Assembly (NCBI GenBank): GCA_025362675.1
Contig: JANYFN010000292.1
Location: 1-45,305 of the forward strand
Length of the DNA stretch: 45,305 bases
DNA from: Limisphaerales bacterium
GTDB lineage: Bacteria > Verrucomicrobiota > Verrucomicrobiia > Limisphaerales > UBA11358
Reading direction: 5' to 3'
Both the position numbers and the translations under genes were made by a program. Below are positions 1-45,305 of this stretch, piece after piece. Within the stretch, counting starts at the first letter, position 1. Each line of letters starts with the position of its first letter. The notes under the pieces are model-generated. The model ran no database searches. It worked only from the letters and a program-made list of their open reading frames with translations, and was not told the DNA's origin.

Positions 1-195
1 TTCAATCGCCGCCGTGCGCGACGGATAATCCACATTCAAGACGCGATAACCGGCGGCGGACAGCGCCTGTGCCATCGGCAGCATCGAGCGGCTCGTGCGG
101 CACAAGCCATGCAGCAGAATCACGCACTCTTGATTTTCAGTTGCGTAAGTGAGCATGGGAATCAAGGCGAACAAAATGACGAGACAACATTTCAT
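1..195 (-). CDS. Secreted alpha/beta-hydrolase (lipase/esterase-like), N-terminal part only
   Basis: This is the first 65 codons of a gene that continues past the left edge. The ATG lies at 195-193 and is followed by a signal peptide of about 18 residues (MKCC, then a hydrophobic core ending LTYA). The mature start reads CVILLHGLCRTSRSM, in which HG is the usual oxyanion-hole strand of alpha/beta-hydrolases. The next segment, LSAAGYRVLNVDYPSR, fits beta-strand 4 and the following loop of the fold. The catalytic Ser/Asp/His lie outside the window, so the substrate cannot be judged. It reads in the same direction as the cassette at 278-1530, with an 82-nt gap. The fold call is fairly safe; lipase or esterase activity is inferred. 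Confidence 0.75.
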   Translation of the reverse strand, partial: MKCCLVILFALIPMLTYATENQECVILLHGLCRTSRSMLPMAQALSAAGYRVLNVDYPSRTAAIE

Positions 196-277
196 CACGG
201 ACAAAAAACAAATTTGTCACCGCCTACGACGACGGGCAAAAGGGCCAATACCATCGGGAAAAAATCCGAGGCCGGTT

Positions 278-1081
278 TTAATTTCCATTCTTGAAGGCGC
301 GGTCAATCACGTCGTGGATCAACTGCGTTTCAAAGTAAGGACAAAACAAATCGCACACGGATTTGCCAATGTTCAGCGTGGTATCGTCCCACTCCTGCTT
401 GTCAGGATCGTAAATCATTCCCCGCAACAAAGCCGGGTTGTGGCGTTTCACATCCGTCCAACGCCAACCCCATTGCTCCATGTAGCCAAGCATCGGACCG
501 CGACGCTTGACCACCTTGCACGCCAGCGGGTGCAAGGCCGGAAGAAAATAATTTACGCGAATTCCTTTTTCAATTTCGCCATCAATGATGCCATTGATGG
601 TCGGCTCCATCTTGCGTTCCTTGAAAATTTGCTTCAACGTCCGATCGGCAACACTTTCCTCGGATATCGTCGGCTCGTATTTGTAAATAAGATGCGCGAT
701 ACTCACCAGCGACTCTGCAAAAAGCTGAACATCTATTCCTTGCAACGGCAGGGAAATTTCTTTCTGCAACTCAAACCCGACCTGATTCAGTTCAAATGTC
801 TGTTTCCGCTCGTCCAGCAATGCCAAAGTCTGCTTGGCATCAAGGTTAAGCCCGTTCTCGTGCAGTTTGGCCAAAGTCCGTCCGCGATCCGTAATCAATG
901 CGCTGGATTTGGTGATGGGTTCAAGATGCACCTGCACCTGAAAACCGTCGGGATACATCAGCGGGAGCGCCATCACCACGCCGCGACGGGTTTTTTCCGC
1001 CAAGACCTGCTCGCGCAGAAATCCTTCCACCGCTTCACGGCAGATTTCCGGGGACAAAAATTGTGTTTCAGTTGTTTTCAC
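278..1081 (-). CDS. DUF1828/DUF1829-like protein, second gene of a two-gene cassette
   Basis: A 267-residue soluble protein with no signal peptide or membrane span. Residues about 35-125, including the segment ITDRGRTLAKLHENGLNLD, resemble DUF1828. The C-terminal half (about 150-260) would then correspond to DUF1829. Both names come from memory of the families, whose biochemical role is not established. It starts with GTG, and this codon overlaps the TGA stop of the upstream gene by 4 nt (GTGA), which implies translational coupling. Homologues are often accessory, phage-linked or island-linked genes, so a defence or toxin-antitoxin-like role is possible, but nothing in the sequence proves it. 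Confidence 0.7.
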   Translation of the reverse strand: MKTTETQFLSPEICREAVEGFLREQVLAEKTRRGVVMALPLMYPDGFQVQVHLEPITKSSALITDRGRTLAKLHENGLNLDAKQTLALLDERKQTFELNQVGFELQKEISLPLQGIDVQLFAESLVSIAHLIYKYEPTISEESVADRTLKQIFKERKMEPTINGIIDGEIEKGIRVNYFLPALHPLACKVVKRRGPMLGYMEQWGWRWTDVKRHNPALLRGMIYDPDKQEWDDTTLNIGKSVCDLFCPYFETQLIHDVIDRAFKNGN

Positions 1082-1530
1082 AGCAGCACCTCATCAATTG
1101 CAATTTCAATTTGCCACAACTTGGCGACCTTGACGAGAAAGTCATTCAGGTCAGATACTTCAAAATATGTCAGCGGATCGTGGCAATTAATGTCCCGCGT
1201 TGGCAGGTTTGGGTCAATGATGTTCTGATGCCAGCCCTTCGGAATCACCGTTTTGTAAAATCGCTTCACCGGGATGTCAGTATGGTCAACTCCCCGAATG
1301 CGTTGCTCGTCCAGCAGCAACGCGGCCCGATAAGTTTCCGGCTCGTCGTAGCGCCCGGCGTTGATAGTCAGACGCAGATTGACCAGCGGCCCATCCTTCA
1401 AATCCAATTCCAGTTCCAAGTGCTTGCCATGTTCCTTGTAGTTCTTGAAAGCCAAAGACTGACCTTCGCGAACCATTTTGGCGGAGCGGACGATGTCTTG
1501 CAGTTGATGCGACCGATAGCGAAAGTTCAT
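1078..1530 (-). CDS. Hypothetical protein, first gene of the cassette with the DUF1828-like gene
   Basis: A 150-residue soluble protein that I do not recognise with confidence. The N-terminal 30 residues are basic and helical. The middle (about 45-90) looks like alternating beta strands (LELELDLKDG, VNLRLTINAG), and a charged LLLDEQRIRGVDH segment follows. The C-terminus is a helix rich in Leu, Val and Ile. The gene ends in TGA overlapping the GTG of the next gene, so the two are almost certainly co-transcribed and their products may interact. A 100-nt gap separates it from nadA, so it may have its own promoter. I see no catalytic motif. Confidence 0.65.
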   Translation of the reverse strand: MNFRYRSHQLQDIVRSAKMVREGQSLAFKNYKEHGKHLELELDLKDGPLVNLRLTINAGRYDEPETYRAALLLDEQRIRGVDHTDIPVKRFYKTVIPKGWHQNIIDPNLPTRDINCHDPLTYFEVSDLNDFLVKVAKLWQIEIAIDEVLL

Positions 1531-1630
1531 CAGAATTTATGTTGCAAGGTTTTATCCAGAACGGACGGAAGTAAAGCATCGAGTGCGAATGCATGGTGGA
1601 CGAATGCATCGCGACAGACTACAAGCTGGC

Positions 1631-2647
1631 TTACCACGCATTCTCAATCGGCCTCGCGGAAATCTCCAGCATCCGCTCAATCGGCAGGCGGGCGCGTTGG
1701 ATGATTTCCGGCGGCAGTTCCACGCGCGGTGAAAGTTTCTTCATGCAGTCGCGGACTTTTTCGAGCGTATTCATCTTCATGAATTTGCACTCGCTGCAAC
1801 GGCAGCCGTCCGTCGGCAGTTTCATCGCGTTGAACACCGGCGCGCAGAGAAATTCCTTGTCGGGACATTCCTTTTTCATGCGATGAATAATTCCCGATTC
1901 CGTCACGATGACGAACCGCCGCGCCGGACTCGTCTTGCAGAACGTGATCATCTTTTCCGTCGAGCAGACCGCGTCCGCCAGCTCGCGCACTTCGCGCAGA
2001 CTTTCGGGGTGGACAATAATTTTCGCATCGGGAAATTGCCGCTTGGCTTCCAGCACCTGCTCGCGCTGAAACTCGACGTGCGCGTAACAATTGCCTTTCC
2101 ACAACGTCATCGGTCGGCCCGTCTGCTCCATCACCCATTGGCCGAGATTTTCGTCCGGCACAAACAGCAGGTCGCGATCGCGCGGCGCGGCGTTGACGAT
2201 GCGTTCCGCGTTGCCGCTGGTGACGATCACATCGCACAACGCCTTCACCGCTGCGCTGCAATTGATGTAGGCAATCGTCCAGAAATTTGGATTTGTGGCC
2301 TGCAACTTCGCGAGGGCAGGGGCGGGACAACTTTCTTCCAGCGAACAACCTGCGTCCTTGTCCGGCAGCACGACGATTTTGTTCGGGTTCAAAATCTTCG
2401 CCGTCTCTGCCATGAAATGCACGCCGCAGAAGACGATGACATCCGCGCTGGTCTGGGCCGCCTGCTGCGCGAGGCCGAGCGAATCACCAACAAAATCCGC
2501 CACGTCTTGAATCTCCGGCACCTGGTAATTGTGCGCGAGGATGACGGCGTTGAGCTGTTTCTTGAGCGTGAAAATTTCGTGCGCGAGCGGCGTGAATTTT
2601 TCTTTCGTTAGGCCCGTGCGCGGAGTGATTTCTGCAAGGTTCAACAT
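1631..2647 (-). CDS. nadA: Quinolinate synthase A (NadA)
   Basis: NadA condenses iminoaspartate with dihydroxyacetone phosphate to give quinolinate in de novo NAD synthesis, using a [4Fe-4S] cluster. The 338-residue length is normal for the family. The N-terminal ILAHNYQVPEIQDVADFVGDSL block (residues 36-57) is diagnostic. The cluster ligands are expected to be Cys101 in DAGCSLEESCP, Cys187 in WKGNCYAH and one cysteine of the C282-R-C-S-E-C287 stretch just before KFMK. HPES (213-216) and TSGNAER are further family motifs. No nadB or nadC is present in the window. A promoter-like TTGACG-17-TAACTT sits directly upstream, with TAACTT only 6 nt from the ATG. Confidence 0.97.
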   Translation of the reverse strand: MLNLAEITPRTGLTKEKFTPLAHEIFTLKKQLNAVILAHNYQVPEIQDVADFVGDSLGLAQQAAQTSADVIVFCGVHFMAETAKILNPNKIVVLPDKDAGCSLEESCPAPALAKLQATNPNFWTIAYINCSAAVKALCDVIVTSGNAERIVNAAPRDRDLLFVPDENLGQWVMEQTGRPMTLWKGNCYAHVEFQREQVLEAKRQFPDAKIIVHPESLREVRELADAVCSTEKMITFCKTSPARRFVIVTESGIIHRMKKECPDKEFLCAPVFNAMKLPTDGCRCSECKFMKMNTLEKVRDCMKKLSPRVELPPEIIQRARLPIERMLEISARPIENAW

Positions 2648-2653
2648 GGCGGA

Positions 2654-2682
2654 AAGTTACTTGCCCGTTGCGCAGTCGTCAA
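2654..2682 (-). promoter_or_regulatory. Putative nadA promoter giving a leaderless mRNA
   Basis: Reading the minus strand, TTGACG (2682-2677) is followed by a 17-nt spacer and TAACTT (2659-2654). Only 6 nt (TCCGCC) separate the -10 from the nadA ATG, so transcription would begin at or next to the start codon. No Shine-Dalgarno is present. This is a sequence match only. Confidence 0.5.
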
Positions 2683-2747
2683 ACTGTGAGCAGCGCCGCA
2701 TCAAACTTCCTTTTCAGTGGCGGCCGTTTGTGCTTTCCTACGCGGCC

Positions 2748-3614
2748 ATGAATTCCGCCCCGCAACTCCGCACGCTCCTGATTCTGGGACGCGTGTCGAA
2801 TTTGCCGACGGTGTGGTCCAACTGCGTGGCTGGGTGGTGGCTGGGTGGTGGCGGCAATTTATGGAAACTGCCGTTTTTATTTTTCGCCGTGAGTCTGCTC
2901 TACACCGGCGGCATGTTTTTAAACGACGCCTTCGATGAAGGTTTCGATCGCCAACGCCGCGCCGAACGCCCGATTCCTTCGGGAAAAATTTCCGCGCGCC
3001 TCGTGTGGCAACTCGGTTTCGCTCAATTGGCGTTGGGGCTTTTGCTGTTACTGGTTTGTGGCAAGACCGCCGTTGTCGCCGGTGTCTGGCTGGTTTTCTT
3101 CATTCTTCTCTACGATTTTACCCACAAGTTTTTTACGGCGTCGCCGTGGCTCATGGGTGCGTGCCGCTTCTGGGTGTATGTCATCGCCGGAGCCATGGGC
3201 GCGGGTGGACTGAACGGTTTTGTGATTTTCTGCGGACTGGCGATGGCGCTCTATGTCGTCGGCCTGAGTTATGTCGCCAAGCGCGAAAGTTTTCGCGGAG
3301 TCATTCCGCACTGGCCGTTGCTGTTGCTGATTGCGCCGATTGTTCTGGCGCTGCTGCTGAACGTTGGTCCGTTTCGCCCTGCTGCGATCTGGATTTCGGT
3401 GGTGGTGCTTTTGTGGTTGGCGCGCAGCCTGCGCACAACGTTTTTTGGCGGCGAGCGCAACATTGGCTGGCTCGTCACGAATCTGCTCGCGGGCATCACC
3501 TTTGTGGACTGGCTCGCCGTCGCGCCGACCCTTCCGCCCGTCAGCAGCGCGTTGGTTTTTTTCGCGCTCTTTGGTTTGACAAAATGGTTTCAAAAATTTA
3601 TTCCCGCGACGTGA
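2748..3614 (+). CDS. UbiA-family integral membrane prenyltransferase
   Basis: A 288-residue polytopic membrane protein with several hydrophobic segments. UbiA enzymes attach a prenyl chain to an aromatic or other acceptor inside the membrane. The first Asp-rich motif is intact: N59-D60-A-F-D63-E-G-F-D67. The usual second motif is changed to YD123FTHK, followed by MGACR and WVY. This suggests an outlying UbiA subgroup rather than canonical 4-hydroxybenzoate transferase, and the acceptor is unknown. The reading frame is open back to about 2529, but the ATG at 2748 gives the typical family N-terminus (LRTLLILGRVSNLPTVWSN) and avoids overlap with divergent nadA. No quinone-pathway genes are adjacent. 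Confidence 0.88.
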   Translation: MNSAPQLRTLLILGRVSNLPTVWSNCVAGWWLGGGGNLWKLPFLFFAVSLLYTGGMFLNDAFDEGFDRQRRAERPIPSGKISARLVWQLGFAQLALGLLLLLVCGKTAVVAGVWLVFFILLYDFTHKFFTASPWLMGACRFWVYVIAGAMGAGGLNGFVIFCGLAMALYVVGLSYVAKRESFRGVIPHWPLLLLIAPIVLALLLNVGPFRPAAIWISVVVLLWLARSLRTTFFGGERNIGWLVTNLLAGITFVDWLAVAPTLPPVSSALVFFALFGLTKWFQKFIPAT

Positions 3615-3944
3615 ATGGTTATGGACCGGTTAATTTATTGCCTCAGCATATTGGTGTTGGCTGCCAGTGTTTTACTGGTCACTTTGTTTTTGTTGAAAGT
3701 GGTTTTGGCCCGCGAACGTGTCAAAGTTGATTTACAAAAACGACAGTTTCGTCCCGTGAACGTGCGCTGGCGACCGGTGCAAACTTTGATTTTTTGGAAA
3801 AAATCCTGCCTGGGAGCGACCTTCGACGTTGTCTATGTTGATCGATTAACCGCATTCCACAAAGCCCGCTGCCTGATTTTTTATCCGACCTCCCAAATTG
3901 AATGGCTCGCGGATGAAGTGATTTCAATCGAACCCCGCGCTTGA
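3615..3944 (+). CDS. Small single-span membrane protein of unknown function
   Basis: A 109-residue protein whose ATG directly follows the TGA of the prenyltransferase gene, so the two are probably co-transcribed. An in-frame ATG two codons later (3621) is an equally good start. Residues about 6-29 form one strongly hydrophobic span. The rest is a basic soluble tail containing VDLQKRQFRPVNVRWRPVQ and ending ADEVISIEPRA. I do not recognise a family. The tight spacing suggests a role accessory to the prenyltransferase, but that is inference. Confidence 0.65.
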   Translation: MVMDRLIYCLSILVLAASVLLVTLFLLKVVLARERVKVDLQKRQFRPVNVRWRPVQTLIFWKKSCLGATFDVVYVDRLTAFHKARCLIFYPTSQIEWLADEVISIEPRA

Positions 3945-3969
3945 ACCGCGTTTCGACTCAGGCTATCCT
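3941..3969 (+). promoter_or_regulatory. Putative cysI promoter with very short leader
   Basis: TTGAAC (3941-3946), a 17-nt spacer and TATCCT (3964-3969) precede the cysI ATG at 3981 by 11 nt. The expected mRNA leader is only a few nucleotides and carries no Shine-Dalgarno. The -35 overlaps the end of the small membrane protein gene. Confidence 0.45.
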
Positions 3970-3980
3970 AGCCATTCGCT

Positions 3981-5666
3981 ATGAGCGCTGAAACACCTGT
4001 TAAATTAACGCACAACGAAGACATTAAAGCTGCGATCCCGACGCTGGCTGGCACCATTGCCGCAACGTTCAATAATCCGGCTAACGATCATTTCTCCGAT
4101 GACGATAACCAGTTCCTGAAATTTCATGGCTCCTATCAGCAGGACGATCGCGACCTGCGCAAGACGGGCAAGAAATATATCATGATGATCCGCGGGCGCA
4201 TCCCCGGCGGCGTCATGACGGCGAAGCAATATGGCGTTTTCGATCAGCTCGCGACGGATTACGGCAACAACACCCTCCGCATCACCACGCGCCAGAGCAT
4301 CCAGTTTCACGGTGTCGTGATGGCTGGCCTGCAACCGCTCGTAAAAAAAATCAATGAGTCATTGCTCTCCACGCTCGCTGCCTGCGGCGACGTGAACCGC
4401 AACGTGCTCGCTCCGGCCACGCCCGCTTATACCCAGGCGCGCGAACAGGTTTATGCCGATGCGCATAAAGTTGCGCTCGCGCTCGCGCCGACCACCAAGG
4501 CGTATCACTCCATCTGGATTGATGGCGTGCAGCTTGAGAATGAGGCGGCGGAAAATAAAAACTTCGTTGACCCGCTCTACGGTAAAACCTATTTGCCGCG
4601 CAAATTCAAAATCGCCTTCGTCATTCCGCCCGTGAACGATCTGGACGTTTACACGAACTGCCTTGGCTTCATTGCCGTCGTGGAAAATGATAAACTGATC
4701 GGCTACAACCTCGCAGTCGGTGGCGGCATGGGCCGCAGTCACGGCAACGAAGCGACATATCCGCGCTTGGCCGATGTCATCGGTTTTTTCACGCCGGATA
4801 AAATTGTTGAAGTCTCGAAAGCGGTGCTCACGATTCATCGCGATTTTGGTGATCGCACGGATCGCAAGCACGCGCGCTTGAAATACGTCGTGGCGGAACG
4901 CGGCGTGAAATTCATGCAAGACGAAGTAAACCAGCGCGCCGGCATCACGCTCGCGCCCGCCAAGCCATATCAATTCACTACCACGAACGATTTGATCGGC
5001 TGGCACAAGGCGGTTGATGGAAGTTCGTTTCTCGGCCTCTTCGTTTCGATGGGCCGCGTGAAAGATCTGGCTGGATATAATTTGAAAACGGCTTTGCGCC
5101 AAATCGCGGACAAGTTTGATAAAGTGGAATTTCGTTTGACCGCGAATCAAAACATTATTCTCGCGAACGTCAGCGACGCCGACCGCGCGGGCATCAACGT
5201 TGTTCTTGCGCAGAACGGAGTGAAAACGGAAAACCAAACCAGCGTGTTGCACGCGGCGTCGATGGCGTGTCCGTCGTTGCCGACTTGTGGTCTTGGCCTC
5301 GCGGAATCCGAGCGCGCCTTGCCTGGCATGGTGACGCGGCTCGAAACGCTGCTCGCCGAAGTCGGCCTGGCGAAGGAAGAAATCATCATCCGCTCGACTG
5401 GTTGCCCGAACGGCTGCGCCCGTCCGTATATGGCGGAGATCGCGTTTGTGGGCAAAGCTCCGGGCCGTTACCAAGTCTGGCTCGGCGGCGATGTCTCCGG
5501 CACGCGCCTCAACAAAATCTGGAAGGACGTTTTGAAAGAACCCGATTTAGAAACCGAATTCCGTCCCGTGTTCGCACGCTTCGCCAAAGAACGGAATGCC
5601 GGCGAACGCTTCGGCGATTGGTGCCAGCGGATTTTCTTGAAAGAAAATACTGCCGCAGCCAACTGA
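3981..5666 (+). CDS. cysI: Assimilatory sulfite reductase, hemoprotein subunit (CysI)
   Basis: CysI reduces sulfite to sulfide through a siroheme coupled to a [4Fe-4S] cluster. The 561-residue length is typical. The N-terminal block FLKFHGSYQQDDRDLR separates CysI from nitrite reductases. RITTRQSIQFHG is the first siroheme-binding segment. The four cluster and siroheme cysteines are intact: C430 and C436 in ACPSLPTC, and C475 and C479 in GCPNGC. VGKAPGRYQVWLGG is the usual C-terminal signature. No flavoprotein partner (cysJ) or other sulfate-assimilation gene is nearby, so the electron donor could be ferredoxin or a distant CysJ. It converges with the DUF748 gene, leaving a 40-nt gap without an obvious terminator. 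Confidence 0.93.
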   Translation: MSAETPVKLTHNEDIKAAIPTLAGTIAATFNNPANDHFSDDDNQFLKFHGSYQQDDRDLRKTGKKYIMMIRGRIPGGVMTAKQYGVFDQLATDYGNNTLRITTRQSIQFHGVVMAGLQPLVKKINESLLSTLAACGDVNRNVLAPATPAYTQAREQVYADAHKVALALAPTTKAYHSIWIDGVQLENEAAENKNFVDPLYGKTYLPRKFKIAFVIPPVNDLDVYTNCLGFIAVVENDKLIGYNLAVGGGMGRSHGNEATYPRLADVIGFFTPDKIVEVSKAVLTIHRDFGDRTDRKHARLKYVVAERGVKFMQDEVNQRAGITLAPAKPYQFTTTNDLIGWHKAVDGSSFLGLFVSMGRVKDLAGYNLKTALRQIADKFDKVEFRLTANQNIILANVSDADRAGINVVLAQNGVKTENQTSVLHAASMACPSLPTCGLGLAESERALPGMVTRLETLLAEVGLAKEEIIIRSTGCPNGCARPYMAEIAFVGKAPGRYQVWLGGDVSGTRLNKIWKDVLKEPDLETEFRPVFARFAKERNAGERFGDWCQRIFLKENTAAAN

Positions 5667-5706
5667 TCGGACTAATAATTGAGAACGAAGATTGGTTGCG
5701 ATTCGG

Positions 5707-8700
5707 TCACCTGAATTCGATATACGCCCGGCTGCCTTCGCTGCGAACGGAGCCAGCGTCGGGCTGTTTCAAGAACAAGCGAAACGGATCAATTTTGTGG
5801 GTCAGCAAATAATCCTGCACCGCTTTCGAGCGGGCGGCGGCGAGCGTTTCCAAATCTTCCCGTTTCACGGGGAAGGTTGCCATCAAGACGGCTTCATTTG
5901 GTGTCGGGCGCGGATCCAGTTTGGTCTGGTAGGCTTGGTTTGCGTTCGTTTTTTTGTCAGCAGTTTTCGAAGATTGGGCCAACATCGCCGCGCCTTTGAT
6001 TGATGGTTTTTTTTGCGCGAGTTCGGCGGCGTAAGCAGCCACGTTCGTATTGGCCGCGATCATCTGGGGCGTGATAATTTTTTTGCTCAACGCTTCGCTG
6101 TAAAATTTTCCGATCCATTTTTCACGTTTGCCCGGAATGACAACAATGTCATCCATATTTGTCCGCGACTGTTCGGGCTTGGAAAGTCTCTGCCAGACGC
6201 GTTGTTTGATCTGCCGGTCAATCGCCGCGCGCTGCAAGCCTTCACGGTCGGCATCCGGATCAATGCTGCCGGAAATCTCCAGTCCGAGTGCGGGTTTTTC
6301 CACGAGCGACTTGGCGAGCGCATCCAGTTTTTCTTTGCCGGTTTTCGATAATTCCGCGCTGCCCGGCGCAAAATCCTGATAGCCGAGTTCCTCGCTGGCA
6401 CCACCGAACGCCGCACCCAGCAATGAAAACGGCGAGGTTGCGACCTTGACCAAAATATTTTCAACCGCCCGCCAAACGACCTTGCTGATGCGCATTTTCG
6501 GATCTTTTAAATTTCCATCGACCGGCACGTCCAAAACGATTTGACCGTTACGATCTTTCAACATCGCCACGCCGAGTTTCACCGGCAGATGGGTTGCGTC
6601 CGGACTATCTATCTTTTCGCCAAAACGGAAGCGGTCAAGCGTGATCACATTTTTCGATTTTATTTCGGTGCCAATAATTTCGTAATTGAGGTCAAGCCCC
6701 AGTTTGCCCTGCGCGATGCGATAGCCCGCAAATTTTCCCGAATAGGCGCTGACCGGTGTGAGGTCCATGTCTTTGAGGGAGATTTTTACGATATTCGTCA
6801 TCGACGGACTGAACGGATTGATTTTGCCCGTGACGCTGAACGGTCCCACGCCGTCGGCTTTGCCGGTGATGTCGATATCCGCGTGTTGTAATTGTTCCGA
6901 TGATAAGCCGGAAATAGTGCCGCTCACTTCCTTCATCGCGAGGTTCACATCCGACGACAGTGAGTGATCCGAAAAATTTACCATCGCGTTGGAGATCACA
7001 ATGCTGCCGATGGAAATCTTCGGTATCGGAAAACTATTGGTTTCAGTCGCGGCTTGTGTGTTGGCAAGATGAGACTCGCTGTTTGTATCCGCTGCGGGTG
7101 CGTTTGTGAAGCGCAGCACATTGAGTAAGTTGATGGTGCGATTCGATTCCACCACGAACCGAGCGTAAGCGTGGTTGATGTCAATTTCCTTGATGGCGAC
7201 CGATTGCGGATTCAAGTTCGCGTCCACTCCGATGAGACGAACTGAATCCCACTTCAATAAGTCTTGCGACATCATGCCGTCCACCGTATGGAAATCCGCC
7301 AGGTTCACGTCGCCGCTAAAAGTCACATCAGGCAATTGGCCCTTCGGCGTGTGCAAATGCACGTTGCCATGCAAATCCAGTTTGCTGTCGAGCACGAATA
7401 AATTCAGCTTCGGTTCCAGATACGGATCGAGCGAGTGAAAATCCAGTTGCTCCAAATCAATCTGCACGTCGGCGCTGGGCGGATAAAATTCAGCGGTGGT
7501 TTTCACTTTCACCGAGCCGTTCGTGTTCCAATCCATCGCCAGTTCCGCTTCGAGATTCGTGCCGGGTAGATTGGAAATGTGTTTCGCGACGAATGAAATG
7601 TTATCGAGATTCAGCCGCGCCGGACGCGTGTTCACCCAGTCTTCGAGATGCAGTGTGCAATTCGTGACGCTGATTTCGCCCAACCCGGCACGCCAGTCGT
7701 TCGTGCTGTTCAATAATATCGCCACGGCATTCGTTACCGAGCGGAGCAAAAATAAAATTCCTTCCGGCGCGGTGGCTTGCAAGTTCGGCTGGCCGAGTTC
7801 CACGAGGTTGATTTGCGCGTCGTGATTGCGGCTTAAAAAAATGTTGCCGCCCATGGCCGTCATCGAGCCGACTTGCGCCGTGTGATGTTGTAAATCAACA
7901 TTCGCGCCGTTCACGGAAAACAACGTGAGTTGCGCGAGATTATTGCTCTCGCCGGGCGAACCGATTTTCAGATTGCGCAACGACATCGAAGTATCTTCGA
8001 CGACGGCGACGCGGTTGCTCGCGCTTAATTCCAAACGGTATTTTGTGTCCAACGCTATGGAACCATCGCGGATTTCGAAGCGCACCAAGTCTTGATATAG
8101 CGGCGCGTATTTGTTCAGTGAAAAATTGAACAGCTTGAGCTCACCTTCCGAGCGCAACGGGTCGAGGTAGAAATAACCGCTCCAAGAAATTTTTTCACCG
8201 GCATCCGTCGTGCCGGTGAACGCGTAAGGATTTTTATTATCCGGGTCGGTGCGGAAATTTTCGAGTGTGATATCGATCGGCCCCAACGTGCGCTTGAACG
8301 GTTCGCGCGGTGTGAGATCCGATAGCGCCGCCACTGCGCGGCCGATGTGTAGTTTATCCACATGCACCACCAGCGGTTTACGAGGCACCGAAGCTGTGTT
8401 CGGTGACGCGTTGGTGGAGAACTTCGCGATGAGATCCGAGAAATTAAACGAGCCGTCTTTATTGACCTGCACGCGCACGAACGGTTTGGTCGTGCTGATT
8501 TCTTTGAAGCTCCACGCTTTGCTAAAGAGGGACGAAAGTTGAAAATTCACAAAAACCTCATCCCACGAAACGAACGGCTCGCCATCGTGGTCCTTGATGA
8601 GTAAGCCGCGAATCGTGGTCGTGAGCGCAAAGGGATTTATTTTGACGCTCGCAATCGTCGTCTCGCGATTGAGTTGTTGGGAAATCTGTTTCTGCGCCAC

Positions 8701-8823
8701 ATGGCGCACGATCGGCGGTAGCACGAAAAATCCGATGATGGCGTAAAGCCCGAGCAAAATCATCGCCCACAAAACCAGCTTGCGCTGACGCGGCGAGAGT
8801 AAATTCCAGAACGGCAGACTCAT
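5707..8823 (-). CDS. AsmA-like/DUF748 envelope protein
   Basis: A 1038-residue protein with an N-terminal membrane anchor (about residues 16-40, WAMILLGLYAIIGFFVLPPIV) and a long extracytoplasmic beta-rich body. Segments such as FVSWDEVFVNFQLSSLF, GEISVTNCTLHLED and KISIGSIVISNAMVNFSD are typical of AsmA/DUF748 proteins, which form elongated grooves linked to lipid transport and outer-membrane homeostasis. The C-terminal third contains FAPGSAELSKTGKEKLDALA, resembling the OmpA-like tail of DUF748 proteins. The frame is open to a TTG at 8847, but the ATG at 8823 (MSLPFWNLLS) is preferred. It diverges from smc. The family call is good; the role in this organism is inferred. Confidence 0.85.
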   Translation of the reverse strand: MSLPFWNLLSPRQRKLVLWAMILLGLYAIIGFFVLPPIVRHVAQKQISQQLNRETTIASVKINPFALTTTIRGLLIKDHDGEPFVSWDEVFVNFQLSSLFSKAWSFKEISTTKPFVRVQVNKDGSFNFSDLIAKFSTNASPNTASVPRKPLVVHVDKLHIGRAVAALSDLTPREPFKRTLGPIDITLENFRTDPDNKNPYAFTGTTDAGEKISWSGYFYLDPLRSEGELKLFNFSLNKYAPLYQDLVRFEIRDGSIALDTKYRLELSASNRVAVVEDTSMSLRNLKIGSPGESNNLAQLTLFSVNGANVDLQHHTAQVGSMTAMGGNIFLSRNHDAQINLVELGQPNLQATAPEGILFLLRSVTNAVAILLNSTNDWRAGLGEISVTNCTLHLEDWVNTRPARLNLDNISFVAKHISNLPGTNLEAELAMDWNTNGSVKVKTTAEFYPPSADVQIDLEQLDFHSLDPYLEPKLNLFVLDSKLDLHGNVHLHTPKGQLPDVTFSGDVNLADFHTVDGMMSQDLLKWDSVRLIGVDANLNPQSVAIKEIDINHAYARFVVESNRTINLLNVLRFTNAPAADTNSESHLANTQAATETNSFPIPKISIGSIVISNAMVNFSDHSLSSDVNLAMKEVSGTISGLSSEQLQHADIDITGKADGVGPFSVTGKINPFSPSMTNIVKISLKDMDLTPVSAYSGKFAGYRIAQGKLGLDLNYEIIGTEIKSKNVITLDRFRFGEKIDSPDATHLPVKLGVAMLKDRNGQIVLDVPVDGNLKDPKMRISKVVWRAVENILVKVATSPFSLLGAAFGGASEELGYQDFAPGSAELSKTGKEKLDALAKSLVEKPALGLEISGSIDPDADREGLQRAAIDRQIKQRVWQRLSKPEQSRTNMDDIVVIPGKREKWIGKFYSEALSKKIITPQMIAANTNVAAYAAELAQKKPSIKGAAMLAQSSKTADKKTNANQAYQTKLDPRPTPNEAVLMATFPVKREDLETLAAARSKAVQDYLLTHKIDPFRLFLKQPDAGSVRSEGSRAYIEFR

Positions 8824-8975
8824 ATAATGTGCGCAGATTCCCTGCAAATGCGCGCGTCGTCAATGTTGAAGCACATCCCGGCGAAAAAAACACCGGATAA
8901 AGGATGTTTTTTGATCGGGAGCCAGCTTGAAAACGAAGAATGTTTTCTTAGTCAAACGAAAGTTATTAACAATTA

Positions 8976-9010
8976 GTTGTGTTGCACTTTTTGTGATACA
9001 CAACCGGTTG
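8976..9010. promoter_or_regulatory. Overlapping dyad symmetries upstream of smc
   Basis: A perfect 7-bp inverted repeat, GTTGTGT at 8976-8982 and ACACAAC at 8998-9004, has an inner CAC/GTG pair around a T5 centre. It overlaps a perfect 10-bp palindrome, CAACCGGTTG, at 9001-9010. The pair lies in the 241-nt space between the divergent DUF748 and smc genes and could be an operator for either. No regulator can be assigned. Confidence 0.35.
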
Positions 9011-9064
9011 CGGTTTTCTCTTTACAGGGAATAGCTGCTTTGGTTGCCTAAGACTTACAATTTA

Positions 9065-12000
9065 ATGTATCTCAAGAATCTTACAGTTTTCGGTTTCAAG
9101 TCCTTTGCGGATAAGACGTCGCTGAACTTTCAGCCAGGCGTCACGGCCATCGTCGGGCCGAACGGTTGCGGCAAATCCAATGTATCCGACGCCATTCGCT
9201 GGGTGCTCGGCGAGCAGTCGGCGAAGGCGCTGCGCGGTGGTGAAATGGCGGATGTGATCTTCAACGGAACCGATGGCCGCCGACCGATGGGCATGTGCGA
9301 AGTCTCGCTCACGCTCGGCGGTGTCGGCGCGGAAAGTCTGAAGGCGGCGGGCGTGGAGGTGACTTACGAAGAGGTGACCGTAACACGCCGAATTTTTCGT
9401 GATGGCGGCAGTGAGTATTTCATCAATCGCACGACGTGCCGGCTTAAGGACATTCAGCAGTTCTTCATGGGCACGGGGATCGGGCGCACGAGTTACAGCA
9501 TTTTGGCGCAAGGTCACATCACGCAGATTCTTTCCAGCAAGCCAGAAGATCGCCGGATGATTTTTGAGGAAGCTGCTGGCATCACCAAATTCAAAGCGCA
9601 GAAAAAAGAATCGCTGCGCAAATTGGAATACACGGAGCAAAACCTTCTCCGCATCGCCGACACCATTGCCGAAGTGAAACGCCAGATTGGTTCACTGCAA
9701 CGGCAGGCGGCCAAGGCGCGGCGCTACAAAGATATTTCACTGGAGCTGCAACATTTGGAAACGCAACTCGTGCGTCATCAATACGACGTGTTGCAGGAGG
9801 AAATCTCGGGACGCCAAGCGGCGGTGGAAAATTTGCGCAACGAAATCGAAGCGGGATCGAGTGATGTGCTGCGTTTTGAAAGTGAAATTTCGCGGTTGCG
9901 GGCGATGTTGTCTGAGCTTGAACACGAAGTCGCGGTGCAGTTGCAACGTGGTTTGGAATTGAAGTCGGAGATGAATCGGCATGATAGCCGCATTCATTTC
10001 AATCAAGAGCGCGTTCGCGAAATCGAATCGCAGAATCTGAAAGCGCTCGAAGAGATTGCGCAAACCGAGGAGCGGCATCGCGCGGCGCAAGAGGAGCTGG
10101 TCATCGTCACCGGCAATTTGGCCACGTCCGAAGCGGCGTTGCTCCAGCATAGAGAAGCCTTACAGACGAAGCAGAATGTGCTCCGGGAAGTTGAGGAAGG
10201 TTTGCGTCAGCGTCAGGAATCGCTGCGTCAGGCGCAATCATCGGCGTTCGCGGCGGCGCAGGATTCCTCGCGCATTCGCAACGAACTGAACGCGCTCGAA
10301 TTGCAGAAGCAGAACAACGCGGTTCATCTCGAAAAACTTTCGGTGGAGAAGATGCAGTTGGAAGAAGAACGTTTCCGTTTGGAAGCGCGGCTGGTTGAAT
10401 TCACCGCCAGTGTCGAAGTGGAAAAACTGAACGTCGCCACCACGCGTGGTTCCGTCGAGCAGCGGCAGAATCGTTTGCGCGAGTTGCAGCCGGAGTTGGC
10501 GGTCTCCACCGTCGAGCAGGATAAATTGTTGCAGGCACAGGCCGAGAATCGTTCCCGTCTCCAACTGCTCGAACAATTGGAAGGTGCGCATGAAGGCTTC
10601 GATGCCGGCGCCCTCGCGGCGCTCCGTCAGTCGCGTTCGGTTATCGGTTCCCTCGCGGACCACATCCGGGTGCCGGATCAATTTATCGCGGCGGTGGAAA
10701 ATGCGCTCGGTCATAATCTTCAACTCGTCCTGACGGAGCAGCCAGCTTCTGCGGAAGAAATTCTCGCCGACTTGAGCGCGAACAAATCCGGGCGCGCGAG
10801 CGTCGTGGCGTTATCCTCGCCGCACTTCACCGGTGCGAATCAACTTGCCTTCACGGGTGAAATGGCGCCGGCCTCCGGTCCGGTGACAGAATTACTTTCG
10901 GGCCAGATCGTTCACGCGCTGAGTGTGATTCAAGCCGAACCCACGGTGGAACCGCTGCTAAAATCATTGTTGGTCCGCACATTCATCGCGGCAGATTTGA
11001 AAACTGCGAAGGCGCAACTCCAGAATGGCCACGTCGGTTGCGATTTTGTGACGCTCAACGGCGAACTGCTGAATCGTCACGGCATTTACACTGGCGGTTA
11101 TTTGAATGGGGCGGGCAACGGCAAGACGCCGTCCTCGATTCTTGGCCGCAAGAATCAGATCGCTGAGTTGCAAGCGGAGTTGGCGGAACTTCAGGCCCGC
11201 GTCACCGAGGCCAGCCAGAAGCGTAGCACGTTGCTGAGCGAGCAAACTGAATTGCAAGCCAGTCTCCAGCAGGCCCAGTTGGAATTACGACAGCAAGAAG
11301 TCGCCATCGCCACGCGCGAAGGTGAGTTCAATGCCCTCAACAATTCCAACCGTCTCCAGCACCAGCGGATTGACACGATGGTCTTTGAGGTCGAAAGCCT
11401 CGCGGCGCAGGAAGCGGAAGGATTTCAAAAGCGCGAGGCACTGACGGCGCAGTTGAGTGAATTGGAAACTCGTGAACGTGAGACGCAGGAACAAGTCGTC
11501 ACGTTGACCCGCGAGCTGGAAGAACTTCGCGTCGCCCGCGATGTCGCCAACACGGCGTTGACCGAAAGCAAAGTCGCCCTCGCGTCCGACGAGCAGCTGG
11601 CTTCGTCATTCCGCCAGCAGCAGACCTCGCTCGGTTATCGCATCGGTGAGTTGGGGCAATTGGTGGACGCCCGGCGCAGTGAATGTTCCTCCTTCGTCAC
11701 GCGCAAGGAATCGGCGGAAGTGGAGATTCAGGATTCGCAATCTCACATTGGGCGATTGCAATCCGAGCGCGAGGCCGTAAACGTGAAAACCGCCGAGCTG
11801 GTCGGCCACAAGAATGTGCAGGACGGCGAAATTTCGCAGCGCGACGAAGCGTTGCGTTCGCAGCGAAACCGCTTGACGGAACTCCAGAATGCGCGCGGCG
11901 CTCTCGATGTAGAACTTGCGCAGAAAAATATGACCGTCCAGAACCTGCGCGACAAGGTTCAGTCGAAATATCATCTGAACCTCGATGACCTCCGCAGTGA

Positions 12001-12787
12001 ATCCATCACCATCACCTACGCCGCCGAAGGTCCCGCGAAGGTCGAGACACTGACGCCGGAACAGATGGCGGCGACGGGCGCGGCGACCGATTGGAATTCC
12101 GTGCAACAACAAGTGGAAGCGTTGCAGCAGAAGCTTGACGACATGGGCCCGGTGAATCTCGTGGCCATCGAGGAATACGAAGAGACCGAGCAGCGCTATC
12201 AATTTCTCTCGACGCAACACGACGATCTGGTGAATGCCAAAACGCAATTGCTCGAAATCATCAATCGTATCAACGACCAGACGCGGCAGATGTTTTTGGA
12301 GACGTTTGAAAAAATTCGCGATAATTTCCGCGCGATGTTCGTGGATGTTTTTGGCGGCGGCAAAGCGGACCTCGTTTTGTCGGACACAACTGATGTTTTG
12401 GAAAGCGGCATTGAGATTGTCGCGCGTCCGCCCGGCAAACAGTTGCAGAGCATCTCGCTATTGTCCGGCGGTGAACAAACGATGGTGGCCGTGTCGCTCC
12501 TGTTCTCGATCTATCAAGTGAAGCCGAGTCCGTTCTGCGTGCTGGACGAATTGGACGCGCCGCTCGACGAATCCAACGTCAGCCGCTTCGTGAAAATCTT
12601 GCAGCGGTTCATTGCGCATTCGCAGTTCGTCATCATCACGCACAACAAGCGCACCATCGGCATGGCCGATATCCTTTACGGTGTGACGATGCAGGAGCAC
12701 GGCATCAGCAAAATCGTCAGCGTAAAATTCCACAAAGCCGAGGAACAACCGCTGCTGCCGCAAATCAACGAACCGGTGATGGCGTAA
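9065..12787 (+). CDS. smc: Chromosome segregation ATPase SMC
   Basis: SMC is the ATPase core of the bacterial condensin that compacts and segregates chromosomes. The 1240-residue length is slightly longer than usual. The N-terminal head starts [18 protein letters not shown] and carries Walker A GPNGCGKS at 31-38. A long coiled coil follows, then the hinge (about 515-680, from VIGSLADHI through the GGYLNGAG segment), then the returning coil. The C-terminal head has the ABC signature LSGGE at 1133-1137 and Walker B FCVLDE with D1161 and E1162. The frame opens at a TTG (9044), but the ATG at 9065 matches the conserved SMC start. scpA and scpB are not in the window. Confidence 0.97.
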
Positions 12788-12828
12788 GCTTCAGTTATTC
12801 AACCAAAATAATCTGGTTCCGCGATGCG

Positions 12829-15800
12829 CTACGGCAACGTGGTTTTCAGCGAATGCTTGATTTCTTCCGGCAAACTCAAACTGTCTATCCATTTGGTCGC
12901 GGCGGACGAATCAGATTTCAGCCACTGCCGCGCGACTTGAATTTGGTATTGTTGCCGCTGGGTTTCGTTGGTCACGGATTGGGTCCACTGCGCCGCGTAG
13001 TCCGGATATTTTGTCGCGGCACCATCGAGAAACGCGCTGATAATTCCTTCGCTGGCAGTTCCCGACGGCAAATTCGCCAGCCATTTGGCCACCAACGACG
13101 GTTCGGGTTGCGACCAGGTCTTGATGACGGACGGCACCAGTTCCGGTTGAGAATTGGTTGCGGGAAAAGCAACCAGCCAGTTGATGGCGGCTTCGGGATC
13201 GGCTGGCGCCCAAGTTGAAACCAAACCCTTGATGGCCGCTTTCTGGTCATCGCCCGGCGGCATGGCGGCAATAAATTTCGCCGCCTGATCCAAGTGGGGC
13301 AGATCGCAATTGCGGGCCGCCGATTCCAAAATATTTTGTCGCAACGTCGCATCGGCCAACGGTTGCAGCAACTCTACCGTTCCCGGCAAATCGCCAATCT
13401 GCAATTGACGATACGCTGCGGTGATGTATCGCGTCTGAACCTCGCCCGCAGGCAAACCGAGCGCATAAGCGACCATGTCTTTCGGGTTTTTCTGCGCCCA
13501 GCTTTCGACCAAGGCCAGGCGTGCCGAATTTTTTTTCTCCCCGTCCGGCAGGCTCGCGATCCAATTCGTCGTGGCTGAAAAATCACGTTGAAACCACGCG
13601 CTGGCAATTCCACCGAACACCGCGCCGGACAATTCAGAGTGTTGATTGGCAAATTGCGATGCGGCCTGCGGATCATTGTGCGCCCAGTTGATGACGATGC
13701 GATTGGTGACGGCCATCCGCTCGGATTCGGATTGCAAAGATTGCGCCCAATCCAACGCCGCCGGGGCGTTGGTGCCAACCCACTGATTGCATAATTCAAC
13801 CACGGCCTTTTGACGGTAGTCGCCCGGAGGAAGATTTTTGACCGGCTCCGCAGCGGTGGCTGGAGCGGTTGCAATTCGTCGGCTCAAGATAAATTCCCAC
13901 GCTTTTTCTTTGGCCGTGCTGTCAGGCAATTGCTGGCACGCCGTGGTGGCGGCTTCCAAATCTTTCGCGGCCCAGATGTCAAACAAGCCAGCAATCATAA
14001 GGCTGCGCGAGATTCCGGAGGGCAACGCTTCGGAGTCCGGTTTGGATTGCAGCCAATTCAAAACGGCCGCCGGTTGTTGATCCGCCCAGACTTCTAGGAT
14101 GGTGGATAAAATCTGGCCGCTGGCATCCAGGCCGGGAATTGATTGTCGCTGTTCGATTGCCTGCACCGGATCTTTCGCGGCCCAGAGCTGGAACAGTTCT
14201 GTGTAAATTTTTTCGCTCGGCACTGGCTTCAAATCATTCAACCGTGCCAACGTGTTCGTGAACGTATCAGCGGCCACGGCGGGAATGATTTTCTCCAAAG
14301 CGCGCTGCCGGGAATCAAGATTGGTCAACTGGCAACTCCAATCGAAGGCGGCGGGCAAGTTCGTGGTCATCCAGCGATCCAGCAACTGCTCTTGAAAATG
14401 GCGGCGGGGCGGATCATTCAAGATGATCGTCGCCGCGTTGAGTGTCTCGGAAAATTCTATGGGCGGAATCCGAGCCGACAGTTCATCCAAGCGGTGGAGT
14501 AGCTCCGCCTCGGGTCTGACTTCGGAAAACTTCTGGAGCGCGCGCTGAATCTGTTCACGATTGAGCGTGCCCGCAACCAAATCAAGTTCGCTCGCGGACA
14601 CTGCGGCCTTGGCTTGAGCTTCGGTGAGCTGCTTTTGCTGCCACAACGCAAGGCTGACCGCCGCCATCAACGCGAGCACCGCCATGACGGCAAAAACCTT
14701 AGTGAGGCGGCGCGCGGCGAGACGCTTGGTTTGGATTTCCTGAACGTTCGTTTGAGTTGCGCGAACTTGATTCTGCGCTTCGACAAATTTGTTTTGAACC
14801 GCCTGCGTCTCTTGGCGAGCTTCTTCAAGTTGGCTCTGAGCCAAGCCCGCCAGATGTTGTGTTTCCTGGATTTTACGCTGCGCTTCCCGGACTTGATCGC
14901 GCGCTTCCGCGAGCTGGCTTTGCGCGGCTTGAGCCTGCTGCTGCGCTGCTAACACTTTACTCTCCGCGACTCGCGCTTGGAGGCCCGCGGCTTCGAACTC
15001 GCCTTGCGTTTGCCGCGCTTTATTTTCTAGTTCCTGAACTTGGCTTTGGGCTTCGCGAACTTGGTTCTGCGCTTCTAAAATTTTATGCTGGGTGTCGCGA
15101 GCTTCATGGCGCGCCGCCTCGACATCGCTTTGAGCCTGCTGCGCTTGGCTGCGGGCGGCTTCAAGCTCGGTTTGCGCTTCGCGGGCTTTGGTGTGGGCTT
15201 CCTCAATCTGGCTCTTAACATCTTGCGGCAGATTTTGTGTCTCCAAGAATTTATTCTGCGCCGCCCGAACCTGATTGCGCGCTTCCTCAAGCTGCGCCTG
15301 CGCTTCCCGTGCCTGTTGCTGGGCTTCTAAAATTTTGCTCTCCGCCGCCTGCGCTTGGTTGCGGGCCTCTGCAACTTGGCCAAGGGCCTCCCGCGCCTGC
15401 TGCTGGGCTTCAAGGACTTTGCTTTGCGCTGCTTGAGCTTGATTTCGAAGCTCCTGAATTTGCCGCTGGGCTTCGCTGGACTGAATGTGCGATTCGAGAA
15501 CGTCGCGATTGATTTGCGGATCTGGGTTCGGAGGCGCTTGAATTTGCGGGTGCTTTTCCCGTGCGAGAATCTTAGCTTCTGCGAAACAACGTTTTACTTC
15601 GTGCCCCCACAAGCCATTGAATCCCACCCCGATCAATCCGGCGATCAATTGAATTTTGGCGGTCTCTAACTCGATCGCTCCGGTTTGATAATCTTTCGCC
15701 AGAAGTTCCCGTTTGCTATCAACGTGCCGGGCATCCGCAAAAATTGTCCCGCGCTCGCGCCGTGAGATATCGAGCGTGCCATCTGGCTTCACCGGGTGGC

Positions 15801-16269
15801 GCAACGCCGGGACAAAACATTCTTCGTGGGGCGATACGCCCGGCTTGTGGCTATCGCTCGCATCAGGTTCCCCAGCGATGACGAAGGGCAAAATGCGATT
15901 GCCGCGCCCGAGCTGTTTGAAGTAACGCACCGCTTCATTCACAGCGAGGCTACCGGCCGAGCGCGGCGAACAGATCACGACCAGATATTTTGATCGCTCC
16001 AATGCAAGGCGGACACTCTCGCTCAGGCTAGCGTTTCCGGGCGGTTCCGCTTGGTCTTGAAAAAGGGGATCAATATGTTGCGGGACAGCTTCACCCTGGG
16101 CACCGACCTGGCCCGTGAATTCAGCCGGGATGGAAAAATTCTTCAGCGCGGAATGTAACCAATCGCCCCAGCACAAGTTTTCCACCTCCAGTGCGCCCGG
16201 GCGTTGCGCGCAGTTGTCTTGCTGGCTGTAACTAAGGAATGCCCAATATTTAAATTCATTTTCGGTCAT
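12829..16269 (-). CDS. TIR domain - coiled coil - transmembrane - helical repeat receptor-like protein
   Basis: A 1146-residue protein. Residues 7-160 form a TIR domain: it opens with AFLSYSQQD, and LVVICSPRSAGSLAVNEAVRYF follows at 96-117. E112 sits at the place of the NADase glutamate of the WxxE motif, though the tryptophan is alanine (A109). Residues about 262-515 are an Ala/Gln/Glu/Arg-rich coiled coil with seven-residue periodicity (EAQ or EAR at 315, 322, 329). Residues 524-543 form one membrane span preceded by KRLAARRLTK, so the positive-inside rule puts the TIR domain in the cytoplasm. Residues about 560-1146 are helical repeats built on W-(A)-x-x-D-P-x-A-A-x-x-W and would be extracytoplasmic. 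Bacterial TIR domains act in signalling and NAD-degrading defence, but the role here is unproven. TAATAT lies 13 nt upstream of the ATG. Confidence 0.85.
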   Translation of the reverse strand: MTENEFKYWAFLSYSQQDNCAQRPGALEVENLCWGDWLHSALKNFSIPAEFTGQVGAQGEAVPQHIDPLFQDQAEPPGNASLSESVRLALERSKYLVVICSPRSAGSLAVNEAVRYFKQLGRGNRILPFVIAGEPDASDSHKPGVSPHEECFVPALRHPVKPDGTLDISRRERGTIFADARHVDSKRELLAKDYQTGAIELETAKIQLIAGLIGVGFNGLWGHEVKRCFAEAKILAREKHPQIQAPPNPDPQINRDVLESHIQSSEAQRQIQELRNQAQAAQSKVLEAQQQAREALGQVAEARNQAQAAESKILEAQQQAREAQAQLEEARNQVRAAQNKFLETQNLPQDVKSQIEEAHTKAREAQTELEAARSQAQQAQSDVEAARHEARDTQHKILEAQNQVREAQSQVQELENKARQTQGEFEAAGLQARVAESKVLAAQQQAQAAQSQLAEARDQVREAQRKIQETQHLAGLAQSQLEEARQETQAVQNKFVEAQNQVRATQTNVQEIQTKRLAARRLTKVFAVMAVLALMAAVSLALWQQKQLTEAQAKAAVSASELDLVAGTLNREQIQRALQKFSEVRPEAELLHRLDELSARIPPIEFSETLNAATIILNDPPRRHFQEQLLDRWMTTNLPAAFDWSCQLTNLDSRQRALEKIIPAVAADTFTNTLARLNDLKPVPSEKIYTELFQLWAAKDPVQAIEQRQSIPGLDASGQILSTILEVWADQQPAAVLNWLQSKPDSEALPSGISRSLMIAGLFDIWAAKDLEAATTACQQLPDSTAKEKAWEFILSRRIATAPATAAEPVKNLPPGDYRQKAVVELCNQWVGTNAPAALDWAQSLQSESERMAVTNRIVINWAHNDPQAASQFANQHSELSGAVFGGIASAWFQRDFSATTNWIASLPDGEKKNSARLALVESWAQKNPKDMVAYALGLPAGEVQTRYITAAYRQLQIGDLPGTVELLQPLADATLRQNILESAARNCDLPHLDQAAKFIAAMPPGDDQKAAIKGLVSTWAPADPEAAINWLVAFPATNSQPELVPSVIKTWSQPEPSLVAKWLANLPSGTASEGIISAFLDGAATKYPDYAAQWTQSVTNETQRQQYQIQVARQWLKSDSSAATKWIDSLSLPEEIKHSLKTTLP
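14725..15486 (-). repeat. Low-complexity DNA encoding the TIR protein coiled coil
   Basis: About 760 bp of imperfect repeats that encode the EAQxxxR-type heptads. Short units such as CTGCTGGGCTTC (plus strand) recur at irregular 33-bp or 66-bp spacing. It is prone to length change by slippage, so the coiled-coil length probably varies between strains. Confidence 0.7.
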
Positions 16270-16282
16270 AGCGACTCGGCTG

Positions 16283-16288
16283 ATATTA
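16283..16288 (-). promoter_or_regulatory. Putative -10 element of the TIR-receptor gene
   Basis: TAATAT on the minus strand, 13 nt before the ATG. A weak TTGATG (16313-16308) lies 19 nt further upstream. There is no Shine-Dalgarno between the -10 and the ATG. Confidence 0.3.
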
Positions 16289-16429
16289 CCCTAGAAAGGC
16301 TTGGAAACATCAATCAAAAATGACCGCCAAATCCCCCGGTTAGAACGACAATGTCTCCAAGCTACGTCCAATTCACCCTGACTGAACGCAGGCAAAGATA
16401 AACGCCTTCGAATTTGGTGGTCGTTTGAT

Positions 16430-19400
16430 TTATTTGGTCCGAATCAGTTCGGCGTTGCGCAACGTCACCGGGCCGAGTAGGCCGGATTCGAGTAGTGGCG
16501 AATCTTTCATCCAATGGTGCCAGGTGGTAAAGGTCAATCGTCCGGTCGGACTCGGTTTACCATCCAGTAGCCATTGCGGCCAGGCCTTGAGTTCCTGACC
16601 ATTCCATTCACGGTCCGGCGGCAATTGCTCGTCGCCGATGAGTCGATTCGGCCAGAGGTTGGTCACTTTAACCACTAATTTGTTTGAGCCTGCCTGCGCG
16701 ACGGTGGTTACGTTCACCCGGAACGGCGGTTTCCAAAGCACTCCCAAGTCGTGACCGTTCAGGGAAACTTCGGCGAAGTTTTTCACCGCGCCCAAGTCCA
16801 GCCAAAGTTCGCAACCAGTTGCCAAACGGTCGGCCGAAATTTGCAATTCTTTTTCATAGGTCGCCGTGCCGGAAAAATAGCGCACTCCATCGTTCGTATG
16901 CTGGGGCCAGGAAATCAATGACGCCAAGGTCACGGACGCCGGTGCGCCCCAGTTCGGCGGAAAACTTAATTGCCATTCGCCGGAGATTTCCTCGGGCACC
17001 GGCACCTTGGTTGCGTCTTGATGCAGAACGTTTCCAGAGGCCATGTGCAGTTCAATCTGACCGTTGCTCCAGGCTTTTACCAGTGGCGAACCGTCTGCGC
17101 CCACGCTGGTTTCCCATGGGGGCGATTGGCCAATTCGGGGCGTCACTGGAAGGGGCAGCATTTCGTTTTCTCGAACCGTTGCCTTACTCGGCTTACCGTC
17201 GAGGGCGTAGTCCACGCGCAACTCTTTTTCGTGGTCAACCGCCGGATCGTGACCTAACAGGTCATTGTTGGCGACCACCGGTAGGCCCTCGCGAATAAGC
17301 TCGGAAATTTTCTTGGTGACATCCATTTCACCGGTGCCATCGGTGGCAGTGTAAACCGCTTTTGAAATTATCAGATTTGGTGGGGCAGGGGATTTGTTGG
17401 TAAAAATGCCACTGGCGGCAACGATATGATCTGTGGCTTGGTTTGCTTGGCGAAAGATGACGAACACAGATCCAGCGGGTTCAAAATTCAGCGTCACCGT
17501 GGTGCGCCCATCGTGGGTGTTCCAAATTGGTGCCGCTTCCATCGTGCCCGTGTCGGGATGCCATAATTCGGGAATTTTTCCGCTGACGCGGAAGGTGCAC
17601 TCCGCCGAATCAAATTGGTGCCGCTGATTGGAGACAAAATAAATATCGGCATCAGCAGCGATGCGGTGAACGTAAGCCAGATGCGTATCGGTGCCGGTGC
17701 CGTGGGATTCAAAATCCGGCTTTAAAGCCAGCGTGGAAAAGGTGTTGGACAACGATTGTCCCCAAACGATTCGACCTTTGCCGACGGAGTTTTCCAGGAC
17801 GTTTTTCCCATCGCATTTGCCCCAGAGTTCGTCTGCCAGTTTTTTTATCTGGGTGTCACACTCTGGAAAATCGGCGAGGCTCGGCGAATATTGTGGCCGC
17901 GCTCCGACGACCGTCGCACCCGCGCGCACCAATTTACGAAGGCACTGTAATAACTGTGGCGTCATGTTCACATCTTCCGCCGGCAGAATCAGCACGGCGT
18001 AATTTGCGCCACTGGCTAAAGTAAGGCGGCCGTTTTTCACCGTGGCACCGTGCAATAGCACGTCAGCGTTGATGGCGTCGTAGTCGTAACCGGCCGGCAG
18101 CGTGGGGTTGCCAATGCGCATTTCCACCGGGGCACTTTCGCCGGTGAAGTAAGCGGCGTCCGCCACGGCCCGGCCTTGTTGCAGCAGATATTCGCAACGA
18201 GAAATATAATCAATCCAGGGTTTTCCCTGAGCCCACCAGGTTTCCGTGCGATCAAAGTGAAAACCCCATTGGCCCATCGTCATGCCTGGACTGCGGTTCG
18301 TCCACGGCTGCATGGCATAACGGTGAAAAATATAACGATTCAAGCCCTGGCAAAACATCAGGTCGCCGAGTGTTTTCAGGGAATAGGGATCTTCGAGCCA
18401 GCGGCCCGTTTGTTTTCCGGGTGCGGCGGTGAAGGATTCGGCGCCAACGATGCCTTTGCCGTAAATATGTGCAATGGATGCGGCCATCTTCACCGAGGGA
18501 TGGCCCTGGCTACCGCTCCAAAATTCGCCCATCACCACATCCGCCGGCGCGCCGGATTGCAGCGATTCAAACGGCCCGGTGTATGGTTCAACCGCATTTA
18601 GCAAACCATGCTGGCGGCACAGCTCGGCGAAATGGCCGAAGTAATTATCAGCAAACAAGTCGGCCACCGTCCGGCGCATGTCCCAGAGAAATCGTTCGGT
18701 GACGGCTGGACTATCTACAATTTGGCGGGTGAAGGTGGGGAGAAACTTTAGTGGATCATAGCCGCGTCGTTTTTGAAATTCTGCGCGAAAATTTGGCGTC
18801 CAGTCTTGGCCACCAACTTCGTAACTGTCAATCAGCGCTGTGTCAAGCGCGTGGCCGGCGAGCGGGCCGATGTCGGCGAGCACTTTGCTCATGAAGCCGT
18901 CCCAATGCGCATCCAGCGAGGTCTTGCTCAACTTATCGCATTCCAGACCACGACCTTCATCAGGCGCCGGATGATTTTCGATGCCGATGGGTGTGTAACC
19001 GACACGCAGAATAATCCAATCGCCCGCTGGCACATCCCAATGGAGTCGGCCATCCACCGCGAGCTTCGCCGTCAAATCCAGCACACTAGAATGTGAGATG
19101 GCCTCGCCGCCGGTCTCCGTGGCGGGCGGCGGTTTTACGAATGTGCGATTCACTGAAGTTTTTTGAACTAAACGTGCCGCCGTCAACTTGGCCGCATTTA
19201 CCGGGAAGATGAGCGTTTCATTTTCATCCACCGTCAGAACGTCAGGTTTTCCATTGAGTGTGAATTCGAGCCGCAATTGCTTGAACTGTCCCCAAGCTGG
19301 ATCGCCCCCGAGTTCGCTACTGCTGGCAGTGATAGATGTTTGACCACGCTTGACCAAAGCAGTGAGTTTATCTTTTACGTCCGCAGAACCACCGCCTTTA

Positions 19401-19999
19401 ACGCCATAAACGGCTCGCTGGATTTCCAACTTCGGTGCCGACGTGGCTGAATTCACGGCGGCGTCCGTCTTCACCGGCGGGAGTTTGAAAGCGAGCACAG
19501 CAATGTCGCGGTAAAACCCAAGCGTCGTCGCCGGTTGTGGCAGCACAGCGTCAAAAACCTTAGCGCCGTGGACGCGCGTTTCACTGGCGGTAAGGCGCTG
19601 CATGGCGTTGGTCACAGTATTCCACGGACCCCCGCTGCTGGACCAGCCGGCGCAATTTTCCACGCACAGTTTGAGTCCGAGTCGGTCGGCCTCTTGGACG
19701 GCAAACTTGAAATCGTTGCGCCACTCCGGACTCATGAAGTTCACCGAACCGCGTGGGATGCCGCAATCTACGTTCACGATAGTCGCACCCCCGAGGCCGA
19801 TCTGTTTCATCGCCTCGAGATCGGCCGTGATCCCGACCTGTGTGATGTTGCCGTTCATCCAATGCCACCAGGTCTGCGGTTTGGCGGAATCCGGCGGTTT
19901 GATGAATCCCGATTGTAATGAATCATTTGGTGCCGCCGCCGCTTCGAGCGCAAGCAATAGAGTGGTTAAACCAAGTCGCAGCCATGAGAAGTTTAGCAT
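16430..19999 (-). CDS. GH106-type glycosidase (alpha-L-rhamnosidase-like), paralogue 1
   Basis: A 1189-residue secreted protein with a signal peptide of about 22 residues ending in AAAA. GH106 enzymes release alpha-L-rhamnose from complex glycans. The diagnostic N-terminus is present (FIKPPDSAKPQTWWHWMNGN, then GITADLEAMKQIGLGGA and ENCAGWSSSGGPW). Candidate catalytic glutamates are E394 in DSYE and E521 in GAESFT, 127 residues apart. E471 (VEPY) and E492 (GEFW) are also conserved in the other two paralogues. The C-terminus is a GH2-like sugar-binding beta-sandwich (SLNGHDLGVLWKPPFRVNV, then VTNLWPNRLIGDE). Unusually, a module of about 80 residues occurs twice: after the first block (19190-19438) and again at 17140-17390. 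It resembles DUF3395. The gene diverges from the secreted protein at 20575. Confidence 0.88.
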   Translation of the reverse strand: MLNFSWLRLGLTTLLLALEAAAAPNDSLQSGFIKPPDSAKPQTWWHWMNGNITQVGITADLEAMKQIGLGGATIVNVDCGIPRGSVNFMSPEWRNDFKFAVQEADRLGLKLCVENCAGWSSSGGPWNTVTNAMQRLTASETRVHGAKVFDAVLPQPATTLGFYRDIAVLAFKLPPVKTDAAVNSATSAPKLEIQRAVYGVKGGGSADVKDKLTALVKRGQTSITASSSELGGDPAWGQFKQLRLEFTLNGKPDVLTVDENETLIFPVNAAKLTAARLVQKTSVNRTFVKPPPATETGGEAISHSSVLDLTAKLAVDGRLHWDVPAGDWIILRVGYTPIGIENHPAPDEGRGLECDKLSKTSLDAHWDGFMSKVLADIGPLAGHALDTALIDSYEVGGQDWTPNFRAEFQKRRGYDPLKFLPTFTRQIVDSPAVTERFLWDMRRTVADLFADNYFGHFAELCRQHGLLNAVEPYTGPFESLQSGAPADVVMGEFWSGSQGHPSVKMAASIAHIYGKGIVGAESFTAAPGKQTGRWLEDPYSLKTLGDLMFCQGLNRYIFHRYAMQPWTNRSPGMTMGQWGFHFDRTETWWAQGKPWIDYISRCEYLLQQGRAVADAAYFTGESAPVEMRIGNPTLPAGYDYDAINADVLLHGATVKNGRLTLASGANYAVLILPAEDVNMTPQLLQCLRKLVRAGATVVGARPQYSPSLADFPECDTQIKKLADELWGKCDGKNVLENSVGKGRIVWGQSLSNTFSTLALKPDFESHGTGTDTHLAYVHRIAADADIYFVSNQRHQFDSAECTFRVSGKIPELWHPDTGTMEAAPIWNTHDGRTTVTLNFEPAGSVFVIFRQANQATDHIVAASGIFTNKSPAPPNLIISKAVYTATDGTGEMDVTKKISELIREGLPVVANNDLLGHDPAVDHEKELRVDYALDGKPSKATVRENEMLPLPVTPRIGQSPPWETSVGADGSPLVKAWSNGQIELHMASGNVLHQDATKVPVPEEISGEWQLSFPPNWGAPASVTLASLISWPQHTNDGVRYFSGTATYEKELQISADRLATGCELWLDLGAVKNFAEVSLNGHDLGVLWKPPFRVNVTTVAQAGSNKLVVKVTNLWPNRLIGDEQLPPDREWNGQELKAWPQWLLDGKPSPTGRLTFTTWHHWMKDSPLLESGLLGPVTLRNAELIRTK

Positions 20000-20574
20000 G
20001 TTATTTTTTAATAATTTATTTCCACACCACTAGGATCGTTCGTTAACACCATTGGCAAATTTTTGAATGAGTTACCAGGACGATGCCGGCACCGCTAGCG
20101 CCAAGTCAGCAAAAAATGCCCGCCGGGCACATTGGACTCAGCTGTTTATTGCAGAGGTGTCATTGTCAAAATAGCAGGAGAGACACTAAGACGTCTATAA
20201 CCTTGTGTGGTGAGATTTGAATCGCGGAACTCAGAGAGGCTGCTGACAATCTCGAGAGAAATAGGATGTTACTGCTATAAGCGTCCAGTGGCGTAATTTT
20301 GATTCAGGGCGACCATCACCTATTTCAGTGATGAGGGTGTTACCGTCTTTGGGGATACACAAACAGCAAATCTCAGATATGTTTAGCTAATACCAACACA
20401 AATCAACGTGCCGCAATAGTCTTTAAAGCACGTCGAGTTGGTAAATCTGAATACATGCAACGCCGGAAAACATATATTAATTCGCGCTTCGAATGGTTGG
20501 AGAATCTACTCCCTTTACTCTCGAATTTCAGTGTCTGAGTCCTCTAATAAAATCAAATAACCCTAGAATTCATT
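20000..20574. other. 575-nt AT-rich divergent intergenic region
   Basis: No supportable gene is seen. It separates the minus-strand GH106 gene from the plus-strand modular protein and must hold both promoters. The 22 nt before the GH106 ATG are almost pure A/T. TAGAAT at 20564-20569 lies 5 nt before the plus-strand ATG. A 6-bp inverted repeat ACGTGC/GCACGT (20406-20411 and 20428-20433) and a short TGCCCG/CGGGCA hairpin near 20117-20129 could be regulatory, but both are weak. Confidence 0.5.
20564..20569 (+). promoter_or_regulatory. -10-like TAGAAT directly before the 20575 gene
   Basis: CTAGAAT is followed by 5 nt and the ATG. The same CTAGAAT at the same distance precedes the giant protein gene at 25810, suggesting shared control and leaderless transcripts. 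No good -35 is visible here. Confidence 0.4.
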
Positions 20575-23500
20575 ATGCTAAAACCCAATAATTCAAAATG
20601 GAAGCTAGCGGCAAATCTAGTTTGCCTTGCTACGCTGACCATCGCCAATTACGCCTCGGCGGCGGTTCTCTTGACGGATAACTTTAATGTGGTTTCAGGA
20701 AATTCACAAAATGTTAACCAGGACCTTGGGGTTCGTCAAGCTGGTCCGCTGGCGCTCGCCACCTATACCGGTTTGAACCTGCACCATCAGGTCGGTAATA
20801 CGGGCACGGACGTCGGCCAGCCAGGTGGCGTTTCCAATAGTGGCTACGTGCTCCTCGCGCTTAATGGGGCCTTTCAAAGCGACCTGAACATAGCGGCTGT
20901 TTCAGCCGGTATTTTAACCATCGAAGTTGATATGTATAACACTGGGCCCGCTGGTGGTGGTGGCGTGCGCCAATGGGTGGCGTGCGCACTGAGGCGTGAA
21001 GGTCAGACCTTCCCCGTGGTTGATTCGGGTGAATTCGGCTTTCTAAAGCGAGCTGACGGCGGTGTGCAGGTGTTCCAAAGCGGTGGCAGTATTGCGCCGG
21101 GAAGTTGGGACAATGCGGGCACTGCAACAGCGGATCATTGGACGTTGATCTTCACTGACACGGCTGGAACCGGCTCCGCTTTCGTCGGGAACGGATCAAA
21201 AGTCACTATGATCAATGGCTCAACCACGCTCGGGACGCTCACTCTAAGCCAGCTAAATCGATCGGGTCTTAAACTTGGCTTCACCCAGGATGGCAACCGT
21301 TTTGCTGGCATTGACAATATTTCCATTTCAGGGACGTTGCCAGCCATCTCGGTCACCGGAACGAACCAGAGCGGGGGTAATCCGTTCACGCCCTCGTGGA
21401 CGGCAGAAACTCCCAACCTGATTGCCGGACTATCTCCAACGACTGCCACTGGTGATTTCGCAAAAGAAAGTTCGGGCGGCACAGCGATTTTGACGGACGG
21501 CACGATTGGAACTTCCGGAACCATCGGCGGATTTGCGACCTGCGGCGCTGGCGGTGGTAGCGGCAGCACGCTCATCTACGCTCTCACTAATGTGGTGAAC
21601 GGATCTGATGTCACCAATATCGTAGTCTATAGCGGTTGGAGTGATGGTGGTCGTCAAGGGCAATACTATGATCTGTCCTATTCCACTATATCGCAGCCTA
21701 CAACTTATATTCCCATTGCCACGGTTTTCTATCTTCCGGGCTCATATAACGGTGCACCAGCAAACCGGGTCACAATCGCCAAGACTAACGGCACGCCGCT
21801 AGCCAGTAGCGTCGCCAACCTCAAGTTTGAGTTCGCCACGCCTCCCAATGCAGGCAACTTCAACAATGGCTATCAGGGCTATTCTGAAATCATTGTGCAA
21901 GGCGGAGATACCGCCGCCCCGCCCCCGCCGCCGTCGGGTTACCTGACCCAAGACACCTTGCCTAGTTATGCTGAAACAGTCGTGGGTGATCAAGTCGTCT
22001 TTACTGCGGGCTTCAGCAATTTTCCGCCCGTCAGCCTGCATTGGCAGGTCATTGCCGGCGGCACAACTAATAACGTCAACACGGGTGTGGTCAATGTTAC
22101 CAACAATGACAACGTTATCTCGACTTTGACCCTCAACAATGTGCAAACCAATAGTTCAGGTTTCTATCGCCTCAAAGCCGACAATGCGACCAACAATGCC
22201 GCCACTCCTTCCTATAGCGCGTCTGGTCGGTTGCTGGTAAGTAGCGCGCCGTTAATTGGAAACAACGTTGCCATGAATTACGCCAGCCAAAACTTCCCTA
22301 GTAGCGCTAGCTTCCTGCCTGCGTGGCCGGTGGACACCAACAATTTGAATTTAATCTATGGATTTCAAAGTGGAACGGGTCCGGGCACCTTTACTGTTGC
22401 GGGCGACTTTACGGGCGGTGGCAATTTTTGTAACGCCGATCCAACCATTTTGACGGACGGCCAGATTGCTTCCATGACTTCGTTACCCAACCTGGCGTTT
22501 TGTGCGGGTGGCACGCTCAATCTGGGCATCGGTTATCAAGTCATCTATACGTTGAATCCTACGACCTACGGCACGGATCTTACGAATATTACGGTTTTCG
22601 GAGGCTGGCAGGATGCCGGTCGTGATGAACAAAAATATCAGATCCTGTATTCGACGGTTCAAAATCCCTCGGTTTTTACACCCTTGGTAATTGCTGACTA
22701 TCAGCCGAGCAATCCAGGTAATCAACCCTGCGTCAACCGCACCCAAATTGTGCCGGTCAGCGGCGTGCTGGCCCATAACGTGGCAGCCTTGAAAATCAGT
22801 TGGAATGTGTCACCTTCGCCTGAAAACGGGTGGGAAGGCTATTCAGAAATCCTTGCCGGTGGCCAGCCCTCAACCGGCTTCGGACCGGTGCTTACCAACG
22901 ATATCTCGCCGAGCACTGCCTCGGACTCGGTTGGTAGCCAGCTTATCCTCACCGCAGGTTTCTCGGGTGCCACCACTATCCAATGGCAAAAAAATGGAAC
23001 CAATATTGTGGGAGCAACCGGCTCCACACTGACGCTGAATAACCTGCAACTCACTGATGCCGGAGCTTACGCGTTGAAGGCAACGAATCCGAACGGAGTA
23101 AATAGCAGTGGCGCTTGCGTGCTGACTGTAAATCCCGCACCGATAGGAACCAACAATGTGGTTACGAGCATTGCTACGCAAACTTCGATCAAGGATGTCT
23201 TCACTCCCACTTGGGACCCTTCGCCGTTAGCTAACAATTTGTTCTATAATGCTGCGCCAAGTAGTTCTGGCGACGGTGATTTCACTGGCGGAACCTTCAA
23301 CATAGCCACCGGCGCAAGTTTACCCGTGGTGTTGACGGACGGCACGTTCGGCACGATTGATTTTAACTTGAGCGGTAATCACGCTTGGGTGACGTGCCTT
23401 GGTTCAGGTAGCTCTTACCAAAATGGTCCGCTTCTGGGAGGCCAATTTGTGACCTATTCGTTGCCCGCTGCCGTGAATGGATATGATATTACTAATATCA

Positions 23501-24579
23501 TGACGGCTTGCGGCTGGAATGATCAAGGCCGCGATCAGCAATCTTACACCGTGAGTTATGCCACAGCTGCGAACCCGACTTATTTCCAGGTTCTGGCGGT
23601 TGTTAGCTACAATCCTACCAACCCGGCGGGTTATTCCATGAGCCGGGCGACTCTTACGCCGATCAGCGGAGTGCTGGCCCGCAACGTTGTGGCTCTGCAG
23701 TTCGACATGTCCTGGCCGGGAGGTGAAAATGGATTCTCCGGCTACAGTGAAATGGCTGCCTACGGTTCGCCTTCGGTCTCGGCACCGCCCGCCAGCCCGC
23801 AGATCAACGCCCAACACGAAGAATACACTGACTCCTTTACCCTCGAAACACCCAACCTAGTTGCCGGGCAATTACCCAGCACTTTTGGAGCCGGCGTATT
23901 CTCGAATGAAGGGTGTTCCGCGGCCGGGCTGACCGATGGCATACTTACCTTCGGTGGGAATACCAATAGCGCCAGTTGTGGTGCCGACGGCACGGCCGTT
24001 CCTTATATCGTATTCAACTCCGCCAGCGGCTGGAATTTGACGAATATTGTGACTTATACCCTATGGCACGATTTCGGTCGGGATGGACAGTTCTATAATG
24101 TTTCCTATTCAACATTGTCAAATCCGACAACGTTCTTGCCTCTGGCCAGTGTAGCCTATAACCCCTCCGTTCCTCATGATGGTCGAGCTTCAGGCAATCG
24201 TATCGCGATTACTCCAGCACTTGGCCAAGCCATGCTTGCCAGCAATGTGTTCGCCGTGAAGTTTGACTTCACTCCGCAAGGAACAGCGGACTTTGGCTGG
24301 TCTGGCTATACGGAAATCGTGTTGCAAGGTTCTAGTCTGGCCGCACCGACGACGCCAGTGTTGAACCCCGCAACAGTATCGGGTGGCAACCTGATTCTCA
24401 CGGGAACCGGCACGCCGAACTATGCCTACACTGTTATCACTGCTACCAATCTACAGACACCCTCTGCTAATTGGACCATTAGTGCGATTGGTTCGACTAG
24501 TGGTGCGGGCGTCTTCTCCAATTCTATCCCAGTAAGTTCGACCGAGCCGCGTCGCTTCTTCCGGGTGCAGATGCCGTAA
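20575..24579 (+). CDS. Secreted modular surface protein with four copies of an uncharacterised GW-x-D-x-GRD module
   Basis: A 1334-residue protein that I cannot assign to a named family. It has a signal peptide (about residues 1-30, ending ASA) and then a beta-rich domain from TDNFNVV to GIDNISISG (to about 21340) that looks like a laminin-G/concanavalin-type jelly roll. The rest alternates two kinds of unit. The first is a module of about 190 residues at 21343-21910, 22260-22860, 23150-23770 and 23815-24333, each with LTDG, TNI, a GW-x-D-x-GR motif and YSE. The second is an Ig-like domain (21940-22250 and 22885-23135). The C-terminal 80 residues are a Verrucomicrobia-style tail ending RRFFRVQMP. 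A role in adhesion or glycan binding is inferred from domain shapes; no catalytic motif is seen. Confidence 0.8.
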   Translation: MLKPNNSKWKLAANLVCLATLTIANYASAAVLLTDNFNVVSGNSQNVNQDLGVRQAGPLALATYTGLNLHHQVGNTGTDVGQPGGVSNSGYVLLALNGAFQSDLNIAAVSAGILTIEVDMYNTGPAGGGGVRQWVACALRREGQTFPVVDSGEFGFLKRADGGVQVFQSGGSIAPGSWDNAGTATADHWTLIFTDTAGTGSAFVGNGSKVTMINGSTTLGTLTLSQLNRSGLKLGFTQDGNRFAGIDNISISGTLPAISVTGTNQSGGNPFTPSWTAETPNLIAGLSPTTATGDFAKESSGGTAILTDGTIGTSGTIGGFATCGAGGGSGSTLIYALTNVVNGSDVTNIVVYSGWSDGGRQGQYYDLSYSTISQPTTYIPIATVFYLPGSYNGAPANRVTIAKTNGTPLASSVANLKFEFATPPNAGNFNNGYQGYSEIIVQGGDTAAPPPPPSGYLTQDTLPSYAETVVGDQVVFTAGFSNFPPVSLHWQVIAGGTTNNVNTGVVNVTNNDNVISTLTLNNVQTNSSGFYRLKADNATNNAATPSYSASGRLLVSSAPLIGNNVAMNYASQNFPSSASFLPAWPVDTNNLNLIYGFQSGTGPGTFTVAGDFTGGGNFCNADPTILTDGQIASMTSLPNLAFCAGGTLNLGIGYQVIYTLNPTTYGTDLTNITVFGGWQDAGRDEQKYQILYSTVQNPSVFTPLVIADYQPSNPGNQPCVNRTQIVPVSGVLAHNVAALKISWNVSPSPENGWEGYSEILAGGQPSTGFGPVLTNDISPSTASDSVGSQLILTAGFSGATTIQWQKNGTNIVGATGSTLTLNNLQLTDAGAYALKATNPNGVNSSGACVLTVNPAPIGTNNVVTSIATQTSIKDVFTPTWDPSPLANNLFYNAAPSSSGDGDFTGGTFNIATGASLPVVLTDGTFGTIDFNLSGNHAWVTCLGSGSSYQNGPLLGGQFVTYSLPAAVNGYDITNIMTACGWNDQGRDQQSYTVSYATAANPTYFQVLAVVSYNPTNPAGYSMSRATLTPISGVLARNVVALQFDMSWPGGENGFSGYSEMAAYGSPSVSAPPASPQINAQHEEYTDSFTLETPNLVAGQLPSTFGAGVFSNEGCSAAGLTDGILTFGGNTNSASCGADGTAVPYIVFNSASGWNLTNIVTYTLWHDFGRDGQFYNVSYSTLSNPTTFLPLASVAYNPSVPHDGRASGNRIAITPALGQAMLASNVFAVKFDFTPQGTADFGWSGYTEIVLQGSSLAAPTTPVLNPATVSGGNLILTGTGTPNYAYTVITATNLQTPSANWTISAIGSTSGAGVFSNSIPVSSTEPRRFFRVQMP

Positions 24580-24592
24580 TTAGTTCAAACCG

Positions 24593-24621
24593 GCGCCCGG
24601 GGACAATGAGTCTCCGGGCGC
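24593..24621 (+). terminator. Rho-independent-type terminator after the modular protein gene
   Basis: GCGCCCGGGGA and TCTCCGGGCGC form an 11-bp stem with one G-T pair and a 7-nt loop. The stem is followed by TTCTCGTATT, a modest U-rich tail. It starts 14 nt past the stop codon. This is the clearest terminator in the window. Confidence 0.7.
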
Positions 24622-24689
24622 TTCTCGTATTAGTATAAGTCTGAAATAAAATTGCTAATGATAGGATCTAAAAGTTTTTAAATGCCGCA

Positions 24690-24695
24690 TATATA
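24690..24695 (+). promoter_or_regulatory. -10-like TATATA before the pseudopilin gene
   Basis: TATATA ends 6 nt before the ATG at 24702. No clear -35 or Shine-Dalgarno is visible. Confidence 0.35.
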
Positions 24696-24701
24696 GTTAC
24701 G

Positions 24702-25598
24702 ATGAAAAATATTATATTTACCAGCGAGACTGCGCTGATTGTTAAGACTCAGCGCAAGGCATTTACCTTGATCGAACTGTTGGTAGTTATAGCGATTATT
24801 GCTATTCTGGCCGCAATGCTCTTGCCGGCATTGGCCAAAGCCAAACAGAAGGCGTTGGGCATCGCCTGTATTAATAATTTAAAACAACTTACTCTGGCTG
24901 TGCATGTCTATGCCACAGACTTTCAAGATGCTATTCCTCCCAATGGCCTTGGAACTTTTGATTCTTGGGTTAATAGCACAGGAAACGGGGTCCGGAAAGA
25001 CAACTATTCAGATGTCACGCTGATTCAAAAGTGTGTTCTCTACCCTTTTAATAAATCGGAAGGAATTTATCGATGCCCAGGTGACAAGGATATAATTATA
25101 GGTCAGTCTGCGCCGCGGGTGCGCAACTATTCCATGAGCGGCATGATGGGTGACAATCTTAAAACAACCACTGATGTGCATGGTGATCCGAACGTTCCAT
25201 CGACCTACATCAGAGAACATACTAAACTGACACAAGTTAACAATCCTGGGCCATCGGCAGCTCTGTTGTTTATTGACGAACAATCCAGCGCTGGCACGAC
25301 CGCTACTGAAACCAGCATTGATGACGGATATTTTGCGGTTGATTCAGGTGGGACGGCACCTTCAAGATCCAGTTACGGCAGCGGAACCTGGCGCAATTCT
25401 CCTTCCAGCCGTCATGGCAACTATGGCACTATGTCTTTTGCAGATGGTCGCGCCGATCATATGAAGTGGTTGAGTGGAACGACGAAGGGATTGACGGGAA
25501 ATGATTGTCCTCGTGGTGTCGCACCCAATGACCCAGATAAAAAGCAGTTGTGGCTCTCAATGTATGGTTCCGGAACAGTTGCGGGTGTTCCTTGGTGA
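24702..25598 (+). CDS. Type II/IV pseudopilin-like protein with H-X9-DG tail
   Basis: A 298-residue protein. Residues about 19-50 carry the prepilin methylation motif [20 protein letters not shown] followed by [12 protein letters not shown]. This predicts cleavage before the Phe by prepilin peptidase and assembly into a pseudopilus or export by a type II-like system. The C-terminal part has the H-X9-DG motif ([12 protein letters not shown]) seen in the large pseudopilin families of Planctomycetes and Verrucomicrobia. Between the two lies a globular domain containing YRCPGDKD. It lies between two module-bearing secreted proteins, with 122-nt and 211-nt gaps, and is expressed separately from the first because of the terminator at 24593. 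The partner secretion genes are not in the window. Confidence 0.9.
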
Positions 25599-25798
25599 GT
25601 TTAGCGGTTTTGAATTAATCACCCATGTTCAACTTCTATTGGTTAATAAACAGTCCTCTGTCGTCGCTGGCATGGCCGATGATAACATAACCTGCTTGGA
25701 TAATCCGCAGAACTGCGACGGCGCGGCTGTCCGTTAACATCTTTCAAGAAGGGATTCTATCGGCAATTTATTTTTTTACCGAATCATCGAGGAATTAC

Positions 25799-25804
25799 TA
25801 GAAT
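25799..25804 (+). promoter_or_regulatory. -10-like TAGAAT before the giant CotH protein gene
   Basis: CTAGAAT with 5 nt to the ATG, matching the element at 20563-20569. A TTTACC (25775-25780) lies 18 nt upstream and could be a weak -35. Confidence 0.4.
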
Positions 25805-25809
25805 CTAAT

Positions 25810-28800
25810 ATGTCAAAAACTAAGCTGCCAAAAAACCTAATCGTTCTTAGGATGGCGTTGTTGTGTCAGTTTTTATTGGGCAGTTCAGGCTTTTCGCAAA
25901 TAACTGTTTCAGGTTCGGATCAGACGGGTATTTTGCCGCTAACTCCCACTTGGACCTTAGCTACGAACAGTATTATTGCCGGATTTAATCCTACAGTCAC
26001 CAGTGGAAATTTTGGCCAATACACCGGTGCCGATGTCAAAAACTTAACGCGACTTGGAATTCCATTGTCCATTTATGCTTACAATAATCCTCAAGCTACG
26101 AACTTGGAAGTGTGCGGTAGTGACGGCTCGGCGGGAGCTTTATTGGTCTATACTTTACCTGCTGCCATTTATGGATACGATCTTACTAACATTACGGTTT
26201 ACGGCGGTTGGCAGGATAATGGGCGCGATTCTCAAGCTTACACAGTTTACTATTCTACGGTTGCAAACCCTGGAAACTTTTATCTTCTCACGACGGTAAA
26301 TTATTCGCCGCTAGGCGTTCCGGGAGGTGTTGCTTCTGCCACCCGAGTCGTTATCAACAACGCCTCCGGCGCGGCGGTTGCCAGAAGTGTTGCCGCCTTA
26401 AAATTTGATTTTACCACACCGCCGTCGGAGAATGGTTCTGTTGGTTATACCGCTATTACCGTGCAAGGCGTGGCCGCATCCAATCTGGTGGTGCCGCCGA
26501 TTTTAATCACAACCTCAAATCTATATAACAGCGGTTCGTTTACTCCCACGTGGCTAATAGAAACGGATAGCCTCATCGGTGGGCAATTTCCCAGTGGGGT
26601 CGGCGCGGGAAATTTTAATAATGAAGGTGTGGGCGGCGTCGGTGCGCTTACGGATGGAATGTTCGGAGACGTTGGAACCTTTACCAACTATGCGACGTGC
26701 GGAAGTGGCGCCGGCCAGTCGCTCACCTATTTTCTCAATGGAGCGACACTTACTAACATCGTGGTTTACAGCGGCTGGCAGGATGTAGGACGTGACGGAC
26801 AGTTTTATACTGTTTTATATTCAACCGCATCGGCACCAACGACGTTCGTTCCGCTAACGAGTGTCAGTTTTAACCCAGCCATTTCTGGAGTTTCGGCCAA
26901 CCGCGTAGCTATCAGCACTACTTCCGGTGCGCCATTGGCTACGAACGTCGCCTTCGTGACTTTTGACTTTACGCCGCAAACAGGCAGCTTTGATAATGCT
27001 TATTCCGGATATTCAGAAATTATTTTGGAAGGTATACCCGAGTCCGGCGGCTTTGCCGGTGGTGTGACGTTTAATTCTGCTGTGCCGACGAGTAGCGCGA
27101 ATAGTGCGGATGCCACGTTGGTTTTCAATGAAATAATGTATCATCCCTCCACGAACGAAGCGGGGATGGAATTTGTAGAGTTTTACAATCAGCTGGCCGT
27201 GGACTTAGATGTCTCCAACTGGCAGGTAAGTGGCGACATAGCCTATACTTTTCCGCCGGGCACGCGGGTGGCTGGGCGTAGTTATATTGTGCTGGCGCGA
27301 ACCCCGGCTACTTTGATGTCTGCAATGGGATTATCTTCAAATGTATTTGGTCCGTTCGTAAGTCCTTTGAACAACCAGGGTGGCACCTTAAATTTATACA
27401 ACAATTCTGCACGCCTCATGGACAGCGTCACCTTTGGCACTTCTGGTGACTGGCCGGTGACGCCGGATGGCGCCGGTCCGTCTTTGTCCAAGCGCAATCG
27501 CGATTGGGGAAGTGCTTCAGCAGCTAATTGGAAGGCAAGTTGGCAGAACGGCGGCACTCCCGGAACAGAAAATTTTGCATCATCGTCTAACCCAGTTACA
27601 TTGGCGTTAAACGAGTTTTCTGGCACGACCAACACAGTGTTCTGGGTTGAGTTGATGAACTATGGAACAAATTCGATTTCATTGGGTAATTGTATCTTGC
27701 ATCACGATGGCGCAACTAATACCGACTATGTATTTCCGCTAAATGTGACAATCAATCCTGGTGCATTTCTAGTTCTATCTAATAACATGCTGGGTTTTAT
27801 TTCACCGGCTACCGGTGATAAGCTATTTTTATTTGCAACAAATTACTCATCCGTTTATGACGGACTGGTGCTGAAGAAAACACCGCATGCTCGTTACCCG
27901 GACGGGACGGGAACCTGGCTGGTCCCCAATTTACCGACGCCGAGTGCGAGCAACTATTTTGCCTTCCATACCGAACTGGTGATCAATGAAATCATGTATG
28001 ACCACAAGAATTTTATGGCGGCGAACACTAATTCGCTCCCACAAGGTAATCCTGAAGAATGGGTGGAAATTTACAATCGAGGTTCCAACGCAGTTGATTT
28101 GACTGGTTGGACTTTGTCGGGTGGTATTAGTTATTCCTTCAGCAACGGCAAGGCCATTGCGCCAGGCAACTATTTGGTCGTGGCGGCGGACGCAATCACT
28201 TTACACGCGACTTATCCCACGATTGACGTTGTCGGAAATTACAGTGGCCATTTGAGCAACAGTGGTGATACTATTATCCTTAACGATTCCCAGGGGAATC
28301 CAGCTAACCAGGTGAATTATTATCCAGGCGGTCGTTGGCCGGAATCTCCCGGCGGCGGTGGGCCGAGCTTAGAATTGCGTGATCCTAAAGCGGATAACTC
28401 AAAAGGCGAGGCATGGGCGCCGAGCATAGAGTCAACTAAGTCCTCGTGGCAGACGTTTACTTATCAGATGGTCGCCCAACCTAGCGTGACCCCAGCTCCG
28501 GACGATCAGTTTGAGGACTTCATTCTTGGTCTGTTAACGGACGGCGAGTGTTGGGTGGACGACATAAGCATCATTCAATCACCGACGAATAATCCGGTGC
28601 AATTGATCACCAATGGTAACTTTGAGAATGGTCTTACCGGCTGGCGCTTGATGGGCAATCACCAGCGCAGTAAGTTGGAAAATGATGCGGACGCTCCCGG
28701 TAATCATGTGCTGCATTTTGTTTCGAGCGGACCGCAAGAGCATATGAACAACCATATCGAGACGACCCTCAGCCGCGCCGTAACTAATGGCTTGCTCTAT

Positions 28801-31800
28801 CAAATATCTTATCGCGCTCGTTGGATCTCGGGCAATAATCTCTTAAATACGCGTCTCCATTTCAACCGCGTCGCGCACACGACCCCATTGCCCTATCCCC
28901 AGTTGAATGGAACGCCGGGAACGGTGAACTCGGTTTATACCACGAACATCGGTCCAACCTTTGCTCAATTTCAGCATCAACCCGTGGTGCCGCAGTCCTA
29001 TCAACCGGTCACGATATTCGTGAACGCACAAGACCCGCAAGGCGTTAGCTCGTGTTTGGTATTTTGGTCTGTAAATGGCGGTGTTTGGTCTAGTGCGCCG
29101 ATGACACAGACTAACGGCGTTTATGCCGGCATAATTCCAAAACAAGCAACCAGCAGCTTGGTTCAGTTTTATGTGCAGGCGGAGGATGGGCTTGGAGCGA
29201 AATCATTTTATCCCGCTAAAGGAATTAATTCAGGTGCATTTTACCGCGTCAATGACGGATTAGGTGATCTTTCCAAAGCGCATAATCTTCGAATCCTAAT
29301 GTCGCCGGAAAATATCTCGCTGCAATATGCAGTTACTAACTTGATGAGTAATGAAAATTTGCCTTGCACAGTGATTTACGACGAGCAGGAGGTTTATTAC
29401 GACATGCTAGTCCGGCTCAAGAGTAGTGAACGCGGACGGGTGGATCCGACCCGCATTGGTTTCCATCTGGAGTTCCATCCCGACCAGTTGTTTCGTGGTG
29501 TGCACCCCGTCATGCTCGTAGATCGTTCCGGTGGCGGTAACCGTCCGCAGCAGGAGGAATCCGTCATCAAACACATGGCTAATCACATGGGCGTTCCAAC
29601 GGTGAATTCTGATCTATGCCGCGTCATTGCGCCCCAGACGACGCAAAATGGCTGGGCCCTTCTTTCCCCGCGTTATGAGGACAATTTTGTTAACACTACC
29701 TATACCAATGGCAGCAATGGAATTCTATACGAGTATGAACTGACTTACTATCCACTTACTGCCGACAACGGCGGTTACAAACTTCCGGCACCGGATAATG
29801 TGCAGGGCGTGGACATTTCAGATCTGGGCAATGACAAAGAAAATTACCGTTATAACTTCATCATCAAGAACCATCGCAACACAGATGATTACTCTACTTT
29901 CATTAATGTTTCAAAACAATGGAATCTGAATGACAACGCCCTTGACGCAGCAACGCAGTTGACGATGGATGTGGATGAATGGTTGAAGGTCTACGCGCTG
30001 GTCAGCCTGAGTGGCATCGCTGATATGTATACTTTTGGCGGTAATCATAATTGGATGACATACGTTCGGCCTAGTGATGGGAAGCTCTTGTATTTTCCAT
30101 GGGACATGGACTTTTCATTCAGTCAATCTCCTACGACTCCGTTAGTGGGGGATCAAAACTTTTCTAAGATTGTGAATCTGCCCGGTAATCTCAGGCGGTT
30201 TTACGCCCATATTCAGGACGACATTGCGACAACCTATAACGCGACTTACATGGCTCCGTGGATCAGTCATTACGATTCTTTTCCCGGTCAAGACTGGTCC
30301 GGCGATCTCGATTATATCACGCAACGTGGCAATTACGCCTTGGGAATCATAAACAATGTAGGCGGCAACACGCCCTTTGGAGTGAGTGGCAGTAATTCTT
30401 TTATTGTGACAAACAATAACATGGTTACGTTGAGTGGAACAGCTCCAGTAGCCCTTACAAGCATTTTGATAAACGGTATTCTTTATCCCGTCACTTGGAG
30501 TTCGATTAATAGTTGGAGCGTTCAAATTCCTCTGGCTTCAGCCACCAATGTCTTTACCATTTCGGGTTGTGATTTATATGGCAATCTTATTACCAATATA
30601 ATCAGGACCATCGTATTCAATGGGATCATGCCAGACCCCAGTAAAGTGGTTGTATTGAACGAAATCATGTATAACCCTACGATGACAAATGCCGAGTATG
30701 TCGAGTTGTATAATGGTTCGACCAACTTCACTTTTGATCTGACTGGCTGGCATGTCAACGGTTTGGGTTATAATTTTCCTGCCGGCAGTATTCTGGCTCC
30801 GACCAACTATCTGGTGTTGGCGAAGGATGCTGTAGCGTTTGCATCGGCTTATGGTGCTAGTTCGACAGCATTTGATATTTACAGCGGCAGCCTTGATTCC
30901 AATGGTGAGACGCTAACTTTATTCCGGCCTAATCCGGTTCAAACAAATCAAGACATTTTGGTCGATCGGGTGCGCTACGAAGTCGCTGCACCGTGGCCCG
31001 TGATTACCAATGGCGCTTCATTGCAACTTATAGATATGGCGCAGGACAATAGTCGCGTGGCTGACTGGACTGCTATTCCGGCTATTTCGCCAGCTCTGAC
31101 GCCGCAGTGGGTGCGAGCCAGTGCGACGGGAATTGCACAGGCGAGCCTCGGTAGCCGACCGCTTTATATTTACCTACAATCCGCCGGTGACGTTTACCTT
31201 GACGACATTAGTGTGGTGGCTGGATCTATCGCTGAATCAGGCGTCAACGTTGTCAATAATGGCAGCTTTGAAAATTCAATGTCCCCGTGGACGATTGGCA
31301 GTGATGGCAACAACAGCGGTTCTTTTATTAGCACTAATGCCACGCATTCCGGCACCCGTAGTTTGCACCTCATCGCCTCTTCCGGCGGCACTACTCAGAA
31401 CTCATCCATCTGGCAAGATTTTGCCAGTCAACTTACAATTGGCGCGACTTACACTTTGAGCTTTTGGTATCTACAGAGCACAAATAGCGGACCGCTTACT
31501 TTGCGTTTCTCGGGTAGCGGCATCAGCATCACCACAAATCCCGCGCCGCCGGTCGCGCTTCTTCCCGTAGCCAAAACCCCTAATGCCAGCAACTCTGTCG
31601 TGACAATATTGCCTGCATTCCCAAATATCTGGTTGAACGAAGTGCAAGCCGTCAACATCACTGGCCCAACGAATAATTTCGGCACAAATACGCCTTGGAT
31701 TGAGTTATATAATTCCGGAACTAACACTTTGAGCCTTGCTGGGCTCTATTTAGCTAACAACTATGTTAATCTTACTAAGTGGGCATTTCCTACAAACCTA

Positions 31801-33042
31801 TTCATCCGGTCAAACGGATTTTTAGTAGTGTGGTGCGATGGCCTAACCAATTTATCTACTACCAATGCGCCGCATGCCAGCTTTAGTCTTACGGCCGGAG
31901 CGGGCAATGTTGTCTTGTCCCGACTCAATAACAGTATCCCTCAAATTCTCGATTATCTTAACTATACTAATGTCCCAGCGAATTGGAGTTATGGCGACTA
32001 TCCCGATGGCCAGCCTTTCTACCGTCAGTCCATGTTTATTGCCACGCCAAATGCCTACAACACCAACATTGCCGCGCCGATTTCTGTTGTCATCAACGAA
32101 TGGATGGCAGACAACAGCCACACGATTACCAACCCGGTTGGCGGGAAATTTGACGACTGGTTTGAGCTCTACAACTTCGGCACCAATGTCGTCGACCTCG
32201 GCGGCTACTATCTGACTGGGACGCTGACCAACAAAACCAAATTCATGATCCCGAATAATCAGCACTATCTAATTTCGCCAAAAAATTTCTTTTTAGTCTG
32301 GGCTGACAACTTGAGCGGATCTAACAGTCTTTCTCGGTCCGAACTCCATGTAAACTTTAAGTTGAGCAAGGCGGGTGATGCGATTGGGCTATTTGCTGGC
32401 GACGGAACGACGGTTGACGCATTGACTTTTGGCGTTCAAGTTACTGATGTCAGCCAAGGGCGCTATCTCGACGGTGCTCCTAATATTTTCAACATGACCA
32501 CGCCCACGCCGCAGTCGAACAACCTTATTCAAAACACCCCGCCGGTATTAGCGGGGATAGGTGACAAATCAGTCCACCTCGGTCAACTTGTGCAATTCGT
32601 GGCGACGGCAACCGACGCGGAAAGTGCCTATCAGTCGATTACTTTTTCTTTGAGCAATGCTCCGTCCGGAGCACGCATTGATCCGTCCAGCGGATTATTT
32701 TCGTGGGTGACAACTAATGGCTTGGTTGCCTCGACTAATTCGATCACCGTGCGGGCGACTGATAATGGCACGCCGCCATTGAACGATTCAAAGACGTTTG
32801 CCGTGTTCATTGCCGCGCGCCCGCAGTTCGCCGGCACTGTGGTGCAGAACAATAGCCAATTACAACTCACTTTCGGCACTATTCTGGGCCAGAGTTATCA
32901 GGTCCAGTTCAAAACCAACTTGGCGGATGCGAGTTGGACAAACCTTGGTGGTTCTATCACTGGCACCGACTCTCAGCGAAACGTATCTGATGATATTACT
33001 GGCGCGCCACAGAGATTTTATCGGCTGCTGGTTACACCTTAA
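25810..33042 (+). CDS. Giant secreted protein with GRD modules, lamin-tail domains and a CotH kinase-like domain
   Basis: A 2410-residue protein with a signal peptide of about 30 residues. In order it holds two GRD modules (25900-26469 and 26505-27036) and lamin-tail-type domains starting near 27120 (FNEIMYHPS), 27600 and 27980 (INEIMYDH). A sugar-binding-like segment follows (NGNFENGLTGW, about 28610). Next is a CotH-type kinase domain at about 29280-30320, with LVRLKSSERG, KNHRN and D1432/D1434 in YFPWDMDFSF. More lamin-tail domains begin near 30650, 31630 and 32090, with a second NGSFENS segment near 31255. An He_PIG/cadherin-like domain (32545-32810) and a tail ending RFYRLLVTP complete it. 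CotH proteins are atypical secreted kinases; the substrate here is unknown. Lamin-tail domains are linked to surface anchoring. Domain calls are from motif recognition. Confidence 0.85.
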   Translation: MSKTKLPKNLIVLRMALLCQFLLGSSGFSQITVSGSDQTGILPLTPTWTLATNSIIAGFNPTVTSGNFGQYTGADVKNLTRLGIPLSIYAYNNPQATNLEVCGSDGSAGALLVYTLPAAIYGYDLTNITVYGGWQDNGRDSQAYTVYYSTVANPGNFYLLTTVNYSPLGVPGGVASATRVVINNASGAAVARSVAALKFDFTTPPSENGSVGYTAITVQGVAASNLVVPPILITTSNLYNSGSFTPTWLIETDSLIGGQFPSGVGAGNFNNEGVGGVGALTDGMFGDVGTFTNYATCGSGAGQSLTYFLNGATLTNIVVYSGWQDVGRDGQFYTVLYSTASAPTTFVPLTSVSFNPAISGVSANRVAISTTSGAPLATNVAFVTFDFTPQTGSFDNAYSGYSEIILEGIPESGGFAGGVTFNSAVPTSSANSADATLVFNEIMYHPSTNEAGMEFVEFYNQLAVDLDVSNWQVSGDIAYTFPPGTRVAGRSYIVLARTPATLMSAMGLSSNVFGPFVSPLNNQGGTLNLYNNSARLMDSVTFGTSGDWPVTPDGAGPSLSKRNRDWGSASAANWKASWQNGGTPGTENFASSSNPVTLALNEFSGTTNTVFWVELMNYGTNSISLGNCILHHDGATNTDYVFPLNVTINPGAFLVLSNNMLGFISPATGDKLFLFATNYSSVYDGLVLKKTPHARYPDGTGTWLVPNLPTPSASNYFAFHTELVINEIMYDHKNFMAANTNSLPQGNPEEWVEIYNRGSNAVDLTGWTLSGGISYSFSNGKAIAPGNYLVVAADAITLHATYPTIDVVGNYSGHLSNSGDTIILNDSQGNPANQVNYYPGGRWPESPGGGGPSLELRDPKADNSKGEAWAPSIESTKSSWQTFTYQMVAQPSVTPAPDDQFEDFILGLLTDGECWVDDISIIQSPTNNPVQLITNGNFENGLTGWRLMGNHQRSKLENDADAPGNHVLHFVSSGPQEHMNNHIETTLSRAVTNGLLYQISYRARWISGNNLLNTRLHFNRVAHTTPLPYPQLNGTPGTVNSVYTTNIGPTFAQFQHQPVVPQSYQPVTIFVNAQDPQGVSSCLVFWSVNGGVWSSAPMTQTNGVYAGIIPKQATSSLVQFYVQAEDGLGAKSFYPAKGINSGAFYRVNDGLGDLSKAHNLRILMSPENISLQYAVTNLMSNENLPCTVIYDEQEVYYDMLVRLKSSERGRVDPTRIGFHLEFHPDQLFRGVHPVMLVDRSGGGNRPQQEESVIKHMANHMGVPTVNSDLCRVIAPQTTQNGWALLSPRYEDNFVNTTYTNGSNGILYEYELTYYPLTADNGGYKLPAPDNVQGVDISDLGNDKENYRYNFIIKNHRNTDDYSTFINVSKQWNLNDNALDAATQLTMDVDEWLKVYALVSLSGIADMYTFGGNHNWMTYVRPSDGKLLYFPWDMDFSFSQSPTTPLVGDQNFSKIVNLPGNLRRFYAHIQDDIATTYNATYMAPWISHYDSFPGQDWSGDLDYITQRGNYALGIINNVGGNTPFGVSGSNSFIVTNNNMVTLSGTAPVALTSILINGILYPVTWSSINSWSVQIPLASATNVFTISGCDLYGNLITNIIRTIVFNGIMPDPSKVVVLNEIMYNPTMTNAEYVELYNGSTNFTFDLTGWHVNGLGYNFPAGSILAPTNYLVLAKDAVAFASAYGASSTAFDIYSGSLDSNGETLTLFRPNPVQTNQDILVDRVRYEVAAPWPVITNGASLQLIDMAQDNSRVADWTAIPAISPALTPQWVRASATGIAQASLGSRPLYIYLQSAGDVYLDDISVVAGSIAESGVNVVNNGSFENSMSPWTIGSDGNNSGSFISTNATHSGTRSLHLIASSGGTTQNSSIWQDFASQLTIGATYTLSFWYLQSTNSGPLTLRFSGSGISITTNPAPPVALLPVAKTPNASNSVVTILPAFPNIWLNEVQAVNITGPTNNFGTNTPWIELYNSGTNTLSLAGLYLANNYVNLTKWAFPTNLFIRSNGFLVVWCDGLTNLSTTNAPHASFSLTAGAGNVVLSRLNNSIPQILDYLNYTNVPANWSYGDYPDGQPFYRQSMFIATPNAYNTNIAAPISVVINEWMADNSHTITNPVGGKFDDWFELYNFGTNVVDLGGYYLTGTLTNKTKFMIPNNQHYLISPKNFFLVWADNLSGSNSLSRSELHVNFKLSKAGDAIGLFAGDGTTVDALTFGVQVTDVSQGRYLDGAPNIFNMTTPTPQSNNLIQNTPPVLAGIGDKSVHLGQLVQFVATATDAESAYQSITFSLSNAPSGARIDPSSGLFSWVTTNGLVASTNSITVRATDNGTPPLNDSKTFAVFIAARPQFAGTVVQNNSQLQLTFGTILGQSYQVQFKTNLADASWTNLGGSITGTDSQRNVSDDITGAPQRFYRLLVTP

Positions 33043-33060
33043 ATTTCAGCGTTCCCTTAG

Positions 33061-33348
33061 ATGCTAACCAACGTAAGATCACGCGTTCCCTTTATATGGG
33101 TGCTTGCTTGCTTGCCATTGTTCGCTGCAGATTTATTCGCTTCATCCGTAGATTCGACCGCGTCGGCCAAGCCCAAGGTCTATTGGTTTTGGCTGTTCAA
33201 TGGTGCCGGCAAAGCTGGAATCACTCGCGACCGCAAGCGGTTTAGAGGTAAAGGAATCGCCGGCGCTAACTTGATTGATAATGGCGCGTATGCCGATGCC
33301 CGACGTGAAGGATCAAAGGAGCACGATTTTAAGGTCGAGGTTGCTTGA
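33061..33348 (+). pseudogene. Truncated GH106-type glycosidase N-terminus
   Basis: A 95-codon reading frame with a signal peptide (LACLPLFAADLFAS), then AKPKVYWFWLFNGAGKAGIT and GIAGANLIDNG. These match the start of the GH106 paralogues (KPRCYWYWMDGN, GITKDLEAM, GIG). The conserved DLEAM helix is replaced by DRKRFRGK, and homology to the catalytic body is absent: the frame ends after HDFKVEVA. It reads as a decayed remnant of a fourth GH106 gene, left between the giant protein gene (18 nt away) and an intact paralogue. A small expressed protein cannot be excluded. Confidence 0.65.
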
Positions 33349-33373
33349 CGCGGTGATAGTTCAAACTTACAAA
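33345..33373 (+). promoter_or_regulatory. Putative promoter of the tandem GH106 genes
   Basis: TTGACG (33345-33350), a 17-nt spacer and TACAAA (33368-33373) precede the ATG at 33396 by 22 nt. The -35 overlaps the stop codon of the GH106 remnant. This may drive paralogues 2 and 3 and possibly the kinase/regulator genes. Confidence 0.4.
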
Positions 33374-33395
33374 ATATATCCATTGCCATAAATTT

Positions 33396-36300
33396 ATGAT
33401 CAACCGAATTTTAGCCCTTGCCGGGGTTTGCTATCTCACGTTGCTGGGAGTCCACGCCGATGGAGTTGCCGACCTCGAAAAAGATTTTATCACGCCGCCC
33501 GACGCCACCAAGCCTCGTTGCTATTGGTATTGGATGGATGGCAACATCACCACGAACGGCATCACGAAAGATTTGGAGGCGATGCGGCGCGTCGGTATTG
33601 GTGAGGCGTATATTGGAATCATCGCGGATCAAAGTCGGCTGGCTCCGGGCGACGTCAAAGTCTTGACTGAACCGTTTTGGGAAACGATGACTCATGCGGT
33701 TCGCGAAGGCACGCGAGTGGGCGTGGACATTGGCGTTTTCAATTCGCCCGGTTGGAGTCAATCGGGTGGCCCGTGGGTGAAGCCGGAGCAGGCGATGCGC
33801 CATTTAGTTTCGCCGGAAATTCATTTGCACGGGCCGCAACATTTTGCGGAAAAACTTCCGCTGCCGGGCGGCGCATTTCAAGACGTGGCCGTGCTGGCTT
33901 TTCCCGCACCGAAAAATGACGCAGATTCCATCGCTTCGGTCGGCGGAAAAATTTTGCGCGAGCCGGGCGTCGTGACGATTGAATTGCCGCAACCATTCAC
34001 GGCACGGAGTCTGACGGTGACGCCGTCGGAACGGATCAATGTCGCTGCGGAGTTACAAATTTCCGACGATGGAAAAAATTTTCGCACGCTTCGAGCATTC
34101 AATATTGACAGGCATAATCTAGGACTTGAGGTTGGACCGTTGCCGCTCGCTCCGGTGGTGGTGGCCTTTCCTGCGACGACCGCGCGCGTGTTTCGTTTAC
34201 AACTTTCGGCACCGAATAATTTAGGTGAAGTTCAACTGTCGGGTGCGGCGCGCGTGGAAAACGTCATGGAGAAATCGCTGACCAAAGTTTTTCAAGACCC
34301 GCAGCCGCCGTTCGATTTTTACACGTGGCCGACTCAAGCCGAGCCGGAGAGCACTGACTTAGTGGTCGCAGCGGAATCAGTGCGCGACCTTACAAAATCA
34401 TTACGCCCGGACGGTTCGCTAGAGTGGGACGTGCCAGCGGGCGATTGGATTGTTCAGCGCATTGGCATGACTCCGACCGGCACAAAAAATAGTCCCACAA
34501 CACCGGAGGCGACCGGTTTGGAAGTGGATAAAATGAATCGCGCCGCTTTGAAAACGCACTTCGATGCGTATGTGGGAAATCTGCTCGCTCGCCTGCCCGC
34601 TGCGGAACGCACGTCGTGGAAACACGTCGTGGCGGATAGTTACGAACGCGGTCCGCAAAACTGGACGGACGGTTTTGCCGCGCTATTTCAAAAACGTTAT
34701 GGTTACGACCCGTTGCCATATTTGCCAGTGTTGACGGGGCGAATGGTGGGTGGCGCGGAAAAATCGAACCGATTTTTGTGGGACTTGCGGCGGCTGATCG
34801 CGGATCGCGTGGCGATTGATTACGTCGGCGGGTTGCGTGATTTGTGCCATGAACAGGGCATGAAAATGTGGTTAGAAAATTACGGTCACTTTGGCTTTCC
34901 TAGCGAGTTTCTTCTTTACGGTGGTAACTGTGATGAGATCAGCGGTGAGTTCTGGGAGAGTGGCACGCTGGGAAGCATTGAGCTCCGCGATGCCGCTTCG
35001 GCGGCGCACATTTATGGCAAGCGCCAGGTTTTCGCCGAAGCTTGGACGGGTGGGCCGATGGATTTGAGCACGCCGTGGAGCCTGAAAAAGCGCGGCGACT
35101 GGGCGCTGTGTCAGGGCATCAACCAATTTGTTTTTCACGTTTATATTCATCAGCCGTGGGAAGATCGGAAGCCGGGGATCAACGCGGCTTTCGGCACAGA
35201 ATTTAATCGGCACAACACTTGGTTTAAGCTGTCGCAGAGTTGGATTGATTATCTGCGCCGTTGCAGCGTGCTTTTGCAGGCCGGCGTGCAAGTGGCGGAT
35301 GCGGCTTATTTCATTGGCGAAGATGCGCCTAAGATGACCGGCACTCGGCAACCCGAATTGCCGCCCGGTTATGATTACGATTATATCAATGCCGATGTCT
35401 TGCTGAATCGGGCCCGAGTCGAGCACGGCCAACTCGTCTTGCCGGATGGCATGAGCTATCGTTTGCTTGTGTTGCCGCCGTCGGAAACGATGCGGCCAGA
35501 AACGCTCGCAAAAATTAAATCCTTCGTCGACGCTGGGCTTGCCGTGATGGGGCCGTTGCCCACGCGCTCGCCTAGCCTGCAGAATTATCCCAACTGTGAT
35601 TCCACAGTGCAAACGTTGGCGGCGGAATTGAAAAATCAGGTTCGCACTGACGGCGATATCCGGGCCGCTCTGCAAGTGCCCCCGGATGTGGACGGGTTGA
35701 ATCCGGAAAAAATTCTCTACGTTCATCGTCGCGACGGAGAGATGGAAATCTATTTTCTATCCAACCAAACGGACACGCCCGCGTCGCTAGCACCGGCATT
35801 TCGTGTCGCTGGCAAAGTGGCTGAACTCTGGCATCCCGATACGGGGGCGACCGAACGGTCGGTAAGTGAAACTACGTCCGGCGTTACCAGGATTTCCTTG
35901 AACCTGGCTGCGCGCGGTTCGGTATTTGTGGTGTTCCGTCCGCCCTCGAAACAGATTGAGCCGGTTGTTAGTTTCACGCGGAATAGTCAGCCGGTGATGC
36001 CGATGGTGGCGCAGTTATCCTTGATCAAAATCATGAAAGCCAGCTTCGGTTTGCCGGGCGATGCGGCCCATACACGCGATGTCAGCAGTGAAGTTCAAGC
36101 ATTGGTAAATGGGGGAAAAGTTGATTTCCCGGTGGGAAAATTGACGGCGGGTGGAGATCCGGCTTACGGCGTCGTCAAGACTTTGGCGGTTGAATTCACA
36201 GCGGATGGCCAAGTGTTTTCCAATAGCGTGCAAGAGCCCGACTCCATTTATCTTGGCCCGCCCAATTTGCCGATCCATCGCACGGAGCTCCGTAGCGACC

Positions 36301-36914
36301 CAGCTGGAAATTTAAGTGTCGTGTCGTCACACCCCGGAAAATATGAAATAAAAACCATGAGCAGCCACACGCTGGGCGCGGAAATTTCCGATGTGCCGCC
36401 GCTGCAGGAAATCGTCGGCTCGTGGGACGTGAGCTTTCCGCCGAAGTGGGGAGCACCGGAAAAAATTACCATCGATACGCTTGGGTCGTTGAGTGGATCA
36501 ACGAATGCAGGCGTGAAATATTTTTCGGGCACGGCAACTTATACCAAGAACTTTGAGTGGCCCACCGCGGCCACACAGGGCTCACAAAAATTGGAAAGCT
36601 GGTTGGAACTAGGCGACGTGCAAGTAATGGCGCAGGTGATTTTAAATGGCCACGACCTCGGCACGTTATGGGAGCCGCCGTTTCGTGTGAATGTCACGGA
36701 AGCCTTGCAAACCGGACGTAATACATTGGAAGTCCGGGTGGCGAATCTCTGGCGCAACCGGATGATTGGTGATGCTGGCTTGCCGGCCGCCGCGCGTTTT
36801 ACTTGGAGTTCATCCGCCCAATTTTCTCCTAACACCGCGTTGCCAAAATCTGGTTTAATCGGGCCGGTGACAATTCACACGGCGAAAATTGTTCCTTTTT
36901 CACTGACTAAATAA
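33396..36914 (+). CDS. GH106-type glycosidase (alpha-L-rhamnosidase-like), paralogue 2
   Basis: A 1172-residue secreted enzyme with a signal peptide of about 22 residues. The GH106 N-terminus is clear (FITPPDATKPRCYWYWMDGN, GITKDLEAMRRVGIG, NSPGWSQSGGPW). Candidate catalytic glutamates are E417 in DSYERGPQNW and E548 in FAEAWTGG, 131 residues apart. ISGEFWESG is also conserved. In place of the DUF3395-like insertion of paralogue 1, a discoidin-like beta-sandwich (about 33945-34270, VTIELPQPFTARSLTV to EVQLSG) follows the first block. A DUF3395-like unit sits near the C-terminus (36024-36260), followed by the GH2-like sugar-binding fold (ILNGHDLGTLWEPPFRVNV). No Shine-Dalgarno precedes the ATG. 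The next GH106 gene starts 24 nt downstream, so they form an operon. Confidence 0.9.
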   Translation: MINRILALAGVCYLTLLGVHADGVADLEKDFITPPDATKPRCYWYWMDGNITTNGITKDLEAMRRVGIGEAYIGIIADQSRLAPGDVKVLTEPFWETMTHAVREGTRVGVDIGVFNSPGWSQSGGPWVKPEQAMRHLVSPEIHLHGPQHFAEKLPLPGGAFQDVAVLAFPAPKNDADSIASVGGKILREPGVVTIELPQPFTARSLTVTPSERINVAAELQISDDGKNFRTLRAFNIDRHNLGLEVGPLPLAPVVVAFPATTARVFRLQLSAPNNLGEVQLSGAARVENVMEKSLTKVFQDPQPPFDFYTWPTQAEPESTDLVVAAESVRDLTKSLRPDGSLEWDVPAGDWIVQRIGMTPTGTKNSPTTPEATGLEVDKMNRAALKTHFDAYVGNLLARLPAAERTSWKHVVADSYERGPQNWTDGFAALFQKRYGYDPLPYLPVLTGRMVGGAEKSNRFLWDLRRLIADRVAIDYVGGLRDLCHEQGMKMWLENYGHFGFPSEFLLYGGNCDEISGEFWESGTLGSIELRDAASAAHIYGKRQVFAEAWTGGPMDLSTPWSLKKRGDWALCQGINQFVFHVYIHQPWEDRKPGINAAFGTEFNRHNTWFKLSQSWIDYLRRCSVLLQAGVQVADAAYFIGEDAPKMTGTRQPELPPGYDYDYINADVLLNRARVEHGQLVLPDGMSYRLLVLPPSETMRPETLAKIKSFVDAGLAVMGPLPTRSPSLQNYPNCDSTVQTLAAELKNQVRTDGDIRAALQVPPDVDGLNPEKILYVHRRDGEMEIYFLSNQTDTPASLAPAFRVAGKVAELWHPDTGATERSVSETTSGVTRISLNLAARGSVFVVFRPPSKQIEPVVSFTRNSQPVMPMVAQLSLIKIMKASFGLPGDAAHTRDVSSEVQALVNGGKVDFPVGKLTAGGDPAYGVVKTLAVEFTADGQVFSNSVQEPDSIYLGPPNLPIHRTELRSDPAGNLSVVSSHPGKYEIKTMSSHTLGAEISDVPPLQEIVGSWDVSFPPKWGAPEKITIDTLGSLSGSTNAGVKYFSGTATYTKNFEWPTAATQGSQKLESWLELGDVQVMAQVILNGHDLGTLWEPPFRVNVTEALQTGRNTLEVRVANLWRNRMIGDAGLPAAARFTWSSSAQFSPNTALPKSGLIGPVTIHTAKIVPFSLTK

Positions 36915-36938
36915 TTCTCGTTGCTGACCTCGCCAAGT

Positions 36939-39900
36939 ATGAACCGATTAAATAATTTTCAAAGTTCGGCGCGTCGCTTGAAAAAATGGCTGGGCGCAAT
37001 AGCCATCGCCTGGCTACTGGAGCTTGGTCGCTATTCCTTATTGGCAGAGAATTTAGCCGAGCAATTCGTTTCGCCGCCTGCCACCGCCAAGCCTTGGGTC
37101 TATTGGTATTTCATGGATGGCCATCTCGATCGCGCGGGAATGAAAGCGGATTTGGTCGCGATGAAAAAAGCTGGCATTGGTGGGGCCGTTTTTTTGGACG
37201 TGAATCTGGGTGTGCCACGCGGGCCGGTAGATTTCATGAGTCCGCAGTGGTTGGAACTGGTGGCGGACGCCGTGCATGAAGCTGATAAGTTGGGCATCCA
37301 AATCGCGCTCGGCGTTGGGCCGGGTTGGTGCGGCACGGGCGGGCCGTGGGTAACGCCGGAATTGGCGATGCAACATTTGGTAGGGAGCGCGACGAACGTC
37401 GTCGGGCCGGCGCTATTTTCGGACGAGCTTCCTCAGCCCCGGCCACGGGATCCTTTTTTTGGCCAAGGCACGTTGACGCCGGAACTCAAAAAACAGTGGC
37501 GAAATTTTTACCGCGATACTGCGGTGCTGGCGTTTCGCACGCCGACCGGCACGAATCGGATTTCCGACGTGGACGAGAAAGCGCTTTATTTTCGGGCACC
37601 GTTTTCCTCGCAGCCGGGCGTAAAACCATTTTTGCCAGCGCCATTGAAATACCCTGTGTTACCAGCGGAAGAATATATTCAGCCGGACGAAGTCGTGGAG
37701 CTGACGCAGCGACTTTCTCCGGCCGGAAAGCTCGACTGGCAAGTTCCGCCCGGCCATTGGACCATCATGCGGTTCGGGCGCACGCTCACTGGCCAGACCA
37801 CGCGGCCCGCGCCCGATCCGGGATTGGGTTTTGAAACGGATAAGTTGAGTCGCGCCGCGCTCGACGCCCATTTCGCGGACTACATTCAAAAGCTGTTGGC
37901 AAAAATCGGGGCGCGCACCAACGTGAATGGTGGACTCACGATGTTGCATTTCGATAGTTGGGAAATGAGTTCGCAGAATTGGTCGCCTACCTTTCAAAAT
38001 GAATTTCTAAAGCGTCGTGGTTATGATCCGTTGAAATTTTTACCGGCGCTCACCGGACGCATCGTCGGCAGTTTGGAAATATCCGAACGGTTTTTGTGGG
38101 ATCTGCGGCGAACGGTGCAGGAACTCGTGGTGGAAAATCACGTCGGCCATTTGAAACAACTGGCGCACACGAACCATTTAACTCTGTCAGTTGAACCATA
38201 CGATTTGAATCCGGCGGGCGACTTGACGCTCGGCCGGGCGGCGGATGTGCCACAAGGCGAGTTCTGGCATCTCGGCTTTGATACGTCGTTCAGTGTGATT
38301 GAGGCGGCTTCCGTTGCGCATACTGAAGGTAAAAGTGTGGTCGCTGCCGAGGCGTTCACCAGTGAACCCGGCGAAGATTGGTTGGCACATCCCGCGACTT
38401 TGAAAGCCCAAGGCGACTGGGCATTTTGCGCGGGCGTGAATCGTTTTGATTTTCACCGTTTTCAAGCGCAGCCCGAAATCACGCGGTGGCCCGGCTTGGC
38501 GATGGGCCCGTATGGCGTTCATTGGGATCGCACGCAGACGTGGTGGGATATGGTTCCGGCGTATCACGAATATCTCGCCCGCTGCCAGTTTTTATTGCAA
38601 CAAGGTGTGACAGTGGCCGATGTCTGTTTTCTCGCGGGCGAAGGCGCGCCCTACGTTTTTCGTCCGCCCGATTCGGCGACCACCGGTAATCCACCCGACC
38701 ATGGCGGCTATAATTTCGATGGCTGCGCGCCGGAAACTTTGTTGGAACGTGCGGAGGTGAAAGCCGGTCAAATTATTTTCCCCAGTGGCACCAGCTATCG
38801 CATTTTGGTTTTGCCGGAACAGCGAATCATGACGCCCGCACTGCTGACGAAAATCAAATCTCTGGTTCAAGCTGGGGCAACGGTGTTCGGTCCGCCGCCG
38901 GAAAAATCACCGGGCTTGCAGAATTTTCCGAACTGTGACGTAGAAATAAAAAAACTCGCCGGAGAAGTTTGGGGCGATTGCGATGGAAAAACTATTTTCT
39001 CCCACAACTTTGGCGAGGGCAGGGTGGTGTGGCGAGAAACGGAAGTTAAGCCGTTAGCTGAATACGGCAATTTTTCAGCGGTCACGAATGTGCTCGCAAC
39101 TATGGGGATTGCGCCAGATTTTGCGACGGATGGGCCGATCCGTTTCACGCATCGGCGCGACGGCGATACGGATATTTATTTTCTGGCGAATCGCACCGCC
39201 CGCGCTGTGGAAACGCAGTGTGATTTTCGCGTGTCAGGTCGCCCGCCGGAGCTTTGGAATCCGGTGACGGGTGAAATTTCTCCGCTGGTAATTTACGAAA
39301 ATACGGCCACGGGAATTTCCGTGCCGTTGCGCTTCGAACCAAATGGTTCCTGCTTCGTCATTTTTCGTCCGGTAAAAAAACCGATTGATCGCGTGGTTAG
39401 TTTTACGCGGGATGGTTTGCCGACCATACCCTTGAGCCAGGCGCCGCAGATAAAAATTCTTAAGGCGAGTTACGGCGTGCCGGGCGACGCGGCGCGCACA
39501 CGCGAGGTGCGAGCCAAGGTGCAGGCGCTGGCGCAGATCGGCGAAGGCCGTTTGCTCGTGAGGCAACTGGACGTGGGGGATGATCCGGCATATGGCATCG
39601 TTAAAACTTTGGTTGTGGAATATACGGTGAACGGTGAGCCTCGCCAAATCAGCGGTCGAGATCCTGAAACCATTAGCTTATTCCCAGCTCCAGCGGCACC
39701 GAGTCGCCCGGCAGATCTGCGATGGAATGCGGCGGGACGACTGGAACTTGTGGCGTCGCAGCCGGGGCGCTATGAGTTGAAAACGGCGAGCGGGAAAATT
39801 CGGCGAGCGGAAATTTCCAGTGCGCCATCGGCGCAAGAAATTGTTGGCGCTTGGGACCTGAGTTTTCCGCCGAATTGGGGTGCGCCGGAGAAAATTGTTT

Positions 39901-40319
39901 TGGACCGGTTGAGCTCGTTGAGTGATTCCACTAATCCGGGCGTTAAATATTTTTCCGGCACGATGACTTATAAAAAGAGTTTTGAATGGCAGGCGACGGT
40001 TGATACGGAAACCTGGCTTGATCTTGGCGACGTGCAAGTGATGGCGCAGGTAAAATTGAATGGCCGGGACCTTGGCACTTTATGGCATCCGCCCTTCCGC
40101 GTGAACCTCACGAAAGCCTTGCAAGCCGGGCGTAATACGCTGGAAGTTCGCGTGGCGAATCTGTGGCCGAACCGGATGATTGGCGACGTGACTTTGCCCG
40201 CAGCCGAAAGGTTCACCTGGAGTTCGTATGAGCCATTCAAAAAAAATTCGCCGTTGCCAAAATCCGGTTTGCTCGGTCCCGTCCAACTCGAGACGAAGAA
40301 TCTGATTTTGTTGCCGTGA
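36939..40319 (+). CDS. GH106-type glycosidase (alpha-L-rhamnosidase-like), paralogue 3
   Basis: A 1126-residue protein. The frame also allows a TTG start at 36921, but the ATG at 36939 is preferred. Its N-terminus is longer and basic (SARRLKKWLGAIAIAWLLE), acting as a signal or anchor. GH106 hallmarks are FVSPPATAKPWVYWYFMDGH, VGPGWCGTGGPW, and candidate catalytic E342 in DSWEMSSQNW and E471 in AAEAFT, 129 residues apart. It has only a short linker where paralogues 1 and 2 carry an extra domain. A DUF3395-like unit (39450-39690) and a GH2-like sugar-binding domain (KLNGRDLGTLWHPPFRVNL) end the protein. The C-terminal third is very similar to paralogue 2, which points to tandem duplication. 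The substrate is inferred from family only. Confidence 0.9.
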   Translation: MNRLNNFQSSARRLKKWLGAIAIAWLLELGRYSLLAENLAEQFVSPPATAKPWVYWYFMDGHLDRAGMKADLVAMKKAGIGGAVFLDVNLGVPRGPVDFMSPQWLELVADAVHEADKLGIQIALGVGPGWCGTGGPWVTPELAMQHLVGSATNVVGPALFSDELPQPRPRDPFFGQGTLTPELKKQWRNFYRDTAVLAFRTPTGTNRISDVDEKALYFRAPFSSQPGVKPFLPAPLKYPVLPAEEYIQPDEVVELTQRLSPAGKLDWQVPPGHWTIMRFGRTLTGQTTRPAPDPGLGFETDKLSRAALDAHFADYIQKLLAKIGARTNVNGGLTMLHFDSWEMSSQNWSPTFQNEFLKRRGYDPLKFLPALTGRIVGSLEISERFLWDLRRTVQELVVENHVGHLKQLAHTNHLTLSVEPYDLNPAGDLTLGRAADVPQGEFWHLGFDTSFSVIEAASVAHTEGKSVVAAEAFTSEPGEDWLAHPATLKAQGDWAFCAGVNRFDFHRFQAQPEITRWPGLAMGPYGVHWDRTQTWWDMVPAYHEYLARCQFLLQQGVTVADVCFLAGEGAPYVFRPPDSATTGNPPDHGGYNFDGCAPETLLERAEVKAGQIIFPSGTSYRILVLPEQRIMTPALLTKIKSLVQAGATVFGPPPEKSPGLQNFPNCDVEIKKLAGEVWGDCDGKTIFSHNFGEGRVVWRETEVKPLAEYGNFSAVTNVLATMGIAPDFATDGPIRFTHRRDGDTDIYFLANRTARAVETQCDFRVSGRPPELWNPVTGEISPLVIYENTATGISVPLRFEPNGSCFVIFRPVKKPIDRVVSFTRDGLPTIPLSQAPQIKILKASYGVPGDAARTREVRAKVQALAQIGEGRLLVRQLDVGDDPAYGIVKTLVVEYTVNGEPRQISGRDPETISLFPAPAAPSRPADLRWNAAGRLELVASQPGRYELKTASGKIRRAEISSAPSAQEIVGAWDLSFPPNWGAPEKIVLDRLSSLSDSTNPGVKYFSGTMTYKKSFEWQATVDTETWLDLGDVQVMAQVKLNGRDLGTLWHPPFRVNLTKALQAGRNTLEVRVANLWPNRMIGDVTLPAAERFTWSSYEPFKKNSPLPKSGLLGPVQLETKNLILLP

Positions 40320-40446
40320 TGCGAATGTGGCAGGTCTCCAGTTTTTATCGGCCAGGCGATTTCCGCCGGCGACATCGCGCTTGGCGTTTGTGGAAAGCCC
40401 GCTAAACTGGCGGAGCTTGCCTGACTCGAATAATTATATTTGGCTG

Positions 40447-41955
40447 ATGAAATCGTGGCCTTGGTATTTCCAATCTGGAAAAATTTGGGCGATTGTGTGT
40501 CTATCGGCCGGGTTCTTACTGACCTCGATTGCGCCACTGGGTGCCGCCGAGCAGGTAGTTGATTCACCCGTCATCTCTACGGATGCAATCGAGCCTTACC
40601 TTAGCCCAACCAATGGGCTGGGTTCTTGGATTTGGACTACCAATACATTTGACGGCCAAATGTGTCAGTTCTGGCGGACGTTTGAGATTCCAGCCAACGC
40701 CAAGATCGCGGCAGCGCGACTCGTGATGACGGCGGATAATGAGTTCATCCTGTATTTGGACGGACGCAAGTTGGGGCACGGAGCTGAATGGCACGAATTA
40801 TTCATTTTTGATTTATCTCAGATTTTATTTCCCGGCCACCATGTTCTGGCGGTCGAGGCTATCAACGGTGCTTCCTTCGCGGGAATGCTCTTTGGTTTGC
40901 GCGTCGATTTGGCGGATGGACGACTCATTGAAGTCAAATCGGATCAAAGCTGGAAGATAGTTCCCGAAGGAGTCAAACGCTGGGAAAAGCGGACTGAAGC
41001 CCAGCCTGACTGGCACGAAGCTACCATTGTGGCTCCGTTGGGCGGATCTCCTTGGTGGACCCAGCCGCTCAATGTGGATCGGATGCCGTCGCTGTTGCCG
41101 ATTAAGGTTTATTTTTGGCAGACGGGTTGGTTTCAAATTACGCTGTTATCACTTTGTAGTTTCGTCATTCTGATCAGCCTTCGCCTCATGGCCCAACTGG
41201 CGTTGCATCAGAAAGAGCACTGGCTACTCCAACAAGAGCGTGCCCGCATTGCCCGGGATATTCATGATGATATCGGCTCGCGCATGACTCAGTTGGTATT
41301 GCATGGCGAAGTCGCACAGAGCGATCTGGCGGAAGATTCTAAAATGCGGATGCAACTCGACCGTATTTGCGAGGAGGCGCGCGGCCTTTTGTCTTCCATG
41401 GATGAAATTCTTTGGGCGGTCAATCCCCGCCGGGATACGTTACGCGATTTTGCCGCGTATGTTTGCGGCTACGCGCAACAGTTTTTGAAAGCCACCCCTA
41501 TCCAATGTCTTTTTGAGGTGGATCCCGAAATGGTGGCGGCGACATTTGACCTGCCGCAACGCCGCAGCCTCCTCATGGCCATCAAGGAAACGTTGAACAA
41601 CGCAGTCAAACATTCGCAAGCCACGGAGTTGCATTTAAAAATCCAATGGCAGCGGCAACGGTTGATCGTGATTGTGCAGGACAATGGCCGGGGGATGGAT
41701 CTGACCACGATGAAACCGGGGCGGAGTGGACTCGCCAACATTACTCAACGGATGCAGGAGATGGGTGGCAGTTGTCAGGTCACCAGCCAGCCGGGCAACG
41801 GCTGCCGGATTGAATTTGGCGTCCCGATCAAACCTCCACGCCGGTTTTTCCGGAACTGGCTCTGGAAACCAAATCTGTTTTCCGGTCCGACCCGCAATCC
41901 ACAACATTTACCGTCCAATGACCCCTCCCAAAGCCATGACCCAACCCAGTGCTAA
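40447..41955 (+). CDS. Sensor histidine kinase (NarL/HisKA_3 type) with a glycosidase-like sensory beta-sandwich
   Basis: A 502-residue kinase starting at the ATG at 40447 (MKSWPWYFQSG), although the frame is open from 40327. It has a signal/anchor segment at about 11-33. An extracytoplasmic domain (about 58-205) contains WIWTTN, FWRTFEIP, TADNEFILYLDGRKLG and HHVLAVEAIN, strongly reminiscent of the sugar-binding beta-sandwich of rhamnosidases. A membrane span follows at 228-250. The kinase core has H273 in RIARDIHDDIGSRM, an N box ETLNNAVKHS (381-390), and G boxes DNGRGMD (412-418) and GRSGLANITQRM. It follows the tandem GH106 genes and overlaps the response regulator. It probably senses glycan fragments and controls the locus; the ligand is inferred. 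Confidence 0.9.
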   Translation: MKSWPWYFQSGKIWAIVCLSAGFLLTSIAPLGAAEQVVDSPVISTDAIEPYLSPTNGLGSWIWTTNTFDGQMCQFWRTFEIPANAKIAAARLVMTADNEFILYLDGRKLGHGAEWHELFIFDLSQILFPGHHVLAVEAINGASFAGMLFGLRVDLADGRLIEVKSDQSWKIVPEGVKRWEKRTEAQPDWHEATIVAPLGGSPWWTQPLNVDRMPSLLPIKVYFWQTGWFQITLLSLCSFVILISLRLMAQLALHQKEHWLLQQERARIARDIHDDIGSRMTQLVLHGEVAQSDLAEDSKMRMQLDRICEEARGLLSSMDEILWAVNPRRDTLRDFAAYVCGYAQQFLKATPIQCLFEVDPEMVAATFDLPQRRSLLMAIKETLNNAVKHSQATELHLKIQWQRQRLIVIVQDNGRGMDLTTMKPGRSGLANITQRMQEMGGSCQVTSQPGNGCRIEFGVPIKPPRRFFRNWLWKPNLFSGPTRNPQHLPSNDPSQSHDPTQC

Positions 41956-42637
41956 GATGACTAAGGCCGCTACCAGTCACCCCGTTGAATCAAGCCGCAA
42001 AAAACCGCTCAAAGTGGCCTTGGTGGAAGATCAACCCAAGGTCCGCGAAAGCTGGATCAAGCTCATCAATTCATTCCCTGACTTCGCCTGCATCTGCGCC
42101 TGCACAACGGGCGAAGAGGCCATCCGCGTCGTCCCGCAAGAAAAGCCAGATGTGATTCTCATGGATATTTTCCTGCCCCGCATGTCGGGCATCGAATGCA
42201 CTGTGCGGCTCAAGGAATTGATGCCTGATGTGCAGATTGTCATCCTGACCGCCATGGACGATCAGGAGTTAGTTTTTCTTGCGCTCGAAGCGGGTGCTGA
42301 TGGCTATCTGCTCAAACGAACCAAGCCTTCTGATCTGCGAACGGCGTTGCTAGATGTTCTCGGCGGTGGCGCGCCCATGACTAGTCAGATCGCTCGGCGC
42401 GTGATCGAATCCTTCCGCCGGAAAGCCAAGGCCCGCGATCAAACCGTCCGCCTGTCGGTCCGGGAAGAGCAGATCCTGGTGCTGCTGTCGCAAGGTTACT
42501 CCAACAAGTTGATTGCCGATAAGTTGGAATTGAGCATTGATACGGTTTGCAGCCATTTGAAGCACGTTTTTGAAAAATTGCATGTGAGTTCGCGCACCGA
42601 GGCAGTGGTCCGCTACATGGCTTCCAAGGTGCCGTAA
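41918..42637 (+). CDS. NarL/FixJ-type response regulator with LuxR DNA-binding domain
   Basis: A receiver domain (about 30-150) has the acidic pocket VEDQ (36-39), the phospho-acceptor D83 in LMDIFLPRMSG, T111 in LTAMDD and K133 in LLKRTKP. A LuxR-type helix-turn-helix follows (about 175-235, LSVREEQILVLLSQGYSNKLIADKLELSIDTVCSHLKHVFEKL). It is the cognate partner of the kinase upstream, whose gene it overlaps by 38 nt. In-frame ATGs at 41936 and 41957 are alternative starts; the last lies 1 nt past the kinase stop codon. None has a convincing Shine-Dalgarno. Target promoters are probably within the glycan locus, but no operator can be assigned. Confidence 0.93.
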   Translation: MTPPKAMTQPSAKMTKAATSHPVESSRKKPLKVALVEDQPKVRESWIKLINSFPDFACICACTTGEEAIRVVPQEKPDVILMDIFLPRMSGIECTVRLKELMPDVQIVILTAMDDQELVFLALEAGADGYLLKRTKPSDLRTALLDVLGGGAPMTSQIARRVIESFRRKAKARDQTVRLSVREEQILVLLSQGYSNKLIADKLELSIDTVCSHLKHVFEKLHVSSRTEAVVRYMASKVP

Positions 42638-42946
42638 CAGCAGTTAGTTCTCTGCTCAAAAAGATAGCAAGTGGATGGGGGAATCGCGCGGCGGGTCCAA
42701 GCCCGGCGAGTCATTTTAAACCTTTGGCATTGGGAGCATCCCCTGTTTCGGTGATTAACCACTCACCATGTCCGGCTATAGACGTTCGAGTAGGTTTTCA
42801 GTTACTGTTTGGGATACATGTCGCCCCCCTACCTTTTGTCATTGCGAGTTGCTGGTTTGCGGACTTCAAAGCTGTCCAGTTGCGGGTCGTTTTTGGCGAC
42901 CGGAAAAACGGATTACTGACGAAAGTCGTCGCGTTAAGCCCGCCCC
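42638..42946. other. 309-nt intergenic region before the GH18-like gene
   Basis: No credible gene is seen: the short frames here have no recognisable domain and atypical composition. No convincing terminator follows the response regulator. A 7-bp inverted repeat CGTTTTT/AAAAACG (42888-42910, 9-nt centre) lies 36 nt before the next ATG and could be an operator or the -35 area. Confidence 0.45.
42888..42910. promoter_or_regulatory. Inverted repeat upstream of the GH18-like gene
   Basis: CGTTTTT at 42888-42894 and AAAAACG at 42904-42910 around GGCGACCGG. Given the two-component system directly upstream, it is a candidate binding site, but a 7-bp A/T-rich dyad can arise by chance. Confidence 0.25.
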
Positions 42947-45305
42947 ATGAGAAAGCCTTTTTTAATTCGTTTGTGGCCGGTCAGCCGATTGCTGCTCTTG
43001 CTTCTATGGGGCATCCATCCGTTGCAAACATCGGCGGCGACGGCGATGATTTTTTGCAATGGCGACATGGGCAGCGTCAATGGCTTGACCGCGGGGCAAA
43101 TCAACGGGTTGCGAGCCTCGGGTATGACCACCATGATCATCTTCAACTTGGGCGTCGCCGCAAATGGCGATTTCACTTATGGCACCCCGATCTGCAGTAA
43201 CGGTGTCTATGTTGGTCCGACGAATTGGGGCGCACTCCTCAATCAATGTCGCACCCAACCATCGAGTATTAATCGGATTGAAATCTGCATTGGTGGTTGG
43301 ACGGATCCCAGTTGGACTAATATCAAGAACCTCATCGCTGCCAATGGCACGAATGCTAGCACCGTGCTTTACCAAAACCTGATCGCCTTAAAAAACGCGC
43401 TCGGCATAGACGCAATTGATAACGACGACGAAGCTGCCTATGACTCGGCCTCTACCATAAAATTCGGTCAGATGTGTGCCTCGGTTGGCTTGAAGTCAAC
43501 CCTTTGTCCCTACACGAATCCAGCTTATTGGCAGGCAGTCAAAGCGGGCCTAAGCACGAACTGCGACCAAGTTTATCTGCAATGTTATGACGGTGGTGCG
43601 GGAAATAATCCGGCAACGTGGAACACCTACTTTGGCGGACTAAAAGTGATTGCCGGATATTGGGACAACGAACGTGACACCACGTTCGTGGATAAGATGA
43701 AAATTTGGAAAGGGGCGGGCGCGATTGGCGGATTTTACTGGCCTTCCTGCACTGGTTGCACGCCACCCACCGATGCCGGCGGGATGAAGCTCTACAGCGA
43801 TTGGATTCAAAACACCTTCAACGCTATTTGTCAGCCGGTAACGGCAGTGGAGGTCTTAGGCGGCGAAGTGACATATACCGCCTCTTCGTTTGTGGGCAGT
43901 GGCTACGGCTATCAATGGCAAGCAATCAAATCGGGAGTAACTAATAACATTTCAGGAGCGACAAACCTCTCATTAACCTTGACGAATCTTCAGTTGACTA
44001 ATACCGCGTCTTATCTCGTGCGCGCCACTAACTCTTCGGGTATTTCTTACAGCAGCGCCGGTTCGCTCGTGGTCAATGGCGTTACTGCGCCAGTGAACAA
44101 TGTTGTCACGAAGTATGCGGCTCAGACCGGTTTTGGCTATGGGTTTCCTCTGACACCAAGTTGGACGTTGCCGGCGAATAATATATTGCTCGGCAAACTT
44201 CCCAGTGCGACGAATGGCAATTTCAACTTGGAACCACAGTGGGGCGCGCGAAACGTAAGCAACTTGACTGCGGGTGATAGTTTGACCATAAGCACAGGCG
44301 GCAGTCCTCTTTGTCCTAGCACAAATTATGTTAGTTGTGGCAGCGACGGTGTTGCTGGGTCTCTAGTCATCTACACTCTCACCAACATATCCGCCGGTGG
44401 TTATAATCTGACGAACATCACGGTGTATGGCGGATGGCGCGATGCCGGGCGGGATAAGCAGACATTCACAGTCTTCTATTCAAAAGTGAGCGCACCCACT
44501 AATTTCTTGCTTCTAGGTTCAATGAGTTTTGATCCGCCAAACCCTGCTGGTGTCCATTGCGTGACTCGCTCAATGCTCAGCCCGCTCAATGGTTTTCTGG
44601 CTACGAATGTGGCGGCTTTGAAGTTCGATTTCACGTCGCCAAGTTCCGAGAATGGCTGGGTAGGCTATTCTGAAATTACCGCCTCCGGCGTGTCCGTCAG
44701 CGCCGCAATTGTCGCGGATACGTTGCCGGTGACAGTGGCAGACGTGGTTGGCAGTTTGGTAGTCTTTACTGCGCAAGCTTCGGGATCATCGTTAATTTAT
44801 CAATGGCAGAAAATCAGCGGCGGAGTTACTAACGACATCGCGAGCGCTACGAATGCCTCATTAAAATTAAATAATTTGCAGGTCGGCGATTCGGCAAGTT
44901 ATCAGTTGCGCGTCACAAACGACTTTGGTGTCGCTTATAGCACACCTCGTCTTTTGACCGTAAATGCTTTGTCCTCGCCGGTAAATAATATCATTGCATC
45001 CTACGCGGCCCAGACCGGCTTAGGCGGAAGTGCCAATGACTTTTATACTACTTGGATCGTCCTTCCGGGTAGTCTGATTGCAGGAACATCGCCTAGCAGT
45101 ATTGGGTCTGGCGATTTCAGCGAACCTGCCTTTCATCAATGCGGGACGGTGCTGGTTTTGACCGACGGCAACTATGGATTTTTGCGCAACTTACCTGGTA
45201 ATGGTAGTAGTCCGAATCAAGTGGCGTGTGGCGGAGGAGCAGGGCAGTCTGTCACATACACTCTGTCAGGTTCTGCTAGCGGCTACACATTGACGAACAT
45301 TGTCG
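42947..45305 (+). CDS. Secreted GH18-type glycosidase with Ig-like domains and GRD modules, cut by the window end
   Basis: At least 786 codons are open from the ATG at 42947 to the right edge. A signal peptide (about 1-28, RLLLLLLWGIHPLQTSAA) is followed by a GH18-like domain (about 30-260). The catalytic motif DxxDxDxE is exact (D155, D158, D160, E162). C114-IGGW matches the SxGG motif with Ser changed to Cys, and LQCYDGG (about 211-217) fits the later Tyr/Asp motif. GH18 enzymes cut chitin or the chitobiose core of N-glycans. Next come an Ig-like domain (43830-44085), a GRD module (44085-44696), a second Ig-like domain (44710-44970) and the start of another GRD module (from 44975). The module ties this protein to the two large secreted proteins at 20575 and 25810. 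Confidence 0.82.
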   Translation, partial: MRKPFLIRLWPVSRLLLLLLWGIHPLQTSAATAMIFCNGDMGSVNGLTAGQINGLRASGMTTMIIFNLGVAANGDFTYGTPICSNGVYVGPTNWGALLNQCRTQPSSINRIEICIGGWTDPSWTNIKNLIAANGTNASTVLYQNLIALKNALGIDAIDNDDEAAYDSASTIKFGQMCASVGLKSTLCPYTNPAYWQAVKAGLSTNCDQVYLQCYDGGAGNNPATWNTYFGGLKVIAGYWDNERDTTFVDKMKIWKGAGAIGGFYWPSCTGCTPPTDAGGMKLYSDWIQNTFNAICQPVTAVEVLGGEVTYTASSFVGSGYGYQWQAIKSGVTNNISGATNLSLTLTNLQLTNTASYLVRATNSSGISYSSAGSLVVNGVTAPVNNVVTKYAAQTGFGYGFPLTPSWTLPANNILLGKLPSATNGNFNLEPQWGARNVSNLTAGDSLTISTGGSPLCPSTNYVSCGSDGVAGSLVIYTLTNISAGGYNLTNITVYGGWRDAGRDKQTFTVFYSKVSAPTNFLLLGSMSFDPPNPAGVHCVTRSMLSPLNGFLATNVAALKFDFTSPSSENGWVGYSEITASGVSVSAAIVADTLPVTVADVVGSLVVFTAQASGSSLIYQWQKISGGVTNDIASATNASLKLNNLQVGDSASYQLRVTNDFGVAYSTPRLLTVNALSSPVNNIIASYAAQTGLGGSANDFYTTWIVLPGSLIAGTSPSSIGSGDFSEPAFHQCGTVLVLTDGNYGFLRNLPGNGSSPNQVACGGGAGQSVTYTLSGSASGYTLTNIV

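Follow-up and report, generated by a model that had tools for sequence, protein, structure and literature searches.

A TIR domain without its catalytic glutamate in a membrane-spanning coiled-coil and helical-repeat protein of Limisphaerales

Introduction

What might a TIR domain do at one end of a long membrane protein when the residues of its active site are gone? The question is raised by a single gene of a lake bacterium, lying on the minus strand (16269 to 12829) of the 45,305-nucleotide stretch of DNA that we analysed (the window). All prokaryotic TIR NADases that have been tested require a catalytic glutamate (PMC7282519), while TIRs without it are still reported to act through association (PMC9153377). 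A sequence-only reading of the window had described the product as “Toll-receptor-like”, with a cytoplasmic TIR, a long heptad coil, one membrane span and extracytoplasmic helical repeats, and had placed E112 at the NADase position. Here we ask which of these features are conserved, whether the TIR can be an enzyme, and what the protein may do.

Results

Architecture

The order of the parts proposed by the sequence-only reading, and its N-in/C-out topology, are upheld (Table 1), and the architecture is conserved in about 23 species. Orthologs L002–L013 and L073–L112 share the N-terminus, including the start methionine, and the order of the parts with the window protein; a search for the same arrangement in other Verrucomicrobiota finds it, once per genome, in 22 of the 49 genomes of the window's genus. 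The parts, their order and their conservation are thus well supported by sequence or prediction. Our literature search for a TIR–coil–TM–solenoid architecture found no description of one, which does not prove that none exists.

Table 1. Parts of the TIR–coil–TM–solenoid protein, in window coordinates
Feature	Residues	Position	Strand	Basis
Whole gene, TIR–coil–TM–solenoid protein	1146 aa	12829..16269	minus	ORF and orthologs
TIR domain, cytoplasmic	1–216	15622..16269	minus	Pfam TIR_2, AF2 model, Foldseek/VIA
Helix alpha-C motif A-V-N-E-A-V-R-Y-F-K	109–118	15916..15945	minus	alignment with 35 relatives and L6/Roq1/AT1G72930
Alanine-rich heptad coiled coil, cytoplasmic	~265–520	14710..15477	minus	periodicity test
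Single transmembrane span	525–545	14635..14697	minus	hydropathy, 21 orthologs
Alpha-solenoid, predicted extracytoplasmic	571–1146	12832..14559	minus	AF2, Foldseek, repeat profile

The TIR fold

The N-terminal domain is indeed a TIR. Pfam TIR_2 matches the window protein with E=8.8e-6 (26.7 bits, slightly below the 28-bit cut-off), and ThsB_TIR matches ortholog L073 above its cut-off (1.8e-5). The AF2 model, built with 13 sequences, has the topology of the TIR fold (defined by a five-strand parallel sheet with flanking helices), at modest (low to middling) confidence (pLDDT 57, pTM 0.63); its VIA-align list consists mostly of TIR domains at Z 9–12, and the Foldseek/VIA matches include the TIRs of SARM1, RUN1, Roq1, MyD88 and SPARTA. 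When the TIR by itself was compared with PDB sequences by phmmer there was no match, whereas a profile search gave matches.

The active site

In the WxxxE motif of helix alpha-C, the catalytic glutamate lies four residues past a conserved tryptophan, the same +4 spacing from the pocket tryptophan as in the W71/E75 numbering (PMC7075850). The window protein reads S-L-A-V-N-E-A-V-R-Y-F-K where its Verrucomicrobiia relatives read S-R-W-V-N-E-E-V-K-x-F-K, placing A109 at the tryptophan, E112 at +3 and A113 at +4. The register is fixed by the HMM alignment, in which the second glutamate of the profile falls on the glutamate of W-C-L-M-E in flax L6, with Roq1 and AT1G72930 aligning to the profile in the same way, and by the residues that relatives outside the family have at +4 and +3 (see below). 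The earlier observation that the usual tryptophan is an alanine was therefore right, but E112 had been placed one residue off: it is Trp+3, and the catalytic Trp+4 is Ala113.

The same columns separate the family (the window protein and its orthologs) from other Verrucomicrobial TIRs. Outside it, +4 is glutamate in 35/35 relatives; among the 22 family TIRs in our tree it is alanine (13), valine (7) or threonine (2). In the tryptophan column the relatives have 26 W, 7 Y, 1 F and 1 H, and the family has none of W, Y or F. At +3, E112 is invariant in the family, while the relatives have 17 E, 8 Q, 4 R, 3 A, 2 D and 1 N; because the residue varies so freely there, this column is not the catalytic one. 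With no glutamate at Trp+4 in the window protein or in any other family member, the NADase reading fails.

In a tree built without the +4 column, the 22 family sequences group as a single clade (SH-aLRT 100) whose nearest outgroup is a set of TIR-TM-WD40 proteins (L086, L089, L090), and a single change is enough to explain the loss of the glutamate. As judged from these alignments, the case for catalytic loss throughout the clade, glutamate and tryptophan together, is strong. We excluded from the tree three sequences of 26–32% identity (L067, L068, L070), whose alignment near the motif is unsure. These are proteins of 443–495 aa that form a second, distant TIR-like group (TIR_2 0.0028 in L067), and their motifs (VIQEHM, LIQEQM) have neither tryptophan nor glutamate at the catalytic positions, so more than one loss may have occurred in Verrucomicrobiia.

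Selection

Between the window protein and its near relatives, dN/dS is lowest in the TIR (0.13–0.21), with 0.15–0.34 in the coil and 0.27–0.38 in the span and repeats; dS is near saturation and the values are approximate. These ratios indicate that the gene is not decaying and that its TIR is under purifying selection. The region without catalysis is thus the most constrained of the three, which fits a role in binding or assembly.

Coil, span and topology

The “about 250 residues of heptads” noted earlier are borne out by a periodicity test: hydrophobic residues in 245–518 recur with a period of 7 (chi2 132, df 6), while periods 3–6 and 8–10 give only 0.8–3.5. Alanine occupies one core position of the heptad and V/A/I/L the other, with a 28-residue super-repeat. 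Dimerisation of the coil is supported, though indirectly. Weak matches of this region to SMC, Tropomyosin and Alanine_zipper, and matches to PspA and LmuB/JetC, were rejected as reflecting coiled-coil composition only, and the PADLOC matches of the protein are likewise coiled-coil only. Across the family, the coil ranges from 145 to 609 residues and the C-terminal part from 204 to 694.

A single span preceded by basic residues was also correctly read: 21 residues, VFAVMAVLALMAAVSLALWQQ, follow RLAARRLTK, with a net charge of +4 in the 15 residues before the span and +1 after it. Since both flanks are positive in several orthologs, support from the positive-inside rule is moderate only. Taken with the absence of an N-terminal signal, the basic N-flank and the single span, the evidence moderately supports a type II protein with the TIR inside and the C-terminus outside.

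The helical-repeat solenoid

Beyond the span lie 601 residues rather than the approximately 590 of repeats first estimated; helical repeats they are, except for the first ~25, which form a low-confidence linker. AF2 models the solenoid entirely as helical hairpins (pLDDT 84), in ~16 units of ~32 aa with the pattern W-x-x-x-D-P-x-A-A...LP and a tryptophan spacing of ~32. No Pfam model covers residues 571–1146. Foldseek returns HEAT and PPR proteins (E ~1e-4, low TM), and the VIA Z of 13–14 is within the range for unrelated helical repeats.

Stand-alone proteins of the same genus (L093–L096, 744–757 aa) share the repeat at 26–31% identity over hundreds of residues, and a repeat profile made from them matches the window solenoid. 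They consist of an N-terminal signal anchor followed by repeats only, with neither TIR nor coil; that they begin with a signal anchor independently supports a place for the repeat outside the cytoplasmic membrane. The locus of L093 also holds smc.

Relatives and origin

The TIR-TM-WD40 proteins of Verrucomicrobia that form the nearest outgroup have a TIR of the same subfamily (45–50% identity), and they keep the catalytic glutamate (Y-V-N-E/Q-E). Their span follows directly after the TIR, whereas the family has a long coil between the two, and they carry WD40 propellers at the C-terminus where the family has the helical repeat; the window protein has no WD40 match and its model is all helical. 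With a TIR, then one span, then a C-terminal repeat domain, the family is a new variant among the bacterial TIR-TM-repeat proteins. The repeat was presumably gained by fusion. Domain replacement is seen here as well, the relatives having a WD40 sensor on the outside where the family has an exported rod of helical repeats.

Distribution and genomic context

Besides the 22 single copies, the genus has one more in G017, truncated at a contig edge. One copy occurs in another family of the same order (G384, L133), which could be due to transfer or to MAG contamination, and a class-wide sample of 286 genomes held no further copy. Searches of the window's own genome turned up no further close relative of either the TIR or the repeat. 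A second TIR detectable with PF13676, PF01582 or PF08937 is present in 8 of the 22 carrier genomes and absent from 14, some genomes being incomplete MAGs; a fixed partnership with an active TIR is therefore unlikely. The other TIR_2 protein of the window's genome (G000:C89, L156:1260-2588, 442 aa) has the motif W-T-Y-F-E and stands between a HlyD-like gene and an ABC transporter.

The gene had been described as standing alone next to smc. In the window smc is indeed its convergent neighbour, but the linkage is not conserved (4 of 17 family loci, the window included), and a function associated with SMC/condensin was rejected for that reason. No neighbour gene is conserved across the 17 loci, in agreement with the earlier view that the gene is not in a recognisable defence cassette; membership of Thoeris, SPARTA or CBASS TIR-STING was rejected too, no ThsA, Ago/APAZ or cyclase partner being conserved.

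Directly upstream on the same strand, after a 160-base gap, lies a GH106 rhamnosidase that is not conserved at the other loci. It is one of two GH106 alpha-L-rhamnosidases in the window (16430-19999 and 33396-36914), ~13 kb apart. Also in the window are a 1334-aa protein with Ig-like domains (Ig_3, I-set; 20575-24579), upstream of a pilin-like protein with an N-methylation motif, and a 2410-aa protein with six Lamin Tail Domains, a CotH kinase domain and carbohydrate-binding domains (25810-33042).

Discussion

We consider it rather probable that the protein is a single-pass type II scaffold or adaptor whose pseudo-enzyme TIR signals by assembly or recruitment. The outer alpha-solenoid would bind a ligand or an envelope component, and binding would cluster the molecule or set its spacing; the long cytoplasmic coil would pair parallel chains and present the TIR domains far from the membrane, where they would assemble with one another or recruit another cytoplasmic protein, without cleaving NAD. 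That the coil mediates clustering when something outside is sensed is a reasonable supposition, and we further infer that a ligand exists, that its binding triggers assembly and that there is a cytoplasmic partner. The pathway cannot be read from the locus because no neighbour gene is conserved. Counting against a scaffold is the spread of coil and C-terminal lengths, looser than would be expected of a precise signalling ruler.

That same freedom of length between species speaks for the main rival, a purely structural tether, in which coil and solenoid would link the cytoplasmic membrane to another structure and the TIR would be a docking or polymerising module without signalling. Coil and solenoid make up most of the mass, roughly half of the genus carries the gene, one copy per genome, with no defence or signalling partner conserved beside it, and all of this would suit a tether; however, of all regions of the protein the TIR is under the tightest constraint, and the ancestors had the receptor-like layout TIR-TM-WD40, so that on balance we hold a tether to be rather unlikely. 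We think it improbable that the TIR is still an enzyme, with E112 or another acidic residue having taken over and clustering switching on NAD cleavage. The invariance of E112 and an otherwise preserved fold, with the AFLSYS-QxDN strand and loop intact, would be expected of a working enzyme, but E112 sits one residue (~100 degrees on the helix) away from a catalytic column that is A/V/T in 22/22 family members, and the pocket tryptophan is lost as well. Glutamate is, moreover, the commonest residue at +3 in the enzyme-like relatives (17/35), and E112 is therefore better seen as a legacy of enzyme-type ancestors whose catalytic residue was the one after it than as a compensating change.

Plant RRS1 suggests another role, that of a regulatory sensor whose catalytically active partner TIR is encoded at another place in the genome: RRS1 has no catalytic glutamate and pairs with RPS4 (PMC7282519). 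As in the family, its TIR is kept by selection; unlike the family, it has no span, and the active TIR that it works with is its genomic neighbour in a pair, an arrangement with no consistent counterpart in the family. The WxxxE motif of G000:C89 would fit such a partner in the window's genome, but the partner gene is never adjacent and most carrier genomes have no other TIR that the three Pfam models detect, and we regard pairing of this kind as very improbable.

The assembly-based scaffold that we favour resembles what is described for MyD88, TIRAP and RRS1, whose TIRs signal by assembly or recruitment. In MyD88, TIRAP and endosomal TLRs the catalytic glutamate is lost, as it is here, the position being glutamate in <10% of their sequences (PMC7075850); such a loss is characteristic of scaffold TIRs. 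In Toll and Toll-like receptors, too, a single span separates a cytoplasmic TIR from an outer repeat domain, but their order is the reverse of that in the window protein, which has an N-terminal TIR, type II topology, a long coil and no LRR, and is thus not a Toll-like receptor in the sense of a type I protein with extracellular LRR and C-terminal TIR. “Toll-receptor-like” therefore holds for function only; the closest kin are the TIR-TM-WD40 proteins, and kinship to Toll, MyD88 and TIRAP is shown only at the level of the TIR fold. More tentatively, the family could represent a bacterial transmembrane receptor that relays an outside signal through assembly of an enzyme-dead TIR, a scaffold in the style of Toll/MyD88 that would have evolved independently from an enzyme-type TIR receptor.

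Bacterial TIRs have been studied nearly only as NAD-consuming enzymes. Clade-wide, selected loss of the glutamate in a membrane-spanning TIR makes non-enzymatic signalling by a bacterial TIR open to test, and the close enzyme-type TIR-TM-WD40 relatives serve as built-in controls.
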